A stretch of 64,000 nucleotides of DNA from a virus: positions 17,938 through 81,937 of IMG/VR virus record IMGVR_UViG_3300023444_000001; one strand, written 5' to 3'. This document shows, in pieces, positions 1 to 64,000 of this stretch. Within the stretch, counting starts at the first letter, position 1, and the number at the start of each line of letters is the position of its first letter. Position numbers and translations under genes: made by a program. Under the pieces are notes generated by a model. The model did not search any database. It was given only the letters and a program-made list of their open reading frames with translations, and had not been told where the DNA came from.

Positions 1-6
1 ACATAT

Positions 7-3000
7 TCAGTCTTTGGAGTTGATATAATTCTTCCCTTCAACTCTATCACCAAAAACTTTTTTTAATTCTTTTTCCAATTTTGAATTTCGAACTCGAATA
101 ATTTTCACATCCTCAAAGTTTATTCCTCCCTCATGCACAAATTGAACTTCTTTCCGAAATACATTTGAAGCAATTTTCTTCCCTTTAACCTCCAAATTCC
201 CAGTTACCCCTTTATATAAATTTTCTACCCCAGAAAAAGTTTGCCCCTTAATTTTAAACAAAGTTTCCTTCTGAAAAAAGATATCTTTATCCAATACAAA
301 TTTGAACTCTCTATTTTTTCCGACAAATTTCGAGAAATCTAATTCTCCTCCTATCTTTCCCTCTTCTTCTAATGTAGTTGGAATCCTCTTAAACCATAAA
401 GCCTTCATTCCATCTTCACTTTTCAAATTCAAAATAATAGGCTTCAATTCTCTATCTATTGTCTCCACCATCTTTTCTCTTGGAACTGACTCAATATAAA
501 ACTTTTTCAAATTATCTAACATCTCCGACATGAATGTATCACCAATATCTTCCTGCTTTATAGGAATTAACTCCGAAAATCTCTTTGTAGCAAAAATCCT
601 ATTACGAGCCATAATATCTATTGGAGAATCAGAAGTCAAAATATAACTATAGACATCCCTATCCTGACCCAAACGAAAATTTCTCCCATTTCTCTGAATA
701 AATGTCTTAAAATTCTTCGGCAAATCAAGATGAATTGTAACTTTAGCCATTTGAACATTTATTCCTTCAGACTTTGCTGAAGTTAGAATCAAAAATTTCT
801 GCTCTGGAATTTCTGAAAACTTCTTGAGAATCTTTTGCACATCCATATTCTTTGTAGAACCTGTTAAAGCAACAGCCCTATCCTTCCCAAGAAAATTCCT
901 CAAATTCTTTGCTACTTCATTTGATTCTGTATGAATTATAATCTTATCATCGGGATGTTTCTTAGCAATTTTCAAAATTTCCTTATAAAAAGCATTATCT
1001 TTCCCTGAACCAGAACGCAAAACCTTCATTAAATCGTGCCGCCTATGTGTTTCTAATTGAACTAATTCTTTTGTTGCTCCCTTTCTAATCAACTCCTGCT
1101 TCTTAATTTCATACATTTTTTCCAAATTTCTATATTCCATTTTTTGAACTTTAGTCAACTTTACCTTTATTAACTGTTTATTTCTCATTTCAACAGGTAA
1201 AGCCTCATTAAAATAATCAATCAATCTGATCCCTCTTATTGGAGCCTTTGCAACAAATATTGAATCATCGAACAAACTATTAAATGTCTTAACCATCAAA
1301 GGCCGAGCAAAGTTATTCTCTGTTGTCAACCCACCAAAAACTCTTCCTCCAAATTTTGCCCCAGAAAACATATCGACAAATTCTCTCTTTGTCATTCCTG
1401 TTTTTCCGGGCTGTAACCATTCAATAGTATCCCACATCTGCCCAATATTATCCTTTATAGCCGTACCAGTAAGACCAACCTTATATTTAATCCTTTTTGA
1501 AACCAAATCTCTTAAAATCCTTGATTCTTTAGAATATGCTTCATAATCAAACACATCCCCAACAGGAGTTAAATCATGAATTTCATCTATAACAACCATA
1601 TCATACTTCATCCGTAATTCTTTAACCAATGAAGCCGCATCCTTATGTGTTATCACATCTATTTTATACTTACCAGGATTTTTCAACATTTTCAACTCTA
1701 TGTCTCTTTTCCCTGAAATCAATCTTCCCTTATATTTACTAAACTTTTTAATCTCACTAACCCAATTCATTTTTGTTCCTGATGGAACTACAACTAAAGC
1801 CCTTTTTACTTTTCCTGCTGAAATTAAATCTGAAATAGCAGAAATAGATGTCGGAGTTTTTCCAAATCCCACTCCAGCATTGAGTAAAACATTTTTCTGC
1901 TGAACAATAAATTCCTCTGCCGCCCTTTGAACTGGTTTCAAAGTTATACCTTCTTTAATACCCAAAATCTTTCTATCAAATACCCCTCCCTTCAAAACAA
2001 TATTATTTTTTATATCTTCAAACTCATTTTGCCAATTTTTAATTCTCTTCCATCGAATAGCATGAATATCAAGCCATTCTTCAAAATAAAATTTCCTTCT
2101 TTCCGGAAATCCTCTAACCCATTTAGGAATAACATAATAGGCTTTCCCAGTTTTAACATTCTTCCTGATATAAACATTCAAATACCTCATAGCCTTATTA
2201 AATTCCTTTGGAGTTCCTTGACTCCACTTCAATAACAATTCGGGAGAAGGCAAATTTTTTGCCATATCTGCACTTATACCCCAATCTATCAAAGTTTTAC
2301 TTCTTGAACGATAAGGCCAAATCCTATTAGTATAATTTATAAACTCTGATCCACCCAAACTATATGGATCACTCTTAACAAGAGCATCTCTAACAATAGC
2401 ATTTACTATCTCATCAGGAGGAATAAATTTTACAGGAATAAATCTTTCATCATCAATATCTAAAACATCAATTCCAATTTTTTTTAATTCATCTCTTGAA
2501 CCCACATAAGCAATTTCCTTAACCCCATCTCTTGCTTCCGTTATAGCCTCTGGAGTAAAAGATTTCAATGAACCTTTAACTCTAAAAAAGACTTTATGAT
2601 ATTTTTCTGGATTTATCTTAAACTGGTAAAATTTACCTATTTTTCCAAGTATTCCATCTTTTTTAACCTGCAAACCTAAAGTTTCTAATCTTCGCAATGC
2701 AGTTTCTCTTGTTTTTCCAAGTACAACAAAAACATCCTTTGGAGACATTAAAGCCAACCGAATCTGATCTACAGCATTCATACTACCCAGTATTCCACCT
2801 AATTCACTTTGTGCTTGTGAAAATAAACTATCAGCAATTACTCTTGAAGCATTTTTTCCTTTGAATCCAGCCTTTCTCATAGTCCGCAAAGTTGAATATC
2901 CATCATTAAGTAATCCATCAACACTCTTCAATCCACGCTTTGTATAAATTCCAATTCTTTGATGAGTAACCAACTTATCTAAAACCTCTAATAATTTTTT

Positions 3001-4332
3001 TCTGTCCACAGTTTTTGTACTTTGTTTTATTGCTTCAACAAGAACTTGACTTGCATTTTCAACTCCAAGCAAATTAAACTTTTCCCAAGTAAATGCTGGT
3101 TGCCCCAAAAGTTGAAAAGCAATTCCATTCATAGCATCAAAAGCACCTCTTTTGACCGGAAGAGAAAAAGCCGCATTTACAAAATTCTCTACCTCATAAT
3201 AATTACTATTTATAGCCTCCTTCAATTCACTCTCTGATTTCTTAAGAAGAACTTTTGCAAATGTTTTCATCCTACCCTTTCCCCCAACAGACTCCATTTT
3301 TGCAACTTCTCTAACCAAAGACCGAAATGTAGGCCCACTCATTTTATCTAATAAAGCAAGAGTCTCACCTGAAGCAAACCTTTTTGCTCGTTCAATAACA
3401 ATAGAAGGTAATCCTTTATGAACTAAATCTCTTGGAGAAAATTCTTGAGGAGATAATCCAGCCCTTTCAAAGGCTTCTCTTCTACGAGCCATAAGAGCCG
3501 TATAGACTGGACTTAATCCACATTGACAATATGGATGGGGAAATGTTGGGGCCTCATCAGTATAATATACCCCTCGAAGAGAAAGATTTCCAACAGAAAG
3601 ACCCTCTCCTTCAAGAGGTGTTGCATTAGCCAATTTTTCACAAATCTCTACTCCATGTTGATCCAAATGATTTGAAGACAAATCCCACTTAACAAGAGGA
3701 ACTCCCCTTTCTTTTGAAAAAAGAACAGTAGCCTCCTGATAAGCCCTTCCTGCTTCTGATCTAACTAATCTTTGTCCCCATTTTAATTCTGAAGCCCCAT
3801 AAGGAGACCTTCCCGGAATATTATAAGTCAATCTTCCTTTTAACTGTTGTCTAACAAAACTAATGCTTTTCCCCTTTTTAAGAACTGAATACCCAAAAGT
3901 TCTTATACGTTTATCCAAATAATTTAATCTATCTTCAATAGTTAATCCATTAAAGGGCTTAAAATATTGCATAAAAGCCCTTTTCTTAAAATCCTTAATT
4001 TCCTCCATCGAAATTGAAGATAATCCCATTTTTCTAAAAATTCTTTGCTGATGATAAAATGCTCTGTTAATAGATTCTGAAACTGCTTTATTTGTTTTAA
4101 CCTGAAGCCCAAACATCAATTCTTTTGTATTTTGTCGAAGTATTTCTCTTGAAAACTTTTCATCCTCTCGAAGTAAAAATCTCTCACCCTTAAATGAAGA
4201 TGTAACTGTATTTGCAAGATCAGTATATGCTCCATACAAATTATCTCCAATACGTTTACTTTTTCTTACATTTATATCTAACGCATGAACAAAACGCTTT
4301 CTCTGTATTTTCGTAGATAAATACTTAGGCAC
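7..4332 (-). CDS. MuF-like minor head protein fused to an SNF2-type helicase
   Basis: This 1441-residue protein joins two modules. The first 300 residues look like the Mu gpF minor head family: a basic helical start, then near residue 266 an HPYCQC motif typical of the family's C-terminal part. From about residue 810 it is an SF2/SNF2-type ATPase: Walker A NAGVGFGKT near 824, DEIH near 916, GLTGTA after it, and the arginine-finger motif QRNGRNFRLGQ near 1214. The middle (about 300-800) is helical and unrecognised. It overlaps the portal gene by 8 bases, the usual place for a MuF gene. MuF proteins alone are usually a few hundred residues, so this is a true fusion. By analogy with phage polyvalent proteins I infer that it sits in the head and may enter the cell with the DNA. 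The domain calls are firm; the injection role is inference. Confidence 0.85.
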   Translation of the reverse strand: MPKYLSTKIQRKRFVHALDINVRKSKRIGDNLYGAYTDLANTVTSSFKGERFLLREDEKFSREILRQNTKELMFGLQVKTNKAVSESINRAFYHQQRIFRKMGLSSISMEEIKDFKKRAFMQYFKPFNGLTIEDRLNYLDKRIRTFGYSVLKKGKSISFVRQQLKGRLTYNIPGRSPYGASELKWGQRLVRSEAGRAYQEATVLFSKERGVPLVKWDLSSNHLDQHGVEICEKLANATPLEGEGLSVGNLSLRGVYYTDEAPTFPHPYCQCGLSPVYTALMARRREAFERAGLSPQEFSPRDLVHKGLPSIVIERAKRFASGETLALLDKMSGPTFRSLVREVAKMESVGGKGRMKTFAKVLLKKSESELKEAINSNYYEVENFVNAAFSLPVKRGAFDAMNGIAFQLLGQPAFTWEKFNLLGVENASQVLVEAIKQSTKTVDRKKLLEVLDKLVTHQRIGIYTKRGLKSVDGLLNDGYSTLRTMRKAGFKGKNASRVIADSLFSQAQSELGGILGSMNAVDQIRLALMSPKDVFVVLGKTRETALRRLETLGLQVKKDGILGKIGKFYQFKINPEKYHKVFFRVKGSLKSFTPEAITEARDGVKEIAYVGSRDELKKIGIDVLDIDDERFIPVKFIPPDEIVNAIVRDALVKSDPYSLGGSEFINYTNRIWPYRSRSKTLIDWGISADMAKNLPSPELLLKWSQGTPKEFNKAMRYLNVYIRKNVKTGKAYYVIPKWVRGFPERRKFYFEEWLDIHAIRWKRIKNWQNEFEDIKNNIVLKGGVFDRKILGIKEGITLKPVQRAAEEFIVQQKNVLLNAGVGFGKTPTSISAISDLISAGKVKRALVVVPSGTKMNWVSEIKKFSKYKGRLISGKRDIELKMLKNPGKYKIDVITHKDAASLVKELRMKYDMVVIDEIHDLTPVGDVFDYEAYSKESRILRDLVSKRIKYKVGLTGTAIKDNIGQMWDTIEWLQPGKTGMTKREFVDMFSGAKFGGRVFGGLTTENNFARPLMVKTFNSLFDDSIFVAKAPIRGIRLIDYFNEALPVEMRNKQLIKVKLTKVQKMEYRNLEKMYEIKKQELIRKGATKELVQLETHRRHDLMKVLRSGSGKDNAFYKEILKIAKKHPDDKIIIHTESNEVAKNLRNFLGKDRAVALTGSTKNMDVQKILKKFSEIPEQKFLILTSAKSEGINVQMAKVTIHLDLPKNFKTFIQRNGRNFRLGQDRDVYSYILTSDSPIDIMARNRIFATKRFSELIPIKQEDIGDTFMSEMLDNLKKFYIESVPREKMVETIDRELKPIILNLKSEDGMKALWFKRIPTTLEEEGKIGGELDFSKFVGKNREFKFVLDKDIFFQKETLFKIKGQTFSGVENLYKGVTGNLEVKGKKIASNVFRKEVQFVHEGGINFEDVKIIRVRNSKLEKELKKVFGDRVEGKNYINSKD

Positions 4333-5743
4333 CTACTTTCCCCTTAAACATATCAGCAAAAGTACCTCCTCGACCACTTATACTTGCTTCTTGTTCTAAT
4401 TGAGTTTTATGCTCTTTATCAATTCGAGCCAATAATTCAGATATATTTTTAATTCCAAGACGACTTAAAGCCCCTTCACGATCTATCAACCCCAAAGATA
4501 ATTCCATTTCTAACTCTTGCAACAAAGTAATTCTATCCTTGGGCAATGGGTCCTTAAATACTACCGAAGTATCATATGCTTCAAAATCATCTCCATCCTT
4601 CAATTTTGGAATTTTTTTCTTTGTCTCCAAAATCTTCAAGATAAGTCGATTTGTTCTTTCTAATCCACGTCCATACGTAAGCCTTTTTAACTTCATTCTT
4701 TCTACAAGCGGCATATATTGAACATGAAGTGCCGCCGCAGATGTATTTGAAATAGGCTGCATTTGTCCTAAAGTGGCTTCAGGAACATTAGACATCTCAT
4801 GTAAACTCTTTTTTAACAATTCCAAATACTTTATCGAAGAAGATAAATTACCTGCCAGATTCAAAAACTTAACATCTCCATCCGTTGGTATATTTGACCA
4901 AACCCGCCCCGCAGACCTAATAACATTCTTAAATGAAACTCCTTTTATAACTGTAATAGGGGCACCATAATAGGCTATTGTATCTGAAACATCCGAAATT
5001 TTCTCATTATATTCCAAATTCAAATCTATTAAATTTATCATATCACTTAAACCCCAAAATACTCCACTTATAGGCAAATTTGAAATATGCACCAAAGGAA
5101 TCTCCATAATAGGATTTTCCAATGATTCCTTTAATTCATCATCAAGGTATAATTCAATTTTATCTTCATAAAAAATCTCTTTATATTTTCTTCTAACTCT
5201 TTCTCCAGTTTCAGTATTAAACTCATATATCGGAAATTCAATTTTTACCCATATAAGTCTTTCTCTATCACCTGGACTCCATACCACATCAACTAATCTG
5301 CCATCAACGACATTTAATGTAATCTTCTGCGAAACTTCATCAAACCAAATTTTTAGCCATGAATCCCCCGTAACTCCTCCCTCTTGAACTAATTCATACA
5401 AACGTAATCCACGAAAACTATCAGAACCCCAAGCCTTTATTAAGGCTTTTTCTCCCAAAGACTCATTAACCTTCGGCAAATTAAATTCCAACCCATTTCC
5501 AATTAAAGCAAAAGAAACCTTATCTACAAATGCTCTAACAAAATTCACAGTTAATTGAGATTCTCCCTCTTTTCCCTCAAATATCCAATGCTTTCCAAGA
5601 TACCACTTCCAATATTGATTATATTTTCTCCTCCTTTGTTCAAAAGCAACATCTTGATCTTCAGAAACATAATACAGAGGACCTTTAACTGCATTTTGTC
5701 CCGACTTAGATTTGCTAAAATCTATTCTCTCATTAGTAGCCAA
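4325..5743 (-). CDS. portal protein, SPP1 gp6-like
   Basis: A 472-residue protein of the portal family, which forms the dodecameric ring at the head vertex where DNA enters and where head joins tail. The overall pattern (N-terminal YRYY-like region around YNQYWKWYLGKHW, central acidic strands, and a C-terminal NTSAAALHVQYMPL helix followed by a charged tail) fits SPP1 gp6-like portals, and the length is normal for them. The gene lies between large terminase (11-base overlap) and the MuF-like gene (8-base overlap), the canonical order. I rely on both sequence pattern and position. Confidence 0.85.
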   Translation of the reverse strand: MATNERIDFSKSKSGQNAVKGPLYYVSEDQDVAFEQRRRKYNQYWKWYLGKHWIFEGKEGESQLTVNFVRAFVDKVSFALIGNGLEFNLPKVNESLGEKALIKAWGSDSFRGLRLYELVQEGGVTGDSWLKIWFDEVSQKITLNVVDGRLVDVVWSPGDRERLIWVKIEFPIYEFNTETGERVRRKYKEIFYEDKIELYLDDELKESLENPIMEIPLVHISNLPISGVFWGLSDMINLIDLNLEYNEKISDVSDTIAYYGAPITVIKGVSFKNVIRSAGRVWSNIPTDGDVKFLNLAGNLSSSIKYLELLKKSLHEMSNVPEATLGQMQPISNTSAAALHVQYMPLVERMKLKRLTYGRGLERTNRLILKILETKKKIPKLKDGDDFEAYDTSVVFKDPLPKDRITLLQELEMELSLGLIDREGALSRLGIKNISELLARIDKEHKTQLEQEASISGRGGTFADMFKGKVGA

Positions 5744-7397
5744 ATATATACCTCCTATTTAATCTTCTCCTTCTTGCTACATCCTTAAAAATATTAAAAT
5801 CATCGTCCTGCATTTCGACCATTGTTCCATCTTTAGAAGCCAAAACCATTAAGGCTAAACTATCAGCAAAATCATCTCTTGAACCTTTAATCATCGGGTC
5901 TTTTCCACAAACCAAAAATGCTCCACGCCAAGATTTTGTCAAATTAGTAACTTGCTCCTTAAATCTTTTCCATCGAGCAAGAGATTTATCAGCCTTTTTA
6001 CCCGGAACATGAATTCTCCCCGCATTAACTTCAGTCAACAATGTTTTCCACAAAATACTCTTAGCAGATAATCCTGAAAATGGATAGCCTCTTACAACTA
6101 CACTTGAATCATATCTATCATAATAACCAATAAATCTATCCGCAACCGGATCACCTTTACCTTGACTATCAATATAAACTACTCTAACATTGTAATTATT
6201 CAAAAATTCTACTATCTGTCCAAATTGACTTTCATGATCTTCCCCAAATAATTCCAACCAATTTTCAACATACAACTGGGCATTTCCTTCCTCATCCACA
6301 GAATCTAAATCTATCTTCCCAACAGTACAAACAGTGGAACAAGGTGATTTTCCAATGTCTATTCCAGCAACATGAGTTCCCTCTTTATCTAATGTAACAA
6401 TATGCCAAGACTCATCAACCATTTTTTCAAAAAACATATCTTCAGTAATTAGTGTCCCTTGAGAAAAAAGCCATTTTATTTCATAACTCATCTTAAATTC
6501 ATCAGAATCTTCTCCTAAACGATCTTTCTCTTTCTTAATAAACTGGGCATATTTCAAATGAATAGAGTTATGATCTTTTTCATACTGTTTCTTTTTATCT
6601 CTTATGGCTATCTGATATGGTACCTCTGTATGATAATCTCCTAATCCATCCGCTTTTCTCCGCCTATTTCTCTTTACAGCATAAAAAAAATCAGATTTCA
6701 ATCTATTTGGACTTCCCGTTTTAACTATAACCCCATTATAAGCCGCAAGCATCGGATGAATTGACTTCAAAACCTGCATACTATCGGCATCTTGAGCCTC
6801 ATCAATAAAAATAAGCATATAAGTCTTACTCTCAATTAAAGCCTGTTTATTGCAAGTAGCCGCCTTACAAAATGAACCATTAGAAAGACGTAGCCCCCCA
6901 TATCTTCTATCCAAATTAAGATCAAGGTCTGGATCACTTAATATCATCTTAGCATGATCTGTTTCAATTCGCATTTTGGTCCGAAGAAATGTTGTATCTA
7001 CTTGATCTGCTCTTGGAGCAAACATACCTACCCAGATACCATTCTTATAAATCGAAAGTTTATCCGGATAATATTCTGCAAGGGTAGGTAACAAAATCAT
7101 TGCTGAACCTGTAATTCCAGCAACAGTCTCTGTTTTTCCTGATTGTCGTGCAAATAAGGCTGTTATTTCTTCTCCATTATTTAGCAATAAAGACTTGAAA
7201 ACCTTAAATGCAAACTCTTTCTCATAATCATAAAAATTTAACTTTGTCAATTTTTCCGCAAACACTATAAGCCGCTCAGCCAGAAAATTAACATCAAATT
7301 CCGGCATTTTATCCGGAACATCATTAGATTCCTGATTCTCTAATGCAACTTGAGCATTATATTTCTCTAAACTAACCCTTCGAGCAATTTTAGGCAT
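5733..7397 (-). CDS. terL: terminase large subunit
   Basis: A 554-residue DNA-packaging motor. The N-terminal ATPase shows a Walker-A-type RQSGKT near residue 84 and a Walker B IFIDEAQD near 200. The C-terminal RNase-H-like nuclease shows acidic motifs GIDIGKSP near 347, YIDSQGKGD near 411 and DDFADSLAL near 509, the expected three-acid pattern. The length is typical. It cuts and pumps phage DNA into the prohead through the portal encoded next. The start at 7397 overlaps the end of the upstream glycosyltransferase by 31 bases and has an AAGAAG ribosome site. I did not find a clear small terminase next to it. Confidence 0.95.
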   Translation of the reverse strand: MPKIARRVSLEKYNAQVALENQESNDVPDKMPEFDVNFLAERLIVFAEKLTKLNFYDYEKEFAFKVFKSLLLNNGEEITALFARQSGKTETVAGITGSAMILLPTLAEYYPDKLSIYKNGIWVGMFAPRADQVDTTFLRTKMRIETDHAKMILSDPDLDLNLDRRYGGLRLSNGSFCKAATCNKQALIESKTYMLIFIDEAQDADSMQVLKSIHPMLAAYNGVIVKTGSPNRLKSDFFYAVKRNRRRKADGLGDYHTEVPYQIAIRDKKKQYEKDHNSIHLKYAQFIKKEKDRLGEDSDEFKMSYEIKWLFSQGTLITEDMFFEKMVDESWHIVTLDKEGTHVAGIDIGKSPCSTVCTVGKIDLDSVDEEGNAQLYVENWLELFGEDHESQFGQIVEFLNNYNVRVVYIDSQGKGDPVADRFIGYYDRYDSSVVVRGYPFSGLSAKSILWKTLLTEVNAGRIHVPGKKADKSLARWKRFKEQVTNLTKSWRGAFLVCGKDPMIKGSRDDFADSLALMVLASKDGTMVEMQDDDFNIFKDVARRRRLNRRYIFGY

Positions 7398-8365
7398 TCT
7401 TCTTTTAACTCCGCAATAATTTCATAACTTCTTAAATCCACTAAAACCAAAACATCTGGAGGTTTTTTAGGTGCCTTTTCAAGCCAAGAAAAAGCCTCCT
7501 CAATATCTCCTTTTCTTATTAAACTTCTTGCCAATATTACAAAATCTTCTCCAAAATTCGGATTCTCCAGTATATTTTTCTTAACTAAACTAATTGCATC
7601 ATCAAAATTTTCTAATCGTAAACTACTTTCTGCTTTCAATCTTCTTGCATATTGAATATTATATAAAATATAAGACTTTTTCTCTACTATATCAGCAACT
7701 TTATATCCTTCATGAAATTTTTTATGCTCAATCAATTCTCTTGCAAAATGAAGCAATAACCATCCTTCTTTATCATTCTCAAAATCTACTGCTTTTTCAA
7801 CTAAGTCTAAACTCTGTTCTCTTCTCCATTTCTCTCTTTCAAGATTTTTTCTTTTCCTGCATTCAATCCAAACTTTATCAGGAAGAATAACATCCATGAA
7901 ACCAGCACCAATCAATCTATTGTGAACATCTCCTATCCACCAACCTTTATTAACCCGCCATATTCTATTTTGAAATCCCCTAAACCTGAACCTAACTTCG
8001 TTAGTTTTTCTATGCTTATATGGTCTTCTAAAATATGAAAGAGCATATCCAGCCACTTTTTTCCCAGAATTATCTAAAAGACCTCTTAAATATTCAGAAC
8101 TTCCCCTTAAAGTTTCATCTCCATCAACCATAATAGCCCATTCAGTTTTAACAAATGAAGAACAAACATTTCTTAAATGAGCAAAAGAATTATTCCATTT
8201 CTCTTCTAAAACTTTTGCTCCAAATTGTTTTGCCAATTCTACAGTTCCATCCTTTGATCCAGTATCTAAAATCACCATATCATCAACAAAAGGCACAATA
8301 CTCTCCAATGTTTCTTTTAATTCCTCCTCTTCATCTCGTACAATCATTGATAAAGTTAAACCCAT
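7367..8365 (-). CDS. family 2 glycosyltransferase with helical repeats
   Basis: A 332-residue GT-A-type glycosyltransferase. Residues 1-100 carry the GT2 start LTLSMIVRDEEEEL, the DTGSKDGT motif, and VDGDETL as the metal-binding acidic motif. The last third is helical and reads like TPR repeats (for example AISLVKKNILENPNFGEDFVILARSLI). Such TPR-bearing GT2 proteins transfer a sugar from a nucleotide sugar, but the acceptor cannot be told from sequence. Its location is odd: it overlaps terL by 31 bases and so is co-expressed with virion genes rather than with the other glycosyltransferases at 20-24 kb. It could decorate a virion protein, cell surface or DNA; I cannot choose. Confidence 0.85.
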   Translation of the reverse strand: MGLTLSMIVRDEEEELKETLESIVPFVDDMVILDTGSKDGTVELAKQFGAKVLEEKWNNSFAHLRNVCSSFVKTEWAIMVDGDETLRGSSEYLRGLLDNSGKKVAGYALSYFRRPYKHRKTNEVRFRFRGFQNRIWRVNKGWWIGDVHNRLIGAGFMDVILPDKVWIECRKRKNLEREKWRREQSLDLVEKAVDFENDKEGWLLLHFARELIEHKKFHEGYKVADIVEKKSYILYNIQYARRLKAESSLRLENFDDAISLVKKNILENPNFGEDFVILARSLIRKGDIEEAFSWLEKAPKKPPDVLVLVDLRSYEIIAELKEECLKLLEGLV

Positions 8366-8511
8366 ATTTTCCTTACAATATCCATAATTCGACTGCTTTT
8401 ATCAATTTTCTGATTCTTCTTATCAAAATAAGTCTTTTTATTGCTATAAAACCTGCTTGTTCTTCCATATTCAAAATCCAAATATCTGCTCCCACCCTTT
8501 CTCTTTGACAT
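8356..8511 (-). CDS. small basic hypothetical protein, 51 aa
   Basis: An open frame of 51 codons, rich in Lys, Arg and Tyr, starting MSKRKGGSRYLDFEYG. It begins 4 bases inside the overlapping ATGAATG after the preceding 45-aa gene, and its stop overlaps the start of the glycosyltransferase by 10 bases, so it fits the operon exactly. A GAGGT sequence lies upstream. No family recognised. Its tight fit is the main support. Confidence 0.5.
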   Translation of the reverse strand: MSKRKGGSRYLDFEYGRTSRFYSNKKTYFDKKNQKIDKSSRIMDIVRKIWV

Positions 8512-8649
8512 TCATTTTACCTCTTTCTTCTTTTTCTTATTAGGCAAACGCTTCAAATACTTCTTTCCATACTTACGAACCCATCTTCGAGCAATTCCTG
8601 GGTGAAAAGCAAATAAAAATCTCATCTGTGCTTTTGACTTAAAAGGCAT
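8512..8649 (-). CDS. small basic phage protein, 45 aa
   Basis: A 45-residue protein starting MPFKSKAQMRFLFAFHPGI and ending in a run of lysines. The MPFKSKAQxRFLFAxHPxIA pattern is a familiar small conserved phage protein of unknown function, often near head or packaging genes. The start has AAAGGAATG upstream. It is the first gene after a rho-independent terminator, so it may begin the packaging operon, although I see no strong promoter here. Length is normal for this kind of protein. Confidence 0.75.
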   Translation of the reverse strand: MPFKSKAQMRFLFAFHPGIARRWVRKYGKKYLKRLPNKKKKKEVK

Positions 8650-8663
8650 CATTCATTCCTTTC

Positions 8664-8709
8664 TACAAAAAATCCCCCATAAATCTCCCTTTCAGGCTAT
8701 TCATGGGGG
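8664..8709 (-). terminator. rho-independent terminator
   Basis: On the minus strand a stem with arms CCCCCATGAAT and ATTTATGGGGG (8674-8709, one G-U pair) is followed by ATTTTTTG. This is a strong terminator closing the accessory operon after the 82-aa gene and before the packaging genes. Confidence 0.85.
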
Positions 8710-8740
8710 CACTATAGTCAATCTAATTATCAAACTAATA

Positions 8741-8989
8741 TTACAATATCTTTTTTCTCCTGTCAACCTTAACAACACTATATTTTCCAGATTCTATCCA
8801 TTTACGTGCTAATTCTCTATCTTCTTCCCTCCCACAATCCAAATTTCTATCTGGATACATCAGCATATCTTCCAAACAATGAGCCACTGTACCAGTATAT
8901 ATCATTCCAGGGCGTCTCCCATTTCCCCAATTAGAAATAATTGCCAACAACTCATAAACTCTTTCTCTTAACAAAGTATTTGAACCCAT
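8741..8989 (-). CDS. hypothetical protein, 82 aa
   Basis: I start it at ATG 8989 (MGSNTLLRERVYEL) because a GGAG sits 8 bases upstream and this ATG overlaps the stop of the resolvase gene as TAATG; the frame stays open further upstream but without a better site. It contains two Cys and ends in a basic KVDRRKK tail. Length is 82 residues. No family recognised. It is the last gene before a terminator. Confidence 0.65.
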   Translation of the reverse strand: MGSNTLLRERVYELLAIISNWGNGRRPGMIYTGTVAHCLEDMLMYPDRNLDCGREEDRELARKWIESGKYSVVKVDRRKKIL

Positions 8990-9483
8990 TATTTTACTCC
9001 AACAAAATTTATTTTTAACCGTCTTCTTCCCCACTCCGCTAAAAGCAAAGCCTCAGCCAACCCATGATCTTTTCTAATCCAATCATAACTTATTTTAGGA
9101 AAAATCCTTTTAACTGCCACAAGAGATTTTCCTTTCTTATCTGACCCGGGAATACCAATTAGCATATCTCTTTTCCATTTAACCGGAGATACCAACTCAA
9201 AAGGAATTTTCAAACAAGAAAGTATTCCTATCCAAACCCCATATCCATATCCATAATTAAACATTGAAGATACACCCTGCTTCGGCATAGCCTGGGCTTT
9301 TTCTACAATAGCATAAATTTTCTTTTTCTTTGCAACCCCCAAACAAATAATCTCAACCATCTTAGACTCATCATATAATCGTTTTCCCGAAACTCTAATA
9401 AATGGACATTTAACAACTTTAATTTCTTTTTCATCAAGAAAAGCCACTGCTCCAGTTATCCCTGGATCAATCCCAATAATCAT
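8989..9483 (-). CDS. RuvC-like Holliday junction resolvase
   Basis: A 164-residue RNase-H-fold nuclease of the RuvC type. Residues 1-10 are IIGIDPGITG, the classic first-strand motif with the catalytic Asp; IVEKAQAMPKQG near 60 supplies the second acid; RKDHGLAEALLLAEW near 140 supplies the C-terminal acids. Phage RuvC-like enzymes cut branched DNA before packaging, and the gene sits upstream of the terminase genes. The start overlaps the preceding gene as ATGA. Confidence 0.85.
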   Translation of the reverse strand: MIIGIDPGITGAVAFLDEKEIKVVKCPFIRVSGKRLYDESKMVEIICLGVAKKKKIYAIVEKAQAMPKQGVSSMFNYGYGYGVWIGILSCLKIPFELVSPVKWKRDMLIGIPGSDKKGKSLVAVKRIFPKISYDWIRKDHGLAEALLLAEWGRRRLKINFVGVK

Positions 9484-9674
9484 TCTTCCCTCCGTGCTTT
9501 TTCTCTCAAAAGTTTATAAGCAATCTGTATTCGCTTATCAACCTCCTTTCTCCATTTTATTCTATCTTCCTCAGATTGATTTTTTATATAAGGAGGAAGA
9601 GGCGGCCAATTAACATCTTTTAGAACTGACTTAATAGAACTCGATGATTTCTCTTTTTTCAAAAATTTTTTCAT
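9480..9674 (-). CDS. hypothetical basic protein, 64 aa
   Basis: A 64-residue, highly charged protein starting MKKFLKKEKSSSSIKS with a central WPPLPPYIKN segment. Its stop overlaps the resolvase start as ATGA, so the two are translationally coupled. No family recognised; probably an accessory DNA or protein binder at best. Confidence 0.6.
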   Translation of the reverse strand: MKKFLKKEKSSSSIKSVLKDVNWPPLPPYIKNQSEEDRIKWRKEVDKRIQIAYKLLREKARREE

Positions 9675-9677
9675 AAC

Positions 9678-9866
9678 TTATTCTTTTTCCTTTTTACAAT
9701 CAAGCATATTTCTAACCGGAATATCAACCTGTGCTCTCCAAGCCTTATCAAATCTTGAAAATTTTGGCATAGGTTCAGGCTTAACCCCTCTTACTAAATC
9801 AATACCCCTTTTATAACAATCCATACAAATAATAGCCGTCTTAACACCACATTTCCTGCACAGCAT
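9678..9866 (-). CDS. small zinc-ribbon-like protein, 62 aa
   Basis: Starts at ATG 9866 with GGAG 8 bases upstream; a TTG one codon earlier is less likely. Two cysteine pairs, CRKCG and CMDC, lie within the first 20 residues and probably bind zinc. It lies 3 bases upstream of the next gene in the operon. AT-rich like the phage backbone, it marks the downstream edge of the GC-rich island. Confidence 0.6.
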   Translation of the reverse strand: MLCRKCGVKTAIICMDCYKRGIDLVRGVKPEPMPKFSRFDKAWRAQVDIPVRNMLDCKKEKE

Positions 9867-9890
9867 CAATTTTCTCCTTTCAATTTTTTC

Positions 9891-10100
9891 TTAATGAAAC
9901 ACATAATATGCCCAAGCATATCCCAGCCCCACGCAGAGCATCCCCCACAATATCCACGGAGTAGCCCGGTCGATCATCTCGGTGATCTTGCCAGGCTGAT
10001 ATGGTGGCACATCCCGCCAATCGCCCTGGCGGACATGATCTCTAAGGTGCCAGAGTCTCAGTGCATCCCAATCTTGTCTACTACGCTCTTGTGGGTTCAT
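9891..10100 (-). CDS. small protein with one membrane segment, 69 aa
   Basis: A 69-residue protein: about 45 polar residues, then a hydrophobic segment (TPWILWGMLCVGLGYAWAYY) at the C-terminus, so probably tail-anchored in the inner membrane. GGAGGGAAAGCC precedes the ATG, which overlaps the stop of the upstream gene. Base use is clearly GC-rich compared with flanking genes; first or last member of the GC-rich island. Function unknown. Confidence 0.6.
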   Translation of the reverse strand: MNPQERSRQDWDALRLWHLRDHVRQGDWRDVPPYQPGKITEMIDRATPWILWGMLCVGLGYAWAYYVFH

Positions 10101-10387
10101 GGCTTTCCCTCCTCTATCACCCGGTTGACTGCTTCCAGGTCCGCAATCTTACGCTCCAATTCGCATCGCTGTTCGATGGCCTTCTTTAGTTCCGCCATTG
10201 CCCAATCGCGCTTGCGCTCTGTATTCTGCAGTTGTACTACAGCCTCGATATACGCCCGTCTGAGGTCCAGCACTTGTTGATCTTGGCGCAAGACCTCTAC
10301 CACGACTATGGCACGGAAGAGGTACAATATGCCTATCAGGATTCCACTGAAGGCAACTGAGCCTATGACAATTTCGTACCAATGCAC
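10097..10387 (-). CDS. membrane-anchored coiled-coil protein, 96 aa
   Basis: I start it at GTG 10387 because GAGGAGG lies 7 bases upstream; the open frame continues further up but with no ribosome site. The product has an N-terminal membrane segment (IVIGSVAFSGILIGILYLF) followed by a long coiled coil rich in Gln, Glu, Arg and Leu. This layout resembles an i-spanin (Rz), though I see no lysis genes nearby, so this is only a possibility. It belongs to the GC-rich island and overlaps the next gene as ATGA. Confidence 0.6.
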   Translation of the reverse strand: MHWYEIVIGSVAFSGILIGILYLFRAIVVVEVLRQDQQVLDLRRAYIEAVVQLQNTERKRDWAMAELKKAIEQRCELERKIADLEAVNRVIEEGKP

Positions 10388-10462
10388 TTTTAGCCTCCTC
10401 TCTTTATATGGCCCCCGGTGGGGTGATCGACTGCTGGCCTGCAAGTCTCCACTCTGCACCCT

Positions 10463-10594
10463 CTATACCGGGGGCTCATGGTCATTTATCCTGTCCCGGA
10501 GGGCCTGTATCCTGCGCTCGATGTGTCCCTTGACACCCTCCAGTTCCTCAATGGTCTGCTGGTAGCAGATTATCGCGACTTTGTTCGTGTCCAT
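10463..10594 (-). CDS. small hypothetical protein, 43 aa
   Basis: A 43-codon gene (MDTNKVAIICYQQTIEELEG, then a charged helix ending INDHEPPV) with a very good ribosome site, GGAGGTGAAAC before the ATG. Predicted to be mostly helical. Its stop lies next to one arm of a 9-bp inverted repeat (gcccccggt at 10411-10419, accgggggc at 10467-10475) that spans the gap to the next gene. GC-rich island. Function unknown. Confidence 0.55.
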   Translation of the reverse strand: MDTNKVAIICYQQTIEELEGVKGHIERRIQALRDRINDHEPPV

Positions 10595-10617
10595 GTTTCA
10601 CCTCCATTTGGTTAACA

Positions 10618-10839
10618 TTATCGTTTCTGATAGTATTCAAAGACCATAACTATCATCTGCGTTAATGTCTCGTTGCCTTCTATTAACCCCTTTATTGTCC
10701 GTCCGTCTCTGCCGAAGTTTACAAGCATAGTGGCCCGTGCCTCCAGCAACTCTCGCTTCATCGGCAGAATATCATCCTCCTCAAGCGCTTTGACCAGTTC
10801 CCATATCTTACATCGGTTTAATCTCATTGCCCCCCCCAT
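10618..10839 (-). CDS. hypothetical protein, 73 aa
   Basis: A helical 73-residue protein (EEDDILPMKRELLEARATML, then FGRDGRTIKGLIEG). The start is uncertain: ATG 10839 has no ribosome site, while ATG 10827 (MRLNRCKIWELV) follows a run of eight G that could serve. GC-rich island. No family recognised. Confidence 0.55.
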   Translation of the reverse strand: MGGAMRLNRCKIWELVKALEEDDILPMKRELLEARATMLVNFGRDGRTIKGLIEGNETLTQMIVMVFEYYQKR

Positions 10840-10841
10840 AT

Positions 10842-11048
10842 CTAATTAGATGTGCGTCTTAATGCCTGATAGAAAACGTCATTCATCAGTAATTTTTTTC
10901 TGGTATCGCTGATAAACTCAGAGCCGCCCAGACAAAAATCAGGATGCCTTGAGTAGAACTCCTCAAATTGTCTAAGATACGCATCAGCGGCCTGCATCTG
11001 TTCTGCTGTCCCGTAAGGCATTGTTAATATTTTTTTCGCCCTTTTCAT
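10842..11048 (-). CDS. hypothetical protein, 68 aa
   Basis: A 68-residue protein, MKRAKKILTMPYGTAEQMQ, with an AGGAGGGAAAG site directly before the ATG. Predicted mainly helical, with an LRQFEEFYSRHPDFCLGG centre. GC-rich island, same operon. No family recognised. Confidence 0.55.
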   Translation of the reverse strand: MKRAKKILTMPYGTAEQMQAADAYLRQFEEFYSRHPDFCLGGSEFISDTRKKLLMNDVFYQALRRTSN

Positions 11049-11082
11049 CTTTCCCTCCTTTTCAGGTTGCGGCCAGTGGCCG

Positions 11083-11394
11083 TTAGTCCTTTATCAGGTT
11101 TATGACGTTGTCTTTCGTTATCTCTGCTATGACCGCTGGGGGCAAATTCCAAAAGTTTATTACTATAGGCTTCCTGGTGTCTGTAATGATTGCCAGGTCC
11201 CCACCACGGCCGGGGCAGATAGTCACATGGTCATTGCGACGTTCTGCCTGCCGCGCCGCCTCTTCGAGTATGGCCTTTGCGTCGCCAGTGCGCATGATAT
11301 TATCGCCTGCATCGCTTGCCAGGTGATACGCATGCCGGAACACCGGGCCGTGAAGGGTTAATTGTCTGGTTTCGGAAATTTCAATGTAAAGCAT
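11083..11394 (-). CDS. hypothetical protein, 103 aa
   Basis: Starts at ATG 11394 (MLYIEISETRQLTL) because AGGAGGTGTGAC directly precedes it and the upstream gene stops just before that site. The same frame is open for about 45 more codons upstream and reads surprisingly protein-like (VWQAYKQRYGDDCTEADY), so a longer or formerly longer protein is possible. The mature part has mixed strands and ends NVINLIKD. GC-rich island. No family recognised. Confidence 0.55.
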   Translation of the reverse strand: MLYIEISETRQLTLHGPVFRHAYHLASDAGDNIMRTGDAKAILEEAARQAERRNDHVTICPGRGGDLAIITDTRKPIVINFWNLPPAVIAEITKDNVINLIKD

Positions 11395-11405
11395 GTCACA
11401 CCTCC

Positions 11406-11600
11406 TCAATCCTGCCAGCCCTCGAAGGGCCCGCATGTAATCTGCCTCTGTGCAGTCGTCACCATAGCGCTGTTTGTATGCCTGCCAGACCACCAATGTT
11501 CGTCTGGTTTTTCTCCATGTAATGACTTATTGGCGGGGCAAGGAATCTTTTCCAATTGTGCACATGAGGGAATATGTTTAATTTGTTCAGATTTTTTCAT
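11406..11600 (-). CDS. hypothetical protein, 64 aa
   Basis: Chosen start ATG 11600 (MKKSEQIKHIPSCAQ) follows GGAGGGATGAG. The first 20 codons are AT-rich like the phage and the rest is GC-rich, so the upstream border of the island falls inside this gene. The C-terminal half (GEKPDEHWWSGRHTNSAMV) competes with a more protein-like reading in another frame, so the gene may be a chimera made by insertion or a frameshifted remnant. Three Cys. Function unknown. Confidence 0.4.
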   Translation of the reverse strand: MKKSEQIKHIPSCAQLEKIPCPANKSLHGEKPDEHWWSGRHTNSAMVTTAQRQITCGPFEGWQD

Positions 11601-11639
11601 CTCATCCCTCCTCAATTAAATCAAAACCAAATTTTTTCT

Positions 11640-11894
11640 TTAATCCCATCCCCAACAACCACAATAATATAAATCTGTCTCTTTATCCGGTCGATAAGAG
11701 AAAAATGGTAATCCAATCCTTGAATCTGTAACATTATCACATTGACAGCATTCAGCCTTTCTTCCTTCCAAAGAAGGCATTTCAGCAATTTCTATGGCTT
11801 CCGGAACTATACCAAAACAACTTGCACAAACCGGATTTCCTTTTTCATCAACAGCAGTTGCTGTATGTCCACATTTCATCATAACTATAGACAT
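11640..11894 (-). CDS. small zinc-binding-like protein, 84 aa
   Basis: An 84-residue protein with KCGH and CASCFG early, CCQCDN in the middle and YYCGCWGWD at the end, so one or two zinc sites are likely. GGAGGGAAAA before the ATG. AT-rich again, so outside the GC island. Cysteine-rich small proteins of this kind are common in phage accessory regions; function unknown. Confidence 0.6.
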   Translation of the reverse strand: MSIVMMKCGHTATAVDEKGNPVCASCFGIVPEAIEIAEMPSLEGRKAECCQCDNVTDSRIGLPFFSYRPDKETDLYYCGCWGWD

Positions 11895-11946
11895 TTTTCC
11901 CTCCTTTAGTAAAAATAATACCTTTCCTCACAAAAATCAAATTTTC

Positions 11947-12462
11947 TTATTTCAGATATGAATATGAATACACATCCTTCAAAGTCCGAAATTTATCTCC
12001 TTTTCCCATTCCATATCCAACAAGAAAGCCATCCTCCTCTCTTACTTTGAATCCGACATATTTCACCCTATCTATGCCCTTATCCCTTTCAAACAAAACA
12101 CATCCCTCAATAGACCTCGGATTTTCCTTCTCTAAAGACCTTTTTACTTCTTCAAAACTTTTTCCTGTGTCTAAAATATCATCTATAATCAAAACATTTC
12201 TATCTTTCACTTTCTTCAAATCAAACATGAAGTTTACTTTCAAATTTTCCGAAGGATTTAATTCTTCTCCATAAGAAAAAACTCCAGCAAATTGAATTTC
12301 CGGTGATAAACCAGAATATCGAATTAAATCCCATCCAAAAGGAAATCCTCCTTTCAATACAATAAGAAAGAAAGGATTCTTTCCCCAATAATCAAAATTT
12401 ATTCTCCGAGATATTTCATAAACCTTTCCTTTTATTTCCCTTTCCTTAAATATTTTCTTCAT
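11947..12462 (-). CDS. phosphoribosyltransferase, hypoxanthine type-like
   Basis: A 171-residue PRT-fold enzyme. The PRPP-binding motif NVLIIDDILDTGKSFEEV lies near residues 88-105, and ILVLKGGFPFGWDL-like text near 35 matches the PPi-loop region of hypoxanthine/guanine phosphoribosyltransferases. Length and order of motifs are typical of that group (about 170-180 residues). It would convert a free purine base and PRPP to the nucleotide. In this phage it could feed purine salvage, or handle a modified purine, but the substrate cannot be read from sequence. A terminator lies just upstream (12509-12555). Confidence 0.8.
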   Translation of the reverse strand: MKKIFKEREIKGKVYEISRRINFDYWGKNPFFLIVLKGGFPFGWDLIRYSGLSPEIQFAGVFSYGEELNPSENLKVNFMFDLKKVKDRNVLIIDDILDTGKSFEEVKRSLEKENPRSIEGCVLFERDKGIDRVKYVGFKVREEDGFLVGYGMGKGDKFRTLKDVYSYSYLK

Positions 12463-12508
12463 TTTTTACCTCCTTTAGTAAACTGAACTTTTCTAATCTC
12501 ATTCTTTT

Positions 12509-12555
12509 TTAAGAAAAAATTAGACCGGACTTTTCAAAATCCAGTCTTTTTTTAA
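12509..12555 (-). terminator. rho-independent terminator, possibly bidirectional
   Basis: Arms AGACTGGA and TCCGGTCT (12522-12529 and 12540-12547, with G-U pairing) enclose a 10-base loop; the minus-strand transcript then runs into AATTTTTT, and the plus strand also has a T run. It lies about 80 bases downstream of the solitary CRISPR repeat and would end that transcript. Confidence 0.8.
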
Positions 12556-12635
12556 GAAGAGTATCCATGACCCTCTTTTGTCTATCCATTTAAGGGGGGG
12601 GGGTATTATCTTTCTTTCCTTTCCCTCTATAGGAT

Positions 12636-12667
12636 GTTTCAATCCACGCCCCCGCGCGGGGGGCGAC
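12636..12667 (-). ncRNA. solitary type I-C CRISPR repeat unit, candidate RNA anti-CRISPR
   Basis: A single 32-base sequence that, read on the minus strand, begins GTCGCCCCCCGCGC and ends GGGGGCGTGGATTGAAAC. It has the 7-bp CGCCCCC/GGGGGCG stem, the invariant GTCGC start and the TGGATTGAAAC 3-prime handle of type I-C repeats. No second repeat lies within a spacer distance on either side, and no cas genes are seen. It sits in the gap between two genes with a terminator downstream. Phage solitary repeat units that mimic crRNA and trap Cas proteins are known; this is that arrangement. I see no strong promoter directly upstream, so it may be cut from the operon transcript. Confidence 0.8.
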
Positions 12668-12700
12668 TGTATACACCTCAAGTGTTTTAACTCCTTTGAA

Positions 12701-12955
12701 TTACATCTTCATTTCCGACATCCTCCTTTCATATTCAGAATCAAAAAATTTCGTCTTATTTCCACATTCAGAACAAATTCCTTCAAACTCTGTTTCCTCT
12801 TCATCTATTGTTCTCCAACATTTCATTTCATCAGACAATTTTACTGGAGGTTCTCCACAACAAATAGACCTCCAATCTGGCTCAAACTCTTCTTCTCTTT
12901 CACAAAATTTCTCTGCTTTACAACGACAACAATTCATTGTACACATCTCATCCAT
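12701..12955 (-). CDS. small cysteine-rich protein, 84 aa
   Basis: An 84-residue acidic protein with CCRC near the start, SICCGEPP in the middle and ICSECGNKT near residue 60; at least one zinc ribbon is likely. It is the gene just upstream of the solitary CRISPR repeat and probably shares its transcript. Function unknown; its neighbourhood makes it worth testing as an anti-CRISPR or its regulator, but nothing in the sequence itself shows that. Confidence 0.6.
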   Translation of the reverse strand: MDEMCTMNCCRCKAEKFCEREEEFEPDWRSICCGEPPVKLSDEMKCWRTIDEEETEFEGICSECGNKTKFFDSEYERRMSEMKM

Positions 12956-12961
12956 TTTTTC

Positions 12962-13132
12962 TCACTTATCTTTCAAAAGTGTTACGTGAATAACCTCAAC
13001 CCACTTTCTACACCTTGCACACTTTCCAAATACAAGATCAGTTGGATATTCGAGATCAGAGGTCAAAGTTCCATAAATTGGCCAATGACCACAAATAGTC
13101 TTCCAATCCTTATCAATTCTAATTCTTTTCAT
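12962..13132 (-). CDS. small zinc-binding-like protein, 56 aa
   Basis: Starts at ATG 13132 (MKRIRIDKDWKTICGHW), preceded by GGAGGCACAAA; the longer open frame upstream is the shadow of the neighbouring gene. A CGH and a later CARCRKW suggest a zinc site. It overlaps the preceding gene by 14 bases. Function unknown. Confidence 0.6.
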   Translation of the reverse strand: MKRIRIDKDWKTICGHWPIYGTLTSDLEYPTDLVFGKCARCRKWVEVIHVTLLKDK

Positions 13133-13427
13133 TTTGTGCCTCCAATTTTCGATACCATTCTTCAGGATACCCAGGATACTCCATTCTACGAAGAGTGGAG
13201 CGAATCCCAAGGTCTTTAGCCAACTTATCACGAAGATCAAACCAAGGATTGTAATCCACATTATCACCTTGTTCTTCACTCCAGCACTCTGGGAAAACCA
13301 TCCCTGCTAAAGCGTGTGAATATCTCTCGTTCCTATCTAATCTTGATACTGCATCTGTTATAGCAACCAAGATTTCCTCACGACCATTGAGTTTTACAAG
13401 TGCTGATTTTATTGTCGATATACGCAT
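13119..13427 (-). CDS. hypothetical protein, 102 aa (paralogue of 14225-14524)
   Basis: Start ATG 13427 (MRISTIKSALVKLNGREEIL) follows GGGAGGTTTGTA. It is clearly homologous along its whole length to the protein at 14225-14524: both share GREEIL, RYSHALAGMV, PECWS, GIRSTLRRMEYPGYPEEWY. The two arose by a tandem duplication about 1 kb apart. No known family; predicted helical. The first 50 bases lie within the end of the upstream gene. Confidence 0.65.
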   Translation of the reverse strand: MRISTIKSALVKLNGREEILVAITDAVSRLDRNERYSHALAGMVFPECWSEEQGDNVDYNPWFDLRDKLAKDLGIRSTLRRMEYPGYPEEWYRKLEAQNEKN

Positions 13428-13590
13428 TACAAACCTCCCTTTCATTATACCAATCTTCTTCTCCATCATCCCACCGAATTTTTACTCTTCCTTTATGAGA
13501 ATCCAAAGCAATTACTTCTGCATATCGTACTTTATCCCCTTCTGGAATTTCCAAATTCTGTTTGAGATAAAACATTGTTGATTGTCTCAT
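13378..13590 (-). CDS. hypothetical protein, 70 aa
   Basis: Start ATG 13590 (MRQSTMFYLKQNLEIPEGD) follows GGGAGGTTACA and lies just downstream of a strong promoter. The sequence VRYAEVIALDSHKGRVKIRWDDGEEDWYNE looks like a small beta barrel (SH3 or Tudor-like). Its last 17 codons overlap the next gene by 50 bases, which is unusual here, so a shorter original C-terminus may have been lost. Confidence 0.55.
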   Translation of the reverse strand: MRQSTMFYLKQNLEIPEGDKVRYAEVIALDSHKGRVKIRWDDGEEDWYNEREVCNAYIDNKISTCKTQWS

Positions 13591-13627
13591 TGTAACCTCC
13601 CTTTGTTTGAAAGTTAAAGTTTGATTG

Positions 13628-13664
13628 TATAATATAATATAATATATCTCTTTGAAAAAGTCAA
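13628..13664 (-). promoter_or_regulatory. sigma70-type promoter
   Basis: On the minus strand TTGACT (13659-13664) is separated by 17 bases from TATATT (13636-13641). It belongs to a set of six near-identical promoters in the window, and points at the 70-aa gene starting 13590. Confidence 0.85.
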
Positions 13665-13695
13665 GGGTTTTGTTTGTCAAAAGATTCTTTCCTCC

Positions 13696-13884
13696 TTACT
13701 CAATCTCACAATATTCCTCAATTAGACTGATAACCTCAGAATATGACGAACTTTCAAAAGCACGTTTAACAAACTCTTTTGCTCTCTCCTTCTCCCCAGC
13801 CTTTAGCAAAGCCTTCTTCGTAAGGCCAATCAAATTGAAAACATTCCCATTCTTTCCAACCAATTTCACTACTGGCTTTTCCAT
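13696..13884 (-). CDS. hypothetical helical protein, 62 aa
   Basis: MEKPVVKLVGKNGNVFNLIG followed by two charged helices. AAGGAGGAATAAA precedes the ATG. The GKNGNxFNLIG pattern with a helical tail is a type of small conserved phage protein of unknown role. It overlaps the upstream gene by 16 bases. Confidence 0.6.
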   Translation of the reverse strand: MEKPVVKLVGKNGNVFNLIGLTKKALLKAGEKERAKEFVKRAFESSSYSEVISLIEEYCEIE

Positions 13885-14078
13885 TTTATTCCTCCTTGTT
13901 TTGAACCTGGTTGAACCTGGATTTTACCATCCAAAGTCTTAGTCACCAAAGACAACTCTGAATTTTCATCCATCCCAAAAACTACCAACAAATAAGCAAC
14001 ATTCCTTCCAATTTCATCACCACACCAATGGCACATAACCTTCCCATTCCCCAAAACAACTATTCTCTCCATTACCAT
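13869..14078 (-). CDS. small protein with CxxC, about 69 aa
   Basis: The frame contains MCHWCGDEIGRNVAYLLVVFG, a likely metal-binding pair, and ends QGGIKWKSQ. The start is uncertain: a TTG at 14093, ATG at 14078 or 14072, and ATG 14036 (with GGGAAGGTT upstream) are all possible. I give 14078. Function unknown. Confidence 0.5.
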   Translation of the reverse strand: MVMERIVVLGNGKVMCHWCGDEIGRNVAYLLVVFGMDENSELSLVTKTLDGKIQVQPGSKQGGIKWKSQ

Positions 14079-14150
14079 TGAAATGCAATCCAAGCCAATT
14101 CATCATTTTCTCCTTATTTTTTTAGTCCTAAAATCAACTGTGCTGTGTTC

Positions 14151-14201
14151 AAAAAGAAGAGAGGAAGAAAAAAGAAGCCAAAATTTTCTCTTCCTCTCTT
14201 C
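14151..14201 (-). terminator. rho-independent terminator
   Basis: A perfect 13-bp stem, GAAGAGAGGAAGA with TCTTCCTCTCTTC (14156-14168 and 14189-14201), is followed on the minus strand by TTTTTG. It ends the transcript after the 99-aa paralogue. Confidence 0.85.
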
Positions 14202-14224
14202 TCAAATCAGAATCAATCCCAATC

Positions 14225-14524
14225 TCAATCGGTGGCATCCAACTTTTGGTACCATTCTTCAGGATAACCCGGATATTCCATTCTGCGAAGAGTGGAACGA
14301 ATCCCATATTCTTTTGCCAACTTATGCCGGAGATCAAACCAAGGAGTGTAGTCAACCCAATCTCCCTGTTCATCAGACCAACACTCCGGGAGAACCATCC
14401 CTGCCAAGGCATGAGAATATCTCTCACCTCGATTTAATTTTGTCAGAGCATCTGTTATCGCCGCAAGAATCTCCTCCCGACCACCCAATTCCGCCAACAC
14501 ACCTTTTATTGTCCTAACTCGCAT
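14225..14524 (-). CDS. hypothetical protein, 99 aa (paralogue of 13119-13427)
   Basis: MRVRTIKGVLAELGGREEIL, homologous end to end to the 102-aa protein at 13119-13427. The best conserved blocks are the ERYSHALAGMV segment and the C-terminal GIRSTLRRMEYPGYPEEWY. AGGAGGTTGC precedes the ATG. Function unknown, and no domain recognised. A terminator follows it. Confidence 0.65.
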   Translation of the reverse strand: MRVRTIKGVLAELGGREEILAAITDALTKLNRGERYSHALAGMVLPECWSDEQGDWVDYTPWFDLRHKLAKEYGIRSTLRRMEYPGYPEEWYQKLDATD

Positions 14525-14604
14525 TGCAACCTCCTTCTTGTTTCCTTGTTTTGCACCAAATCATTTTCACAGTTTCTTCATCTCATCCTTACTTTTGCCT
14601 TTGT

Positions 14605-15006
14605 TTAGGATTGAAGAAGTAACTCCTCCTTTTGTTCTTTTGTCATTTCCTTAAGTAAGAGAATTTTTCCATTAAGGATTGCATATCTGTTGAGTTGACC
14701 ATAGGTCATTAACATCTCTACATCCTCAACTCCTTGATCGAGAAGTTGTTGTAACTCTTCTCTTGAATAAAACCTGTTACGAGGTTTCACTTCAACCCCA
14801 CCTTTGAAATATGCTCTATTTTCAACAAAGGTGGAAAATGGAGAAGGTTTCTCTATCTCTCCTTTTTGAATTGAAGTATAACAGTGAGTAGCACCCCACT
14901 GTTGCTTCTTTCTCCAAAATTCGTGTGTCTTGTTTCCGTATCTCATAGCCTTATTACTTCGGCTATTTACCCCAGACCGGATTTGAATTGTAGAGTGGGT
15001 AGTCAT
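14605..15006 (-). CDS. hypothetical protein, 133 aa
   Basis: First gene after the promoter at 15050-15086, with AGGAGGCACAAA before the ATG. A basic, Ser/Gln-rich N-terminal half (FWRKKQQWGATHCYTS) is followed by FYSREELQQLLDQGVEDVEML and an acidic tail. No family recognised. Confidence 0.55.
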   Translation of the reverse strand: MTTHSTIQIRSGVNSRSNKAMRYGNKTHEFWRKKQQWGATHCYTSIQKGEIEKPSPFSTFVENRAYFKGGVEVKPRNRFYSREELQQLLDQGVEDVEMLMTYGQLNRYAILNGKILLLKEMTKEQKEELLLQS

Positions 15007-15049
15007 TTTGTGCCTCCTTAAAGTTAAGGTTAAAAGTGAAGTTTAATTG

Positions 15050-15086
15050 TATAATATAATATAATATATTTGCTTGAAAAAGTCAA
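15050..15086 (-). promoter_or_regulatory. sigma70-type promoter
   Basis: TTGACT (15081-15086), 17 bases, TATATT (15058-15063) on the minus strand, with the same TTGACTTTTTCAA context as the promoter at 13628-13664. It drives the 133-aa gene. Confidence 0.85.
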
Positions 15087-15096
15087 GGGTTTTGTT

Positions 15097-16035
15097 AAAA
15101 AATTTTTACAGTCTAAAATAACAACTCCTTACTTTTCTTATTTCAAAAATCAAATTCACTATTACTACTCTCTATAATGTCTACTTTTCTACATACACTC
15201 TCAATCATTGTCGCCTATATGAGGGTACCCGCATTAACTTGTTCTTATTTCTTAACTTACAAAAGTGGGAAATTTTTCACATACTGCTATTCTGTAACAA
15301 TTCTTACATTAAATTCTTCTATAAACGACATCCTATTTACCTCAATAATCTTTCTAACCTACTGTCAATAAATAACTTACAATATAAAACCTCTCTTCTA
15401 TTTCAAAAAGAGAAGTCTTTTTTCTTAATTCTAAATTTCAATTTTACTCTCTCTTCACAACTTCAAATTTCTTATTTTTATGTTCCATAATTTCAAATTA
15501 ACTCAACTCATTTCTTTATACTGATCTATACTAAAATATCTATAAAATTCATTAACTCAACTGGTAGGCAAAAATTTCCTATCTCCATAAAATTCAATAT
15601 ACCTTCAAATGCTGTAACTTATTGCCTACCAACGAGTTCCATAAGCCTCCCACCTATTTGACAAAAACAAACTTGATTTCTATACAATAACACAACTCTA
15701 TCCTAATTACTGGAATTGGACTTATCTTTATAACTTCTTGGTAGGAAACTACTTAACTCAACTGAAGGCTAAGAAGGTAAGAAATTTCTCTTCTGTTCTT
15801 TTTCTATACAAACAACCTAAAAGAACCACTTTTTCCCTTTTTTCTTTATTCCCGCAAAAATTTAATTCATTATACCTTATTCTATTATCCTTTGAAACCC
15901 TTCTTTTATATTTACCGCGAAATTTCAAGGAATACCAACCTTGGCGCAAAACCTTCCAAAATTTTTAAACTTTTAACAACCTTAATAAGAAAATCCTCTT
16001 ACAACTATCAATCTTTTCCCCGCGAAAATTTCAAA
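15097..16035 (-). other. 939-base non-coding region with short repeats
   Basis: The longest gene-free stretch in the window. It is very AT-rich and I see no convincing gene in any frame. It holds three copies of TTAACTCAACT (15498, 15552, 15753), an inverted pair ggtaggcaa/ttgcctacc (15563-15571, 15622-15630), a further ggtaggaaa near 15740, and two copies of ccgcgaaa(a)tttcaa (15915 and 16020). Such clusters occur at replication origins and control regions; which one applies cannot be told from sequence. Confidence 0.5.
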
Positions 16036-16665
16036 TTATTTCCATCTAATACCAACTCTTACCAACCCTTTTCCCCCGAAAATATATGCTCCACCGAAAT
16101 CTACAAACTCATTTATATTCCTTGTTGCAACCATTCCTCCAAAAAATTTCTTAGAATTTAATCCCAATCCTCCCAATAACCCGAAATTCGTATGAAATAA
16201 ATGAAGAGACTGAAGTTCCATAGACAATCCTACTTCCGATTTCGGATATATCCCTCCCACCGAAATTCTCCAATAATTCTCCAGCCATTTTTCTCCTTTT
16301 TCTGCTCTTTCTTTCTTTATAGCCTGAGTAGGAGCAACTATTTTTCCTTCACTTGTTTCTCCTTTTATCTTGACTTCTTTATTCTTTTCCTCAACTATAT
16401 GAACTTTTGAAACAGGAGTGGGAAATTTAAGTTCTGTTTCTGATTTTACTGCTGGATGTAATTCCTTATTTCCAACGATCTTCCTGTTTATCTTTGCATA
16501 CCCTTCTTTTTCCAATTTTTTGCCATAATCTGTTTCCATCTGCTCAAAAATCTTATTATATTTCAATTCCATACTTTTATTCTTATACCAGATATAACCA
16601 AAAACTACTGCAAGTATCAAAATCAAATGCCATAATTCAACTGAAATTCTCAAGTGCTTTCGCAT
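16036..16665 (-). CDS. membrane-anchored hypothetical protein, 210 aa
   Basis: I start at ATG 16665 (MRKHLRISVELWHLILILAVV), with AGGATATTGGAA upstream. Residues 10-27 form one membrane segment, then a coiled coil with Lys/Glu repeats, a linker, and a C-terminal region of short Gly-rich strands (GLLGGLGLNSKKFFGGM, GGAYIFGGKGLVRVGIRWK) that reads like beta strands of an outer-membrane or phage membrane protein. No family recognised. It is the last gene of the modification block, before the non-coding region. Confidence 0.6.
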   Translation of the reverse strand: MRKHLRISVELWHLILILAVVFGYIWYKNKSMELKYNKIFEQMETDYGKKLEKEGYAKINRKIVGNKELHPAVKSETELKFPTPVSKVHIVEEKNKEVKIKGETSEGKIVAPTQAIKKERAEKGEKWLENYWRISVGGIYPKSEVGLSMELQSLHLFHTNFGLLGGLGLNSKKFFGGMVATRNINEFVDFGGAYIFGGKGLVRVGIRWK

Positions 16666-16705
16666 TTCCAATATCCTATTTGAAAGATAGAGCACAAAAG
16701 ATTAA

Positions 16706-16805
16706 AATTCTTAAAATAAGCCTGCTCACGAGGTTTTCTTATACCGAGTAATATAAAGAGATTAAAAAAAGAGAACTCCTCACAGAACCCATCAAATGAA
16801 GTCAT
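16706..16805 (-). repeat. 100-base intergenic element, copy 1 of 4
   Basis: Begins 3 bases after the dpdA stop and ends AAGGCTTATTTT-like AGGCTTATTTTAAGAATT at 16706. It shares length, start and end motifs with copies at 22913, 40237 and 54918 and is closest to the 22913 copy. The next gene starts 41 bases further on. An open frame of 51 codons (MTSFDGFCEEF) also spans it, but two other copies contain stops, so I favour a DNA or RNA element. Confidence 0.55.
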
Positions 16806-16808
16806 ACG

Positions 16809-18239
16809 TTATTTCCCAAAAATTTCCCGCAAAATTCCTTTTCCTTTGGCTCGTATAAAAACCTCATCCCTATTATCTCCCATATTCTTCAATGTCTGAG
16901 CCATATCCATCAACGTTCTTAATTGATCGGTAACATTTGGATCAAGAACTCCTCCATCAGATTTTTCTATGTGAACAGCATGAAAAGTTCTCTGAGCCTC
17001 TATCTCAATAACTGTCTTTACAAGATTTAACAAATCAGAAGAACCTTCTATTTTGAAAGTAAAATCATATCCACAAAGACTTCCTTCTTTATATCGGGGA
17101 CAATTTTCATCCAAATAACACGTATTACAGGAAATCTTTTCAACTATCCTTTCATCTAAAACAGGGACTTTTGGCTTTTTTTCAATAACTTCACTTTTTA
17201 CTTCAACAATTTCATTGTCTCTTTTCATACTTGCTTTCACCCCCTTATTTCCTAACTTCTTGGCTTCTTTTATATCTTCCGGACTTAACCAATAAGCATT
17301 TTTACATTGATATTTATACCAATCAGTCCACTTTTTCCACATGAAAGCATTGATGATATTACAAGGTCTTGCCAATCCATTCTTAAATCCTTCCCAATCA
17401 AACTTGTCCCCAATAGTTTCTTCTATTTCTTCCTTATACTTTTTTTCTATTTTGCTTTTGAATTTCTTTCTCAATATATCGGACTTTTTTCTCGTATCAG
17501 CAATTATCTCAAAATTTTCCATTCGTCCATGTGAAGAGAAAAATATTGCTCCAAATCTTCCACCAGAAATCCAACTTGTAGAATCTACAGTAAAAAATGG
17601 TCTTCTTACTATATCTTTTTCACTACTTAAACCAAACCCATGAAGCAATATTTTCTTTTTTCTTGCAAATCTAAAATACCGATGTAAAGTCAAATCACTC
17701 CGTACCCAACCTGACCCTGTTCCAATGTAATCATAGGCATCAAACCATCCTAAATCTTCTATTTCTTTATTTGACTCACCTTGCAAAACAGGTATCAGAT
17801 GTATTCCCATGTCTTTCGCCTTATTTAACCACTTTACTCTCTCTGCTTTTCCAAAATCCTCAGAAGTAAAATCTAATTCAGCGAACGCTTGAACAGATTC
17901 TCTCATCTTAAAGGCAAAATCTAAATATTCATTATAATACTGCTCTATATCAAGACTTTTCCCTTTTGCCCCTCCAGATTTTTCTAAATCTATATTCAAC
18001 GTATATCCACCTGAATCAATAAATACAAAATCAAAGTCTCTCAAAAATTCTTCTTTTAACTGTTCTATAGACTTTTTCCTTATCAACTTTCTTAAATAGT
18101 AAAAAGACAATAATACATTTCTAATTCCTATCATTCTCAATATACTTCTAAACTCGTTTGTCTCCGCACCAGCAAAAAGCAAACAAGTATTGTATATCTT
18201 TGGATAACATCGAAATTCCATGCCATTAAATTCTTGCAT
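16809..18239 (-). CDS. dpdA: DpdA-like DNA-guanine transglycosylase with Cys-rich tail
   Basis: A 476-residue TIM-barrel protein of the tRNA-guanine transglycosylase superfamily, closest in plan to phage DpdA, which swaps a guanine in DNA for preQ0 or a derivative. Visible motifs: FIDSGGYTLN near residue 75 (base-binding loop), LIPVLQG near 150, TGSGWVRSD and LLHGFGLSS, and VDSTSWISGGRFG near 225. From about 370 there is a second module with CNTCYLDENCPRYKEG and a further Cys, then conserved helices; this resembles a free-standing phage Cys-rich domain and may bind metal or DNA. With queC, queD, queE and folE upstream the context is decisive. A bacterial TGT is less likely because the tRNA-enzyme zinc site is not seen in place. 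Confidence 0.85.
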   Translation of the reverse strand: MQEFNGMEFRCYPKIYNTCLLFAGAETNEFRSILRMIGIRNVLLSFYYLRKLIRKKSIEQLKEEFLRDFDFVFIDSGGYTLNIDLEKSGGAKGKSLDIEQYYNEYLDFAFKMRESVQAFAELDFTSEDFGKAERVKWLNKAKDMGIHLIPVLQGESNKEIEDLGWFDAYDYIGTGSGWVRSDLTLHRYFRFARKKKILLHGFGLSSEKDIVRRPFFTVDSTSWISGGRFGAIFFSSHGRMENFEIIADTRKKSDILRKKFKSKIEKKYKEEIEETIGDKFDWEGFKNGLARPCNIINAFMWKKWTDWYKYQCKNAYWLSPEDIKEAKKLGNKGVKASMKRDNEIVEVKSEVIEKKPKVPVLDERIVEKISCNTCYLDENCPRYKEGSLCGYDFTFKIEGSSDLLNLVKTVIEIEAQRTFHAVHIEKSDGGVLDPNVTDQLRTLMDMAQTLKNMGDNRDEVFIRAKGKGILREIFGK

Positions 18240-18255
18240 TTTTATCCCTTGAAAT

Positions 18256-18789
18256 TTAATACCTTATTATCAAAAACTTCTCTGGGGTAACCTCATAATG
18301 ATCCAAATATGCTTGTGAAGAATAGCAATTCCTTTTAACCCAAATTTTCTTGGTCAGCATATCTCCAGACAGATTTACAGTCAAATCATACTTTTCCGAT
18401 CCATAAGCAAAAGTCCATAATGATCCAGAATATGCACCATTCACTGCCACATTCATTACTGCTCTATAAACTGCTTGATGATGATTTCCATTATATTCTC
18501 CATATTCTCCATGCGAAACAACTAATTCTGGTAAAATATCTTGTATTTTACTTGAAACAAGACTCATAATTTTTTCTATATCACAAAGAGAAGATTGTTT
18601 CAATTCCCCATACAAAGACTTAAATCCTAAAATTTCAGAGGCTTTATTAAATTCTGATTTTCTAATAGAACAATCTTTCGTATTAAGACCTAAAACATAT
18701 ACTTCAGAAAAAGAAGCAAAAACTTGAATCAATCCTCCAGCAAAAATTGTCTCGTCATCAAGATGGGCCACTATAATCAAAACCTTCAT
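18256..18789 (-). CDS. PIG-L/LmbE family deacetylase
   Basis: A 177-residue zinc-dependent N-deacetylase. The start VLIIVAHLDDETIFAGG carries the AHPDDE-type metal motif (here AHLDDE), and SHGEYGEYNGNHHQAVYRAV near 115 supplies the HxxH metal ligands. The family removes acetyl groups from N-acetyl sugars such as GlcNAc-linked substrates. In this cluster it could act on a sugar added by one of the neighbouring glycosyltransferases. It overlaps the methyltransferase upstream by 32 bases and lies 16 bases before dpdA. Family firm, substrate unknown. Confidence 0.85.
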   Translation of the reverse strand: MKVLIIVAHLDDETIFAGGLIQVFASFSEVYVLGLNTKDCSIRKSEFNKASEILGFKSLYGELKQSSLCDIEKIMSLVSSKIQDILPELVVSHGEYGEYNGNHHQAVYRAVMNVAVNGAYSGSLWTFAYGSEKYDLTVNLSGDMLTKKIWVKRNCYSSQAYLDHYEVTPEKFLIIRY

Positions 18790-19375
18790 TTTCTTTTTCC
18801 AATATTTTGCAAGAAAATATCAATCCACGAGGAAAATATTCATACAAAACATCCTCCCGTATAACATATCCAAAAAGATAAAAACTTTCCTCAAAATGAA
18901 ATCTATCTTCATGGGCTAAAACTATAAATTGAGGTTTCATTAAGACTATCTTCTTTATTCCTTCCTCATATTTATCTTCAAAAAAATACAAGACTTCCGA
19001 CAAAATCACTGTTGTCCAATATCCTATTTCATCCTCTATATTATCTTTCAAAATATCTTTTTTTTCAAATTCAATAAGCCCTTCAACCCAATATTTTTCC
19101 TTTGCTTCTTCAATCCATTTATCAACTTTATCCCATCCTTTGACATACCTTCCCGGAAGCAATGAAGTTAAATTTCCCTGACAACAACCAATCTCCAGCG
19201 TATTACCTTCAAAAATCTCTTTTACTCGCCTTAATAATCTATTCAACCAAATGGCCCGTAAAGAAAAGAGATTGAATCCTTCTGACCCAACCACACTCAT
19301 ATCCCAGGCACTATCTTTAGTAATTTGATCTGAGTAATCAATATTAGTCCAAAGATTATTCTTTATGTCTTTCAT
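18758..19375 (-). CDS. SAM-dependent methyltransferase (NodS-like)
   Basis: A 205-residue class I methyltransferase. Motif I is NTLEIGCCQGNLTSLLPG near residue 58; VKGWDKVDKWIEEAKEKY is the acidic second strand; VILSEVLYFFED is the motif IV region. The pattern resembles NodS-type sugar N-methyltransferases, which methylate a de-N-acetylated amino sugar; the PIG-L deacetylase just downstream makes that role attractive here. It overlaps genes on both sides. The fold is firm, the sugar substrate is inference. Confidence 0.8.
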   Translation of the reverse strand: MKDIKNNLWTNIDYSDQITKDSAWDMSVVGSEGFNLFSLRAIWLNRLLRRVKEIFEGNTLEIGCCQGNLTSLLPGRYVKGWDKVDKWIEEAKEKYWVEGLIEFEKKDILKDNIEDEIGYWTTVILSEVLYFFEDKYEEGIKKIVLMKPQFIVLAHEDRFHFEESFYLFGYVIREDVLYEYFPRGLIFSCKILEKENEGFDYSGPS

Positions 19376-20172
19376 ATCGAATATACAACCTTAAATCTAC
19401 GCCGTTCTATTTCTGAACAAATCAATATTTGTCTTCCATCATCAGAGCATAAAATTCGATCTTCTCCAAATACTCCAAAACCTTTTTTCACAGTAAAACG
19501 TTCTCCTCTTTTACAAAAGCATCCACAAACCCATCCATCCTCTAATATTTCTACTTGTTCTCCAACTCGAAGAAAACATTCTTGTGGTTTAATATAATAT
19601 CCTATTCCACACTGATGATTGCTTTCATCAATTTCAATTCCATTATATTTGGCTTTTATTTCCCTCCACAAAACCGGAACCTCAAATTCACTTTTATTTC
19701 CACAGTCAAAAATATTGTGAAACGCAATTATTCCTTCAGATCTAACTAAAGGAGTATATAATTCATAATCTCTTCTTGCACAAACTATATCATGATTTCC
19801 ATCAATAAAAAGAGCATCAACAAAATCTTCTCCAACTATTTTCTTAATCATACCAGATAAAATAACCGGAGAAGACTCTCTTATTGAATCTAAATTCAAA
19901 TAAATCGGCCAATATTTTGGATCGTTCCCAATCCATTTTGCTTTACATATATCAATATCAATACTAAACACCCAATCACAAACATGACAAAAAGCCCAAG
20001 CAGTATATCCTTGACTTGCTCCTATTTCAACTAAAACCTTTGGCTCTATTCCTTTCAAAATATTCAAAAATACAAATAATTCTCTTGAATTTTGTTCCCC
20101 TCCTAAACTTTCAGAACGTTCTGCTATTTTCCACAATTCTTTCATATTCCATGATTTAACCATTACATCCAC
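19372..20172 (-). CDS. SAM-dependent methyltransferase, CmcI/cephalosporin hydroxylase-like
   Basis: A 266-residue protein. Residues 45-65 contain VLVEIGASQGYTAWAFCHVC (SAM motif I), then SIDIDICKAKW, and DALFIDGNHDIVCARRDYELY with FHNIFDCG, the signature region of methyltransferases related to the CmcI and rhamnosyl O-methyltransferase group. About 50 extra residues at the C-terminus form a small strand-rich add-on. It overlaps the next genes by 4 and 10 bases. Sugar or base methylation is likely; the acceptor is unknown. Confidence 0.75.
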   Translation of the reverse strand: MDVMVKSWNMKELWKIAERSESLGGEQNSRELFVFLNILKGIEPKVLVEIGASQGYTAWAFCHVCDWVFSIDIDICKAKWIGNDPKYWPIYLNLDSIRESSPVILSGMIKKIVGEDFVDALFIDGNHDIVCARRDYELYTPLVRSEGIIAFHNIFDCGNKSEFEVPVLWREIKAKYNGIEIDESNHQCGIGYYIKPQECFLRVGEQVEILEDGWVCGCFCKRGERFTVKKGFGVFGEDRILCSDDGRQILICSEIERRRFKVVYSI

Positions 20173-21161
20173 CTTCCAAGCAACCTTGTATATCCTTCTT
20201 TCATAACAGCAAAAGAATAATTCTCTCTAATAAATTCTCTATTTACATCAATAAATCCATCCCAACTTTTAACTGCTGTTTCAAGGCACTGATATACTGT
20301 TTCATCATCAGCAAACAGTACTTTCTTTCCCTTAATATGAAAATAATCTGGAATATTTGGCAAAACTAAAGCCCTTCCTGAAGCCATAGCCTCTAAAGCC
20401 GGATATGAAAAAGTATCAGTCAACGAATAATTCCAATATACCTTCGATTCCATAAATGCTTGAGCCATCTCATTTCTATTCAAACTAAACCGTGTCTCAA
20501 CGTTAGACAAATTCAATGCTTCAACCTTCTTAGCCTCTTCTTCCCAAGGAAAAACAAGCAAAAACTTTATTTTCTTCAAATCTCTAATTATACTTAATAC
20601 TTCATCTATTCTTCTAATTAGATGCCAATGCCCAGTCCATAAAACATCAAATTTTATGGGTCTCTCCCTGTCTACGCCAAAAGTTTGGAGGTCAATACAC
20701 AATGGAATTACAACTAATTCTTTTGGAATAGCATAAGGAAAGACCCGAATTATCCTTTCAATACATTCCTTTGTTGGAACAACCATTAACGGTAATTCAA
20801 ACATGAATTGTCTCATTTCACTAATTGCTTTCTTATCCCATAAATGGGGAATATAATGAGCATAATAAATCGTTTTATCATACCATAAAGACAAAAACCT
20901 ATATCCCAAATTTCCATAAAAGACTACATCTGGACATATTTTCTCTAATTTCTGCAATACAGACCAATAATTCACCAAAGCATTTTTTTCATATTCCCAT
21001 TTTGAATCCTTATTTTCCAACAAATTTGTCTTAATCTCAGATTTCACAAGAGAAAATTCTATACCTAACTCCTCACAAATTCTCTTTATCTGAAGGATAA
21101 ATGTATGATGACCTCCAGTCTTTTCTGCTTGCATTTTCTGCGTAACATAAACTACTTTCAT
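20163..21161 (-). CDS. family 4 glycosyltransferase
   Basis: A 332-residue GT-B enzyme. N-terminal VVYVTQKMQAEKTGGHHTFI is the acceptor domain; the C-terminal domain shows FDVLWTGHWHLIRRIDE, FPWEEEAKKV and the retaining GT4 signature YPALEAMASGRALVLPN near 265-280. Enzymes of this family glycosylate many acceptors, including queuosine in tRNA, which makes a 7-deazaguanine acceptor conceivable here. Its gene lies between queC and the methyltransferases. The family is firm; the acceptor is inference. Confidence 0.85.
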   Translation of the reverse strand: MKVVYVTQKMQAEKTGGHHTFILQIKRICEELGIEFSLVKSEIKTNLLENKDSKWEYEKNALVNYWSVLQKLEKICPDVVFYGNLGYRFLSLWYDKTIYYAHYIPHLWDKKAISEMRQFMFELPLMVVPTKECIERIIRVFPYAIPKELVVIPLCIDLQTFGVDRERPIKFDVLWTGHWHLIRRIDEVLSIIRDLKKIKFLLVFPWEEEAKKVEALNLSNVETRFSLNRNEMAQAFMESKVYWNYSLTDTFSYPALEAMASGRALVLPNIPDYFHIKGKKVLFADDETVYQCLETAVKSWDGFIDVNREFIRENYSFAVMKEGYTRLLGRWM

Positions 21162-21173
21162 ACTTCAGTCTCC

Positions 21174-21875
21174 TCAAGCAATAATTTTTTTCACACTTAA
21201 AATATCATTGCATCTCTCTTTATCATAATATCCTATTTTAGCCCTTTTAACATATTCATCAAATAAAAAACTTTCTGCAGGCCACATTGCAAAATTATTT
21301 CTCAACTCATCTTCTGAAAAAAATCCATAAAGACCAAAAAATCTCCTTAAACAGGCTGGACAATTTCCACAATGTCCAAAATTTCCATTATAACATGACA
21401 CAGTGCTCAACAATACATCTTTAGGATACTTACTTTTTAAGTACCAACTTATTATCCTTCTTTTAGTCCAAAAGAGAAAAGGAGAAAAAATTTCTATTTT
21501 TTTCTCCTTTCCGAGTTTTGTCAAACATTCAGATAAAATCTTATTTGCTTGTTTTCCTTTATCCTCAACTTTATCACCACAAATACCAATAAGCCCAATT
21601 TTATTTCCGTAATTGGCCGCTATTGTACAAAGAATTATATTTCTCCACGGAATATAAAAATCCTTTCTTTCCCAATTTCTACCATAATTTTTAGCCGAGT
21701 CATCAATCAATAAATCCATCCCAACTTTCTCTGCTATCATTTTAACAGCAAACTTTTCCTTTTCTATATATTTGCTTCCAATATCAACAAATAAAACTGA
21801 GGGTTTGTCAAGATACCACCATGCACAATATGAATCTACTCCCCCACTAAAAAGCAAAATCAAATCTTGTGGCAT
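21174..21875 (-). CDS. queC: 7-cyano-7-deazaguanine (preQ0) synthase
   Basis: A 233-residue ATP-dependent enzyme that converts CDG to preQ0. The pyrophosphatase loop LLFSGGVDSYCAWW is at the start, and the zinc cluster CYNGNFGHCGNCPACLRR near 175-192 matches QueC. Length is normal. No glutamine amidotransferase domain is fused, so it is not the Gat-QueC form. It sits in the cluster with folE, queD, queE and dpdA, all on one strand. Confidence 0.93.
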   Translation of the reverse strand: MPQDLILLFSGGVDSYCAWWYLDKPSVLFVDIGSKYIEKEKFAVKMIAEKVGMDLLIDDSAKNYGRNWERKDFYIPWRNIILCTIAANYGNKIGLIGICGDKVEDKGKQANKILSECLTKLGKEKKIEIFSPFLFWTKRRIISWYLKSKYPKDVLLSTVSCYNGNFGHCGNCPACLRRFFGLYGFFSEDELRNNFAMWPAESFLFDEYVKRAKIGYYDKERCNDILSVKKIIA

Positions 21876-21949
21876 ACAATATTATCCTTATCTTTGATTC
21901 TTCAAAACCATCTTTGTATTCATAAAAGTAAAATTTCTCTTAATTTATC

Positions 21950-22867
21950 CTATCCTCTATAATCATGAGTTAATACCTTATTCTTTGGTTCTGACCATTC
22001 TAATTGAACCTTGTGATTGTAATAACATCCACTACAATTTTTTACCGATTCTATCCATTGTTGTTTGTATTTTTTCAAATCCCAGGAAAAAATATCAAAA
22101 GAAAACTGACCAAATACATCGTTACACGCAAGAATTTTTCCATCGCAATCTATTATCAAATAATCCGGCTTGGAACAATGCCAAGATAAATTCCAATATT
22201 TGGGCAAACCCTCAAAATAATCGCGAATATTGTGGATTTTAAGCCCCTCATCAATTAACTTAAGTCCTATCTTTCTTATCTTTTTCGCTTGCTCAAAATT
22301 GATAGCAAGATCATTTTTGAACCTAAATTCTCCATCTCCACTGTGAACTATTCCTGCTATAATCCAAATTCCCTTTGAATCAAAAAATCTTACTATATCT
22401 TCAAATTCTAAATAATTTTCCTTCGTCAATATAACATTCGCTGTTCTATCCCCTATATGAGTATTTTTAACCAATGCTCTTTTCCCCATTACAGCCTTAT
22501 ACAAATCTGCCTTTTCTTTTCTTAAACTTAAAATGGGTTTACCATCATTTCTCTCTTTTAATGTATCCACAGAACAAGTTAAACTCTTCAAATTATCAGG
22601 AACAATTCTTGTTCCATTTGTAATAACAGTATATGGAATATCAAGATTATTAACTTCATCTACAATTTCTCTAAAATCCTTTCTTAAAAGAGGCTCTCCG
22701 CCAAACAAAACCAAGATTTCCGGATCAATTTTCTTGATGATTCTCAAAACATCAAAAATTTTATCTTTTGATAATTCATTCTTTATTCCCCTTCTTGGAA
22801 CTCTACAATATCTACACCGGATATTGCATCTTCGAGTCAAATATAGACAAACTTCCCTTATCATCAT
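21950..22867 (-). CDS. radical SAM enzyme with SPASM-like tail
   Basis: A 305-residue radical SAM protein. The cluster motif CNIRCRYC lies near residues 14-21, LFGGEPLL near 54-61 is the SAM-binding glycine motif, and a C-terminal set of Cys (CSKPDYLIIDCDGKILAC, then NCSGCYYNH) suggests an auxiliary iron-sulfur cluster of the SPASM or twitch kind. It is distinct from QueE, which is also present. It lies just downstream of a glycosyltransferase and upstream of queC, so it may act on the modified base or its sugar. The substrate is unknown. Confidence 0.8.
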   Translation of the reverse strand: MMIREVCLYLTRRCNIRCRYCRVPRRGIKNELSKDKIFDVLRIIKKIDPEILVLFGGEPLLRKDFREIVDEVNNLDIPYTVITNGTRIVPDNLKSLTCSVDTLKERNDGKPILSLRKEKADLYKAVMGKRALVKNTHIGDRTANVILTKENYLEFEDIVRFFDSKGIWIIAGIVHSGDGEFRFKNDLAINFEQAKKIRKIGLKLIDEGLKIHNIRDYFEGLPKYWNLSWHCSKPDYLIIDCDGKILACNDVFGQFSFDIFSWDLKKYKQQWIESVKNCSGCYYNHKVQLEWSEPKNKVLTHDYRG

Positions 22868-23012
22868 TCCAAACCAAAATTAAGAGTTGAACACCTGCCT
22901 TACTATCCTTATAATTCTTAAAATAAGCCGCACAGTAAGGTTTTCTTTTCAAAAAGGTATATTGAGTAGAAGAATAATAAAAACCTTCCTCAGACGTTTG
23001 AAACAAGGTCAT
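22812..23012 (-). CDS. questionable small ORF over the 100-base element, 66 aa
   Basis: MTLFQTSEEGFYYSSTQYTF, preceded by GGGAG at 9 bases and overlapping the upstream stop as ATGA, so it could be translated. It shares RKP and AYFKN with the frame over the 16706-16805 element, but it runs 56 bases into the radical SAM gene and the other two copies of the element carry stops. I give it low weight. Confidence 0.25.
   Translation of the reverse strand: MTLFQTSEEGFYYSSTQYTFLKRKPYCAAYFKNYKDSKAGVQLLILVWNDDKGSLSIFDSKMQYPV
22913..23012 (-). repeat. 100-base intergenic element, copy 2 of 4
   Basis: Overlaps the stop codon of the glycosyltransferase (ATGA) and ends GGCTTATTTTAAGAATT at 22913; 46 bases then lead to the radical SAM start. 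The 3-prime half is nearly the same as copy 1 (AAGAAAACCT, then GGCTTATTTTAAGAATT), and both could form a short AAG/CTT, CC/GG hairpin. Confidence 0.55.
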
Positions 23013-23959
23013 TTATATATTCTCCCTTGAGATACAACCTCTCTTGCCATTCTTGTTTCTATCATAGCCTGTGGTATAAATTTCCAAGGTCTCTCCAAAA
23101 ACCCAGTTACGAGAAAATCATCCTCAACCCAAATTTCCAAATTTTTCTCTCTTGCCATATTCCAAATATCCCAAACTCTTTTATTCTCATTAAATCCCAT
23201 CCCATAGTAAAATCCTATTGGAAAAACAAAATAAGCATCAAACCCAGGCACATAATCATTCTTTTCCCATAGAATCTGAACTCTCTTATTTCTATAATTT
23301 AATTTCGATTGGATCAACCTATGAACTCTACAATGATCCCATTGAACATCTAACCGAGGATAAGCCTTTCCCAATTCAGCCACTATTTTATCCACAAACT
23401 TAAACTTAACATCCGAAAAATAATGAAGATTTAACCACATACAGTAATCTTCAGCACCTTGAAACTTTGGATTAAATGGAAATCTCATAAATATACTTTT
23501 ATCGGCTATAGCCGCTCCAATTGAAATTCCATTGAACCAATTAAGCCAAGACCTCCATACATCTTCTCTCGGATCAGGTATTTTTCTTCCCCTATATAAA
23601 CAGGAAAAATAACAAACAGTATTTGGCTCACAAGCCTCAAACATATCCTTTACCACTTTGGGAGAAGTAAATACATCATCAGAATCTCGCAATAGAATAA
23701 ATCTTCCTCTCGCTGATTTTATTCCAAAATTTCTTGCCTCAGACAAACCATGATTTTTTTCCCATCCAACCAAGTTCCATAATACACCTTTAAGATTCTC
23801 TTCAACTATATCTTTTATTTCAGGCCCTCCATCGCGAACAATTATAACTTCAAAATTTACTCCCCTTTGAAAACTTAATGACCTTAATACCTTTTTGAAC
23901 ATATCCTTACGCCAATCAGAATCTATTAAAACAGGAATAATTACTGATACATCTATCAT
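23009..23959 (-). CDS. family 2 glycosyltransferase
   Basis: A 316-residue GT-A enzyme: IDVSVIIPVLIDSDW at the start, FEVIIVRDGGPEIKD near 38, and the LSEARNFGIKSARG with LLRDSDDVF metal motif near 75-95. The C-terminal 120 residues are not typical of known subfamilies and are specific to this protein. It lies between folE and the radical SAM gene, in the 7-deazaguanine cluster. It could add a sugar to the modified base or to another acceptor. Confidence 0.88.
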   Translation of the reverse strand: MIDVSVIIPVLIDSDWRKDMFKKVLRSLSFQRGVNFEVIIVRDGGPEIKDIVEENLKGVLWNLVGWEKNHGLSEARNFGIKSARGRFILLRDSDDVFTSPKVVKDMFEACEPNTVCYFSCLYRGRKIPDPREDVWRSWLNWFNGISIGAAIADKSIFMRFPFNPKFQGAEDYCMWLNLHYFSDVKFKFVDKIVAELGKAYPRLDVQWDHCRVHRLIQSKLNYRNKRVQILWEKNDYVPGFDAYFVFPIGFYYGMGFNENKRVWDIWNMAREKNLEIWVEDDFLVTGFLERPWKFIPQAMIETRMAREVVSQGRIYK

Positions 23960-23962
23960 CTT

Positions 23963-24538
23963 TCACTCTCCATTCTTATGCAGAAACAAATTCATAGCCT
24001 CTTCCTTCGGAAAATTTTCCCCTCTAATTGCACTCGTAGTAACTACAACTCCAGGCTCTTTAATTCCTCTCATTTGCATACATAAATGCTGACCTTGAAG
24101 AACAACCATCACTCCAAAAGCGTCTAAAACATCAAAAAGAAAATTTGCAATTTCTTGGGTCATTTCCTCCTGTACTTGAGGCTTTTTGGCAAAATACTTG
24201 ATTATTCTTACTACTTTAGATAATCCAACATACTTGGCATCAGGAAGGTATGCTACGTAAGCCTTTCCAAAAAATGGCAAAAAATGGTGGCTACACACAG
24301 AATAAAACGAAATATCCGAAAATACTATGAGTTGATTATATTGCTCCCTATTGGGAAAAACAGTAATTTTATCTAATTCTGACTTATCCCACATGGCCCC
24401 ACAAATATCAAAAAGCATCATATGAGCCCATCTTTTTGGGGTATCTTTCAAATTAGGCAAAGTTAAATCAAATCCCAAAATATCAAGAATATCTGAAAAC
24501 TTCTCTTCTAATTGTCTTTCAATCTTTAATGTGTTCAT
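23963..24538 (-). CDS. folE: GTP cyclohydrolase I
   Basis: A 191-residue FolE that opens GTP to dihydroneopterin triphosphate, the first step to preQ0. Zinc and active-site motifs are present: SVCSHHFLPFFGKAYVAYLP near residue 80 and QGQHLCMQMRG near 150. RWAHMML near 38 and TSAIRG near 170 also match. The ends and length fit FolE1. It is 3 bases upstream of a glycosyltransferase and overlaps the preceding 84-aa gene by 20 bases. Confidence 0.93.
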   Translation of the reverse strand: MNTLKIERQLEEKFSDILDILGFDLTLPNLKDTPKRWAHMMLFDICGAMWDKSELDKITVFPNREQYNQLIVFSDISFYSVCSHHFLPFFGKAYVAYLPDAKYVGLSKVVRIIKYFAKKPQVQEEMTQEIANFLFDVLDAFGVMVVLQGQHLCMQMRGIKEPGVVVTTSAIRGENFPKEEAMNLFLHKNGE

Positions 24539-24773
24539 CTATTTTCTTCAAAATCCCCAAAACTGCTGAACTATCTCTAAAAACCATTCCTGTAAAAGTC
24601 TTAGGACAATCGTCTGGTGATCCAAATTTACAAAAAGGTTCAAAATTATTCACTTCAACTATTGACCTTTGACACAAACAATTTCTAAAAGAATTAACTC
24701 TTAAAATTTGAACTGGAATTTTTTCAAAATTCAAAAGTAAAATATCAACCTCTGAACTTTTATTCTCATTCAT
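24519..24773 (-). CDS. hypothetical Cys-containing protein, 84 aa
   Basis: A small protein between queE and folE that overlaps both. It has NCLCQRSIVEV and PFCKFGSPDDCPKTF, so a metal site is possible, with a helical C-terminal end. I do not recognise it. Its place inside the pathway genes makes a role in the modified-base pathway plausible. Confidence 0.6.
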   Translation of the reverse strand: MNENKSSEVDILLLNFEKIPVQILRVNSFRNCLCQRSIVEVNNFEPFCKFGSPDDCPKTFTGMVFRDSSAVLGILKKIDEHIKD

Positions 24774-25483
24774 TTTAACCCCACAAACTTATGAACTTGG
24801 GGGATTATTCTAACCGGATAATTTCTAAAATCCCAATTACTTAAAATATCTTTACAAAATGATTTTCCTTTGCTCCACTCAGGTTGAAATACAACAGAAA
24901 TAAAACTTGGAATATCCTCAAGAATATTCTTAACTTCTTCCATATCTCTCTTTTTTGTCAAAACAAACTTAACTTGCCCACTAAATAATCCTTCCTTCAT
25001 ATATAATTTCCAATTATCATTCAATTTTCTTTCTATTTTACTGTTTCCAGAATTTTTTAATTTCGGAGAAAGTGACCAAAAATCTACCCAAGGAAGCAAT
25101 GAACTATCAAAAAAAGTCCCATTTGTTTCTATTACTACCCAGTTAAACAACCCCTTATCTTTTCCCTCATAAATAAATTTTTCCAGAAATCTACTTTGAA
25201 GTAAAGGCTCTCCACCTGTAATAACTAAACTTTTTGTCTTCCATCTTCCATCAAAATATCCAAACAATTCCTCTTTACTTACTTCATCAAACAAAGAATA
25301 CTCTGTATCACACCAACTACACTTAAGGTTACATCCCGCCAAACGAATAAAAATACTTGCTTCTCCAACTATTATTCCTTCTCCTTGTATAGAAAAAAAT
25401 GGCTCTTTTGCTAATTCTAACCTATTTTTAGCCCGAGTCAATTCCCTCTTCCCTCCATTTCTTTTAACTCCAATATTCAACAT
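24770..25483 (-). CDS. queE: 7-carboxy-7-deazaguanine synthase, radical SAM
   Basis: A 237-residue enzyme that contracts CPH4 to CDG. It shows FFSIQGEGIIVGEASIF (the conserved QueE substrate region), the radical SAM motif CNLKCSWCDT near 55-64, and LVITGGEPLLQ near 88. PEWSKG and IIPQVHKFVG at the end match QueE proteins. It overlaps queD by 20 bases. Confidence 0.93.
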   Translation of the reverse strand: MLNIGVKRNGGKRELTRAKNRLELAKEPFFSIQGEGIIVGEASIFIRLAGCNLKCSWCDTEYSLFDEVSKEELFGYFDGRWKTKSLVITGGEPLLQSRFLEKFIYEGKDKGLFNWVVIETNGTFFDSSLLPWVDFWSLSPKLKNSGNSKIERKLNDNWKLYMKEGLFSGQVKFVLTKKRDMEEVKNILEDIPSFISVVFQPEWSKGKSFCKDILSNWDFRNYPVRIIPQVHKFVGLK

Positions 25484-25835
25484 AATGTTTAGAGGATTCC
25501 CAAAGACGTACTTTATCTAACGTGACTTCTACTTGAGAAAAATCTAACTTCTGTTTGAATCTCTTATAAATCCATTCAGCAAAATTTTCTGCGGTAGGAT
25601 TACAAGAGACAACTTCATTTAGAAACTTGTGATCTAACTCTACGTCAACTATCTCCTTCAACATATCAGAAAAATCAGAAAAATTCCAAACAACCCCATT
25701 AGACTTAACAGTTTCAGATATTATAAATACTTCTACTTTCCATGTATGCCCATGCAAATTAGTACATTTTCCAAATTCTTTTCCTTTTAACTGATGGGCA
25801 GAATCAAATTCTTGACTTATTCGTAACCTAATCAT
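25464..25835 (-). CDS. queD: 6-carboxytetrahydropterin synthase
   Basis: A 123-residue QueD of the 6-pyruvoyl-tetrahydropterin synthase fold, making CPH4 from H2NTP. Motifs: FDSAHQL (first His), CTNLHGHTWKVEVFI (catalytic Cys and two zinc His), LDHKFLNE, and PTAENFAEWIY. Length is typical for bacterial QueD. It is the first gene of the preQ0 set in transcription order, directly after spoVS. Confidence 0.93.
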   Translation of the reverse strand: MIRLRISQEFDSAHQLKGKEFGKCTNLHGHTWKVEVFIISETVKSNGVVWNFSDFSDMLKEIVDVELDHKFLNEVVSCNPTAENFAEWIYKRFKQKLDFSQVEVTLDKVRLWESSKHYVEYWS

Positions 25836-25844
25836 TTCATCTCC

Positions 25845-26117
25845 TCACTTGATAATAATATCTAAAATTATAGCCGATTTTTTGACGCTATCAATTTCTA
25901 CATCCTTAAATCCTGGCCGAATAAAAACATCCCTACCTTGAGAAGCCAAAATTGAACGTGCAATAATTATACCTTTAACCGCTTGATTTACACTTCCAGC
26001 CCCAACAGACAATAAACTTACATCATGTCTTTCCTCGTAAGTCTTTACAATAGCCCCAGCCAAACTGTGTGCATTTGATTTTGCCGCAACTCGCATTTCC
26101 ACTTTATCCTGATTCAT
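25845..26117 (-). CDS. SpoVS-like Alba-fold protein
   Basis: A 90-residue protein matching the SpoVS family along its whole length: MRVAAKSNAHSLAGAIVKTY, then SVGAGSVNQAVKGIIIARSIL, PGFKDVEID and a final strand. SpoVS is an Alba-superfamily protein, so nucleic acid binding is likely; in Bacillus it affects sporulation and septation. In a phage it may reshape host DNA or development. It sits directly upstream of queD. Family call firm, phage role unknown. Confidence 0.88.
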   Translation of the reverse strand: MNQDKVEMRVAAKSNAHSLAGAIVKTYEERHDVSLLSVGAGSVNQAVKGIIIARSILASQGRDVFIRPGFKDVEIDSVKKSAIILDIIIK

Positions 26118-26123
26118 CTGAAA

Positions 26124-26585
26124 CTAATCTCCCTCCGCATACTCAATATTTCCTCTGCGAGTAATTTCCCTTGATAACAATGCAGTAGCCTTTTCACACC
26201 CCGAACAAATAACCTTAAAATATCTCAATTTCCCTGATTCAACATCTAATCTCTTCTTCAAAAATATAACATCTTTTCTGGTATTAGCAAAAGCCTTTCT
26301 ATCCGAAACATTCTTAAATTCCTCCTGACACTTTTTAGACAATAAAGCCTCTTGATAAGCCGCATCTAATGCCGATGTCAAAATAGAAACTACTACCTCT
26401 AATTTAACTCTTTGATAATCGGCCCAAATCCCAAACTTAACAAATCTTCCATGTAAAAATCCAATTTCTTTAGAAGATAAAACAGTTATATCTTCCGGTA
26501 ATTCTGGCATTTTTGACTTTTTAGGTTCTTCTAACTCTGACTCCTTCAAATATTTCTTTATTTCATGTTCTATTTCAAATTCCAT
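26124..26585 (-). CDS. hypothetical coiled-coil protein with CxxC, 153 aa
   Basis: Mostly helical: a charged N-terminal 30 residues, FLHGRFVKFGIWADYQR, then a long helix with Lys/Glu, then FKVICSGCEKATALLSREITRR. The CSGC could bind metal. I do not recognise the family, but the final SREITRR helix is a shape I associate with small phage recombination-module proteins. It is 7 bases upstream of spoVS. Confidence 0.5.
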   Translation of the reverse strand: MEFEIEHEIKKYLKESELEEPKKSKMPELPEDITVLSSKEIGFLHGRFVKFGIWADYQRVKLEVVVSILTSALDAAYQEALLSKKCQEEFKNVSDRKAFANTRKDVIFLKKRLDVESGKLRYFKVICSGCEKATALLSREITRRGNIEYAEGD

Positions 26586-26605
26586 AGTAAACTACTGCCT
26601 TTCTT

Positions 26606-27604
26606 TTACTTCAAACAAAACAAATAACTCAATGCCTTTCTGCTTCCATCAAGGTCAAAATTCAAAGTCTGCTTAATAACTTTTTTACCCCATCCACATC
26701 CCTCCTTTTCTCTAATTATCAAAGTTTTTGCGTTCCACAAACCTTCAATAAACTCATCAATCGCTTTAGACTTAATCGAAGCAAGATTTTCCTCTCCTTG
26801 AACATTCCCCATTGGTATTCCAAGAAGGGAAGAATGTTTTTCCGACCAACGAATTGGCAATTTAACCCATTTATCCGAAGAATCAAAATGATACTCAACC
26901 TTCATACATTCACCCGGATTGCACCAATACCCAAACTGAATTTCAATCTTTAACTCCCCCTTACTATCGCACCAAAACTCAAGGTATTCCGCCAATTTTC
27001 TTCCTTTCATCTGTTCTTCCATATACGTCTTATATCTTTCTTCTTCAGTTTGAGAATAATAATCCTTTTTCTCTTCCTTTTTTGCATTCAATAATACTTT
27101 AGTGCCTACTTTACTTGCCTCAATTACCTCTTTAGTAAATTTAACTCCACCTGGAACTTCAAAAAGTCCTGATCTTGCATGATCTAATTCAACGAAAAAA
27201 TTCATTTCTTCTGAATTAAGAGATACTCGCTTTCTCTTCTCATTCAACATAGCAAAAATAGAATCCCCTAAAGGAGAACATCTCAAATCCACTGTCCATG
27301 AATCATATTTTGGCTCTACCAAATCCCTCAAGGCATTTACACTTGCCTTCTCCTCCTGTAACTCTCTTTGTATGCCCCGCATTATCTCTAATCTCTCATT
27401 CTCAGGAAGAGTGTACTTCCTTTCCATTTCAATAGAATGCTCTAAATCATAAAGCCATCTTTCAACTGGCCCCATTTCAGATGGGTCTTTCTTATCCCAG
27501 TCAAAAGATGATCCTTCCAGATTAGAAGTTGAATCTTGAGCAAAGCCAAGACTTGAGAATACCATCGCTACAATTACAACTAAACTTAAAAATACAGTTT
27601 TCAT
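26606..27604 (-). CDS. secreted hypothetical protein, 332 aa
   Basis: A clear Sec signal peptide at the start (MKTVFLSLVVIVAMVFSSLGFAQ, cleavage likely after AQ), then a soluble region of charged helices and strands with few Cys (CSPLG, CNPGECMKV). The mature protein would be outside the cytoplasm, or in the periplasm of a Gram-negative host. No domain recognised. It stands among replication genes, which is unusual for a secreted product. Confidence 0.65.
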   Translation of the reverse strand: MKTVFLSLVVIVAMVFSSLGFAQDSTSNLEGSSFDWDKKDPSEMGPVERWLYDLEHSIEMERKYTLPENERLEIMRGIQRELQEEKASVNALRDLVEPKYDSWTVDLRCSPLGDSIFAMLNEKRKRVSLNSEEMNFFVELDHARSGLFEVPGGVKFTKEVIEASKVGTKVLLNAKKEEKKDYYSQTEEERYKTYMEEQMKGRKLAEYLEFWCDSKGELKIEIQFGYWCNPGECMKVEYHFDSSDKWVKLPIRWSEKHSSLLGIPMGNVQGEENLASIKSKAIDEFIEGLWNAKTLIIREKEGCGWGKKVIKQTLNFDLDGSRKALSYLFCLK

Positions 27605-27621
27605 TTCAACAACTCCTGAAG

Positions 27622-27891
27622 TTAAACCTTGAACTTACCTCTATTTCTCACAACATCAATTTTAGGTTTTACAATTTGAATCCTGCTATTTTTCAAATGA
27701 GCCATAAGAATCAAAGCCAATTTCTCAAATTTCAAATCCTCCTCTACTTGTCTGCATAATTCTCTAATCTCTTCAATAGAAGCCGCCCTTACAATATTCT
27801 CTGAAGAAATTTCCTGCAACACAACTCTACCTGAAGTTTCCTTGAATAAAGCAATTCCATATTCAAATTTCTTCTCACTATTCTTACTCAT
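27622..27891 (-). CDS. hypothetical protein, 89 aa
   Basis: An 89-residue protein with IVRAASIEEIRELCRQVEEDL as the central helix and a basic C-terminal tail (VVRNRGKFKV). It overlaps the upstream nuclease as ATGA, so the two are coupled. No family recognised. Confidence 0.55.
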   Translation of the reverse strand: MSKNSEKKFEYGIALFKETSGRVVLQEISSENIVRAASIEEIRELCRQVEEDLKFEKLALILMAHLKNSRIQIVKPKIDVVRNRGKFKV

Positions 27892-28724
27892 GTCAACTCC
27901 TCAAACCGAGTATCACTAAAACAAATTGAACACCAAGGGCATGATTTAGCAGTTGAATCCTTTGTTCCCTTACAAAATCTATCAGCAAACCTCCCATCTC
28001 TTATATTCTCCAAAACAAGATCAACTCCATCAAAGATTCTATCCACAATCTCATCATTACGATTGATACAAAACTCTTTTACATCCCTCAAATCTCCAGA
28101 CAAAAGAGTAGATTTAGGCATTCTTACTGCCGCCACCCAATCTTTACAATAATACTGAACTCTAACTTTTTTACATCCTCTCTGTCGAGCATACAAATAT
28201 GCTTGAATCTTATGAACATCTTTTGCTTCCTTCAAATAAGCAAAAGAAGCCGCAGTAATAGACTTCAATTCAAAAATTTCCTCCTCACATCCCTTTTCTA
28301 ACTCAAATACTCCATCCGCATGACCCAAAATTTTTCTTTTAGAATCAAAAAAATTCACTTCTCTCTCAAATTTATACAAAAAACCCTTTTTAACCATCTC
28401 CTCATAACAAGTTTGAAACCAACTATGTACTATTATTCCAAACGAAAATGTCCTCAATAAAACAGGATCAACAAGTGCTTTCTCTTTATCAGAAGGCTCA
28501 ACTTTCATCTTAATGTATTGAAGTCTCCTCAAACATTTCTCTCCAGCAAGAGAAGAAATATGAAATACTCCGATCTTTCTTTTCTCAAAATCATGAAAAA
28601 CCGGAGTAATCTCATATCCATGCGAATCCATCCAATATAAAAATGAATTTAATCTTTCAATCAACTGTGCTCCATTTGCTTTCTTTTGTTCTCGTATATT
28701 ATCTAAAACATTTCTTAAAGTCAA
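27888..28724 (-). CDS. Cas4/RecB-like PD-(D/E)xK nuclease with Fe-S motif
   Basis: A 278-residue nuclease. The active site reads GHADGVFEL near 135, EIFELKSI near 150 (the ELK of D-ExK), and HKIQAYLYAR near 170 (the QxxxY motif of RecB-type nucleases). One Cys near residue 63 (GEKCLRR) and a cluster at the end (SCPWCSICF) match the split four-Cys iron-sulfur motif of Cas4 and AddB. It likely acts on DNA ends in recombination. A real CRISPR adaptation role is unlikely since no cas genes are present. Confidence 0.8.
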   Translation of the reverse strand: MTLRNVLDNIREQKKANGAQLIERLNSFLYWMDSHGYEITPVFHDFEKRKIGVFHISSLAGEKCLRRLQYIKMKVEPSDKEKALVDPVLLRTFSFGIIVHSWFQTCYEEMVKKGFLYKFEREVNFFDSKRKILGHADGVFELEKGCEEEIFELKSITAASFAYLKEAKDVHKIQAYLYARQRGCKKVRVQYYCKDWVAAVRMPKSTLLSGDLRDVKEFCINRNDEIVDRIFDGVDLVLENIRDGRFADRFCKGTKDSTAKSCPWCSICFSDTRFEELT

Positions 28725-28733
28725 TTTATTCTC

Positions 28734-29195
28734 TCACTTTTCTCCAAAGACTGGGGAGCCAAAAAAATAACCATTAACCTCATCAATACAGGAAGAAAAA
28801 AACTCCATATCACCCCTTCTCCACAAAGACAATAAAAAATCTTCTGAATACTCTTCTTCAAAAACTATTGGGCCTTTCCAAAAAGTCAATTTTATGGCCC
28901 GTGTACGCCAATCCCAAACTCCATCCCCTTTTATTTCTGAACTAAATCTTATCTTTTTATTTATTGTAATATTCAATGAACTAATAAACCATTTTAATAC
29001 TTCTCTAACATATTCAGAATCTTGAATTGTTTCTTTTTCAATTTTTTCTTCTGTCCAACCAAACCACTTTTTAACTTGAAACAATAACCTCTTAAACCCC
29101 GAAATTCCCTCTTTCTTACATCTTTGAACCTGTTCAAGTTTTTTATCCCTATTTTCTGCGATAAACTCAGGAAATATTTCTTTCAATAAAATCAT
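28734..29195 (-). CDS. hypothetical protein, 153 aa
   Basis: A 153-residue protein, MILLKEIFPEFIAENRDKKL, helical first half and strand-rich second half with SSEIKGDGVWDWRTRAIKL and FEEEYSEDFLL. No family recognised. Located between the Cas4-like nuclease and the TIM-barrel protein. Confidence 0.55.
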   Translation of the reverse strand: MILLKEIFPEFIAENRDKKLEQVQRCKKEGISGFKRLLFQVKKWFGWTEEKIEKETIQDSEYVREVLKWFISSLNITINKKIRFSSEIKGDGVWDWRTRAIKLTFWKGPIVFEEEYSEDFLLSLWRRGDMEFFSSCIDEVNGYFFGSPVFGEK

Positions 29196-29223
29196 CTTAC
29201 CAATACCATCAAAAAATTAGACT

Positions 29224-30240
29224 TCATTCTATTATTCCTCCTTTATCAAGTTTTTCAAGAATCTCCTTTGCAATATACCATTTTGGCCTTTTTCTTAAAG
29301 TTTTATACTCAAGCAATCCATTAGGCAATCCTCCCCATCTTCCTGGAGCCTCTGAATCTTCAAGAAAATCAAACTCTCCTCTAACAACTGAAGTATTCAA
29401 AAACACTTCTTTTGCAAGTAAAAACAAATACTCAGCCGCACTTGATTCAGATAAATGCCCTCCATCAGAAAGACTATTAAATACAAGTTCTGTTTCAATA
29501 TTATAATCCAATAACAAATTCTCTACCTGATTTATGGCAGGTAATATTACATTAACATTTCTACTATAATCAAAAATATCAAAAAAGTCTAATTGCCAAC
29601 CATTATCAATAACAAGACTCAAAAACCTATCAATCCAATCCATTGTAGGAGTTTGACAATACCAAGGACGTCCTTCTCCTCTCATGTTATCCATTATATC
29701 ATCTACTTGAACTCCTCCAATTTTAATTTCTATTCCTTTCTTAGCCTCAAATTTTTGAACCTCCTCCTGAACTACATCGTAAAAGTCATAAAATGTACTA
29801 TCCGTAGCCCTCCAATAATATCTATTTGGCTCTACCCAAATATTAAAATACAATCTATCTGGAGAGTTCTTTTTCAAAAATTTCTTAATCACTTCAATAT
29901 ACAAATCAGCCCAAGAATGATAATCAACAGGTGGGTGCTTAGGATAAACCACTCTTCCATTAGGGTCTTTTTGAGTGGTAGATACAGAAGCCAAATCTTT
30001 TGGAGTTCCCCAAATTCTAATTTGAGACCATCCCCCTTTAGAAGTAATTCTATGGGCAAGATTTATCTGATCCTGCAAAGCCTTTTTTCCTGTACGATGT
30101 AATCCTACTAATTGAACATGGTGCTGATTTTTCCATCCATTTTCCTTTTCCCATACATTTATGGCCTCAAAAGGAACAACATGAGTCTTAGATGATCCCC
30201 CCCATAAATCACACCCAGGCAAAGCATTGATTTTCCTCAT
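29224..30240 (-). CDS. glycoside-hydrolase-like TIM barrel protein, 338 aa
   Basis: The protein reads like a clan GH-A-type TIM barrel: PGCDLWGGSSK, HRITSKGGWSQIRIWGTP, and LYFNIWVEPNRYYW near 120, where the Glu after NIW occupies the place of the acid/base Glu in EIWNEPN. A later IETELVFNSLSDGGH near 250 could hold the second Glu. No signal peptide is seen, so it is cytoplasmic. It overlaps the DNA ligase stop by 4 bases. An enzyme like this inside the replication module is very unusual; it could trim host sugars or act on a sugar used for modification. The fold call is moderate. Confidence 0.55.
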   Translation of the reverse strand: MRKINALPGCDLWGGSSKTHVVPFEAINVWEKENGWKNQHHVQLVGLHRTGKKALQDQINLAHRITSKGGWSQIRIWGTPKDLASVSTTQKDPNGRVVYPKHPPVDYHSWADLYIEVIKKFLKKNSPDRLYFNIWVEPNRYYWRATDSTFYDFYDVVQEEVQKFEAKKGIEIKIGGVQVDDIMDNMRGEGRPWYCQTPTMDWIDRFLSLVIDNGWQLDFFDIFDYSRNVNVILPAINQVENLLLDYNIETELVFNSLSDGGHLSESSAAEYLFLLAKEVFLNTSVVRGEFDFLEDSEAPGRWGGLPNGLLEYKTLRKRPKWYIAKEILEKLDKGGIIE

Positions 30241-31274
30241 TCCTCAATTCCTCCATACAAAACTGGATCATTCAATCCATACTTTTCAAAAGTTTGTTCA
30301 TTTGAATTTGCATCCGATCTCAGCCTGACAAACCTTGGATGACGAACAGTGCCTGACTTACTCATATACTGTCCCATTATTTCAACAACCGAACCAATTA
30401 ACTCTTCCTTCCGATTTGAAATTTCAGCCCTCATTTCTTCATCCATTCCAGAAGTTTGTCCACATTCATGCAAATTTCCCTTTGAATCATATAATCCATA
30501 TTTAATAGCACCTATCCATCCATTATTTCCATACTTTCCATTACCATCAGTGAATCCCGTAATCACAACATCCCAAGTTTCAATCCTTTTAACCTTAATC
30601 CAAGCATTTTTATTACCATACTCCAACCTCGTATCCTTAATCATACCCCCTTCTCCACCAGAGCCAATAGTATCAATCAAAAAATTTATTCCATCCTTAC
30701 CAACATATCTTGGCACAAGATGAATATATTCAACAGCGGCTTTATCCTCTATCATAGCCAATTCTATGACATCTCGAAAATAATATTCCAACTGCTGCCT
30801 TCTTATACCATCAGGCTTTGCCATCATAGGAACTCCCCTCAACCACAAAAGATCAAAAACATGATATTCAACATAACCTATCTCTTTTTGCCTCTCAATA
30901 GCCCTCTCTTCACTCGACCCCATAACAGAAACTGTATTTCCAAACTGTGTCACATCATCACCGTTTCCTACTATTTCTCCGTCTAAAACTGTATATCCTT
31001 CCAATTTAATATCCCTCAAATGAGGAACATTATCTGACTTATCTACCGGAATATTTGTCTTAGTTGAAATATGTCGAGACAACAAGATGTTCCTTCCATT
31101 CCGATCTTTAGGAATATACAAAAGGTACCTACTCCCATCCAACTTTGGCTCCACAATAAAATTAGTATCCTGAAGCATTCTTTGAACAGGATAAGGAACA
31201 TAATCTCCAGTTTTTACAACAAAACTTCGTCCAGCAACGGCCGGATTCACAAACTCTGGAATAAACTTATACAT
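30237..31274 (-). CDS. ATP-dependent DNA ligase
   Basis: A 345-residue nucleotidyltransferase. The AMP-binding lysine motif FIVEPKLDGSRYLLY (KLDGSR) is near residue 42; LDGEIVG near 97, EYHVFDLLW near 140, and GGMIKD and WIKVKR later are the other motifs of ATP-dependent ligases. The C-terminal 100 residues form the OB domain. It seals nicks during phage replication. A promoter and a structured leader lie upstream. The start uses an ATG at 31274 with GGAGATAGTTG before it. Confidence 0.92.
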   Translation of the reverse strand: MYKFIPEFVNPAVAGRSFVVKTGDYVPYPVQRMLQDTNFIVEPKLDGSRYLLYIPKDRNGRNILLSRHISTKTNIPVDKSDNVPHLRDIKLEGYTVLDGEIVGNGDDVTQFGNTVSVMGSSEERAIERQKEIGYVEYHVFDLLWLRGVPMMAKPDGIRRQQLEYYFRDVIELAMIEDKAAVEYIHLVPRYVGKDGINFLIDTIGSGGEGGMIKDTRLEYGNKNAWIKVKRIETWDVVITGFTDGNGKYGNNGWIGAIKYGLYDSKGNLHECGQTSGMDEEMRAEISNRKEELIGSVVEIMGQYMSKSGTVRHPRFVRLRSDANSNEQTFEKYGLNDPVLYGGIEE

Positions 31275-31304
31275 TTCAACTATCTCCTTTCTTTTTCAAT
31301 TAAG

Positions 31305-31373
31305 TCTATGGGAGCAATCAACTATAATAAGGCGAGGCACTTCTCCTTTCTTATAATCAACTACTCCCATAGA
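31305..31373 (-). promoter_or_regulatory. structured leader of the ligase operon
   Basis: Between the promoter at 31414-31450 and the ligase start, perfect 10-base arms tctatgggag (31305-31314) and ctcccataga (31364-31373) enclose a 49-base loop with inner partial pairing (ATTATAAG/CTTATTAT) and two copies of TAGTTGATT. It would lie in the 5-prime leader. A 24-codon open frame also runs through it. Function unknown. Confidence 0.5.
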
Positions 31374-31413
31374 AATCATTTTTCAAACTTAAACTCAAGT
31401 TAAAGTTTGATTG

Positions 31414-31450
31414 TATAATATAATATAATATATCTCTTTGAAAAAGTCAA
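31414..31450 (-). promoter_or_regulatory. sigma70-type promoter
   Basis: TTGACT (31445-31450), 17 bases, TATATT (31422-31427) on the minus strand. The same TTGACTTTTTCAAAGAGATA context as at 13628-13664. It drives the DNA ligase operon. Confidence 0.85.
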
Positions 31451-31462
31451 GAGAATTGTTAT

Positions 31463-31774
31463 TTATTCAACAAATCCCCTATCTTGCAATTCTTTCAAAA
31501 CAGTCTTATCTCCAACTTTATAAAGTTTTATTAACTTCAAATTTTCCTCACATCTCTTGAGAACCAATTTTCCAAACTTAGTTCTTTCTGTTCTCTTCAA
31601 TTCTTTTATTAAATTAGTCAATGTATTCTCTGGAAACAATGATTTAATCTGATTTAATCCCCACAAAATAATCTTATCAATTCTAAGCCAATCTTCCCTT
31701 TCAAACATATCTCCATTTTTATACTTTGTATACAACCAATCAACCTCAGAATATACTTCGCTATACGTCATCAT
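31463..31774 (-). CDS. hypothetical protein, 103 aa
   Basis: A helical protein, MMTYSEVYSEVDWLYTKYKN, with an LIKELKRTERTKFGKLVLKR core. It may start at the second Met. It overlaps the nuclease candidate upstream by 14 bases and is the last gene before the promoter of the ligase operon. No family recognised. Confidence 0.5.
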   Translation of the reverse strand: MMTYSEVYSEVDWLYTKYKNGDMFEREDWLRIDKIILWGLNQIKSLFPENTLTNLIKELKRTERTKFGKLVLKRCEENLKLIKLYKVGDKTVLKELQDRGFVE

Positions 31775-32114
31775 TCATACCCTCAAGCAAAAAATCTTTC
31801 AACCTCATAACAACAACTTCCAATAAAGGCTGTCCAACTTCATTCGTAAATGATATTACTCGAAACCATATTTTATCAGGATATGCTAATATTTCCTTTT
31901 TTAATTCATCCCTATTCAATCGAAAAGATTTATAAGTTGTTGTCTTTAACTCACAAACCTTATCTTTACCTATCAAATCTAAAAACCACGGAGCCTGATT
32001 TCCCGATCCCGGAGTTTCTTCCATTTTCAATAATTTAGACAAACTTTTTGCCTGCATCCGAGACCTATCATAAGACGTTGGAATATCCTTACTCATCCAC
32101 TTTGGTTTTTTCAT
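31761..32114 (-). CDS. putative small PD-(D/E)xK endonuclease
   Basis: A 117-residue protein with ETPGSGNQAPWFLDLIGKDKVCELKTTTYKSF, which fits the compact PD-(D/E)xK pattern (Gly-Ser-Gly loop, Asp, then ELK) seen in Holliday-junction resolvases and small phage nucleases. It lies next to recA and the ligase, consistent with recombination or repair. The match rests only on the motif, so it is tentative. Confidence 0.5.
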   Translation of the reverse strand: MKKPKWMSKDIPTSYDRSRMQAKSLSKLLKMEETPGSGNQAPWFLDLIGKDKVCELKTTTYKSFRLNRDELKKEILAYPDKIWFRVISFTNEVGQPLLEVVVMRLKDFLLEGMNDDV

Positions 32115-32268
32115 TTTTTAACTTATCCTCAACATCCTTCAACAAATCCCTCAAAAGACGCTCTTCAAAACACAATCGCCCTTTTTCTCCTTGAAGAGAC
32201 TTAAGACGCTCTTTTAATTCCTTTTTTCTTACTTTTAACAGATTCTTCTTTTTCAAAACAAAAACCAT
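32089..32268 (-). CDS. small coiled-coil protein nested in the end of recA, 59 aa
   Basis: A 59-codon gene starting MVFVLKKKNLLKVRKKEL inside the last part of recA (68-base overlap) with an excellent GGAGGAAGTAAAAA site before its ATG, which decides the start. It is a charged helix (KELKERLKSLQGEKGRL, then RLLRDLLKDVEDKLK). It also overlaps the next gene by 26 bases. Function unknown. Confidence 0.5.
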   Translation of the reverse strand: MVFVLKKKNLLKVRKKELKERLKSLQGEKGRLCFEERLLRDLLKDVEDKLKNEKTKVDE

Positions 32269-33319
32269 TTTTTACTTCCTCCAAACTAATTCCAAGTTCT
32301 TCACAAATCTTCCCATGTACCTCCTTTACAAAATCAATATCTTCTCTTAATGCTTCTACAAGAGCAGGAACTCCATGAAAACTTTTTCCTTTAATATTAA
32401 ACCAACCCGAACCCGAAGATTCAACTACTCCAAGTCTCGTACCAAACCTAATTATTTCTCTAACCCAATCAAAAGCCCCCTGCTTAAAACCACTTCTACT
32501 TTTAACCACAAGATAAAGCGAACCTGTTCTAAAAGGTACAGAAGTTTTATTTTTAACAACCTTGCAATCAATTCCAAAAGTAACAAGATTTTTCATATCT
32601 CCTTCAAACTCCATTTCTCCTTTTTTCAATCGAACTCTAATAGAATCAGAATATTTTACCCCACGTCCTCCAGGCAAAATTTCTGGAGAACCCCACTGAT
32701 CCAAACTTGATCTGATTTGATTCACCAGAATGACTGTCGTATTATTTTCTTTGCCTTCAGAGGTTTTAGAATTTAGAGCCGCATGAACTTTTCTTAACCC
32801 CTTATTTATTAAACGAGGATTAACTGCCATTTGCTCCTTTTCCATGGGAACATCTAATTCCAACCTTGAACTCATAACTGCAACTGAATCAACAACAATT
32901 AACGAAATATCTTCCGCTCTAATAAAGGCTTCAATAATATCAAATCCTTCATTCCCATTCACAGGTTCAGACAAGTAGACCTTATCAAGATCAATACCAA
33001 TTTTATCCGCCCAAATATCATCCCATGAACCCTCAAAATCAATATATACCACCTTTTTATCCGGAAAAACTCTCTGTGCCTCTCTCATAGCATGAAAACA
33101 CACAGTAGATTTACCAGATGATTCCAAACCATAAATTTGAACAATTCTCCCACAAGGCCATCCTCCTCCAATAAGATAATCCAAAACAGGAGAACCAGAG
33201 GAAAATCTCTCCAAATATCTTTTTCGAGATTTACTTCTACAAAGCACTGTTCCAATACCAAACATCTTATTCAAAACTTTTACTGCTTCCTCACTTGTAA
33301 AAACTTCTTTATCATTCAT
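32201..33319 (-). CDS. recA: RecA-like recombinase
   Basis: A 372-residue RecA-type ATPase. Walker A GLESSGKSTV lies near residue 65, DFEGSWDDIWADKIG near 98, and SLIVVDSVAVMSSRLEL near 138 is Walker B; IILVNQIRSSLDQWGSPEI matches the L2 region and PGGRGVKYSDSIRVRLKKG follows. Somewhat divergent from bacterial RecA and with a phage-like spacing. It would drive recombination and repair of replicating DNA. The next gene starts within its 3-prime end. Confidence 0.9.
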   Translation of the reverse strand: MNDKEVFTSEEAVKVLNKMFGIGTVLCRSKSRKRYLERFSSGSPVLDYLIGGGWPCGRIVQIYGLESSGKSTVCFHAMREAQRVFPDKKVVYIDFEGSWDDIWADKIGIDLDKVYLSEPVNGNEGFDIIEAFIRAEDISLIVVDSVAVMSSRLELDVPMEKEQMAVNPRLINKGLRKVHAALNSKTSEGKENNTTVILVNQIRSSLDQWGSPEILPGGRGVKYSDSIRVRLKKGEMEFEGDMKNLVTFGIDCKVVKNKTSVPFRTGSLYLVVKSRSGFKQGAFDWVREIIRFGTRLGVVESSGSGWFNIKGKSFHGVPALVEALREDIDFVKEVHGKICEELGISLEEVKNGFCFEKEESVKSKKKGIKRAS

Positions 33320-33606
33320 TCCACTTCACCTTCAACAATTTCAGACTTAAATTCCATTATATCTGAAGCAGTCAAAATTCTCTTTTTACACTCATTAACA
33401 GAAATAACTTGACTTGTTACTTTTATAACAAGATAATTCTCTCCTACTTCTCCAAAATCTTTAATCCATTTTCTCGCCTCCTTCGTGCTCTTAAATCCAG
33501 TTTTAACAAGAGAAATATCTCCAACTCTACCAAGACCTTTTTGAGAAAAAGTTCCAACAGAAAACCTTCCAAAATTCTTTTCCTGTGTAGTCATCATTTC
33601 ATCCAT
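33316..33606 (-). CDS. hypothetical protein, 96 aa
   Basis: Start ATG 33606 (MDEMMTTQEKNFGRFSVG) chosen because GGGAGAATTGATA precedes it. Mixed strand and helix with VGENYLVIKVTSQVISVNECKK. It overlaps recA by 4 bases. Resembles small phage proteins of unknown role. Confidence 0.5.
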   Translation of the reverse strand: MDEMMTTQEKNFGRFSVGTFSQKGLGRVGDISLVKTGFKSTKEARKWIKDFGEVGENYLVIKVTSQVISVNECKKRILTASDIMEFKSEIVEGEVE

Positions 33607-33625
33607 TATCAATTCTCCCTTCTTT

Positions 33626-33937
33626 TCAATCACAATCAACAGCCTCAGAATTTGTCCAAAAAGTCATAGTTGTTCCAGCAAGCCTTACCTTTACTTTGCC
33701 AGACAAAAAACTCCAGGACTCCACATAGACCTTTGTTCTCCCTGTAGTCCAAACCAATTCGCTTGCAACGAGGAGAGACAATGCCTGTGTGTCTCCCTCA
33801 ACAGAATACTCGACCGCCTCATCAAATATCTGTTCAGTTGCCGCAGCCAAATACCCTCGTTTCAGAGTACAAGAGCCATCAAGATTTGCTCTCAAATTTC
33901 CAACTATAAGCAAAAGAAAAACAAAAGTAATAAACAA
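33626..33937 (-). CDS. secreted hypothetical protein, 103 aa
   Basis: TTG start at 33937 supported by GGAGGATAAAATAG upstream; the first residues MFITFVFLLLIVGNLRA form a signal peptide or N-terminal anchor. The rest is a small strand-rich domain (VYVESWSFLSGKVKVRLAGTTMTFW) with two Cys, one near each end, that could form a disulfide outside the cytoplasm. No family recognised. Confidence 0.5.
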   Translation of the reverse strand: MFITFVFLLLIVGNLRANLDGSCTLKRGYLAAATEQIFDEAVEYSVEGDTQALSLLVASELVWTTGRTKVYVESWSFLSGKVKVRLAGTTMTFWTNSEAVDCD

Positions 33938-33953
33938 CTATTTTATCCTCCTC

Positions 33954-34145
33954 TTAAATATCTTCTTCTCTAACCGTCTTCCTCCCATTAGCCTTTGCCC
34001 GATACATTGCAACTGTTAAAATCCCTTCAACCAAATGACTCAATTTCGGAATAGCACTAACCGAACACTGAAATCCTTGGTCATGACAAAAATTCCTAAC
34101 TGTCATACTTACCACCAACAACTTTTCTTTCTGTGTCTCTTCCAC
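33954..34145 (-). CDS. bacterial/phage histone-fold protein candidate, 63 aa
   Basis: A 63-residue protein whose second half, VSAIPKLSHLVEGILTVAMY then RAKANGRKTVREEDI, matches the histone fold of small single-domain bacterial and archaeal-type histones: a long central helix with Leu spacing, then Lys-rich RAKANGRKTV loop and a final EEDI. The first half, VVSMTVRNFCHDQGFQCS, fits the first helix and loop. Length is right for a lone histone fold. It would bind or bend DNA. I infer this from motif pattern; no structure search was possible. It precedes the gp32-like gene in the replication module. Confidence 0.65.
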   Translation of the reverse strand: MEETQKEKLLVVSMTVRNFCHDQGFQCSVSAIPKLSHLVEGILTVAMYRAKANGRKTVREEDI

Positions 34146-34157
34146 TTTAGACCTCCT

Positions 34158-34772
34158 TCAATCCCAAGTGATTGCTCCATCATCATCCAAAAATCCACAC
34201 TTCTTTTTTAACTCTTCCGAAGTCATCGGTTTCAGAATGGTATCCAAAGGTGGCAAATCCTTTGTCAACTCTTCTGGAACATCCGCTTCCTCAAGTGTAT
34301 CAAAGTTGTACGAAGTATTAAATCCCTCACCAGTCCGAGTAATTTCAAATTTATACCCAGACAATCCTCTTGGCTTTTTACTGTTTATCTTCTCTAACTG
34401 ACCCAAAACCAATATCCCTGGAGTATAAAGTTTAACAACAGGAACACCATCAAAAGATTTTGATGTTGAAGACCAACTGCCTCTGTAATCTACAACGTAA
34501 AATGCTCCAACAAATCTTGGAGAATTTCCTCTCTTACAAAGAGGACAATTTTCTCCTTCATCACCTTCATCAATATCAGACAGACAAACAAATGTACGCC
34601 ATCTACCATCAACTTGCACAGAGTGCTGATAATGAACATAAGGTGAATCTGAAACAAACTGAATAACTGCTTCGGCTCCATCCAGCAAGAAAAACTTTGG
34701 AAAAGTTGCTTTTCTACTCTCTTCTGCTTTTCTTTGGGCCTTTCTAACTTTATCCCATCCTGTTTCAGCCAT
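34158..34772 (-). CDS. single-stranded DNA-binding protein candidate, gp32-like
   Basis: A 204-residue protein with the plan of phage gp32-type OB-fold SSBs: a basic start (WDKVRKAQRKAEESRK), FFLLDGAEAVIQFVSDSPYVHY, then a CPLC metal-type pair, VVKLYTPGILVLGQLEKI and FEITRTGEGFNTSYNF, and an acidic tail ending DDDGAITWD, typical of SSB C-termini. It lies directly upstream of the DNA polymerase gene. Moderate confidence; a T7 gp2.5-type relative is an alternative. Confidence 0.6.
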   Translation of the reverse strand: MAETGWDKVRKAQRKAEESRKATFPKFFLLDGAEAVIQFVSDSPYVHYQHSVQVDGRWRTFVCLSDIDEGDEGENCPLCKRGNSPRFVGAFYVVDYRGSWSSTSKSFDGVPVVKLYTPGILVLGQLEKINSKKPRGLSGYKFEITRTGEGFNTSYNFDTLEEADVPEELTKDLPPLDTILKPMTSEELKKKCGFLDDDGAITWD

Positions 34773-34785
34773 TTCTACTACCTCC

Positions 34786-36504
34786 TTACGCCTTCACCCA
34801 ATACTTGTCAACTTTGACATCTACAACAAGCGGTACAATCAATTCCACTGCAGTTTCCAGAATATGCTTTATCTCTTTAGCAATATCTGGAAGGTACTCA
34901 TCCCCTACCTCCACAACTAACTCATCATGTACTTGAATCAAAATCACCCCCTTTCCCTTCAAAAATTTGGCCAATTTAACCATAGCCATCTTAACAATAT
35001 CTGCTGCACTTCCTTGAACCTTCGTATTTATGGCCAATCTCCGTAAAAGCCCATATTCATCATTCATACCGGAAAAATCTCTAAATCTCCCCATAAATGT
35101 TGTTACTCCATTATTTATCTTAGCCCCCCTATAAACAATATCAGCATAATCTTTAATAGAAGAAAACCTCTCAAAATAAGCCATTAAAAACATCTTGGCT
35201 TCATCTTCTGATATACCCAATCCTTGAGATAAACCATAAGGCCCCATCCCATATACAATTCCAAAATTTATTGTCTTCCCCATACTCCGACTAACTTTAT
35301 ATCCAACAATATCAGATAATTCATTTGCAGTCCTTTGGTGAATGTCTTCTCCATTTCTAAAAGCATCAACCATACGTTCATCATGGGACAAATGAGCCAA
35401 AACTCGCAATTCAATTTGTGAATAATCCGCCACTACAAAAGATTTATCCTTTCCAGAAATAATTGCCTTTCTAACCTGTCCATCTTCCCCATACGTAATA
35501 TTCTGAAAATTTGGATTATTAGAGGAAAACCTTCCTGTTTGTGTTCCCACAGAATTAAATCTACCTCTCATTCTTCCATCTTTTTCACTTTTCACAAGAA
35601 ATGAATTGATATATCCCAACGTTTTTCCAATCTCTCTATACCGCAACATCTTTGAAGTGATTCCAATAGTATCTTTTGCACTTAATTTCTTCAAAATATC
35701 CCTACCAGTGGCATACCTTCCTGTACTTGTTTTTTCAATAACAGGCAATTTCAAATCTTCAAACAAAACCTTCCCAACTTGCATCGGAGAATTTAGATTG
35801 AATCTATATCCAACAAGATTTCCACAGAAATTATCTATCTCTTCAGCCTCACACTCTAATTTATTTTTCAAACTAAGTAACTTTTCTCTATCTACTTTAA
35901 CCCCAGTTTGCTCCATCAAAACTATGACTGGGATCAATTTCATTTCCAACTTAAAAACCTTATCAAGATTTCTAAGGCCAAGTTGATTCTTATATTCATT
36001 CCACAATTTCAAAGTATATATTGCATCTTCCATCGAATATTTAGCCAACTTCTCAAGACTTTTAGAAACATTCTTAAACTCATCCATCTTATACCCATAC
36101 CGCTCAAAAACCACTTTTTTAAGTCCAGCCGGAAGATTGGAAAAAAGCAATTTTCTTGCTACCATAGCATCAAAGATATTTCCATCTTTATCAAATTCAA
36201 TTCCTTCTCTAAACAACAATCCACAATCAAAAGTTGCATTCCAGGCTATCTTATTCAACTTTGATTCAAAGAGCATATCCAAATATTTTCTGGAAGATTC
36301 AAATTCCTCAAACTTTCCATCAACAGAGAATTTTTCCTTTATACATTCTCCAACCAGAAATAAACTCTCATATTTATCTTCCTCTCCCCTAATCGCCAAT
36401 GATAATCCAAGTATTTCTGAATCATGCTCCAACCCCTCAGTTTCAAAATCAAAGGAAAACTCCCCCCTTGAAAATGCTTTTTCAACAAAATCCTTAATCT
36501 TCAT
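34786..36504 (-). CDS. DNA polymerase I, family A (3'-5' exo + polymerase)
   Basis: A 572-residue polymerase. The exonuclease begins FDFETEGLEHDSEILGLSLA (Exo I, DxE). Polymerase motif A is VVADYSQIELRVLAHLSHDERMV near 360, motif B SMGKTINFGIVYGMGPYG near 410, and motif C IQVHDELVVEV near 525. The 5'-3' exonuclease domain is absent, which is usual in phages. It replicates the genome with the helicase, primase and SSB found nearby. A promoter lies 31 bases upstream. Confidence 0.95.
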   Translation of the reverse strand: MKIKDFVEKAFSRGEFSFDFETEGLEHDSEILGLSLAIRGEEDKYESLFLVGECIKEKFSVDGKFEEFESSRKYLDMLFESKLNKIAWNATFDCGLLFREGIEFDKDGNIFDAMVARKLLFSNLPAGLKKVVFERYGYKMDEFKNVSKSLEKLAKYSMEDAIYTLKLWNEYKNQLGLRNLDKVFKLEMKLIPVIVLMEQTGVKVDREKLLSLKNKLECEAEEIDNFCGNLVGYRFNLNSPMQVGKVLFEDLKLPVIEKTSTGRYATGRDILKKLSAKDTIGITSKMLRYREIGKTLGYINSFLVKSEKDGRMRGRFNSVGTQTGRFSSNNPNFQNITYGEDGQVRKAIISGKDKSFVVADYSQIELRVLAHLSHDERMVDAFRNGEDIHQRTANELSDIVGYKVSRSMGKTINFGIVYGMGPYGLSQGLGISEDEAKMFLMAYFERFSSIKDYADIVYRGAKINNGVTTFMGRFRDFSGMNDEYGLLRRLAINTKVQGSAADIVKMAMVKLAKFLKGKGVILIQVHDELVVEVGDEYLPDIAKEIKHILETAVELIVPLVVDVKVDKYWVKA

Positions 36505-36534
36505 CTTTAATGCCTCCTTTTCTCTATATTTTAT

Positions 36535-36571
36535 ATATAATGAAGATAATATATTCTCCCGTAAAAGTCAA
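36535..36571 (-). promoter_or_regulatory. sigma70-type promoter
   Basis: TTGACT (36566-36571), 17 bases, TATCTT (36543-36548) on the minus strand, close to consensus. It lies inside the extreme end of the primase gene and drives the polymerase. Confidence 0.75.
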
Positions 36572-37500
36572 GAGTTTAATTTCTCAGATATAATTCTTGA
36601 TATTACATCCTCCTTCTTCAGATATACTTGTTTCCATTCCTCAACGGTATGTTGTGCTGGGTCTTTATATATTAGCCTAACCAAGTATAAATTCATCATA
36701 ACTTCCTTCAACTTAGAAACCAACCGATTCCGTCCCTTAAATCCCGAAAAATCATTATCCAAAGCCAAAACTAACCTTGAAAAATTCAAAAGATTTTGAA
36801 TTTGTCTATCAGTAACTCTCCATCCAAGTAGGGCTATAGAAGAATTTCCAGCCCTCCAAACATTCTCACAATCGAGTTCACCCTCTACAATAACAGGAAT
36901 TTTTGAATCCTTAACCAAAAGCGCCCTATAAAGTCCATATAACCCTCCCAACTCTGATTTTAACCCGCTTGGATAAACATATCTTCGATCTGAATAAACA
37001 CCTCTATAAGTTACTCCTATTATTTCTCCTTTTAGATTTCTTATGGCAAAAACAAGACAATTACTCAACTTATCATACCTTACATCATTAAGATTTATTC
37101 CTCCTAATTTTCTTCTCTCCAAATACTTTACTGCAACAGAATCTTTATCTTCTCCTTTTAATTCTGGAAGAGCAAAAAATCTAACTTTTGGAGACTTAAC
37201 ATCTTCACATTCTCTCTTCCTGTATAAATCTTCCAACAATTTGTCTCTTTTTGCAATTTCTTTCATATCAAAAAAACCAGATATTTTATCTTCTTTCAAT
37301 CCTTTTTCTCTAAGAAGCCTTAAAACAGAACCTCCTTTTCCACATCCAAAACAAAACCAAACCCCTTTATCCAAATTCAAAAAGAAACTTCCCTTTGTTT
37401 CTCTATGAAAAGGGCACAACGAACGCAATTCATTCCCAACTATTCTTGGATTTTTAAGCCCAAAAACTTCAATAATCTTCTCATAAGATTTTATCTTCAA
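36568..37500 (-). CDS. DnaG-like primase
   Basis: A 310-residue primase. The CHC2 zinc finger is CPFHRETKGSFFLNL then WFCFGCGKGGSVLRLL near residues 30-60, and the TOPRIM core is VIVEGELDCENVW near 208 and LALDNDFSGFKGR near 250. The helicase-binding domain seen in DnaG is short or missing. It makes RNA primers at the fork. The gene runs through its stop into the polymerase promoter. A large palindrome lies about 70 bases upstream of its start. Confidence 0.9.
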   Translation of the reverse strand: MKIKSYEKIIEVFGLKNPRIVGNELRSLCPFHRETKGSFFLNLDKGVWFCFGCGKGGSVLRLLREKGLKEDKISGFFDMKEIAKRDKLLEDLYRKRECEDVKSPKVRFFALPELKGEDKDSVAVKYLERRKLGGINLNDVRYDKLSNCLVFAIRNLKGEIIGVTYRGVYSDRRYVYPSGLKSELGGLYGLYRALLVKDSKIPVIVEGELDCENVWRAGNSSIALLGWRVTDRQIQNLLNFSRLVLALDNDFSGFKGRNRLVSKLKEVMMNLYLVRLIYKDPAQHTVEEWKQVYLKKEDVISRIISEKLNS

Positions 37501-37569
37501 ATTTTTCTCCTCCTATAATAATATATAATAATATAATTAGGCTGTTATAGTTTAATAAAATAAATAATC

Positions 37570-37618
37570 TACTCCTATAACCTATAAAGAAATACTTTCT
37601 TTATAGTTTATAGTAGTA
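37570..37618. repeat. long palindrome upstream of primase
   Basis: Arms of 23 bases (37570-37592 and 37596-37618) match at 21 of 23 positions around a 3-base loop: tactcctataacc... against its complement. AT-rich DNA flanks it. Nothing else in the window has such an arm length. It could be an operator, a replication start structure or an RNA hairpin in the leader. Confidence 0.8.
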
Positions 37619-37620
37619 TA

Positions 37621-37788
37621 TTATTTGCCTTTATCCTTACCAAAAACTTTATCTTTAACTACTAAATAAATTCCCTCTTTTAGTTGAACTAACATACATT
37701 GAATTACCACTCTACAAAATTCACAATTTGAAACAGAAACTTTCTTTCCACTTTTTAATTTTCCAGTACCAAAACATTCAATGCTCAT
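37621..37788 (-). CDS. small Cys-containing protein, 55 aa
   Basis: A 55-codon gene, MSIECFGTGKLKSGKKVSVS, with SNCEFCRVVIQC as a possible metal site and a KDKVFGKDKGK basic tail. GGAGAAGAAAA precedes the ATG, which overlaps the preceding gene as ATGA. The stop lies three bases before the palindrome. No family recognised. Confidence 0.55.
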   Translation of the reverse strand: MSIECFGTGKLKSGKKVSVSNCEFCRVVIQCMLVQLKEGIYLVVKDKVFGKDKGK

Positions 37789-37958
37789 TTTTCTTCTCCT
37801 TCCTTGGAATCCTCTTTATGCCAAATAATAAACGTAGTAATTACAGCAAAGAAAATTGCTATAATTGCCAAGTACCAAACTTCAGGCAAAAATTTCATAA
37901 TACTAATCCAAATAACACTTGTAACTAAACTTTCAGGCCATTTATTCTCTTGACTCAT
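37785..37958 (-). CDS. small membrane protein, 57 aa
   Basis: A 57-codon gene, MSQENKWPESLVTSVIW, with one long hydrophobic stretch (VWYLAIIAIFFAVITTFIIW) that would span the membrane once, and a charged end. AAGGAGAAGAAC precedes the ATG. It lies 26 bases downstream of the DnaB-like helicase gene. Function unknown. Confidence 0.55.
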   Translation of the reverse strand: MSQENKWPESLVTSVIWISIMKFLPEVWYLAIIAIFFAVITTFIIWHKEDSKEGEEK

Positions 37959-37984
37959 AGTTCTTCTCCTTTCTTTTCAGGTTT

Positions 37985-39208
37985 TCAAAGAGGCAAAAAT
38001 TCACTTCTTTCTTCTCTACTTTCAATTTCTCCAAGAGTATTAGGATTGTCCAAATCCCACCTTATAGTATAATTTCTTCTATCTGATCTTTCTCTGATTT
38101 TCAAAAATTTGATTCCTTGAACCTTCTCCTCATTCATTTCTTCAGTATGCCAAATAGAAAATACAACGTCAGAATCCTGGCTAATTGCATAAGCAAGACC
38201 AACTTCATCAAGAGACCCCGATCCTTGAACTCCTCTTTGAAATTGCCATGAGGCTATAACAGGTACTCTAAATTTTCTTGCAACAAGTAAATGCAATCCT
38301 CTTGAGACCTCTGAAACCGATTCCCACCCAGTTTCTGCAATCAAATATGCACCGTCAATCAAAAGTATTTCTGGCCTATATTGTTCAACTTTTTGAATAA
38401 CTGCTGTTAAACTAACTTGATCTTCTATTTGAGTAATAACAAACAACTCTTTGTCCCTGAAACTTTCCATTGAAATTTTAAGTCTATTCCATTCCTCTTC
38501 ATCAAGTGCTCCTTCAGTTATTTTTTCATAACTAATTCCTGCACTAATAGAATCAATTCTTCTTGCAAGTATTCTTGAAGGCATTTCCATTGAGATCATC
38601 AAAACTCTTAATCCCAATTCTCTTAACTTTGACGCAATTAAACACATAAGCCAAGTTTTTCCAACCTTTGGTTTTCCATATAAAGAAATAACTTCTTCTC
38701 TATGAAACCCTAAAACACTTTCATCTAAAAATTCTATCCCCGTAGGTATATCAATTCCTTTTGTAACCTTCAAATCTAAATAGGACTTAAATCGACTTTC
38801 AACATTTTTTCTTAAATCAATATCTTTTGTCTTCCTGCTAACAATATACAAAGAAGAAACTGACTTTTCTGCTATTTTAGATGCGTTTTCAATATTATCC
38901 TCTTTTAACGACTCTGCACAATTTACAAGCATATTGCTCAATATGTTCTTTTGTTTTCTAAACCTTAATTGTTCAATCCAATATTCAACAGGCTCTTTTC
39001 CAACATTTATCAATTCAAATCCAGGAAAATTTTTCTGAACAGTTTCTAAATCCGGAACTGTTCCAAATTTTGCTTTATGTCTTTCAAGAAACCTGAAAAC
39101 CTTTTTTTCTAAATTTTCAAATAATTCCAATCCAATTTCATTATCTACTACAGGGCGCCAATCTTTTGAAACTATTATTTCACTTACGAAAGACATTCCA
39201 ACACTCAT
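37985..39208 (-). CDS. DnaB-like replicative helicase
   Basis: I start at ATG 39208 (MSVGMSFVSEIIVSKDW) because the longer frame overlaps the upstream gene and AAGGAAAATACAA sits before this ATG. The 407-residue protein has the RecA-type ATPase of DnaB: LGFHREEVISLYGKPKVGKTWLM (Walker A), RVLMISMEMPSRILARRID, PEILLIDGAYLIAE (Walker B) and WQFQRG. The N-terminal 150 residues are divergent from the DnaB N-domain. It would unwind the fork and is loaded by the DnaC-like protein. Confidence 0.85.
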   Translation of the reverse strand: MSVGMSFVSEIIVSKDWRPVVDNEIGLELFENLEKKVFRFLERHKAKFGTVPDLETVQKNFPGFELINVGKEPVEYWIEQLRFRKQKNILSNMLVNCAESLKEDNIENASKIAEKSVSSLYIVSRKTKDIDLRKNVESRFKSYLDLKVTKGIDIPTGIEFLDESVLGFHREEVISLYGKPKVGKTWLMCLIASKLRELGLRVLMISMEMPSRILARRIDSISAGISYEKITEGALDEEEWNRLKISMESFRDKELFVITQIEDQVSLTAVIQKVEQYRPEILLIDGAYLIAETGWESVSEVSRGLHLLVARKFRVPVIASWQFQRGVQGSGSLDEVGLAYAISQDSDVVFSIWHTEEMNEEKVQGIKFLKIRERSDRRNYTIRWDLDNPNTLGEIESREERSEFLPL

Positions 39209-39221
39209 TTGTATTTTCCTT

Positions 39222-40196
39222 TCATGTTTCCAAAATTTCGCTTTCAAGTCCTTCTTCAAAATAACTTGATTCAATTAAATGAAGAAATTTTTGAGCCAAT
39301 AACCTATATCTCAATATTTGAACTAAAGATACATGAGATATTCTTGGCCCAGGTCTAAATTCTCCTTTAGGACCTTCTTCTGAAATCATACGTAAAATAA
39401 CTCCTATATATTCTCCTTCAGATTTAATTTCGTTATCAAATTTATTCATTAAAAACTCTGGTATTAAAATAACTCTTCCAGCGTTCATAATTGTAATTTT
39501 ATCTACAAACAATTTAGATAAAACAGATACAATGTTATTTCTCTTAAAACTGTCTAATTCCTCTGAGAACATCTCAATCATACTATCAAACATTTCTCTA
39601 AATTTAATCATAGATTGAAGATGACTTATACTTTTACCTTTAGATATAAATTGCCATTCTTCATCAAGTAAAACTACCGGAATAATTCTCAATCCTTGAA
39701 ACACCTCATTTGGTATTTCTGGAACAATAAATCCCAATCCATATTCACTATTTTTTTCTAAACTCGACTTTCCATATTTTGCAAACTGATAGATTACAAA
39801 ATTCAAATTTTCCTCTCTATAATATAAAGAAGGCTTGAACCCATCAAATCTATACATCCAATCCACAACATTTGAAAAATCTACTGGAGTGTAAACACTT
39901 GAGGTAACACTCCTAACCAACCCTTCGTAGGTTCTAAATAATATTGGAGTTAATTCTAATTCTCTTAATTTTCCCTTCATTTCACTCTCAGAACCCACCA
40001 ATTTTTCAAATGCTTCCCACCCTTTCTTTGTGAATAAATATTTTTCTCCATTATAGATTAAACTTTTAGAACCAGATTCTATTTTTATTCTGAAATCCTT
40101 CGGTTTAAGAAAAAAGTCTTTTGTTTTCTTCTTTTGTATCCTTGCTTCCTCATATATCTTTTTTTCTATTTTCAAAAACATGGCTTTATTCTCCAA
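39222..40196 (-). CDS. hypothetical protein between helicase loader and helicase, 324 aa
   Basis: A 324-residue protein, MENKAMFLKIEKKIYEEARI, basic start followed by regions of mixed helix and strand (LYYREENLNFVIYQFAKYG, IIPVVLLDEEWQF, INRNNIVSVLSKLF-like text). No family recognised. Its place between the loader and the helicase genes suggests a role in replication, perhaps an initiator, but the sequence does not show which. Confidence 0.5.
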   Translation of the reverse strand: MENKAMFLKIEKKIYEEARIQKKKTKDFFLKPKDFRIKIESGSKSLIYNGEKYLFTKKGWEAFEKLVGSESEMKGKLRELELTPILFRTYEGLVRSVTSSVYTPVDFSNVVDWMYRFDGFKPSLYYREENLNFVIYQFAKYGKSSLEKNSEYGLGFIVPEIPNEVFQGLRIIPVVLLDEEWQFISKGKSISHLQSMIKFREMFDSMIEMFSEELDSFKRNNIVSVLSKLFVDKITIMNAGRVILIPEFLMNKFDNEIKSEGEYIGVILRMISEEGPKGEFRPGPRISHVSLVQILRYRLLAQKFLHLIESSYFEEGLESEILET

Positions 40197-40236
40197 ATCT
40201 AAGTCTTGAGTTTGTAGTTTGTAAATCTCTTGTTTT

Positions 40237-40336
40237 AATTCTTAAAATAACGAGGTATATCAAGAGTTCTCCCACTCAGTAGTGGTAAAGTATGAAAAAA
40301 TATAATCGTCCATTACAACGCATCTATGAAGGTTTT
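40237..40336 (-). repeat. 100-base intergenic element, copy 3 of 4
   Basis: Starts 4 bases after the stop of the DnaC-like gene with AAAACCTTCATAG and ends CGTTATTTTAAGAATT at 40237; 40 bases lead to the next start. Closest to copy 4 (54918) at the 5-prime end and in ATACCTCGTTA. The frame read from the two coding-looking copies has a stop here, which argues against protein coding. Confidence 0.6.
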
Positions 40337-40340
40337 AACC

Positions 40341-40985
40341 TTAATCAGAATCCTCCTTGAAAAGAATATCTTTCACTCTCTTTTGCTCTACTGTCTTTCT
40401 AAAATCGGAACCTCTAACTTTAACTCCATAAATACAACCGGCTAATAATGAAACTACGCTCTCTCCATAATTGCTCTTTATCTCTATTGGCTCTTTATTG
40501 CTTGTAAACAATGTTGGCAATTTCCTATACACTCTATATCGCAATAAATTATCAAATACAGCCTCTGTAAGCCCAGACCTTCCCCGAAATTCTTTTCCAA
40601 TATCATCAATTCCAAGCAAATGTACATTTCTTATCTGTTTATGCCATTTTCTCTTTTCAACTTCACTCCACCAACTTCCAGCAAAGACATCTACAATCCC
40701 TGATAATGAAGCAAATTGAACAGAATACTTTTTCCGTTGGAACAGTATCTCTTTCATTACTCCTATCATTAAATAAGTCTTTCCCACTCCAGTATTTCCC
40801 AAATAATAAAGCCCAATTCCTTCTTCAAACATCTCGTCAAACTTATCAACATACTTCAAAGAAATCTCTAAAGCCTTTTTATCTCCTTTGAAATCTTTTA
40901 ATTCTAAATCCCAAAATTTCTCTAATATTCCTGCATGAAGCATTTTTTCCACCCGAACATTCTTTTTAGAATCTGATCGAGTCAC
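40341..40985 (-). CDS. DnaC-like helicase loader (AAA+)
   Basis: A 214-residue AAA+ ATPase with GTG start at 40985 and GGAGGAAGAAGATA upstream. Walker A LGNTGVGKTYLMIG near residue 62, LLGIDDIGKEFRGRSG (Walker B and sensor region), LFTSNKEPIEI and the C-terminal SDFRKTVEQKR arginine-rich end match phage and plasmid DnaC/IstB-type loaders. It would load the DnaB-like helicase. Confidence 0.85.
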   Translation of the reverse strand: MTRSDSKKNVRVEKMLHAGILEKFWDLELKDFKGDKKALEISLKYVDKFDEMFEEGIGLYYLGNTGVGKTYLMIGVMKEILFQRKKYSVQFASLSGIVDVFAGSWWSEVEKRKWHKQIRNVHLLGIDDIGKEFRGRSGLTEAVFDNLLRYRVYRKLPTLFTSNKEPIEIKSNYGESVVSLLAGCIYGVKVRGSDFRKTVEQKRVKDILFKEDSD

Positions 40986-41451
40986 TATCTTCTTCCTCCT
41001 GATTTATTCTATCATTCATAATAAACCCTATCTTAGAAATTATACTCCTTCTAAACCCATATAAAACCGGAATGGAAGGAGAATCCACTTTAATAACTCT
41101 ATAATTGTTCATTAGAAAGTCTATCATTTTTACTACTCCGGATGGAGTATAAGTATCAACCAACTTTTTTAACAAACCATATTCTTTACCACTAATTTTT
41201 CCATAGGGAACTTTGAACTTTATGCTAAACTTTGAGGAAAAATATTTTCCAATATCTTTCACATTCAAAATATTTGTATCCTTTAATACATTCCCAATAA
41301 AAACACCTTCGACTTTATTCTCATTTTTTTCTTGATTTATTCTTCTTACTATATTTGAACAGAAAATCCATAGAGCCCTATCTCCCATATCAGAAAAATT
41401 TTTCCTTTTCAGTTTATCTACTAAATACTGAATTTTTTCTTCTTCAGTCAT
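40966..41451 (-). CDS. hypothetical protein, 161 aa
   Basis: Chosen start ATG 41451 (MTEEEKIQYLVDKLK) overlaps the stop of the preceding gene as ATGACTGA; the frame could begin four codons earlier. Mixed helical protein with NYRVIKVDSPSIPVLYGFRR near the end. It overlaps the loader gene, and may be a replication initiator, but no motif is seen to prove it. Confidence 0.5.
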   Translation of the reverse strand: MTEEEKIQYLVDKLKRKNFSDMGDRALWIFCSNIVRRINQEKNENKVEGVFIGNVLKDTNILNVKDIGKYFSSKFSIKFKVPYGKISGKEYGLLKKLVDTYTPSGVVKMIDFLMNNYRVIKVDSPSIPVLYGFRRSIISKIGFIMNDRINQEEEDSDSIRF

Positions 41452-41866
41452 TTTTAATCTCATCTAATATCTTATACAGACTCTTCAACATTTCACTTTC
41501 TCTTTTACTTTCAAATTTTCTGTTTTTAGATTTTAATTCTCTTGCTTTCAAGGAAATTTCATCTAAATCAGAATGTTCAATCTTTGATTTTACAATAGAT
41601 TTGACTTTGATTTTTTCTATCATTTTTCTTATTTCTTTCTCTGATACCCATTGAGGTAAAGAAAACTCCTCGCAGGATTCTAAAGAAGAAACATTTTTTC
41701 CAAGAATACATTCCATATCTCCCTTTTGTAAATTCTTTGAAGAATCACTTTCAAATCCATATTCTCCTACAATTCTTGAGTGTTCACAATAACAGCATTC
41801 TTCATTTACAACAGATTTTCCCCATTCTTCTAAAAATTTGTCTTTTGAAATCTTTTTCTTCTTCAT
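41444..41866 (-). CDS. hypothetical Cys-containing protein, 140 aa
   Basis: A 140-residue protein with CCYCEHSRIVGEYG near the start and CILG and CEEF later, then a long charged helix (IRKMIEKIKVKSIVKSKIEHSDL). A zinc site and coiled coil are likely. No family recognised. It overlaps the next gene by 8 bases. Confidence 0.5.
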   Translation of the reverse strand: MKKKKISKDKFLEEWGKSVVNEECCYCEHSRIVGEYGFESDSSKNLQKGDMECILGKNVSSLESCEEFSLPQWVSEKEIRKMIEKIKVKSIVKSKIEHSDLDEISLKARELKSKNRKFESKRESEMLKSLYKILDEIKND

Positions 41867-41875
41867 AAGAAACTC

Positions 41876-42154
41876 TCACTTTTTTGAAGAAAGAACCTCT
41901 GAAGCCTGTTCACCTAACTCTTCTTCTACAACACTCCATGCCTTCTGAAACGTTTTCTTAGCATTCTTTATATCTTCTTTACTTGGATTAAGAGGTAATG
42001 TAAGTCCTGCTTCTATCCTTGCAGATTCATAATTTCCCAAGTTTAACGTAACAGAAGAACTTACACTTACACTTCCAGAACTTTTCAGTATTGGAAGCAA
42101 ACGATCAATAACTTTTTCTGAAACAGATTCTGCTGTAATTTTTTCCTCTGTCAT
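41876..42154 (-). CDS. hypothetical protein, 92 aa
   Basis: Start ATG 42154 (MTEEKITAESVSEKVID) follows AAAAGGAGAAAAAA, and the longer frame is upstream read-through. A middle SGSVSVSSSVTLNLGNY and a helical tail ending EVLSSKK. No family recognised. Confidence 0.5.
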   Translation of the reverse strand: MTEEKITAESVSEKVIDRLLPILKSSGSVSVSSSVTLNLGNYESARIEAGLTLPLNPSKEDIKNAKKTFQKAWSVVEEELGEQASEVLSSKK

Positions 42155-42167
42155 TTTTTTTCTCCTT

Positions 42168-42449
42168 TTAATCTTCTGCAAATAATTCCCAAACTTCCTT
42201 CTTAAATTCTTCCGGAAGAGAAACACCCTGCTTGACATACTTCTTAACTAACTCAGCAAGACCTTTAGCCTGTTTTTCCGTATACCACCTCCATCCCTTA
42301 TCATCTCTAATTGTAGCCGGGGGAATAATTCTTTCCTTTTCCCACTTTCGTATTGTCTGTGATCCTCTCTTGCACAAAGTAGCCACTTCTTTTACACTAT
42401 ACAGCATAACAAGATTAGATTCTCCTTCTATTCTAAAAGGTTTTGGCAT
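42168..42449 (-). CDS. MerR-like winged-helix DNA-binding protein, 93 aa
   Basis: A 93-residue protein. LYSVKEVATLCKRGSQTIRKWEKERIIPPATIRDDKGWRWYTEKQ is a textbook MerR/excisionase-type winged helix: the recognition helix with TIRKWE, and the wing WRWYTEKQ. With only a short helical tail and no effector domain it is probably a phage regulator or excisionase-like architectural protein for the replication operon. Confidence 0.8.
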   Translation of the reverse strand: MPKPFRIEGESNLVMLYSVKEVATLCKRGSQTIRKWEKERIIPPATIRDDKGWRWYTEKQAKGLAELVKKYVKQGVSLPEEFKKEVWELFAED

Positions 42450-42450
42450 T

Positions 42451-42876
42451 TTAATCCCTCCTTATTTCCTTACTTTGTTCTTGCTTCTTAATACTCAAAA
42501 CTTCAATAAGTTTTTCCTTCAATAAAGCCTCTATCTCTTCTTTTGTTATTTTTCCATTATTAAACTCCATTTCAAATCCTTTTTCAATCAATGTTGGAAC
42601 TTTTCTAACACAGGATTTCCTAATTTCAGGATGTATCTCAACTAATGACCATCCAAATGATTCATCTAAAGTAATCATTCTTCTAATCTGTCTCTGAAGT
42701 TTCATTCCCTCTCCAAATAAAGTGATAGTCTCATTATTATCTCCTCCATTTTTCTTAATCCATTCAAGAATCCCCTTTTTTAAGACTTTAAGTTTTAACT
42801 CCAAATCTTCTTTTGCATTTTTTAGAAGAAGATATTGCTCCGCCATTTTCCATAAAGTGCTTTCATCTTGTTTCAT
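42451..42876 (-). CDS. hypothetical coiled-coil protein, 141 aa
   Basis: A 141-residue charged, helical protein. LKNAKEDLELKLKVLKKG is the first coiled-coil half, then KNGGDNNETITLFGEGMKL and a C-terminal helix with KEEIEALLKEKLIEVL. It has the plan of small siphophage/myophage proteins of unknown function located with helicases. GGAGAAGTAAA precedes the ATG. Confidence 0.5.
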   Translation of the reverse strand: MKQDESTLWKMAEQYLLLKNAKEDLELKLKVLKKGILEWIKKNGGDNNETITLFGEGMKLQRQIRRMITLDESFGWSLVEIHPEIRKSCVRKVPTLIEKGFEMEFNNGKITKEEIEALLKEKLIEVLSIKKQEQSKEIRRD

Positions 42877-42890
42877 TTTACTTCTCCTTT

Positions 42891-44246
42891 CTAAATCTTA
42901 AAATCCTTGACAGAATAACCAAGTTTCTCATATAAAAACTTTCTCTTTCGAGCCATCCCAAGAGTAATTAACATATTTGAATCTACAATATCAATAATAA
43001 CAGGAAATTTTTTCCCCTTAAATTTACGCTGTATTCTTCCAGTTGCTTGAATTAACCCCAACTTGTTTCCAATAGGAGTAGTCAAAACAAGTGTATCAAG
43101 TCTTGGAATATCTAATGCTTCCTTTACCATTTGAACTGTGGCCAAAATAATACTTCCCTTTTCCTCCAATTTTTGCCTATCTTCTCTTGAAGTTTCTCCG
43201 ATATAAAGTCCAATTTTTCCTCTAATAGTACCTTCAAGTTTTTCTTTCAAATATTTCAAATGTTTTACCCGATGAGACAGAACTAACACAGTTCTTCCAA
43301 CCCTATTTATTTCAATAATTTTATCTATAATCAATTCATTTCTTTTTCTATCCTTAGATAAAGTTGTTATCAACATTCCTAAATCAAGTTTATTTCTCCA
43401 AGAAGAAAATGCTTTATAATAAGGAACTTTTGTATTAATCTTGATCTGAAAAACCTTTGTATTCTTAAATTTCTCTTCTTTTCTATAAACAATAGAACCT
43501 ATACCATATATGAAAATTTTTTCTAATCCATCAGTTCTTTTATCTGTTGCAGTCAATCCAACCCGTAATTTTCCAGGGAATTTTCTTATAACTTTACTCC
43601 ACTGCTCTGAACCTAACCTATGAACTTCATCGGAAATAACAAGCCCAAATTCTCGAAAAATTCTTTCCTGCCGAAGAAGTGATTGAATCATTCCTATCAC
43701 TATAGGCTTATCTAAATCAAAATATCCATTTCCAATTTTTCCTACTTCAACTCCAAGAAAATTTTCAATTCGATTTGCCCACTGATCCATCAAAAAGTTT
43801 TTATGGACTAAAATCAATGCTTTGACTCCACACCGTCTAATCATTTCAATTCCAACAACAGTTTTCCCAGACCCTGCAGGCATTACAATAATCCCACCTT
43901 GATTTTTCTCTAATTGTTCAACTGCATCATTCTGATCTTTATAAAGTGGTTTTAACAATTTTGCAGGGAAAGAAACTTTTTCTCCTTTTGCTCTTTCATC
44001 TATTGTTACAAATTCATCTATATACCCTTCAATCGGAAATTCTCTTGGAATTTCAATTGTATTTTCAGAATCTATAATCTTATAGTAAAATAAATACTCA
44101 GAGATTCCCTTCAAAGAAAATCCCATATTTTTCAACTGTACATACTTTGGATTCTTGAACATTAAAGCATTTTTTATTTTATCAAGAATTAGCATATTAT
44201 TACAACCACTTAATACTAAACTATGATTTTTACGAACATAAATCAT
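42891..44246 (-). CDS. SF2 DNA helicase, UvsW/XPB-like
   Basis: A 451-residue helicase. Motif I VMPAGSGKTVVGIEM near residue 125, motif II ISDEVHRLG near 205, motif III GLTATDKRTDGL near 235, and C-terminal LVLTTPIGNKLGLIQATGRIQRKFKG (motif VI) place it among UvsW and XPB-like DNA helicases, which also carry an N-terminal 60-80 residue domain as here. It may restart stalled forks or regress branches. AGGAGAATATT precedes the ATG. Confidence 0.9.
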   Translation of the reverse strand: MIYVRKNHSLVLSGCNNMLILDKIKNALMFKNPKYVQLKNMGFSLKGISEYLFYYKIIDSENTIEIPREFPIEGYIDEFVTIDERAKGEKVSFPAKLLKPLYKDQNDAVEQLEKNQGGIIVMPAGSGKTVVGIEMIRRCGVKALILVHKNFLMDQWANRIENFLGVEVGKIGNGYFDLDKPIVIGMIQSLLRQERIFREFGLVISDEVHRLGSEQWSKVIRKFPGKLRVGLTATDKRTDGLEKIFIYGIGSIVYRKEEKFKNTKVFQIKINTKVPYYKAFSSWRNKLDLGMLITTLSKDRKRNELIIDKIIEINRVGRTVLVLSHRVKHLKYLKEKLEGTIRGKIGLYIGETSREDRQKLEEKGSIILATVQMVKEALDIPRLDTLVLTTPIGNKLGLIQATGRIQRKFKGKKFPVIIDIVDSNMLITLGMARKRKFLYEKLGYSVKDFKI

Positions 44247-44255
44247 AATATTCTC

Positions 44256-46370
44256 CTATATTTCCTTTATTTTTTCTTTCATAACCTTTCTAATCAAATT
44301 AGCCAATTTACTTGGTAATTCAGAAACATTCTCAATGCATAAATTCTTTGAATATAAGTTACTCCTATTATTTCTCCTTTTATAATAACCCGACGAATCT
44401 CTAATCCTAATCCCAAAAACTGGAATCTCCTTTTCTACTTTCTTAATAACATTAGCAGTATGAGTTATTGCACTACGGAAACTATAATTACGTGCCAAAG
44501 GTTCTCCATCACTTATCACGAAAAGCCATTTATTGGGATTTTTACAATTCTTCTTAAAATCTTTTACTACCATTTCAATAGCGACTCCATCTCGATTATT
44601 TCCAGCCACATCGGCTAAAAATCCCAAACTTTCTTTCTTTGCTTTTGGAGAATAAAATCTTATCACATTTGTAGAAGTAGCAAGCGGAGAAAAACGTCCA
44701 TCATCACCTAAATCTGCTTTATGTCCATATACGAAAAATTCAATTCCAAGTCTTAAAAATACTTCAGTCAAAAGAATTGCAGTATGTTTTGCCATAGTTG
44801 CTTTTAATCCAAACATACTACCTGACATATCAACTAAAATAGCAATAGCCGGAGTTAAAATTTTACCTTCAACCTTTCTATAATAAAGATTGTCATTATC
44901 ACTTCTTACTAAATACAATTTTCTTCGATCTAATTTTCCATTTTTTAATCCTGCAACTGTTCTTCCCTTTTTCTTTCGAGTAAAATTAAAGATTTTAACC
45001 ATTTTTGAAATATTAGGCCCTATTTCTCTTAAAGATTCAGAATAAGAATCTAATGATACATTAGATTCAACTTCAAATTCTTCTTTCCCAAATTTCCCTT
45101 CAATTCTTTCAAATGATCTTTCTTCAAGTCTTTTAATCTCTCTAACTGTTTCGGTTTTCAATTCCTTATATGTATTAGCCTTCTCGGTTATTATACCTAT
45201 AATAATTTCTATACTTTTTTCTAACTGCAAATCTTTGTCTTCATCATCAACTTTATCTTTATTTCCTTCCTTACTATCAGAAATATTTTTAGAATCTGAT
45301 TCTCCTTTATTATTCTTTCTTATTCTTATTCTACCTTTCTTATTCTTATCATCAATAGAAGAATGTTCCTCCAATTTTTTTTCAACTTTTAATCCCAATT
45401 TTCCTTTTCCTTTACCTCTTCCTTTAATTTCTACAGTTTTAGGATTTATTTTACTTTTATCCCAACACTTTTCAAATTCCTTATAAATCTTAACAGTCAA
45501 AGATTTTACTTCTTCTGATTCAGTAGGAAATGGAGTAATTAATTCTATTGCCTTTTTTATTTCTTCATTCCACTTTTTCATAACTTCTTTATCTATCAAA
45601 TGAGGATATCGAACTAATTTTGCCCAAGTACTTATCCAAGATGATTTTATTATATCTTCTACAGAAAGTCTTTTTTTCTTCAAAAATGTCTTAAATTCTT
45701 TACAATACTCTTTTATAATTTCTTCCATTCTTTCACTCATCATGTATTCAGCAACTTTTTCTATATACCCTATATATCCGGGGGCATAATTTTTCAACTT
45801 TGCTTCAATTCTTTCATCTTCAAGAATATTCCATATAAACTTAAGTCTATTGCATATATCTGAATCTGAAATATCAATCCCTTCTGATTTAGCATAATCA
45901 AAAACTTCTTTAATTATTTCTACCGGAGTTTCTATTAGATGAAGTAATTCGTGCAAAGTTATCCCGATTACTATATCTGTCTTTTCCCCGATAGACATTT
46001 TATTACAGGATTTACTTTCAAACATTGAACAATCAACAAAGATTTGCTTTTTCTTCAAATCACTAAATCCTGCTGCATCTCTATCAAAACCAGTTGGATG
46101 TATTGAAAAATTCAATTCCGAAGATGGACAAGTTATATCTGCCATCAATCGAGCCAATTTTAACGCCGAGTAAATCTCTTTAGATTGAGATTCTCTTGAC
46201 GTTTTACTATAACCCCAATTAAAATATCTATCTACATACGACTCATCATAAGTTTCTTCCCAATCATAAAGAGATTTTCTTATTCTTCTTTCTCTCCGCT
46301 TTTTAATAAATTCTTCTTGTTCAAAATCTAAATCTTCATCTTCCCAAGTTTTTCTCCACCATCTTTTCAT
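44256..46370 (-). CDS. HExxH metallopeptidase-like and VWA-domain protein (CobT-like)
   Basis: A 704-residue protein. The N-terminal half has a zinc-peptidase-like HELLH at residues 140-144 with a downstream EDERIE acid; the middle is a long charged linker; the C-terminal 200 residues are a VWA domain with the MIDAS motif AILVDMSGSMFGLKA, VISDGEP and a GIRIRD strand. It fits the CobT/NorD-type partner of MoxR ATPases, with an added peptidase-like motif. The VWA part is firm; activity of the HExxH part is inference. It lies 12 bases downstream of the ATPase. Confidence 0.8.
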   Translation of the reverse strand: MKRWWRKTWEDEDLDFEQEEFIKKRRERRIRKSLYDWEETYDESYVDRYFNWGYSKTSRESQSKEIYSALKLARLMADITCPSSELNFSIHPTGFDRDAAGFSDLKKKQIFVDCSMFESKSCNKMSIGEKTDIVIGITLHELLHLIETPVEIIKEVFDYAKSEGIDISDSDICNRLKFIWNILEDERIEAKLKNYAPGYIGYIEKVAEYMMSERMEEIIKEYCKEFKTFLKKKRLSVEDIIKSSWISTWAKLVRYPHLIDKEVMKKWNEEIKKAIELITPFPTESEEVKSLTVKIYKEFEKCWDKSKINPKTVEIKGRGKGKGKLGLKVEKKLEEHSSIDDKNKKGRIRIRKNNKGESDSKNISDSKEGNKDKVDDEDKDLQLEKSIEIIIGIITEKANTYKELKTETVREIKRLEERSFERIEGKFGKEEFEVESNVSLDSYSESLREIGPNISKMVKIFNFTRKKKGRTVAGLKNGKLDRRKLYLVRSDNDNLYYRKVEGKILTPAIAILVDMSGSMFGLKATMAKHTAILLTEVFLRLGIEFFVYGHKADLGDDGRFSPLATSTNVIRFYSPKAKKESLGFLADVAGNNRDGVAIEMVVKDFKKNCKNPNKWLFVISDGEPLARNYSFRSAITHTANVIKKVEKEIPVFGIRIRDSSGYYKRRNNRSNLYSKNLCIENVSELPSKLANLIRKVMKEKIKEI

Positions 46371-46382
46371 TTTATATCTCCT

Positions 46383-47597
46383 TTACTGTTTCTGAAGAAT
46401 AGCCTTTACAATAGTTCTTTCAGAATTTACACCGCCTTCTGCATCATACATCGGAAGAATTACCATCTCCAATGCAACGATTAAATCAAATCCATCCGAA
46501 ACCATATACCCAACATCAAGAGCCATTCTTGTAGAAGGAGGAGAAACTATATCTCCCTTCTTCCAACTATTTCTCATTGACTCAAATACACTTGCAATAT
46601 TATTAGCCATTGTTTTACTGATATCACACCGTTCTAAAAGTAATTTAGACTCTAAATCTTTTGACAAATAATCCAACTCTACTGGACGAAATCTATCCTC
46701 AAATGCGGTATCCAAAACATTACATCCAGCATAGGCACTTCCTTTATTAGCCGTAGCAATAATTCTTGTTCTTGGATGAATGTTAACAATCTTTTCTCCA
46801 CGCCCTTCATCCAAGGGTAAATATTTCTGAAAATCAAGAACCGGAAAGAGATAATTGTCTGCTTCATGAGGAGCCCTTGTCAACTCATCAAGTAATATTC
46901 CCTTTCCTGTTCTAACTGCCTCTACGAAACGGGACTCTTCAAATATTGTGCCTTCCTTATCAAGATGGGTATTTCCAATAAGAGCGCTTCTTGGATCAAT
47001 CCACTCACCACAATTAAAACGAATATATTCCATGCCCAATCCTTCAAATACTCTTCCTGCCAAATCAGTTTTTCCACATCCCTTTGGACCATAGATCATA
47101 ACATTTCTTTTTCTTTCAATACACCAAAGAATAAACTGAATTGTTTTCTCCTCAATCTTAAATCCTTTAAGAAAAGGATACTTTTCTTCAAAATCCTCAT
47201 CAGATTCATTTTCTGATTCTAAATTCTCCTCATCTATAGAAACTTCTGAAGATGAAGAAATATGATCTTTATCTAAAGCACATTTAACTTTCCACAACGG
47301 AACAACTGGAGGAAGTTCAGCATCCGGAAGTTCTGCTTCTGGTGGATCAACAAGTTTAATTCCAGATGCATCAACTGCAGCCCAATCTCTTGTTGCTGTT
47401 AAAAATCCTTTTCCTCGACGAGTTACTGATAAAGACCCCACTGAAAAAAATTGACCAACAGGAAATTCATCTCTGGCCTTTTTAGAAAAAGCAACCTTCA
47501 TACCCAGATACTTTTTGGGCACAATCTTAAATCCTACTGCATTGCAAGGGACAACTCTTTTTCTACCCCCAATCAATACTGTTTTGACCAAATACAT
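46383..47597 (-). CDS. MoxR/CobS-like AAA+ ATPase
   Basis: A 404-residue AAA+ protein. A unique 120-residue N-terminal domain is followed by Walker A NVMIYGPKGCGKTDLAG near 165, FNCGEWIDPRSALIGNTH, Walker B GILLDELTRAPHEADN near 240 and RTRIIATANKGSAY (sensor 1), the plan of CobS, MoxR and GvpN proteins. Such ATPases drive a VWA partner to remodel or insert metal into target proteins; the partner here is the next gene. Two tandem promoters lie upstream. Confidence 0.9.
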   Translation of the reverse strand: MYLVKTVLIGGRKRVVPCNAVGFKIVPKKYLGMKVAFSKKARDEFPVGQFFSVGSLSVTRRGKGFLTATRDWAAVDASGIKLVDPPEAELPDAELPPVVPLWKVKCALDKDHISSSSEVSIDEENLESENESDEDFEEKYPFLKGFKIEEKTIQFILWCIERKRNVMIYGPKGCGKTDLAGRVFEGLGMEYIRFNCGEWIDPRSALIGNTHLDKEGTIFEESRFVEAVRTGKGILLDELTRAPHEADNYLFPVLDFQKYLPLDEGRGEKIVNIHPRTRIIATANKGSAYAGCNVLDTAFEDRFRPVELDYLSKDLESKLLLERCDISKTMANNIASVFESMRNSWKKGDIVSPPSTRMALDVGYMVSDGFDLIVALEMVILPMYDAEGGVNSERTIVKAILQKQ

Positions 47598-47645
47598 TTG
47601 TACCTCCTTTGACTTTGAAAACTTTTGACTTATAATATAATAAGG

Positions 47646-47682
47646 TATAATATAATATAATATGTCTCTTGAGAAAAGTCAA
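47646..47682 (-). promoter_or_regulatory. sigma70-type promoter
   Basis: TTGACT (47677-47682), 17 bases, TATATT (47654-47659) on the minus strand, with a long AT tail like the other promoters. It is the closer of two promoters for the MoxR operon. Confidence 0.85.
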
Positions 47683-47801
47683 TAGTCTTATTATTTTATC
47701 AAATTCCTTTCTTCTTTAACTTTTCTTACCTTAATCCAAAACTCAACCAATCTATATCTTCTTGTGAAGTATGGCTTAAAACAAAATATCAAAATGTTGA
47801 G

Positions 47802-47838
47802 TATAATATATTATAATAGGTCTTACTATAAAAGTCAA
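47802..47838 (-). promoter_or_regulatory. sigma70-type promoter, consensus -10
   Basis: TTGACT (47833-47838), 17 bases, TATAAT (47810-47815) on the minus strand, the best match in the window. Together with the promoter at 47646 it makes up most of the 300-base gap between the tail fibre gene and the MoxR gene; the rest of the gap shows nothing else. Confidence 0.85.
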
Positions 47839-47901
47839 GACCCAAAAAAATTATACTATAAATCTTATATGACTTGTTTACTTATCAAACAAATTCTCAT
47901 T

Positions 47902-49926
47902 TTACGAAGCAAACTTAGGCAAAGAACCTCCACCCCAAGATTCATACGTAGGCATTGCATACATCCATACTGGACTTATATCAGTAACCCCTTGTGAAAA
48001 ATTAAGAGTACTTGGCAATGAAACCAATGATATTCCTAAATCAATATAAAAATAAAAAGGCAATCTCGGCTTTCCAGTGGTAAATAAATCACCAAAATTG
48101 TATATTTTTGCCTGAGCCGTTGTAGCCACATTTTGATTTACTGCAAAGCACAACCAATACATAGTTGGCCCAACCTGAAGAGAAACTACATTAGTTAAAG
48201 CAACTCCAATCATTCCTGTTGATCCAATAGCAAACATTCCAGTATCAGCAATAAGAGTCCCGGAATCATCATAAATACCCAATCCATAATTTAATCCCGT
48301 TGTATCTGTTCCGACAGCCTGAACGCAAAAATATAAATATTCAATATTAGTCAAAAATCCGACTTCCATGGGCATCAAATGAATTCTTGCATTTCCTGCA
48401 TTTGTTCCAACCTCACTATAATTTGTTGGCAATTCTCTAATCGTAATTCCAACTATCGTAGGATCATTCCTTGCCATAACTGATCCTGTAACAGTTAAAT
48501 TACCGCTTATCCTTGTATCACCATTAACATCTATCGGATATTGAGGAGTATCTGTTCTAAGCCCAATTCTTCCTCCTTGAGCCTCTTGAACTATAAAAGA
48601 AGCCCCTCTAACATGAAGTTCTTCCAATTCAACTTTTCGTGAGAAATAAAACCTATCTTCTGAAGCCCAGACTCCATCTGTAGCAAAAGGAGAAGTATAA
48701 AAAGAAATCTTTCCAGCAGTGCCATGAAAATTCACACTTGCAATATTATTATCACTATTTGAATCTACCCATATATCCCCTTGTGACTTTATATTATCCC
48801 AAGCAAGAACCCTATTTAATTGAATTTCCCCTGAAGATAATAACTTAAATAAATCAGAACTATCATTTTTCAAATGCAACACCGGAATAGGAGTTGCAAA
48901 GACAGAACCTCCTAAATCTATATCCAGAATTTTTGTTCCTACTGAATTTGTCAAATTTGGAGCCGAAATTGACAGAAACACTACTCCACCAGATTCTCCA
49001 GTTAAATCAACAGCAACCTGCTTAGTAGATGAATCCAAAGAAAACCACGGATCATTACCTTGAGCCGTAAGCAATTCAACCTTTCCATTTGCATCAGTAA
49101 TTCTAAAAATTCCTCCAATTTCAAGCGTTGTATCAGGAACCCTATCTAAAGCAATTCCCGCCCTTCTATTTGAAATATCAATATCTAAAGTCCTATCAGT
49201 TCCATCCCAAAAAAGTGAATTTCCTCTTACATCCAGTTTATATAAAGAAGAAATTACACTGGTATTTATTCCAACTCCAGCAGTTGTAACCTTCAAAACT
49301 GTTGTTCCAACCTGCAAATCTCCGCTAACAAAATAATCTCCATTAAGATTTGATCCTAATACGACTGTATTCTGGGTTATATCGCTATCATGTATTTCTG
49401 TTTGCCCAGAAGCATCCCTTGAAATTGTAGCAATTAATCTATACTTGTAAGTAGAAGTATCTACTGGAACACTCGTTCCAATCCCAAAATTCCAAACCAA
49501 TTTTAATCTACGTGATGTCTCTACCCCGATATTCATATTTATCAAGTTTGGGTCTTCTGTAGAATCTATTTCATCAAAATAATATCTAATCCAAATATAT
49601 TGAGGATCATTTTCTTGCCCTAAAAAATTACTCTGTACTGAATCTGCTGATAATTGAAAAATAATACCATCTATGAGTATGTCTCCCTTTTTAACTATAA
49701 CAGTATTATCTCCTGATCCTCCAACAACTTTGAACCCATCATCTGTTCCATCACTTATTCGTGCCTTCGTATGATTAGATAAAGCATAAGAAATCTTCGT
49801 CAACCAATCCCATAAAATATCCTGAGATTCATTCTGATCTGCATCTACCCACAACTTTCCTTGCTGAAAAATTACTTTTCTATAAAGTTTCGTTGAATCA
49901 AACGTATCTCTTGAAATATCCGCCAT
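47902..49926 (-). CDS. tail fibre or adhesin protein, 674 aa
   Basis: Residues 1-110 read DISRDTFDSTKLYRKVIFQQGKLWVDADQNESQDI, a module found at the N-terminus of baseplate-attached phage proteins and adhesins (DUF6519-like). The rest is Gly, Asp and Ser-rich with strand repeats (RTLDIDISNRRAG, PIDVNGDTRISGNLTVTGSV) typical of elongated trimeric fibres, ending in a compact domain. It probably binds the host surface. It is the last tail gene. Confidence 0.7.
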   Translation of the reverse strand: MADISRDTFDSTKLYRKVIFQQGKLWVDADQNESQDILWDWLTKISYALSNHTKARISDGTDDGFKVVGGSGDNTVIVKKGDILIDGIIFQLSADSVQSNFLGQENDPQYIWIRYYFDEIDSTEDPNLINMNIGVETSRRLKLVWNFGIGTSVPVDTSTYKYRLIATISRDASGQTEIHDSDITQNTVVLGSNLNGDYFVSGDLQVGTTVLKVTTAGVGINTSVISSLYKLDVRGNSLFWDGTDRTLDIDISNRRAGIALDRVPDTTLEIGGIFRITDANGKVELLTAQGNDPWFSLDSSTKQVAVDLTGESGGVVFLSISAPNLTNSVGTKILDIDLGGSVFATPIPVLHLKNDSSDLFKLLSSGEIQLNRVLAWDNIKSQGDIWVDSNSDNNIASVNFHGTAGKISFYTSPFATDGVWASEDRFYFSRKVELEELHVRGASFIVQEAQGGRIGLRTDTPQYPIDVNGDTRISGNLTVTGSVMARNDPTIVGITIRELPTNYSEVGTNAGNARIHLMPMEVGFLTNIEYLYFCVQAVGTDTTGLNYGLGIYDDSGTLIADTGMFAIGSTGMIGVALTNVVSLQVGPTMYWLCFAVNQNVATTAQAKIYNFGDLFTTGKPRLPFYFYIDLGISLVSLPSTLNFSQGVTDISPVWMYAMPTYESWGGGSLPKFAS

Positions 49927-51873
49927 TTATTCTATTCCCCCTCCAAGAACTGATAACCCATATTCAACCATTCTTCCAATAAAATACCGTTCACCAGCAA
50001 AAGTTTTTCCATTCACATAAGATGTAAGTCCAAGCAAGGTATCCGAGATAACATTCTCAATCTCATAAACACCATTGTTTTCATGTTCACTACCATAAAT
50101 AACTAATATATCTCCAGCCCTCACTAAATTCCTAAAAATTGTATTTTCTCCTGTTACTACCGGAAAATTTTCTACACAATCTATTGACTCATCATCATAC
50201 AAAATCCGCATATAATAAGACCCAGCCGGAATATACTTCCAAATATCATTATCAATAAACTTCTTTTTATCTTCACTTTCCACAACAGATGTAGCAGAAG
50301 AACCTTCTTCAAATTTTACTCCATCCACCCAAAAACTTCCATTTTGATTTTCAGAAACCGGAATACTAACTGATAACTGTATTCTTCCCGGAACATTAAA
50401 AGTAATTGATTTTTCCAATCTTATCCAATTTTGACCAATAACCTGATTTGATAAAATTGCTTCTGTAACTGAATTATACAAATCAGAATGAGTCAATCGC
50501 AATTCAAAATTAGTCAACATATTGTCTGCTTTAACATAAGCAGAAAACGTATATGTTCCAGCAGGAAATACCTCTAATTTCGTAGTTATTCCTCCCCATT
50601 GAAGAATAGTAACTTTCAAAGAGTTATTTCCAAATAAATAATCTTCAAATTCTGGAACAAGAACTTCATCTCCTTTAATTATCTGCCAAGGAAAAAATTC
50701 TAAATTACTATCTTCTTGAAAACTACTAAGCATATACGGATTTTGAAGATAATTCCATCCCTGACCACTTATTTTAATTCCTAAAACCCTTAATGATTGA
50801 TTCGGATACCATAAATAAGAACCAACATCCCCAGAAGTTCCAATATTTGCAAGCATATAACTATCATCTGTATCTACACTTCTATAAAAATTGTTATTTG
50901 AAATTCCAACGACTTTAGAAGGTACTACTTCTGTAGATTCTATATTTCCACCTTCACTTTCATCAATATCAAATGACATAGTAGTTATCCCGCCATCAGA
51001 CCACACAAGACCTTCATATGCTCTATCAAAAATAATATTCCGTAAATCCAATCCTGTAAGACTATCTACCAAACTGCCATCCAAATACATTTCAACCCGA
51101 ACATTATTTGACTCCAAATTATATGCTCTTGTTTCAAGGCAAATCCACGTATCTGAATTTATACTTATTGTATTTCCAATATCACCCCTAATTTGAAGAC
51201 GTATTTCAAAAGTTCCATCTGTTTTCCTATGAAATTGCGGAATTATCCCAATCCCATCTAAAGAACTATACCACTCTCCAATCCCAATAAACCATCCAGA
51301 ACCTGTAAATCCAGAAGAATTTAATCTAAAATAACATTTTCTATAAGCCGAAGTATCTAAACTTAATCCTAATCTATATAAATAATACCCCTGACTTGAC
51401 GCTGTTGTTGTAAATCTCATCCCATAACTTCCAATAAAAGCAGCAGAAGATAATACTGATCCAGAACCTCCATTATCTTGAATTAACCAATTTGAAGTAT
51501 CTCCACTTTCATAGCCATCATAAAAAATTGCTCTATCCCTATTTACAGTAGCATTATATCCGGTCATATATTGAATAGCATCAAAAATTGAACTTAATGT
51601 TCCCTTTCTTCTCCATATATCTACGGCATACTTAATATAATTTCTCTTTTCCTGCTCACTTGCAGAATCAACAATCTTTACTCCAACATTTGAAGCAAGA
51701 AAATTCAAAAATTCTTCCGGACAATCTTCTGTACTCTTAAAATTAAACAATCCTTGAATTAAAGATTTTATCGGATTTATTCCATGTTCCTCAATAAGAG
51801 ATAGAAAAGCATTAAGGTCTCCTTCAACATCTTCCATCTTATAAATACTGGGCAAATAATCAAATAAACTCAT
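49927..51873 (-). CDS. baseplate/tail protein gpI-like with carbohydrate-binding domains, 648 aa
   Basis: Residues 1-120 match phage P2 gpI-type tail proteins: SLFDYLPSIYKMEDV, then EFLNFLASNVGVKIV, IWRRKGTLSSIFDAIQYMTGY. From about 130 the protein carries two strand-rich lectin-like modules (LamG-like GSYGMRFTT, and CBM-like GTYTFSAYVKAD). gpI sits between baseplate gpJ and the fibre, as here, and the extra modules may bind surface glycans. Overlaps gpJ gene by 4 bases. Confidence 0.75.
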   Translation of the reverse strand: MSLFDYLPSIYKMEDVEGDLNAFLSLIEEHGINPIKSLIQGLFNFKSTEDCPEEFLNFLASNVGVKIVDSASEQEKRNYIKYAVDIWRRKGTLSSIFDAIQYMTGYNATVNRDRAIFYDGYESGDTSNWLIQDNGGSGSVLSSAAFIGSYGMRFTTTASSQGYYLYRLGLSLDTSAYRKCYFRLNSSGFTGSGWFIGIGEWYSSLDGIGIIPQFHRKTDGTFEIRLQIRGDIGNTISINSDTWICLETRAYNLESNNVRVEMYLDGSLVDSLTGLDLRNIIFDRAYEGLVWSDGGITTMSFDIDESEGGNIESTEVVPSKVVGISNNNFYRSVDTDDSYMLANIGTSGDVGSYLWYPNQSLRVLGIKISGQGWNYLQNPYMLSSFQEDSNLEFFPWQIIKGDEVLVPEFEDYLFGNNSLKVTILQWGGITTKLEVFPAGTYTFSAYVKADNMLTNFELRLTHSDLYNSVTEAILSNQVIGQNWIRLEKSITFNVPGRIQLSVSIPVSENQNGSFWVDGVKFEEGSSATSVVESEDKKKFIDNDIWKYIPAGSYYMRILYDDESIDCVENFPVVTGENTIFRNLVRAGDILVIYGSEHENNGVYEIENVISDTLLGLTSYVNGKTFAGERYFIGRMVEYGLSVLGGGIE

Positions 51874-53360
51874 CTTAATCTATCCCCCATTGATACTGGA
51901 GGCCCTATATTTATTTGAATTGATCCAACCTCTGAAATTTCAAAATCATCAATAACTACATCAGTTCTTGGAGTATCAATTATAACATGATCTACTCCAG
52001 AAACTCCTTCTATTAAAGCATAAAGTTGAGACAAATACACATCCCTTCCAAATTCATTTGTATGCCGTCCCTTATCATCTATAAATGTTGGAGATAAATA
52101 ACTTTCTATCACTTGATTTACCTCTCTTGACACATCTTCTTCAATATATCCCTCTTCAATATATACAGTACATACCACATCTATTGGAACATACGTTGGG
52201 TCTTTTATCTTAACTGAAAAACAAGCCAACCTCTTTGTATCCAAATAAGCCTCTAATTCCAATTTTAATGAAGTCGATGGAAGTCCGCCTCCCTCTGGAA
52301 CTACAACTACCCAAACTGTTTGAGCCTGTTCATATGCCTTTGCTTGAGCAATACGACCAGTTGTACCTTCCCAATGTTCTACTAAATATGAAAAATCAGA
52401 AGGTGTAACTGCTCTATCCAGAGACCGAAGATTACGTATGGCGTTTTCTCGTATAACTTCCACCGACTCTCGTAATGATCCACCAGAAGCCGCCCTTTCA
52501 TTTATTACTGAATCTAAATTTGTCAATAAATCTACAAAACTTATTATTCTTCCAGAACCTACATTACCATCTTCACCTCCTCCAACTTGATAATCCGCTG
52601 TAATAACACTTGAAACCGGAGGAATTTTTCCTCTAATACCATCTGAAAAAAGGATAAAAACTCTTTCTCTCGAATTTACACTTATCACATAGTGCTCATC
52701 CATAGCCCCCGAATCAATAAAATCACCAACTTCTGTCCATTTTGTTCCATTAACATAAACTACCACAGAACTTGGAATAATTTCATTCCTGCTCAATTCA
52801 AAAACCTGATTTGCGACCCCATTACTTGTTCCAACATTTTCCCCACTAACAAATTCTCCATGAAAAGCCGAAAGATAGAATGTTGTTGCAGTATCTGGTA
52901 CTAACCAATTCCTATTACCATCATCTGATATATTCAAACCAGTATTTTCAACCAAAGACTCAAAAAAATTGACAGAAAATATCTTTCTCTCTTCAGTGGT
53001 TAACGGAACAGTTCCAACTTGAAATCCTCTTGGAACAATTAAATTACCTGTTCCACTCCTGCCCATTTTCAAAATAACATAAGCCGCTGTTCTTTCTCTT
53101 GGAGTATAATCAATCAACTTAGCCAATTCTACAACAGAATCTCTCCTTCTTGCTGTTCTAAAAAATCCCTCATTTGCCGCAAAATCAATATACCAAGACA
53201 ACATATCTCCCATATAAGCAAATAATTCCAACAAAACAATACCAAGATCATCAGAATTAAAATCTGTCCACTTATTTGTATAATTCGGAATTTCTCTTAA
53301 TAATTCTGATCTTATTGAATTAAAATCTCTATTTGAATAATCTAACTTTATTCTTGCCAT
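51870..53360 (-). CDS. baseplate J-like wedge protein
   Basis: A 496-residue member of the baseplate_J family: starts with DYSNRDFNSIRSELLREIPNYTNKWTDFNSDDLGIVLLELFAYMGDMLSWYIDFAANEGF, broken into the usual Lys/Asn-rich first helix, with VIRENAIRNLRSLDRAVTPSDFSYL near 315. This is the wedge subunit that links sheath start to fibres in contractile tails. Typical length is 400-500. Confidence 0.85.
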   Translation of the reverse strand: MARIKLDYSNRDFNSIRSELLREIPNYTNKWTDFNSDDLGIVLLELFAYMGDMLSWYIDFAANEGFFRTARRRDSVVELAKLIDYTPRERTAAYVILKMGRSGTGNLIVPRGFQVGTVPLTTEERKIFSVNFFESLVENTGLNISDDGNRNWLVPDTATTFYLSAFHGEFVSGENVGTSNGVANQVFELSRNEIIPSSVVVYVNGTKWTEVGDFIDSGAMDEHYVISVNSRERVFILFSDGIRGKIPPVSSVITADYQVGGGEDGNVGSGRIISFVDLLTNLDSVINERAASGGSLRESVEVIRENAIRNLRSLDRAVTPSDFSYLVEHWEGTTGRIAQAKAYEQAQTVWVVVVPEGGGLPSTSLKLELEAYLDTKRLACFSVKIKDPTYVPIDVVCTVYIEEGYIEEDVSREVNQVIESYLSPTFIDDKGRHTNEFGRDVYLSQLYALIEGVSGVDHVIIDTPRTDVVIDDFEISEVGSIQINIGPPVSMGDRLR

Positions 53361-53362
53361 AC

Positions 53363-54517
53363 TTAACCATTCCTTTTTACTTCATATTGAGACGTAACTA
53401 TCCTTCCAACTCCTACAAATACTACTTCAACAAATAACTTAGAAGATTCTTGTTTTATCTGAATATCTCCTAACTGAATACGAGATTCATACTTGAAAGC
53501 CTTTGAAACTGTATTTTTAATTATAGGCATTAAATCAGAAGACACTTCTTCAAAAACAAATCTTCTTAAATTTGCCCCCCAAGAAGGTCTCATCATTCTT
53601 TCTCCATACCCTGTAAATAATAACTGCTTAACATCCTCTTTCAAATGAATAAATTCTAAAGTATTGTTCTTTGATATTCTTACCCCTCCATCTCCCTCAA
53701 ACTGAAAAGGATAATGTATTCCCTGTCCAAAAGGTTCATCTGGATAAGATACAGGAATTTCTCTAAAAACTACCACATTATCAGAACTAAACACAGAACC
53801 AAAATGAACCATATCTACTAATACTTCTCCGGATGAAGATAATTGGGAAACTTGAATTTTAACCTTTTTTGTATCTGCATTAAGAGGAGATAAATTATAT
53901 ACATATCGAGTCCAATTCCCATTAACAGCCTGCCCGTTTAATAATGTCTGAACTTGTGTTTGAGTAATTTCATCTTCCTTATATTCTCTAACTTTCAAAT
54001 TAACTTGAGAAGTCCCACTCAATTCTCTCAACATTATTGTTAAATAATATGATTCCTGATTATCTACCCAAATACCATCACTTTCTATTATTGCAGTTCC
54101 TGTACCTCCTGAAGCCAATTTAACACACCTTGAACCTTGAAAAGCGTCCAAAATATCCTCTGTAACTGTTCCATCAAGTGTTGTTGTAATATTCCAATTA
54201 TCAAAACTATTCCCACTACCATTTTCAAAACTATAATTTTGAACAAAATTTGAAGCCACTCCAACAAACAATATCCTTCCTACTTCTATCTTTGAAGAGA
54301 TAATTGGACTTAACTTAAATCCTTTACTATCTAAACTACAAGCATAATCTGGATTATAAGCAGAATCTAAAGAAGAGACTGTATCAAATCGTAAACTATA
54401 TGATTTTGCATATCTATTTTTTTCATTTGCCACAATATAACTCCTATTCCATGAAACTAATGCTTCATCATCTTTATCTAATCTTGAAATCTTAATATTT
54501 GATGGAATTATACTCAT
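53363..54517 (-). CDS. gp25/gpW-like baseplate wedge protein with N-terminal carbohydrate-binding-like domain
   Basis: The C-terminal 100 residues match the GPW/gp25 family, the lysozyme-like wedge at the base of the sheath: KQLLFTGYGERMMRPSWGANLRRFVFEEVSSD and a final strand pair. The first 270 residues are extra and read like a jelly-roll carbohydrate-binding module (NWTRYVYNLSPLNAD and VRTNL-like strands). gp25 proteins are normally 100-150 residues, so this is a fusion. Function of the extra domain is unknown. Confidence 0.8.
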   Translation of the reverse strand: MSIIPSNIKISRLDKDDEALVSWNRSYIVANEKNRYAKSYSLRFDTVSSLDSAYNPDYACSLDSKGFKLSPIISSKIEVGRILFVGVASNFVQNYSFENGSGNSFDNWNITTTLDGTVTEDILDAFQGSRCVKLASGGTGTAIIESDGIWVDNQESYYLTIMLRELSGTSQVNLKVREYKEDEITQTQVQTLLNGQAVNGNWTRYVYNLSPLNADTKKVKIQVSQLSSSGEVLVDMVHFGSVFSSDNVVVFREIPVSYPDEPFGQGIHYPFQFEGDGGVRISKNNTLEFIHLKEDVKQLLFTGYGERMMRPSWGANLRRFVFEEVSSDLMPIIKNTVSKAFKYESRIQLGDIQIKQESSKLFVEVVFVGVGRIVTSQYEVKRNG

Positions 54518-54870
54518 GAAATTCCAGTCTCCCCTTTATTATCATTAGACTGTCCAATATTGCTTATGGCATGAGAATGCGAAGGACTTCCTCCCACTGC
54601 TGTAACTCCAGAAACTTTTATTCCATGCAATACTGCATGATTTTTTATCTCATCAATAACCGTATTTGTAACCGCTTCTGCGATAGCCATTGCAATAGTA
54701 TACAACAAATCCTCCATAACTGGAACATTATCATTTTGCCCTGGATAACCTTCGGGTTTTCTTACAAAATGTCTTTCTTGAGCAATAGTCTGCAACAAGC
54801 CATTTTCATTATCCGTACTATATAAAGCATTTTGTAAATTTGTTCTCAACCGATCTTTATCTAAAGGCAT
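54514..54870 (-). CDS. hypothetical structural-module protein, 118 aa
   Basis: A 118-residue protein with LYTIAMAIAEAVTNTVIDEIKNHAVLHGIKVSG and a Gly, Ser and His-rich tail (GGSPSHSHAISN). Its place between gp25-like and gpV-like genes suggests a minor baseplate part. No family recognised. Confidence 0.55.
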   Translation of the reverse strand: MPLDKDRLRTNLQNALYSTDNENGLLQTIAQERHFVRKPEGYPGQNDNVPVMEDLLYTIAMAIAEAVTNTVIDEIKNHAVLHGIKVSGVTAVGGSPSHSHAISNIGQSNDNKGETGIS

Positions 54871-54917
54871 TTGTAAATCCTTACACTTAAGGTAGAAGTC
54901 CCTATTTGAACCAAGTA

Positions 54918-55017
54918 AATTCTTTAATTAACAAGGTATATTCAAGATTTTTCTTCTCCTGAAGGGTTTTATATGGATAATTATAAAGTCCTTATATACG
55001 GGCGCTATGAAGGTATT
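54918..55017 (-). repeat. 100-base intergenic element, copy 4 of 4
   Basis: Begins immediately after the stop of the membrane protein gene with AATACCTTCATAG and ends TTAATTAAAGAATT at 54918; the next start is 48 bases away. The closest copy is 40237-40336 in both halves. The same frame contains stops, so coding is unlikely. Between 54871 and 54917 nothing else is visible. Confidence 0.6.
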
Positions 55018-55983
55018 TCATCTCTTTGATAATATCAAACCTTTGTTCATCATTTTTTCCATAACCCAAATTCCTATTGCTCCAATAAATTCCAAACTAA
55101 ACACTTTCCAATCTACTAAATATATTGGCTCCATCGAAAATACAACCAAAAAACTCAATATTATAACATACCATAACCAATGAAATTCTCCTTGTTCTAT
55201 TCCGGAAAAATTTCCTAAAGCCATTGGAATAATTACCGGAAAAGCAAATACAAATATCATATCTGGAACCTCAGAAAAACTCCCAACAAAATAGAGAAAT
55301 AAAACTAACCAAGCAAGTTTACTCATTCTAAAATCTTTACTCCAATCCATTCCAGACAATAATGCTAAAGGTCCCAAAATTCCCCATATTCCAAGTGTAT
55401 GCCTATAAAATTCCATATTATCATTCAAAACCAAACTCTCTTTATTTCCAAGATATAAATTATTCCATTCTAAAGGCAATAAAGATCGAAAAACAATAAA
55501 TATCAAAACCGGAATTATAGCCAATTTGAAAACTTCCCAACTTTCCTTTTTTATCCTATCCCATATCCAAGGATAAACTCTCCATATTAAACGTACTGGA
55601 AGCAAAATCAAAACTACTCCATTGCATAAGACTCCAAATAACAAAACAAGAAACAACACCTTATCATTTTCTCTTGTTATATAAATCACCCCTAAAAGAA
55701 ACAACATCATAGAAAAAGGCATTACTATAGAAGTTTGATAGAAATACACTGGAACTAAAGACCAAGTAAAAAAATAAGCCAATCCTCCAAGCAAAGCCCA
55801 TTTTATATCAAACCCCCAAAAGATTCTCAACCAAGAAAACAACACCATTCCAATTCCAAATATGCATATAATTTCAAAAATCTTTTCATAGTAATTTTCT
55901 TTTGAAATCATCATAAACATGAAAAATAAAACTAATCCTTCAATTAAAAATGCCTTTTTATTTTCAAAAAGAAACTTTTTCAT
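55018..55983 (-). CDS. multi-pass membrane protein inside the tail operon, 321 aa
   Basis: Start ATG 55983 (MKKFLFENKKAFLIEGLVLF) overlaps the preceding gene as TAATG. About eight hydrophobic spans are evident (LVLFFMFMMIS, FEIICIFGIGMVLFSWL, ALLGGLAYFFTWSLV, SMMLFLLGVIYI, LFLVLLFGVLCNGVVLI and others), with short loops. It could be a glycosyltransferase-C-type membrane enzyme, an acyltransferase or a transporter; no motif decides it. A membrane protein between two baseplate genes is unusual. Confidence 0.6.
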   Translation of the reverse strand: MKKFLFENKKAFLIEGLVLFFMFMMISKENYYEKIFEIICIFGIGMVLFSWLRIFWGFDIKWALLGGLAYFFTWSLVPVYFYQTSIVMPFSMMLFLLGVIYITRENDKVLFLVLLFGVLCNGVVLILLPVRLIWRVYPWIWDRIKKESWEVFKLAIIPVLIFIVFRSLLPLEWNNLYLGNKESLVLNDNMEFYRHTLGIWGILGPLALLSGMDWSKDFRMSKLAWLVLFLYFVGSFSEVPDMIFVFAFPVIIPMALGNFSGIEQGEFHWLWYVIILSFLVVFSMEPIYLVDWKVFSLEFIGAIGIWVMEKMMNKGLILSKR

Positions 55984-56603
55984 TATGGAGCCTTTACTGT
56001 TGAAACCATAATATGCTTTGATCCAGTATATGGACAAAGAGAATTTGTCGTAATAACTTGTCCATCTCCATCATTACAAATAACTTCAACACCTCTTATT
56101 TGAATTTTTCCATCAGGTTCAAAAATAATCTCTTTTCCAGAACTATGAATAATCTTTATATATTCTTCTCCATTTGTATCATCAAAAATTATTCTATGCC
56201 CACTTCTTGTCTTTAATACCCTTACATTTGGCCTATTTTGAAGGGCATCAACAGGAAATTCTGTTTCTCCATTAGGTCGAGTCCAAAAACAACCAGACCA
56301 TATTGGCTTAAGTATATCTCCCTCTTCAAACTCGATCCAAACTCCAGAATCTAATTCTGGAACAAAAGCAAATCCTACTTCATCTATTCCTCCAAAGGGA
56401 AGACAGGGCATAGCCCAGTTTGTAAGTGTCTCTTCTTCACGGTATTTGCCCCCATGAATAGCCGGAACGTATGCCCTAATTCTTCCCATTTGCAATGAAT
56501 CTTTATTATCTTTGCACAACCCCCTATACTTTCCATATAACCTTGAAGATGTATCTTCTATTGCTCGATCCCTAAAATGAGTTGCCAACTTAAATTCTCT
56601 CAT
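55983..56603 (-). CDS. baseplate spike protein, gpV/gp5 OB-fold-like, 206 aa
   Basis: Residues 25-110 resemble the gp5/gpV OB domain: LQMGRIRAYVPAIHGG, WAMPCLPFGGIDEVGFAFVPELDSGVWIEFEEGD, PIWSGCFW. The C-terminal strands (GHRIIFDDTNGEEYIKIIH, KEIIFEPDGKIQIRG) suit the start of a triple-stranded needle. It forms the membrane-piercing spike with the gpD-like hub. GxxG repeats of a lysozyme domain are absent. Confidence 0.8.
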   Translation of the reverse strand: MREFKLATHFRDRAIEDTSSRLYGKYRGLCKDNKDSLQMGRIRAYVPAIHGGKYREEETLTNWAMPCLPFGGIDEVGFAFVPELDSGVWIEFEEGDILKPIWSGCFWTRPNGETEFPVDALQNRPNVRVLKTRSGHRIIFDDTNGEEYIKIIHSSGKEIIFEPDGKIQIRGVEVICNDGDGQVITTNSLCPYTGSKHIMVSTVKAP

Positions 56604-57023
56604 TTATACCTCTATAGGAATACCAAATAAAATCCGATTTAATTCAGCCTTATCTGTTATACTTCCTTCTTCAACTTCTCTTTCTCCAACAGGCATAGCA
56701 TAAGAGAAAAAATCTATATCATCACTCAACTGGTATTCAAAATCTTTTGGAATATCTTCTAATGGATACGATACAGAACTTACTGCATTTCTAATAAGTG
56801 TTAAATCACAAGTATATCCATTACTTCCAATTCGATGTTTTACTCTATACACTAACCAACTTCCAGAAAATCTCTTACCTACTCCACTTATATAAACAGT
56901 CCAAAGAGTTCTTAATTCTTTAATTCCTATTGTTGTAGCCTCAGCCTCAAGAACCCATCTTCCTGACAAATATCGACTATTTATCAGTTGTTGAATATAA
57001 TTTTCCTCTTGATTAGAACTCAT
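56604..57023 (-). CDS. hypothetical baseplate protein, 139 aa
   Basis: Start ATG 57023 (MSSNQEENYIQQLIN), which overlaps the hub gene stop as ATGA. Sequence SGRWVLEAEATTIGIKELRTLWTVYISG and YTCDLTLIRNAV suits a strand-rich small structural protein. No family recognised; the location between hub and spike suggests a connector. Confidence 0.6.
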   Translation of the reverse strand: MSSNQEENYIQQLINSRYLSGRWVLEAEATTIGIKELRTLWTVYISGVGKRFSGSWLVYRVKHRIGSNGYTCDLTLIRNAVSSVSYPLEDIPKDFEYQLSDDIDFFSYAMPVGEREVEEGSITDKAELNRILFGIPIEV

Positions 57024-58159
57024 GGTGAAATCCCCAACCAAATTGTATAAGTTTCATCATTTCCAGAAACTGAATTACTTTTCAAACTCTCTTTATCACG
57101 TTCCTCAAAAGGAATAACCACCCTATTTGCTTCACTCTGAAGTTCTAAACTTGGAGTCATAGACCTTTCCCATAATTCAGATACATTTGGAGTCCCTTGT
57201 ACATTAGAATTTTGTTTTGGCTTTCTTATAATCTCTTTAGATAATTCATCCGGTTTAACGGAAGCAATTTTAACTTCCTTATCATCTGCAATCCAACTTT
57301 TACTTTCTCCTACAACATCTCGTGTTTGAAGTTTTGGTCTAAAACTCTTCAAAGCATAATTTCCAGTCTTATACCCAAGATTAAGCATAGGTGATTCTGA
57401 TAACCTTGGAAGCATAAAGAAAAACACTCTTTCCCTAACAAACGCAGAGTAGCCCCATCTTTTTGCTATTTCAGTAATCATCTTCCAATCACTCTTATCA
57501 GCCTTTTGAGTCCATTTCTTTTTCGTACTAAAATAAGGACTAAAATCATCAAATTGTTGCTCCGTTTTCATAATATAATATCTACTAAATGGAGCCGGAA
57601 AACCTTGTTTACGAGCCATTCTCATGTTTCTTTCAACAATAGTCTTAACTACAGCACTATCTCTTGGAGCAAAAGTATCCGGTAACTCCGTACTTGTATC
57701 AGTTCCTCCCTTTCCCTCTCCCAATACTCCTTGCACAACATCAGTAGTATAAACAACAGATGCTGGAACTAATTTTCCTTCTTCATTTTCTACCAGATTA
57801 GAATTTTTCAATAATACAGCAAGTTCTTCTCCAACTATTTCTACAACATCTTTTCCATCCCATCTTGAATTTATTCTGGTAATTTGAAAATCATTCATAA
57901 ATTTTACCCCCGACCCATACCCCATATACAATGAAAAAATATTTCCTTCAAAAAACAACGGATTCTCCGTAAATCTTCCATTAGAATTTTCAAGCAATAA
58001 ACTCGCCTTATCTAATTGATCCATATGATCTTCATAATACATTTCTTCAACGGCTTTTATTTCTTGACCTTTCAATCCTGTTCCAGTCAAATTATAATCA
58101 CTCATTTTAACTTGCTGCAATCCAGCAAATCTTATTGCAAATCTCGGAACAAACTTCAT
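57020..58159 (-). CDS. tail hub protein, gpD/gp27-like
   Basis: A 379-residue protein that resembles late-control gene D proteins: PRFAIRFAGLQQVKMSDYNLTGTGLKGQEIKAVEEMYYED, GYGSGVKFMNDFQITRINSRWDG and a middle MITEIAKRWGYSAFVRERVFFFMLPRLSES. gpD forms the trimeric hub under the tube and carries the spike. It overlaps the LysM gene by 4 bases. Confidence 0.75.
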   Translation of the reverse strand: MKFVPRFAIRFAGLQQVKMSDYNLTGTGLKGQEIKAVEEMYYEDHMDQLDKASLLLENSNGRFTENPLFFEGNIFSLYMGYGSGVKFMNDFQITRINSRWDGKDVVEIVGEELAVLLKNSNLVENEEGKLVPASVVYTTDVVQGVLGEGKGGTDTSTELPDTFAPRDSAVVKTIVERNMRMARKQGFPAPFSRYYIMKTEQQFDDFSPYFSTKKKWTQKADKSDWKMITEIAKRWGYSAFVRERVFFFMLPRLSESPMLNLGYKTGNYALKSFRPKLQTRDVVGESKSWIADDKEVKIASVKPDELSKEIIRKPKQNSNVQGTPNVSELWERSMTPSLELQSEANRVVIPFEERDKESLKSNSVSGNDETYTIWLGISP

Positions 58160-58458
58160 CGCCCAAATTTCCTAAATACCTCATTTGGATTTGGAATCCA
58201 AATAACCTCTCCAACAGGAAGTATAAAAGGATCATCTAAATATTCTGCATTTGCATCGGCTATAATCCACCATTTTTTTGCATCACCATATAATCTGTGC
58301 GCCATAATATCTAATCTATCAGATTCCTTTAATACATAAGAAAACATATCTGATTTCTTAAACTGAACTAAAAATCGTAATCCACTCATAGAAATGATAT
58401 TTCCATTAGAATCCTCATAATCAAAAATTTCTTCTGACATATATCTTGAATTTCTCAT
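58156..58458 (-). CDS. LysM-domain tail protein (gpX-like)
   Basis: A 100-residue protein whose last 55 residues form a LysM module: YVLKESDRLDIMAHRLYGDAKKWWIIADANAEYLDDPFILPVGEVIWIPN. Phage P2 gpX and T4 gp53-type proteins have this at the centre of the baseplate, where it clamps the tube start. The start overlaps the preceding gene as ATGA. Confidence 0.8.
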   Translation of the reverse strand: MRNSRYMSEEIFDYEDSNGNIISMSGLRFLVQFKKSDMFSYVLKESDRLDIMAHRLYGDAKKWWIIADANAEYLDDPFILPVGEVIWIPNPNEVFRKFGR

Positions 58459-59153
58459 ATAGATGAAACTCCATATTCCTTTAATTCTAAATCTACTTCT
58501 GCTCGAATCGGAGTTAAACCCTCATCAAACAAAGTATATCGTGTTTTCATACTCGTTATTACACAATCCATCGTTAATTGACTCCCCCAAACAAAAATTA
58601 AAACTCTTGGAGGAAGAGATACTCCAGAATCTTCATTCTCTCTTGGGAGAAAAACTTTTAACAAACTTATTACAGGTTCAACTGAAGCCTTTGAAAATTC
58701 CGGAATCGAAAAATGAGAAAGCATTTCTTTAGACCAATCAATAGGCAAATTTCCAAATAATCTATTTGAAATATGATCTATATTAGAAATCATATTCAAT
58801 AATTCCGGTGGAATTAAAACTATTGCCCTTCCTATTTCACCAATAACTGGAGAAGTTGAAGATACATCAAATAATAACTTCAAAGAAAAAGTGGTGCTTT
58901 TCCCTCCAACATATTGCAATACTGGTTTTGCACTCCCAGGAAAACTATGTTCAACAAATGAAACTTCCTTCTTAAATTCCAAAATCTCTGGATTATACTG
59001 AAATGTAAATGCTGCATCCATATATACCCTCGAAAAATCAGGTTCTCCCGTTCCAAGAACTCCATAAGGTATAAGTTTACCCTTATTGATCCTTTTAACA
59101 TAACTTGGAGCCGCAAAAATATCTCTTTGCAATGAACCAAAACTTACAGGCAA
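58455..59153 (-). CDS. CIS-tube-type baseplate protein, 232 aa
   Basis: Residues 15-100 fit the N-terminal module of contractile injection system tube-initiator proteins (Afp7/T4 gp48 and gp54-like): FTFQYNPEILEFKKEVSFVEH then GGKSTTFSLKLLFD. It would join tube to hub. A later LPPRVLIFVWGSQLTMDCVITSMK strand set matches. It lies between the tape measure and LysM genes, which is the expected order. Confidence 0.75.
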   Translation of the reverse strand: MPVSFGSLQRDIFAAPSYVKRINKGKLIPYGVLGTGEPDFSRVYMDAAFTFQYNPEILEFKKEVSFVEHSFPGSAKPVLQYVGGKSTTFSLKLLFDVSSTSPVIGEIGRAIVLIPPELLNMISNIDHISNRLFGNLPIDWSKEMLSHFSIPEFSKASVEPVISLLKVFLPRENEDSGVSLPPRVLIFVWGSQLTMDCVITSMKTRYTLFDEGLTPIRAEVDLELKEYGVSSI

Positions 59154-59155
59154 AA

Positions 59156-61501
59156 TTATCTCCTATCAAATAATCCAGACCTACGATTTATCTCTTCAAT
59201 ATGATCCTCTAATTGGCTTATACCATCATCAAAAATTCCAACAATATCTTTAGAAGTCTCCAATTTTGGAACTACAATATGAAAAGTAATTGACCCAATA
59301 GTCAATACTGGATTTTTCTGGGACTGATCCAATCCTTCTTTATATTGAAACAAAGGTATTTTTGCTGGTTGCACAGGAGAAGGAGAAGACTGTATCGGAA
59401 GTCCTGTAGTCTCATCTAATCCTGCAATTCCCCGCATAATTGCCAACCTTTTGCCTAAATCAAGAGTATATTGATCCCTTGTACTAATATTACTTTTCAA
59501 AGCCGCAGTATTTTCATCGAGTGATCCTGTTATTTCATTTGCCCATTGTTCTCTCATATGTGCTAACTGAGCCAAAGTCTTATCATCTATACTTAATTGA
59601 GACAGATTAAATTTTCCCAATTCTAAATTAGAAATCTCTTTTGGAACGTCTGTTTCAAAATCTTTTTTCATTTTATCCCAATCTAAAGACAAACCAAATA
59701 AAGACCCAATCGCCCCAAGTAATTTCCCTGAAATCCAAGAAGTAAGTTTCTTAACTTGATCTAAAATCCATCCAAACAAATCACCCCACCAACCCAATTT
59801 ATGACCAACATAAACTAAAGCCGCTCCTAAAGCCACTATACCTAATACAATTAATCCTTCAGGTGAAAACAAAAATGCTCCAACAGTTGTAACAAGCCCA
59901 GTAAGTACCTCCCATAACCATGTAAGTGCTCTTGCTAATGATGCTACTCGAAGGGACAAAAGAAACGTTGCAACAGTATTCAATTTAGTAAGTATCCAAT
60001 ATGCCGCCTGTAAAGGCACTAAAATTAAATATTTTCCAATTATCATCCCAAGCCCATTATAAAACATTTTCAAAACACCTGTTGCTATCATTAAAATTGG
60101 AACTCCTGCAAGGAAAATCACAAATAACTGTCCTAATTCCGGTTGTTGATCTACAACATGAATTATCCTATTTAGCCACTCAGTAAACCCCGAAATAATA
60201 TCAGTCAAAGGCCCACTTGCAGTTGCTCCAAGCATCCCTCCAAACAATTCTACTGAACCTGTCAATAATTGAATCTTTCCCCATAATGTATCAAGTATTT
60301 GACTTGTATACCTTGTAGCAACTCCATGAGCCGCCTGAATATCTCTTTGAAGTTGTCTTACAGCCTCTATACCAACCTTATCAGCATAATGTATTCTATC
60401 AATAGCAACTGCTAATTGAACTCCCATTCCTTTCAAAATTCCAGAATAAGCCTCAGTTTGTTCTGCCGCAGTCTTAAACCTTGCTTTTGTTTTATCTATT
60501 ATTCTTCCCATTATCTCCAAAAGTGGAAAATACTCTCCTGTGGCTTTATCTCTCAAATCATCCATACTTAATCCAAGTTGTTGAACATACCACAAAGGAC
60601 TTCCAACCCGTCTACCTCGACTTGAAATTGCTCCTGCTTGAATACGTCTAATATATCTCTGCAAGATACTAATACGTCTTATAGTGGCATTTATCACCAT
60701 CCCAGCCTGAGCAGGAAGAAGCCCTATCTGCCTTAAAACACCACCAAGAGCCAACATTTCTGAAAGTGAAGATTTCATCAATGCCGGTCCCGCTCTTAAT
60801 GACCGAAGAAAAATAGGCAATTTTTCCATGTGAAACAAAGTTCGCTTAACTGTAGCCCCTAATTCATCTACTATCTTCATAGATTGACTTGTCTGAAGAT
60901 TAAATTTTCCTAATACTGCAACAAGAGCCTCTCCAGCCTGTCCTAAATTTAATGCTCCAGCAGTCATTGTAGTAAAAGCCTCAACAGCAGGAAAAATAGC
61001 CTCCAACTGTTTAGAAGTAGAATATCCAGCCGAGGCTATTTCATAAAGTCCTTTTATAACCTGTGTAGGCGAAAATTCAGTCAACATAGCAGTTTGTCTT
61101 GCAAATCTCATCATCTCCTTTCTAAAACTTTCCATGTTTTTTGTGCCTCTTTGGGCAACAAAAACCAACTTCTCCATATACAATTCAAAATCTCTCGCCT
61201 GTTTTATCGGAAAATACATTGTAGTCATAAGAGTTGCAACTCCAGCCAAAACTCCCATCAATCCCTTTCTCAACCCAAGAGTAAATGCTGTTGTTCTTAC
61301 CTCTAAAGCAGTTATTTTTGTTTTCAGATAAGTAGCCGCAGTTCCAGCCTTTGTAAAAGCAGAGGCCAATCCAGCCCCCGCTTCTTTAGCCTTCAATTTT
61401 AATTTTACAAATGCACCCTCCAATTTTAACAAAGTAGACTGCATTTGTTCTGCACCACGAGTATAAAACATAAGGCCCATGCCAAACATTTTAGGAGTCA
61501 T
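59156..61501 (-). CDS. tail tape measure protein
   Basis: A 781-residue protein of helices and hydrophobic stretches. Residues 80-320 fit the phage TP901-type tape measure core (ALRRIGLLPAQAGMVIN, TATRISILQRYIRR-like text, LGMSMDDLRD-like text, MGVQLAVAID). Two or more membrane spans (GMIIGKYLILVPLQAAYWIL, LIVLGIVALGAALVYVG) follow around 480-600, as in many tape measures that span the inner membrane. Length sets tail length, here estimated from 781 residues at the usual 0.15 nm per residue as about 115 nm. Start overlaps the chaperone extension as ATGA. Confidence 0.9.
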   Translation of the reverse strand: MTPKMFGMGLMFYTRGAEQMQSTLLKLEGAFVKLKLKAKEAGAGLASAFTKAGTAATYLKTKITALEVRTTAFTLGLRKGLMGVLAGVATLMTTMYFPIKQARDFELYMEKLVFVAQRGTKNMESFRKEMMRFARQTAMLTEFSPTQVIKGLYEIASAGYSTSKQLEAIFPAVEAFTTMTAGALNLGQAGEALVAVLGKFNLQTSQSMKIVDELGATVKRTLFHMEKLPIFLRSLRAGPALMKSSLSEMLALGGVLRQIGLLPAQAGMVINATIRRISILQRYIRRIQAGAISSRGRRVGSPLWYVQQLGLSMDDLRDKATGEYFPLLEIMGRIIDKTKARFKTAAEQTEAYSGILKGMGVQLAVAIDRIHYADKVGIEAVRQLQRDIQAAHGVATRYTSQILDTLWGKIQLLTGSVELFGGMLGATASGPLTDIISGFTEWLNRIIHVVDQQPELGQLFVIFLAGVPILMIATGVLKMFYNGLGMIIGKYLILVPLQAAYWILTKLNTVATFLLSLRVASLARALTWLWEVLTGLVTTVGAFLFSPEGLIVLGIVALGAALVYVGHKLGWWGDLFGWILDQVKKLTSWISGKLLGAIGSLFGLSLDWDKMKKDFETDVPKEISNLELGKFNLSQLSIDDKTLAQLAHMREQWANEITGSLDENTAALKSNISTRDQYTLDLGKRLAIMRGIAGLDETTGLPIQSSPSPVQPAKIPLFQYKEGLDQSQKNPVLTIGSITFHIVVPKLETSKDIVGIFDDGISQLEDHIEEINRRSGLFDRR

Positions 61502-61674
61502 TTTAACCCTCCCTGCATGGCTTTGAGCCTTTTATTATCCAATTCATTTAACAACTCCGCATATTTTATTCTTAACCAAATAGGCAAATTCAAAATATCA
61601 TTTTCAGCCCATCCAGTAAGCATAGCAATATAAACAATCTCTCTATATAAATCCTCCGAGTTTATTTCCCAACG
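61498..61674 (-). CDS. -1 frameshift extension of the tail assembly chaperone, 58 aa
   Basis: An open frame with no own start codon: RWEINSEDLYREIVYIAMLTG continues to GWAENDILNLPIWLRIKYAEL and ends MQGGLK, 2 bases into the tape measure start. It follows in the -1 frame a slippery T TTT TTC (minus strand, 61680-61674) near the end of the 247-aa gene, so ribosomal slippage would give a 302-residue fusion. This is the classic G/GT design of tail chaperones before the tape measure. No internal start with ribosome site fits instead. Confidence 0.75.
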   Translation of the reverse strand, partial: RWEINSEDLYREIVYIAMLTGWAENDILNLPIWLRIKYAELLNELDNKRLKAMQGGLK

Positions 61675-62405
61675 AAAAAATTTGATACATCCATCATTGC
61701 TTCAAATTCATTGCCACATTCTATACAAGTTACACTTATCATAGGATTAGGCCCCGGAGTAGCCTTATCTAATTCTCCTCTAATTTTGTCTCTATCCCTT
61801 TTAGTCAAAGATTTGAATACTGTATCTGTAATTCTTTCTAAAGTTCCAAATCTTTTACAACACCGCAAAAACATTGCAGTTGAGGCTTTTGCTGGATTTT
61901 CTCTTGCTAAAGAGGTTATGGCTTCTTGAACTCTTCCTGTAGGAAATTCAATTTCTAAATCTTTATGAATAGTTCCTTTTTCATCCATATATCCCCCATC
62001 CAAAGTTATTTCTACAGACCTTGGATTACCATTTTCTAAACGAGTCACTTCTATATCATCAATATTTATATCTAAAGTCAAATTAGATTCACACCTCGGA
62101 CAAGGTAAATTCATTTCCACACTATCCCCAAAACTTATCTTTTGAAGCATCAAAACAAGATAATCCCTATCACCGCCAAGCAAATTTCTAATGTCTTCTC
62201 TTGTAGGCTTTTTCTCTCCAATACTTGATACTACAGAAAACAGCAATTCCGTAATCAAATTATTTCTATTCCTTTGAACTTTCTTTGAAGCAAGAATCTC
62301 TTCATCATATCCTGTCATTTCACGCATAACAACCTTATGCTCAATTTTCCCATCAATCTCATACCCACCAGGTAATTCAACTTCATGCTCTCGATAATTT
62401 TTCAT
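61662..62405 (-). CDS. tail assembly chaperone (G product), zinc-ribbon type, 247 aa
   Basis: A 247-residue protein: HEVELPGGYEIDGKIEHKVVMREMTGYDEEIL at the start (a conserved phage tail chaperone beginning), then CPRCESNLTLDI and, near 225, CIECGNEFEAM, together a four-Cys zinc pair. It lies directly before the tape measure and after the tubes, and ends in the slippery site. Chaperones of this kind coat the tape measure during tail growth. Resembles T4 gp26-like and related assembly proteins. Confidence 0.75.
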   Translation of the reverse strand: MKNYREHEVELPGGYEIDGKIEHKVVMREMTGYDEEILASKKVQRNRNNLITELLFSVVSSIGEKKPTREDIRNLLGGDRDYLVLMLQKISFGDSVEMNLPCPRCESNLTLDINIDDIEVTRLENGNPRSVEITLDGGYMDEKGTIHKDLEIEFPTGRVQEAITSLARENPAKASTAMFLRCCKRFGTLERITDTVFKSLTKRDRDKIRGELDKATPGPNPMISVTCIECGNEFEAMMDVSNFFVGK

Positions 62406-62420
62406 TTTACTTCCTTCCTT

Positions 62421-62927
62421 TTATACTACTGAAACAACTTCTTCAAAACCATTATGCTCTACAGCAAGTTCATAAAAAGCAACTTCATTCCTCATAGCAT
62501 CAAAACCTGAAATCGAATACTCTGATACCCATGCTCCAAATATATTCCACCTTTTAACTTCTTTATCCAAAAATCTATCCAACAATACCACAGACAAATT
62601 TCTCTTGAATAAAAAAGGTGGCATTTCTCTATTCTGAATTTGATACCGTGATGCAAACCAATTCCATAAATCATAATCTGAAACAATTCCCCTTTTCAAC
62701 AAAATAGGAGAATATGAAACTCGCCCTGGCAATTTATATTCTGTGAAATTTTGTCCACCTTCTCTAACTCTTAAAACATCTACTTTTGCTCTTAATCCCT
62801 TAACTTGATTAAACCCGCCAGATACAATACCATCAATCATTACTCCAAACTTAAAAGACAAATAAGGATTCTTTGTCTCTCCAAACCATCTACCATAAAC
62901 AGTAGAAATTGTATCCCCTATTCCCAT
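62421..62927 (-). CDS. tail tube protein, gp19-like (copy 2)
   Basis: A 168-residue member of the T4 gp19 tube family: NPYLSFKFGVMIDGIVSGGFNQVKGLRAKVDVLRVREGGQ, LLKRGIVSDYDLWNWF and RWNIFGAWVSEYSISGFDAMRNEVAFYELAVEHNGFEE. The same blocks occur in the neighbouring 155-aa protein, so they are paralogues. One may form the tube and the other a tube-start or end cap. Confidence 0.85.
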   Translation of the reverse strand: MGIGDTISTVYGRWFGETKNPYLSFKFGVMIDGIVSGGFNQVKGLRAKVDVLRVREGGQNFTEYKLPGRVSYSPILLKRGIVSDYDLWNWFASRYQIQNREMPPFLFKRNLSVVLLDRFLDKEVKRWNIFGAWVSEYSISGFDAMRNEVAFYELAVEHNGFEEVVSVV

Positions 62928-63394
62928 TAAGGAATTACCTCTTTGAACCCTTCATTTTTCAAAGTTATAGTCTTAATCAAAACATCATTAGCAGTTGCAT
63001 CAAAATCTCCAAGAGAATATCCACTAATCCACGTCCTATAAACCTCCCATTTTCTAACCTCTGAACCATCTTTATCTAAAAGAACAATGGCAATATCCTT
63101 CTTATATTCCGGTTCAACTGGACTTCCTTCAACTCCAAATTCATCCACTAAAGAAAGCCAATCCCATAATTCAGTATTTCCTGTTGGCATAATTCCTCTT
63201 TCCAATGTTATATCATCATAAGTCGTCAAACCAGGTTGTTTCCTGAATGTCATTTCATCTGGGCCTTCTCTATACGTAATTTCCTCAGAAGTTCTATTCA
63301 ATCCTGAAACCTTTTGAAATCCAGCGTGTTGGATTCCAGCCCATTCAACTCTAAACTTTGAAGATTTATACGGGTCTTTTCTTGCAACAGCCAT
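62927..63394 (-). CDS. tail tube protein, gp19-like (copy 1)
   Basis: A 155-residue tube protein: DPYKSSKFRVEWAGIQHAGFQKVSGLNRTSEEITYREGPDEMTFRKQPGLTTYDDITLERGIMPTGNTELWDW is split by the family's strand pattern; RKWEVYRTWISGYSLGDFDATANDVLIKTITLKNEGF closes it. It lies directly after the sheath, as the main tube gene does in contractile phages, and overlaps the second copy by one base (TAATG). Confidence 0.9.
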   Translation of the reverse strand: MAVARKDPYKSSKFRVEWAGIQHAGFQKVSGLNRTSEEITYREGPDEMTFRKQPGLTTYDDITLERGIMPTGNTELWDWLSLVDEFGVEGSPVEPEYKKDIAIVLLDKDGSEVRKWEVYRTWISGYSLGDFDATANDVLIKTITLKNEGFKEVIP

Positions 63395-63411
63395 TCTTAC
63401 CCCTCCTTAAA

Positions 63412-64000
63412 TTACATTGAAGCCAATTCTCTAACCAACCTTCCTCCATCCCACAAACCAATCTGAATAATAACAAATTCAGCAGGCTTCACTGGAGCCA
63501 CACCAATCTCAACATGAACTCTCCCCAAATCAATTTCACTTTGAGGATTTGTCGTTGAATCACACTTAACATAAAATGCCTCTGAAGGCTTAACTCCCTG
63601 TAAAGCCCCTGTTCTCCAAGTAGACAACAAAAATGCTTGAACTGAAAGCCTCAATTTAGACCATAACTTTGAATCATTAGGTTCAAAAACAGCCCACTTA
63701 AGTCCATCAGATATTGACTCTTCAATGTAATTCAAAGTCCTTCTAACAGGAATATACCTGTAATTTGAATCCGAAGAAAGAGTTCTCGCTCCCCAACAAA
63801 CATTCCCTATTCCCCGCAAAGAAATGCAAGAATTTACTTTTGCCGGTAAAAGTGTATCAATATCCGTATCAGTAACTACTTGTTGAAATTGTCTAACTCC
63901 TCTCAAAACTGCCAAAGTACCCGCAGGAGCCTTATGTACACCTCTCGAATCATCAGTTCTTGCTATCAATCCAGCAATATGCCCCATCAAAGGCACATAA
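63412..64000 (-). CDS. tail sheath protein, C-terminal part (cut by window edge)
   Basis: The visible 194 residues include the conserved sheath C-terminal domain: VNSCISLRGIGNVCWGARTLSSDSNYRYIPVRRTLNYIEESI, FEPNDSKLWSKLRLSVQAFLLSTWRTGALQGVKPSEAFYVKCD, and GVAPVKPAEFVIIQIGLWDG. The start lies beyond the window. The sheath contracts to push the tube through the envelope. The stop is followed by an AGGAGGGGTAAGA site of the tube gene. Confidence 0.92.
   Translation of the reverse strand, partial: YVPLMGHIAGLIARTDDSRGVHKAPAGTLAVLRGVRQFQQVVTDTDIDTLLPAKVNSCISLRGIGNVCWGARTLSSDSNYRYIPVRRTLNYIEESISDGLKWAVFEPNDSKLWSKLRLSVQAFLLSTWRTGALQGVKPSEAFYVKCDSTTNPQSEIDLGRVHVEIGVAPVKPAEFVIIQIGLWDGGRLVRELASM

Follow-up and report, generated by a model that had tools for sequence, protein, structure and literature searches.

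A MuF-type minor head domain fused to a head-module SNF2 ATPase in a myophage, and its possible role at DNA entry

Why should a phage join a minor head domain to a DNA motor in one gene, directly behind its portal gene? The question is raised by a MuF-SNF2 frame at one edge of the window, the 64,000-nucleotide stretch analyzed here, which was taken from an 81,937-base virus record (IMGVR_UViG_3300023444_000001) and covers its bases 17938-81937. A first-pass annotation, made from the sequence, had reported a single frame of 1441 residues combining a MuF-type part and an SNF2 ATPase. The exact frame was recovered on the minus strand, from GTG to stop, with no internal stop across its 1441 codons, and both domains were matched by profiles and homologues (Table 1).

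Table 1. Features of the MuF-SNF2 locus and of the 7-deazaguanine gene set, in window coordinates
Feature	Position	Strand	Size or basis
MuF-SNF2 fusion ORF	7..4332	-	1441 aa, 163 kDa; GTG start inside portal gene end
MuF/minor head domain, residues 1-286	3475..4332	-	phrog_1657, Marinitoga match, tblastn
HPYCQC motif (MuF C-terminal HPxCxC signature), residues 266-271	3520..3537	-	alignment to Marinitoga protein
Middle domain, residues 394-583	2584..3153	-	profile HMM, hhalign, AlphaFold2
Linker before ATPase, residues 584-794	1951..2583	-	poorly modeled; phrog_62 match begins at 721
SNF2 ATPase, residues 795-1256	565..1950	-	all motifs present
C-terminal tail, residues 1257-1441	10..564	-	no match, low model confidence
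SPP1-type portal protein	4325..5743	-	PF05133 E=5e-34; phrog_64 E=8e-45
Terminase large subunit (TerL)	5733..7397	-	phrog_2 E=3e-22
Transglycosylase-like	16809-18239	-	7-deazaguanine gene set
QueC-like	21174-21875	-	7-deazaguanine gene set
GTP cyclohydrolase (FolE-like)	23963-24538	-	7-deazaguanine gene set
QueE-like	24770-25483	-	7-deazaguanine gene set

The operon runs from TerL through the portal gene to MuF-SNF2, with the portal gene overlapping both neighbors. The TerL is 35-37% identical to TerLs from phages and viral contigs. The fusion gene lies directly 3' of the portal gene, the place that MuF genes typically occupy (PMC5576092). Past the window edge, it is followed by genes for a 115-aa protein, a cohesin-like protein, a dockerin/LamG protein, a 1478-aa FN3/CBM protein, a 262-aa protein at the scaffold position, the major capsid protein (MCP) and, at the end of the record, a tail sheath protein. 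Because of the tail sheath gene, we take the virus to be a myophage. The cohesin-like protein, the dockerin-LamG protein with its signal-like start and the FN3-CBM96 protein (record bases 11472-17575, ahead of the window) form a set that is unusual for a head cluster, lying as it does between MuF-SNF2 and the scaffold and capsid genes.

The MuF-like start with its HPYCQC motif, noticed in the first-pass annotation, was borne out by homology. The PHROG "head morphogenesis" family phrog_1657 matched residues 187-277 (E=5.5e-7), and the minor head protein of a Marinitoga virus was 28% identical to the MuF domain (E=5e-12), its HPHCNC aligning with HPYCQC. In tblastn searches of the MuF part against annotated MuF and head proteins, the best match had an E value of 2e-7; the protein did not reach the threshold of the Pfam MuF model PF04233. 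A single-sequence structure model of residues 1-400 was discarded (mean pLDDT of 38).

MuF proteins bind portals, and the portal of phage SPP1 targets its MuF protein, gp7, to the interior of the procapsid (PMC6316719). SPP1 lacking gp7 assembles normally, but only ~25% of the virions are infectious (PMC6316719). As in the window phage, the gene for gp7 follows that of an SPP1-type portal and encodes a minor head protein; unlike the window protein, gp7 stops at the end of its MuF part and has no cargo.

The cargo of the window protein is an SNF2 ATPase. Pfam models matched it in both lobes (Helicase_C, E=1.5e-15; SNF2-rel, E=7e-9), and phrog_62 matched over residues 721-1250 (E=4e-56). A complete ATPase with DEIH and arginine motifs had been proposed, and every motif was found intact: GVGFGKT at residues 820-826, DEIH at 916-919, LTGTAI at 954-959, SEGINVQ at 1188-1194 and QRNGRNFRLGQ at 1213-1223. 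Thus, motifs I, II, III, V and VI of SWI2/SNF2 proteins are present, together with a predicted two-lobe fold resembling SNF2 nucleosome remodelers on double-stranded DNA. Enzymes of the SNF2 class move along duplex DNA and do not separate its strands (PMC5512222). Since the fold is that of SNF2 remodelers, which move in this way, the label "helicase" given in the first-pass annotation is probably wrong; the SNF2 ATPase stands and is better read as a dsDNA translocase.

About 500 residues separate the MuF part from the ATPase, and at first they looked orphan; ahead of the linker they include a middle domain that the first-pass annotation had missed. This domain defines the head-module SNF2 family (the full-length type of phrog_62) and is common to ORF61 of Morganella phage Mecenats66, the proteins of Bordetella phage PHB04 and Thermus phage phiMa_61, and the window protein. 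Its detection required a profile: when the middle region by itself served as the tblastn query, none of 50,697 phage records matched. The window protein aligned with a profile built from full-length phrog_62 proteins at a score of 54.9, the first alignment covering residues 394-555, as opposed to a maximum of 26.0 in 150 shuffles and 18.7 for the reversed sequence. A deeper profile of 53 sequences gave an hhalign score of 68.4 for residues 393-581 and did not match the MuF part. A profile HMM built from the middle region of the family scored 38.7 bits against the window protein and matched none of the DarB-like, replicative and other SNF2 proteins tested. The first-pass annotation had suggested a structure prediction of residues 300-800; AlphaFold2 (46 sequences) modeled the middle domain, mostly at pLDDT 70-90, as long helices in a bundle and, after them, a strand-helix-strand-strand element, but gave a poor model of the linker.

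In the SNF2 tree, the window protein fell beside the head-module family with a support of 93/95 (85 in a reduced tree), albeit on a long branch, and alternative placements were not rejected by the AU test (p values of 0.14 and 0.28). Because of the long branch and these surviving alternatives, the family argument rests on the middle domain. Phrog_62 itself covers the window protein only at 721-1250; the MuF domain and ~107 residues without assignment lie where the family has its N-terminal stretch. Judged by these profile matches, the non-MuF part of the window protein is a member of a family of large SNF2 proteins encoded in head-gene clusters.

The genes of this family are mostly found in the head/packaging module just ahead of the protease, scaffold and MCP genes, even though phrog_62 is annotated merely as "DNA helicase." In Mecenats66, terminase, portal and two small ORFs are followed by ORF60 (minor head), ORF61 (SNF2), a prohead protease, another protein and the MCP. 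ORF60, which has an HPNCRG ending and weak MuF matches, overlaps ORF61 by 4 bp. The order terminase-portal-MuF-SNF2-MCP is that of the window phage, and ORF61 and the PHB04 protein ATI15643, both full-length phrog_62 members, share the middle domain and SNF2 ATPase with the window protein. However, MuF and SNF2 are separate genes in Mecenats66, the Mecenats66 and PHB04 SNF2 proteins carry an extra N-terminal stretch ahead of the middle domain, a prohead protease follows, and the MuF lineage is a different one. The fusion therefore did not come about simply by loss of one stop codon between Mecenats66-type MuF and SNF2 genes; as far as the sequences tell, it arose from another MuF than that of Mecenats66.

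In PHB04, a 2097-aa DarB-like methylase-ATPase is encoded just upstream of ATI15643, and the MCP downstream. The large Thermus phage proteins phiMa_61 and Cumys_43 share the middle domain and the C-terminal SNF2 part and are encoded directly before the head protease and MCP (in phage Cumys, the order is Cumys_43, head maturation protease, MCP), but about 1000 residues precede their ATPase and no MuF domain was matched. In Thermus phage Lalka27b, a family member (8353-13500) lies among tail and baseplate genes and does not adjoin the capsid gene.

Among 80 IMG/VR viral contigs with the SNF2 family, 63 had a prohead protease and 57 an MCP. MuF-like genes were found in 35, of which 13 had theirs upstream of the SNF2 ORF at a distance of no more than 450 bp. 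DarB-like methylase genes were found in about 35, once four cross-matches that fell within the SNF2 gene itself had been set aside. The flanks covered did not exceed 7 kb, and absences from these counts mean little. Three viral contigs (L165, L166 and L181; 788-3013) carried a 742-aa MuF gene ending in ...GGIVVHN followed by CRG..., which looks as if an intein preceded the conserved cysteine of the HPxCRG motif.

No close relative of the whole MuF-SNF2 protein was found in IMG/VR and GTDB genomes, and the fusion is carried by one contig. No ORF resembling it was present in the best 80 TerL relatives; in those examined, the portal gene was directly followed by scaffold and capsid genes, and the order is also portal, scaffold, MCP in Streptomyces phages BRock and GiJojo. 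Scans with alignments of the SNF2 part, the C-terminal part or the middle domain yielded no second fusion. A screen of 395 genomes returned MuF ORFs of up to 780 aa and a single 804-aa frame that matched weakly, and SNF2 was not found in the two longest clear MuF matches. These searches relied on short conserved peptides and were not sensitive, so that divergent relatives can escape them; within this reach there is no other MuF-SNF2 fusion, and the pair already occurs as separate genes in related phages. The TerL genes of Bacteroides phage BS162P1 (L017:2335-5058) and of a fecal phage (L018, near 2199-4805) matched in two pieces over ~900 codons, suggestive of an insertion such as an intein.

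By its sequence, then, the window protein is a fused form of two gene types that adjoin or lie near each other in many myophages. Since neighbors that are otherwise encoded separately have been fused, a physical partnership between them is predicted. A natural fusion to a portal-address domain also predicts that the family works with the portal inside the particle.

Two groups of known proteins bear on what such a partnership may do. MuF fusions have been proposed as toxin delivery proteins (PMC6316719, PMC5576092). The MuF polymorphic toxins resemble the window protein in their N-terminal MuF, C-terminal cargo and gene position right after the portal, but the cargo here is a predicted ATP-driven DNA motor rather than a toxin; the account of these toxins does not mention helicase or SNF2 (PMC5576092). 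We rejected a toxin reading of the window protein, whose C-terminal part consists of the SNF2 ATPase and an unmatched tail, with no toxin domain. The range of MuF fusion cargo would thereby widen from toxins to DNA motors.

The second group comprises P1 DarB and other SWI2/SNF2 polyvalent proteins, whose SNF2-class ATPases are predicted to accompany the phage DNA into the cell; DarB, a protein of the P1 head, contains an SNF2 part and acts in cis to protect DNA (PMC5512222). According to a report that cites the P1 work, DarB and Ulx are both present in P1 virions and are needed to withstand type I restriction (PMC11437467). In DarB, an adenine methylase precedes the ATPase, whereas the window protein lacks a methylase and its middle domain shows no match to DarB-like proteins. 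Membership in the DarB group was rejected: no methylase model matched the MuF-SNF2 protein, and no DarB-like methylase was found in the phage genome.

The explanation that we prefer, and to which we give an even chance, is that the MuF part serves as an address domain for a head-module SNF2 dsDNA translocase that is packed into the head and acts on phage DNA at entry. It starts from what was observed directly: how the domains are arranged, that all motifs are intact, where the gene lies and to which family the non-MuF part belongs. While the procapsid is being built, the MuF domain would bind the SPP1-type portal and a few copies would enter the head, where the ATPase would remain with the packaged DNA. 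At infection, it would exit with or before the DNA and, fueled by host ATP, move on the incoming duplex and strip off host proteins, for example restriction complexes. The motor is probably packed in the virion; this location is supported indirectly, because the portal is of the SPP1 type, the SPP1 portal targets gp7 and the family genes lie in head clusters. A literature search for virion proteomics of any head-module SNF2 relative returned nothing. The target at entry is probably restriction or bound proteins; the first-pass annotation had likewise suggested that the carried helicase could remodel DNA or repel host defense proteins. The motor may act alone or belong, as one arm, to an antirestriction set of the DarB kind; the methylase arm would then be absent from this phage or replaced by 7-deazaguanine DNA modification. 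The possible MuF-free form described below, the confinement of the fusion to one contig, the MuF lineage that differs from that of Mecenats66, the other placements left open by the SNF2 tree and the failure to find a DarB-like methylase count against this explanation.

An unlikely alternative is that the ATPase acts in assembly or packaging: held at the portal by MuF, it would clear or remodel DNA during head filling and remain as a minor structural protein. The position of the family genes in the head/packaging module, mostly ahead of protease, scaffold and MCP, and the portal binding of MuF proteins (PMC6316719) are both consistent with such a role. However, the packaging motor is already supplied by the terminase, SPP1 assembles without gp7 and its defect is one of infection (PMC6316719), and the frequent DarB-like neighbor points to entry.

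We consider it quite unlikely that the fusion is split by internal initiation or proteolysis and that the SNF2 part works inside the cell, in replication, repair or transcription, rather than in the virion. A MuF-free form could be made from an internal ATG, at residue 355, that has a weak ribosome site, and the annotation of phrog_62 speaks only of a DNA helicase. Against this stand the family's neighbors, which are head genes, the head cluster of this phage, in which no protease gene was recognized, and the replication cluster. The latter encodes a separate replicative SNF2 protein (phrog_16; window 42891-44246), a DnaB-like helicase, a primase, PolA and a UvsX-like recombinase. Since the phage has its own replicative SNF2 and helicase set, the head-module motor appears dispensable for replication, and with this separate machinery at hand we ranked a replicative-helicase reading below the preferred one.

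Very unlikely, in our judgment, is a portal-tethered SNF2 translocase that stays in the head and, driven by ATP, powers or steers DNA entry into the cell. The combination of a complete, predicted dsDNA-translocase fold with a portal-type address domain would suit it, and, if true, it would add a further drive for genome entry to head pressure and polymerase pulling. Yet such a motor would need host ATP while held within the head, and the relatives with separate genes have no covalent tie to MuF. That the contig joins unrelated pieces, or that the gene is decayed, is hardly credible: the fusion is indeed known from one contig, but it has 1441 open codons, no stops and all motifs intact, and its parts are exactly the gene types that adjoin or lie near each other in other phages.

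Returning to the preferred reading of a head-packed translocase acting at entry, the 7-deazaguanine gene set (window 16809-25483, minus strand) suggests that the phage DNA is modified, which would provide another antirestriction route. Adjoining the second SNF2 gene, window positions 44256-47597 (minus strand) encode a pair of a CobT-like protein (704 aa) and a CobS-type AAA ATPase (404 aa). Between window positions 10001 and 12000, the G+C content rises to as much as 46%, compared with ~33% for the genome, and the ORFs there are small.

Follow-up and report, generated by a model that had tools for sequence, protein, structure and literature searches.

Solitary CRISPR repeats carried by phages have been shown experimentally to act as RNA anti-CRISPRs (Racrs), one of them against type I-C systems (PMC10651486). 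According to the available text of that study, RacrIC1 is located in a Bifidobacterium pseudocatenulatum prophage, 11 nt downstream of acrIC5 in a bicistronic arrangement. RacrIF1, from a Thiocystis violascens prophage, is an intergenic type I-F repeat that is expected to trap the Cas proteins of both processing and backbone, and the RNA bound in this case is the upstream product without a 5′ handle. Viral mini-CRISPR arrays (Medvedeva et al. 2019, as summarized in PMC11656645) carry host-type repeats in viruses without cas genes; in the account given there, each has two or more repeats, with spacers directed at related viruses by sequence match. According to the accessible sections of two further papers on type I-C, cleavage of the repeat by Cas5d (Cas5c) produces an 11-nt 5′ handle, with the enzyme remaining attached to the 3′ hairpin (PMC5965380), and Cascade assembly starts with Cas5c and Cas7 nucleating at the 5′ handle (PMC7684278). 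The contacts that Cas7 makes to the backbone in I-C Cascade are nonspecific, and a Cas6 cap is absent; a Cascade structure and expression plasmids exist for the D. vulgaris I-C system (PMC7684278).

The window analyzed here, a stretch of 64,000 nt from an 81,937-base IMG/VR virus record, contains a single copy of the 32-nt repeat GTCGCCCCCCGCGCGGGGGCGTGGATTGAAAC on the minus strand (Table 1). We consider it a candidate Racr against type I-C, of a kind that is already known. A solitary unit that shares a transcript with a small ORF or is transcribed directly behind it, is ended by a terminator, and acts as an RNA decoy against a host I-C system is the reading that we hold to be fairly probable. 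The unit resembles RacrIC1 in being a solitary I-C repeat of a phage that directly follows a small ORF and is probably part of the transcript of that ORF. However, RacrIC1 is located 11 nt past an acrIC5 homologue and its inhibition of I-C has been shown, whereas the ORF next to the window repeat is 33 nt away and unrecognized. Like RacrIF1, the unit is a solitary phage repeat, in this case only possibly intergenic, with an expected function as a trap for processing and backbone Cas proteins, yet the window unit is of type I-C. Since Cas5c of this subtype both cuts the repeat and holds the handle, a correct handle would be expected on the downstream product, unlike the RNA bound in the case of RacrIF1. 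With the mini-arrays, the locus shares a host-type repeat in a virus without recognized cas genes, but it contains one repeat instead of at least two, and the start of its tail has no match in IMG/VR. The unit may already be among the 2,103 viral units that are counted in the available text of PMC10651486.

Table 1. Features at and around the solitary repeat (window coordinates)
Feature	Position	Strand	Details
Solitary type I-C CRISPR repeat, 32 nt	12636-12667	-	Sequence, exact-match scan
Repeat stem arms, 7 bp, CGCCCCC/GGGGGCG	12665-12659 + 12653-12647	-	
Repeat loop, 5 nt	12658-12654	-	
Handle-like 3′ part of repeat, 11 nt, TGGATTGAAAC	12646-12636	-	Handle length from PMC5965380 (available text)
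Tail between repeat and terminator, 88 nt	12548-12635	-	No second repeat in it
Run of ten C, 32 nt past repeat	12594-12603	-	Longest G/C run of window
Intrinsic terminator	12514-12547	-	Stem 12547-12522, 11 bp, 4 G-C, loop 4, T6 at 12519-12514
84-aa acidic, Cys-rich ORF	12701-12955	-	Stop codon 33 nt before repeat
Phosphoribosyltransferase-domain ORF	11947-12462	-	PF00156, E 1.7e-20; starts 173 nt past repeat
53-codon TTG-started frame through repeat and terminator stem	12520-12681	-	ORF list

Identity of the repeat and the virus that carries it

The original prediction had described one 32-base repeat with an I-C signature, and this was borne out by its position, its stem, its TGGATTGAAAC end, and its identity to known repeats. 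An exact-match scan of species genomes, in line with the comparison to type I-C arrays that had been proposed, showed that 32 of the 32 letters match natural I-C repeats in at least 120 genome stretches. This identity is far above chance. Among 23 genomes that were drawn from the loci with the exact repeat and searched for cas8c, 18 scored above the curated cut-off; some of the five misses may be due to metagenome-assembled genomes being incomplete. Judged by its letters, the window repeat is a true type I-C CRISPR repeat. Rfam gave zero families at their cut-off anywhere in the window.

The repeat was also found inside the I-C arrays of plasmids pDVUL01 and pDEVAL01 of Nitratidesulfovibrio (Desulfovibrio) vulgaris, which adjoin cas5c-cas8c-cas7c-cas4-cas1c-cas2. 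Copies identical to the window repeat account for 1 of the 45 repeats in DP4 and 2 of the 28 in RCH1, and the majority repeats (41/45 and 25/28, respectively) are one loop base away from it. These arrays thus contain the same 32-nt repeat as the window; however, they belong to a complete host system with 45 and 28 repeats, whereas the window has one.

A solitary repeat unit in the sense of SRUFinder, as defined in the accessible part of PMC10651486, has at least 90% identity and coverage and a bit score of at least 41.1, is intergenic, and is not accompanied by another repeat, complete or truncated, in the surrounding 100 bp. In our own blastn-short comparison, the window repeat scored 63.9 bits with 100% identity over 32 nt, and our own searches revealed no such second repeat, although a weak 9-of-11 local match is present at +62. 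The claim that no second repeat is present was confirmed for the entire record of 81,937 bases, in which a search with up to 3 mismatches returned this copy alone. The absence of cas genes, which had likewise been predicted, holds for Cas1 (PF01867) and Cas5d (PF09704), the two families searched in the virus record, neither of which had a match. A PADLOC match of the ORF at 11083-11496 to Cas1 (E 0.0064) was rejected as a chance match because PF01867 has no match in the record. This ORF shows atypical codon use and lies in an island of 43 to 50% GC with weak GC skew (window positions of about 10000 to 12000) within a genome of mostly 28 to 40% GC. If the repeat served as a site for integration into host CRISPR arrays, the virus would be expected to encode an integrase; its possibly incomplete record contains no match to the tyrosine integrase and resolvase families PF00589 and PF00239. 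Taken together, the absence of Cas1, Cas5d, integrase, and resolvase matches from this possibly incomplete record argues against a CRISPR system of the phage and equally against the repeat being used by an integrase.

A search of 50,697 phage records for DNA-level relatives of bases 1 to 25000 returned none. Only 6 relatives of the terminase were detected in IMG/VR, at 38 to 40% identity, and the repeat was absent from the stretches of these relatives that were compared. A protein-level search yielded 10 distant named phages, and a close relative by which the conservation of the repeat unit could be judged was not found among these sets. Among named phages, the 13 matching records displayed no near-full-length repeat match above 84% identity. 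The genome stretches with the exact repeat have a GC content of at least 42% (113 measured), compared to about 34% for the virus record. None of 1,429 spacers, mostly from arrays with the window repeat, and none of 71 D. vulgaris spacers targets the phage; the longest spacer matches to the record, among the matches listed, comprised 15 exact nt or 17 of 18.

Two other regions of the window were recorded. Queuosine-type genes on the minus strand at 16809-25483 (queuine tRNA-ribosyltransferase-like, QueC, GTP cyclohydrolase I, and radical SAM ORFs) suggest 7-deazaguanine modification of phage DNA or tRNA. A 1,441-aa ORF (7-4332, minus strand) with DEAD and Helicase_C domains in its second half is located near a terminase-like ORF.

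Neighboring frames, transcript ends, and the downstream sequence

The 84-aa ORF upstream of the repeat had no match in Pfam, PHROGs, or PADLOC and no relative in IMG/VR. Its fold prediction was unusable (pLDDT 43) and too poor for a structure search. The idea that this neighbor is an anti-CRISPR protein was dropped for want of a family match, and no known acr or cas neighbors were recognized with Pfam, PHROGs, and PADLOC among the proteins given. Further upstream, the minus-strand ORFs 13119-13469 and 14225-14524 are paralogues (76% identical over 99 aa) without a Pfam or PADLOC match.

No sigma-70-like promoter above shuffle level was found in the region from 12400 to 13000. A lone 9-of-12 promoter-like site in this region has its -10 end 269 nt upstream of the repeat; the Racr candidates of PMC10651486 were chosen for a predicted promoter at most 250 bp upstream, and for the window repeat none was found within that distance. 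Since no promoter stands out and the repeat lies 33 nt past the 84-aa ORF, we infer co-transcription of the two, which we regard as likely.

The repeat is placed between the 84-aa ORF and the phosphoribosyltransferase ORF, yet it is also inside the 53-codon frame that starts with TTG. The repeat could thus be a coding artefact, that is, a part of a real 53-aa gene whose open frame is preceded by GGAG 9 nt before the TTG. However, the codon score of this frame is near zero both with and without the repeat (0.017 per codon, in comparison to 0.169 for the 84-aa ORF and 0.224 for the phosphoribosyltransferase; 2 of the 10 other ORFs scored were below it), and its stop codon falls at the end of the terminator stem. 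Type I-C arrays that are read through give rise to spurious database proteins. The matches of the frame, among those listed, are loci with arrays of the window repeat, as expected from arrays being read through. The frame is therefore probably no gene, and an origin of the repeat as coding sequence appears highly improbable.

The original prediction had placed a terminator about 80 bases downstream on the same strand; such a terminator is present, with an 11-bp stem and T6, but at a distance of 88 nt. The mean pair probability of its stem was 0.94 to 0.96 in five transcript models. At the same stringency, the 64 kb contain 5 terminator-like sites on the minus strand and 0 on the plus strand, and the site behind the repeat has the most G-C pairs among the five; the stringency of this strand-wide count differs from those of the promoter/terminator scan and of the comparison of solitary-repeat groups. 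The predicted compact RNA unit is half supported, since the terminator defines a 3′ end while the 5′ end is not defined. Folding of the shortest transcript model resulted in a repeat hairpin with pair probabilities of 0.82 to 0.84 for 6 of the 7 pairs. With upstream sequence added, the longer models had a pair probability of only about 0.5 for the stem in this register, and part of the handle was paired.

The run of ten C that had been noted after the repeat was located as listed in Table 1. It allows for a dying mini-array, which would consist of the repeat, a spacer of about 30 nt, and a second repeat that has decayed, leaving the ten-C run and a TGGATAGACAAA stretch as its trace. The run is unusual for this genome, and its distance of 32 nt is near the expected C-run of a second repeat, given that the 1,429 spacers are mostly 33 to 35 nt long. 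Moreover, truncated second repeats at 34 nt were observed for 2 of the 64 solitary viral copies described below (L203 and one of the two copies of L167). However, when the repeat was locally aligned to the 100 nt that follow it, the score was no better than chance, being reached by 642 of 1,985 random windows and 309 of 2,000 shuffles, and no 14-nt repeat end with up to 3 mismatches was detected in the 150 nt upstream or the 168 nt downstream. We therefore regard a dying mini-array as improbable; a decayed second repeat as the source of the ten-C run is possible but unproven.

The downstream sequence could also be used as a minimal guide. In this case, the first ~34 nt of the tail would serve as a spacer for an I-C Cascade that the phage borrows from its host, with the aim of either cleaving a competing phage or plasmid or repressing genes of the host, for example cas genes. 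Repression of cas genes is a known activity of CreR-type RNAs. Repeat and handle are intact at the locus. In addition, a Cascade-bound I-C crRNA without the 3′ stem-loop is described in the available text of PMC7684278, and phage mini-arrays against rivals are known (PMC11656645, in the part available). Against this stands that IMG/VR contains no match to the first 25 nt of the tail, even though three positions were left free in the search, and that no second repeat follows, which makes a guide or a mini-array less likely. We consider a minimal guide unlikely.

A proposed RNA decoy against type I-C

The reading as an RNA anti-CRISPR, as put forward in the original prediction, is favored by the exact solitary repeat, the lack of a cas1 or cas5d match, the terminator, and the solitary state of 64 of 151 viral copies. 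It is weakened by the fact that no promoter of the unit's own was found, that the 1,429 and 71 spacers miss the phage, and that the measured genome stretches with the exact repeat are well above the virus record in GC content. The unrecognized neighbors, the loose tie of solitary viral repeats to terminators, and the half-formed stem in longer transcript models also count against it. In the mechanism that we propose, host Cas5c would presumably bind the repeat RNA and cut it 11 nt before its end. Downstream of the cut, the product would carry the correct 5′ handle followed by the 88-nt tail that ends in the terminator hairpin, and the filaments that Cas5c and Cas7 would build on it would be of no use and possibly too long. 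On the upstream product, one Cas5c would remain bound to the 3′ hairpin. Either product would draw Cas5c and Cas7 away from crRNAs that target the phage.

A more specific form of the RNA decoy is possible but doubtful: an I-C Racr of reversed polarity, in which the handle and the uncapped 88-nt tail would provide a correct start for a Cas7 filament of up to ~14 subunits (88 nt at 6 nt each, compared to 7 subunits normally). Such a polarity would be particular to I-C because the 3′ end is not capped by Cas6 in this subtype, and one RNA would then drain the Cas7 of two complexes. If the decoy reading is true, a further virus, of an unplaced lineage, answers CRISPR with RNA. As the repeat fits the structurally known Cascade of D. 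vulgaris, the decoy mechanism is directly testable in this I-C system, including the means by which an RNA decoy blocks a subtype that lacks Cas6 and the side of the cleavage site from which it acts.

Solitary type I-C repeats in other viral contigs

A search of IMG/VR with a degenerate I-C pattern returned 87 viral stretches with 151 pattern copies. A neighboring copy was present for 77 of these, 10 were too near an end, and 64 were solitary, among them L004, which has the same 32 letters as the window repeat. Terminators, orientation, flanks, and duplications were analyzed with 81 of the 87 stretches, which contain 58 solitary copies. After deduplication of these first 58 to 53 copies, no flanking position carried more than 0.23 bits, and a search for a leader or tail common to the other solitary repeats found none. 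Anything common to the solitary copies thus resides in the repeat, and the repeat alone appears to be shared by the units, as expected if it were the acting part. Terminators follow 10 of the 58 copies, compared to a mean of 5.0 at random positions. Since they are only somewhat more common than at random, the terminator in the window is a feature of this copy and not of the group. Start sites just downstream of the solitary repeats (18/53, with a random mean of 13.6) were not convincing. With a crude ORF caller, 32 solitary copies lay outside ORFs; 19 of these were between ORFs of the same sense, 8 between antisense ORFs, and 5 in a mixed setting.

One contig calls for caution with solitary-repeat counts in metagenome contigs. 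In L153 (IMGVR_UViG_3300032053_000217), the solitary I-C repeat (8764-8795, minus strand) lies within a transposase-like frame, which we take to be IS3-like. The same 34-nt sequence is present on both sides of this repeat, and its first copy is preceded by TTC, the I-C PAM according to the available text of PMC8406640. This arrangement looks like recombination between spacer and protospacer or like an assembly walk through an array. The window copy, which is also from an IMG/VR record, could similarly be an inert passenger or assembly product, namely, a functionless repeat that arrived by recombination or through a mis-joined metagenome path. In contrast to L153, it has no flanking duplication (the longest word shared by its flanks is 6 nt), and it is located between ORFs and ahead of a good terminator. 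Such an origin is therefore quite unlikely for the window repeat.

Short duplications were observed at further solitary repeats: L155, L169, and L188 have direct repeats of 7 to 9 nt at most 3 nt from both ends. Including L153, such end duplications were found for 4 of the 53 copies, compared to a mean of 0.16 and a maximum of 2 in 400 draws of random nearby positions, which hints at insertion of some solitary units with a short target duplication. Some viral contigs (that of L137 and L139, that of L148 and L184, and L167) contain the same I-C repeat two or three times at scattered positions, separated by hundreds to thousands of bases. In L162 and L198, the 40 nt that precede the solitary repeat are almost identical, but the sequences after it differ.

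Follow-up and report, generated by a model that had tools for sequence, protein, structure and literature searches.

A candidate viral pathway for sugar-bearing 7-deazaguanine in DNA

Introduction

To our knowledge, the sugar-coated phage DNA described so far is pyrimidine-based, and the known 7-deazaguanines in DNA bear only small groups. Later derivatives of the DpdA-dependent 7-deazaguanine modification of phage DNA have reportedly been described by Cui and colleagues in 2023. In this modification, the base made by FolE, QueD, QueE and QueC is put into the DNA by DpdA (Hutinet et al., 2019, PMC6884629). T-even phages and their relatives carry glucosyl-hmC and arabinosyl-dC, sometimes with disaccharides (PMC13390438). 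The literature searched yielded no case of a 7-deazaguanine in DNA that bears a sugar. The window analysed here, a stretch of 64,000 nucleotides from a viral contig of 81.9 kb (IMG/VR record IMGVR_UViG_3300023444_000001), contains a 9-kb minus-strand operon (16809-25835) in which que genes and a DpdA gene are interleaved with sugar and methyl enzymes. We consider it fairly probable that this operon makes a glycosylated 7-deazaguanine and installs it in the phage's own DNA.

Gene organisation

Pfam and PHROGs matches bear out the initial annotation of the operon, which had named folE, queD, queE, queC and a DpdA-like gene together with a GT2, a GT4, two methyltransferases, a radical SAM enzyme and a PIG-L protein; its list had left out the two small ORFs in Table 1. 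The GT2, radical SAM, GT4, methyltransferase and PIG-L genes lie between FolE/QueC and DpdA and mostly overlap. Since the gene junctions (-56 to +74 bp) are mostly overlaps or gaps of <20 bp, the operon looks like a single transcription unit, with DpdA as its last gene. Five of the six sugar- or methyl-type enzymes recognised on the contig fall in this 13-ORF block, which has a chance probability of ~1e-4 to 3e-4 if 80-100 genes are assumed for the contig, only part of whose genes are annotated. A further GT2 gene is found among structural genes at 7367-8365, apart from the operon. A SpoVS gene abuts the 5' end of the operon, and in many related loci a SpoVS gene stands alongside DpdA.

Table 1. 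Genes of the operon and its 5' neighbour, with the matches on which their assignment rests.
Feature	Coordinates	Strand	Evidence
SpoVS-like protein	25845..26117	-	phrog_35646, 80.6 bits
QueD-like 6-pyruvoyl/6-carboxy-tetrahydropterin synthase	25464..25835	-	phrog_2389, 89 bits
QueE, 7-carboxy-7-deazaguanine synthase (radical SAM)	24770..25483	-	phrog_2076, 122.7 bits; Radical_SAM, 37 bits
Small Cys-rich ORF, 84 aa, overlapping QueE and FolE	24519..24773	-	operon position; no PHROG match
FolE, GTP cyclohydrolase I	23963..24538	-	PF01227, 179.9 bits
Family 2 glycosyltransferase (GT2)	23009..23959	-	PF00535, 52.9 bits
66-aa ORF sharing sequence with the GT2 and radical SAM genes; possibly not a true gene	22812..23012	-	ORF list
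SPASM/twitch-type radical SAM enzyme	21950..22867	-	PF04055, 63.0 bits
Short phage-type QueC (SGGVDS, IPWRN, four Cys)	21174..21875	-	PF06508, 64.2 bits; phrog_1550, 95.6 bits
Family 4 (GT-B type) glycosyltransferase (GT4)	20163..21161	-	PF13692 (Glyco_trans_1_4), 27.5 bits; phrog_2170, 42.5 bits
Class I SAM methyltransferase (Methyltransf_24)	19372..20172	-	PF13578, 33.5 bits
Class I SAM methyltransferase (Methyltransf_11)	18758..19375	-	PF08241, 23.9 bits, above cut-off
PIG-L/LmbE-type N-deacetylase; H9, D11, D12, H104	18256..18789	-	PF02585, 44.6 bits
DpdA-type DNA guanine transglycosylase, fused C-terminal CxxC domain; D75, H200, D219	16809..18239	-	phrog_887, 144 bits

Predicted synthesis and insertion of the base

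The families of FolE, QueD, QueE and QueC suggest that together they synthesize preQ0, and the entry of a 7-deazaguanine base into DNA is well supported by the family of the transglycosylase. This protein is homologous to the DpdA of BRock, GiJojo and Bipper, and its match to phrog_887 spans residues 20-471. In an alignment of eight DpdA proteins, D75 (of the DSG motif) and H200 are invariant, while the VDS aspartate D219 is conserved with two related phage loci, L026 and L027. A glycosylated deazaguanine destined for tRNA, like mannosyl- or galactosyl-queuosine, is very unlikely: tRNA and DNA systems do share TGT-type enzymes, and glycosylated queuosine is known in tRNA, but the protein belongs with phage DpdA and not with the tRNA enzymes (neither Pfam nor NCBIfam gives a match at E 0.001), the window holds no tRNA genes, and QueF, required for preQ1 and queuosine, is absent.

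The initial annotation had seen neither QueF nor an amidotransferase, and for QueF this holds across the whole contig. The sole match to the QueF model is below cut-off (20.8 bits) and lies inside FolE, and the only place found by a contig-wide PF06508 search is QueC itself, a stand-alone protein of 233 aa. Neither the glutamine amidotransferase-QueC fusion of the dG+ or archaeosine-type pathway, present in locus L062, nor an equivalent was found in these searches. The further proposal, that preQ0 itself is the acceptor, is not secure, as it is hard to see where a sugar would attach to a nitrile, and preQ0 is probably altered by the radical SAM enzyme.

In alignment, QueC has SGGVDS, IPWRN and the zinc cysteines C161-C169-C172-C175, corresponding to the canonical SGGxDS, VPxRN and zinc-Cys motifs, with a first cysteine spacing of 7 instead of 8. 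The substrate motifs YxQxHxxE and YPDC of canonical QueC (cluster 1 of PMC13329287) are absent, so the protein is filed as a phage short-QueC, and the exact base is uncertain. Both motifs are also absent from the QueC of L008 and L009, and YPDC is kept in L010. Loss of these motifs, together with the other reactions carried out by repurposed QueC-like enzymes (PMC13329287), would fit a divergent QueC that, instead of making preQ0, joins CDG through an amide to an amine such as an amino sugar released by PIG-L, with DpdA inserting the conjugate. However, the same short QueC type occurs in plain dpdA operons without sugar genes, so its divergence does not track them; this weakens QueC as a sign of new ligation and makes such a route extremely unlikely.

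Putative tailoring enzymes

The radical SAM enzyme combines a CxxxCxxC core with C231, C248, C278 and C281, all seven cysteines being invariant in 15 homologues. Its AF2 model (pLDDT 86) matches SuiB, CteB, SkfB, BlsE and MoaA in the PDB with a Foldseek probability of 1.0, so that core, auxiliary-cluster cysteines and fold are all those of a SPASM/twitch enzyme. Because radical SAM genes accompany QueC and DpdA without any glycosyltransferase in L062, L063 and L065, the enzyme probably tailors the base and supplies a handle for the sugar; the nature of its product is suggested by gene association only. Against the reading of a glycosylated DNA base, members of this family also sit within another conserved gene block of L058, L061, L064, L067, L069 and L070, where a DpdA profile search, run without a positive control, returned no recognisable DpdA; two of the largest contigs in this set carry QueC elsewhere.

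The GT4 barely exceeds its Pfam cut-off of 27 bits, its best PDB match is of MshA type (7qsg, E 1.4e-4), and its structure model is poor (pLDDT 53). A tblastn search of 50,697 phage records found no match to either the GT4 or the Methyltransf_11 gene. For the Methyltransf_24 enzyme, O-methyltransferases in the PDB are weak relatives (E 0.01-0.05). The Methyltransf_11 enzyme had been called NodS-like and credited with N-methylation, a label left insecure by a NodS (PF05401) score of 21.2 bits, under the Pfam cut-off of 24. In PIG-L, the metal site (HXDD plus His) is invariant in three phage proteins, namely this one and its homologues from L056 and DLP5. Its spacer from HXDD to His is ~91 residues, against 97-148 for LmbE/PIG-L metal sites (PMC4101496). 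Characterised LmbE-type enzymes act on an N-acyl-glucosamine core (PMC4101496). By family, PIG-L would deacetylate a GlcNAc-type sugar. The operon shows no nucleotide-sugar enzymes, and the pathway would therefore need to draw on sugars of the host.

The pairing of GT4 with PIG-L is that of mycothiol, bacillithiol and aminoglycoside synthesis and, with the MshA-type match and a weak one to the bacillithiol deacetylase BshB2 (TIGR04000), could indicate a small-molecule product, either a deazapurine-glycoside metabolite or a low-molecular-weight thiol of the mycothiol/bacillithiol type. This is highly unlikely, since DpdA, last in the same operon, would be needless and the 26 bits to BshB2 fall well short of the curated cut-off of 195.

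Distribution and phylogeny

Searches of viral contigs with the single DpdA, QueC and GT4 proteins found no close relatives, and a QueE scan of genome contigs yielded just two loci, neither of which has a comparable sugar cassette. Related loci were found with an alignment of the C-terminal DpdA domain. Three come from phages with a related DpdA and have the same radical SAM type in the same slot with differing glycosyltransferases (GT2, GT4, GT25): L026 (QueC-rSAM-GT2-CE4 deacetylase-GT2-GT4-GT4-DpdA), L027 (QueC-rSAM-GT2-GT2-GT25-DpdA) and L051 (FolE-GT2-ORF-GT2-QueC-rSAM-DpdA). The unrelated deacetylase families PIG-L, here, and CE4, in L026, take the same role slot. Locus L056 (rSAM-PIG-L-GT4-QueC-TGT-like-FolE), from a virus with a B-family polymerase, has a radical SAM protein 39% identical to that of the operon, and L057 reads FolE-HAD-rSAM-GT4-QueC-DpdA. 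Related GT4 genes occur in the DpdA loci L005, L029, L057 and L110.

In the DpdA tree, the window protein falls into a supported clade (99/96) together with L026, L027 and L051, all of which have radical SAM and glycosyltransferase genes. At least four changes of state are required to account for the operons that carry glycosyltransferases, and their grouping in one clade is rejected (p-AU 7e-5). In this comparison with other dpdA clusters, as proposed at the outset, at least 3-4 independent lineages combine glycosyltransferases with Que/DpdA, with differing cassettes in the same slot. That unrelated viruses assembled the same gene combination several times suggests a way of disguising DNA that has yet to be described. 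As controls, the top 25 Pfam families include no glycosyltransferase family either around plain dpdA operons (122 ORFs) or in 58 flank ORFs, tallies in which single weak glycosyltransferases could be missed.

These patterns bear on the reading that the DNA carries plain preQ0 or a radical SAM-tailored deazaguanine, while the sugar and methyl enzymes, only transcribed along with these genes, act on surface glycans or virion proteins. Phage glycosyltransferases often have surface or structural targets, the other GT2 of the contig lies among structural genes, and a DLP5 cluster unrelated to dpdA joins PIG-L to a GT4-type gene, a methyltransferase, WcaG and WecE. However, the structural-region GT2 stands apart from the operon, and both the recurrence in independent lineages and the lack of glycosyltransferases among the families listed for the flanks argue against this reading, which we regard as unlikely. 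The earlier idea of a sugar-decorated, DpdA-dependent 7-deazaguanine is strongly and independently supported by the repeated co-occurrence of glycosyltransferase, deacetylase and radical SAM genes with Que/DpdA in unrelated viruses, whereas its preQ0 acceptor, its NodS-like N-methylation and the placing of the sugars on DNA are less secure.

Proposed pathway

For a glycosylated 7-deazaguanine in DNA, FolE, QueD, QueE and QueC would convert GTP via CDG to preQ0, or halt at the amide. The radical SAM enzyme may then remodel the 7-substituent into a handle on which GT4 and GT2 would assemble a mono- or disaccharide. PIG-L could strip the N-acetyl group from a HexNAc and so expose its amine; methylation of the sugar or of this amine may be the task of either methyltransferase or of both. 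DpdA would exchange guanine in DNA for the modified base, tailoring taking place either before or after insertion. On the best reading, the final base carries a de-N-acetylated, possibly methylated amino sugar; gene association alone suggests both that the deazaguanine is where the sugars are placed and the order of reactions. The likely purpose would be shielding from host nucleases.

The chances are about even that the operon represents a widespread, previously undescribed class of viral DNA hypermodification in which a radical SAM-tailored 7-deazaguanine anchors interchangeable glycan cassettes, including deacetylated and methylated amino sugars; viruses would then alter their DNA coat by exchanging glycosyltransferase sets while the Que/rSAM/DpdA chassis stays fixed. 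If so, a modular system placing varied and possibly charged amino sugars on guanine would extend the chemical classes of DNA and explain why many dpdA operons contain sugar genes. New enzymes would include a radical SAM protein that uses a deazaguanine as substrate and glycosyltransferases for modified DNA or nucleosides; a sugar-bearing guanine would be a target that host defences would need to recognise.

Relation to described systems

The GT4 and LmbE/PIG-L pairs of mycothiol, bacillithiol and GPI anchors (PMC4101496) resemble the operon in GlcNAc transfer followed by N-deacetylation, and the HXDD + H site is present here. Their acceptors, however, are inositol, malate or a lipid and not a nucleobase, and the PIG-L of the operon stays below the BshB2 cut-off. 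With the glycosylated pyrimidines of T-even phages it shares phage-encoded glycosyltransferases that decorate a modified base, if the sugar is indeed placed on the base here. In T-even systems, however, this base is a cytosine derivative whose handle is made by a thymidylate-synthase-type enzyme, with no deacetylase/radical SAM cassette, whereas here it would be a 7-deazaguanine. Mannosyl- and galactosyl-queuosine in tRNA bear a sugar on a 7-deazaguanine in nucleic acid, attached via preQ1 and a cyclopentenediol. The presence of a sugar on 7-deazaguanine would be common to both, but that route leads to tRNA through preQ1, and QueF is absent here. The DpdA-dependent 7-deazaguanine systems share with the operon their gene families and compact layout, to which the operon adds a conserved twitch-type radical SAM enzyme, glycosyltransferases, PIG-L and methyltransferases.

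Organization of the operon

Matches to sheath, baseplate and portal proteins mark the virus record (81,937 bases, 64,000 of them in the window) as that of a contractile-tailed phage. The window has a G+C content of ~34%, and its minus strand carries nearly all genes, including the operon, whose base composition is like that of its surroundings. Within the operon, intergenic spacing ranges from -56 to +74 bp, the majority being overlaps or gaps of <20 bp. Assignments by Pfam, PHROGs and NCBIfam substantively agree with the initial annotation, in which preQ0 genes, DpdA, glycosyltransferases (GTs), methyltransferases, a radical SAM enzyme (rSAM) and PIG-L were read as a possible hypermodification operon. 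Its "NodS-like" label for one methyltransferase falls under the score threshold; the GT4 call is borderline in Pfam but is backed by PHROGs (42.5 bits) and by similarity to an MshA-type glycosyltransferase in the PDB (E = 1.4e-4).

Operon, comparison loci from other viruses (L-numbers) and further features, with positions where available
Locus	Positions	Content	Remarks
Window	26117 down to 16809 (-)	SpoVS, QueD, QueE, 84-aa ORF, FolE, GT2, 66-aa ORF, rSAM, QueC, GT4, two methyltransferases, PIG-L, DpdA	
L026		rSAM, GT2, CE4 polysaccharide deacetylase, GT2, GT4, GT4-like, DpdA	part of GT4 matches under Pfam cut-offs
L027		rSAM, GT2, GT2, GT25, DpdA	
L051		FolE, GT2, unassigned ORF, GT2, QueC, rSAM, DpdA	
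L056		rSAM, PIG-L, GT4, QueC, TGT-like gene, FolE	10-kb contig with B-family DNA polymerase; PIG-L 22.6 bits, under Pfam cut-off, metal-site residues retained; TGT-like from DSGGFQ motif, no match in Pfam or PHROGs
L057		rSAM, GT4, QueC, DpdA	
L062	9004-15673	one operon: two radical SAM paralogues, QueC-glutamine amidotransferase fusion, methyltransferase, HAD-like gene, short QueC, DpdA	another elaborate deazaguanine pathway
L007 (Stenotrophomonas phage DLP5)	12001-17434	PIG-L, WcaG, WecE, methyltransferase, BshA-like GT4, clustered	without dpdA
Window	11947-12462	phosphoribosyltransferase-like gene	may salvage guanine released by DpdA
L004	8608-9084	homologue of window 11947-12462 gene, 34% identical	directly after FolE
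Window	7367-8365	additional GT2 (phrog_13126)	adjoins structural genes; likely virion or surface glycosylation
Window	12636-12667	CRISPR-like repeat GTTTCAATCCACGCCCCCGCGCGGGGGGCGAC, one copy	probably non-coding; sub-threshold Rfam CRISPR-DR9 match; may be a lone repeat unit or an RNA anti-CRISPR
Window	13119-13469; 14225-14524	paralogous ORF pair, ~100 aa each	79% DNA identity over 249 bp
Window	44256-47597	CobT/VWA-like protein beside CobS-like AAA+ ATPase	

Base synthesis and DpdA

FolE, QueD, QueE and QueC constitute the predicted preQ0 route of the operon, and the earlier remark that QueF is missing extends to the whole 81,937-base contig. In alignment, the window QueC retains the ATP loop, a VPxRN-like motif and four Cys and lacks YxQxHxxE and YPDC, which are among the motifs that define canonical QueC (PMC13329287). 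The same short QueC is present in plain phage operons of the order DpdA-QueC-QueD-QueE-FolE (L009, L016-L022, L025), and thus probably performs the ordinary QueC job; an amide made by QueC is a rival, less likely reading. The window DpdA matches phrog_887 and the DpdA of phages BRock, GiJojo and Bipper, and alignments show D75, H200 and D219 retained. Its C-terminus is fused to a CxxC domain, which Bacteroides phage BS162P1 and its relatives encode as a gene of its own.

Recurring sugar cassettes

Scans with the DpdA C-terminal domain and with the rSAM alignment recovered operons of the same plan with differing sugar genes. Related GT4 genes occur in the DpdA loci L005, L029, L057 and L110, and the L056 rSAM is 39% identical to that of the window. 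The window PIG-L retains its metal site; LmbE-type enzymes characterised so far act on an N-acyl-glucosamine core (PMC4101496). Equivalent cassettes hold two unrelated N-deacetylase families, which argues for a common need for the HexNAc amine freed by N-deacetylation.

The window DpdA forms a supported clade (99/96) with those of L026, L027 and L051, every member of which has rSAM and GTs. On the DpdA tree (26 proteins, a modest sample with long branches, the GT-bearing group having been named from gene content beforehand), the GT-bearing state changes at least four times and a single GT-bearing clade is rejected (p-AU 7e-5). GT families are absent from the 25 families listed for 58 flank ORFs of GT-bearing loci, and from the 25 listed for 122 ORFs around plain dpdA operons. 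The repeated and independent insertion of differing GTs between Que genes and DpdA would be hard to account for were these GTs to serve unrelated surface glycans. Further rivals are tRNA as the target and a small-molecule product.

The radical SAM enzyme

The rSAM is distinct from QueE, which the operon also encodes. CxxxCxxC and C231, C248, C278 and C281 are common to 15 homologues, and a good AlphaFold2 model (pLDDT 86, pTM 0.87) finds its structural counterparts among SPASM/twitch enzymes, including SuiB, CteB, SkfB, BlsE and MoaA. In a viral structure library, the fifth-ranked match carries the name 7-cyano-7-deazaguanine synthase; this protein of 571 aa may be a fusion of radical SAM and QueC parts. 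The gene lies within ~5 kb of FolE, QueC or QueE in ten cases (window, L026, L027, L051, L056, L057, L060, L062, L063, L065). Because L063, L065 and L062 pair rSAM with QueC and DpdA, GTs being absent, the most likely substrate of the enzyme is the base itself.

A small HAD/PNKP-phosphatase-like gene recurs within rSAM/QueC/DpdA operons (L026, L027, L057, L062, L063, L065, L071) and is lacking in the window. A second phage group carries rSAM in a different conserved block, with QueC elsewhere on two of its largest contigs. A conserved phage block with JAB-like, ThiF-like and SbcCD-like genes holds the same rSAM family in L058, L061, L064, L069 and L070; QueD lies ~5-6 kb upstream in L059, L064, L066 and L069.

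Proposed pathway and relation to known systems

For a DpdA-inserted, sugar-decorated 7-deazaguanine in phage DNA, the most likely order would begin with base synthesis and insertion into DNA by DpdA. Tailoring of the base by rSAM would provide a handle for sugars, transferred by GT4 and GT2 from sugar nucleotides that the host would supply; PIG-L would then N-deacetylate, and methylation would complete the series.

In our literature search, of incomplete coverage, neither glycosylated 7-deazaguanine in DNA nor the presence of GTs inside dpdA operons was described; the glycosylated base is put forward here as putative, from gene content. Sugar-coated phage DNA has already been described on pyrimidines (PMC13390438). 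The base system itself is known: the window shares it with the DpdA systems, whose inserted 7-deazaguanines protect phage DNA (PMC6884629).
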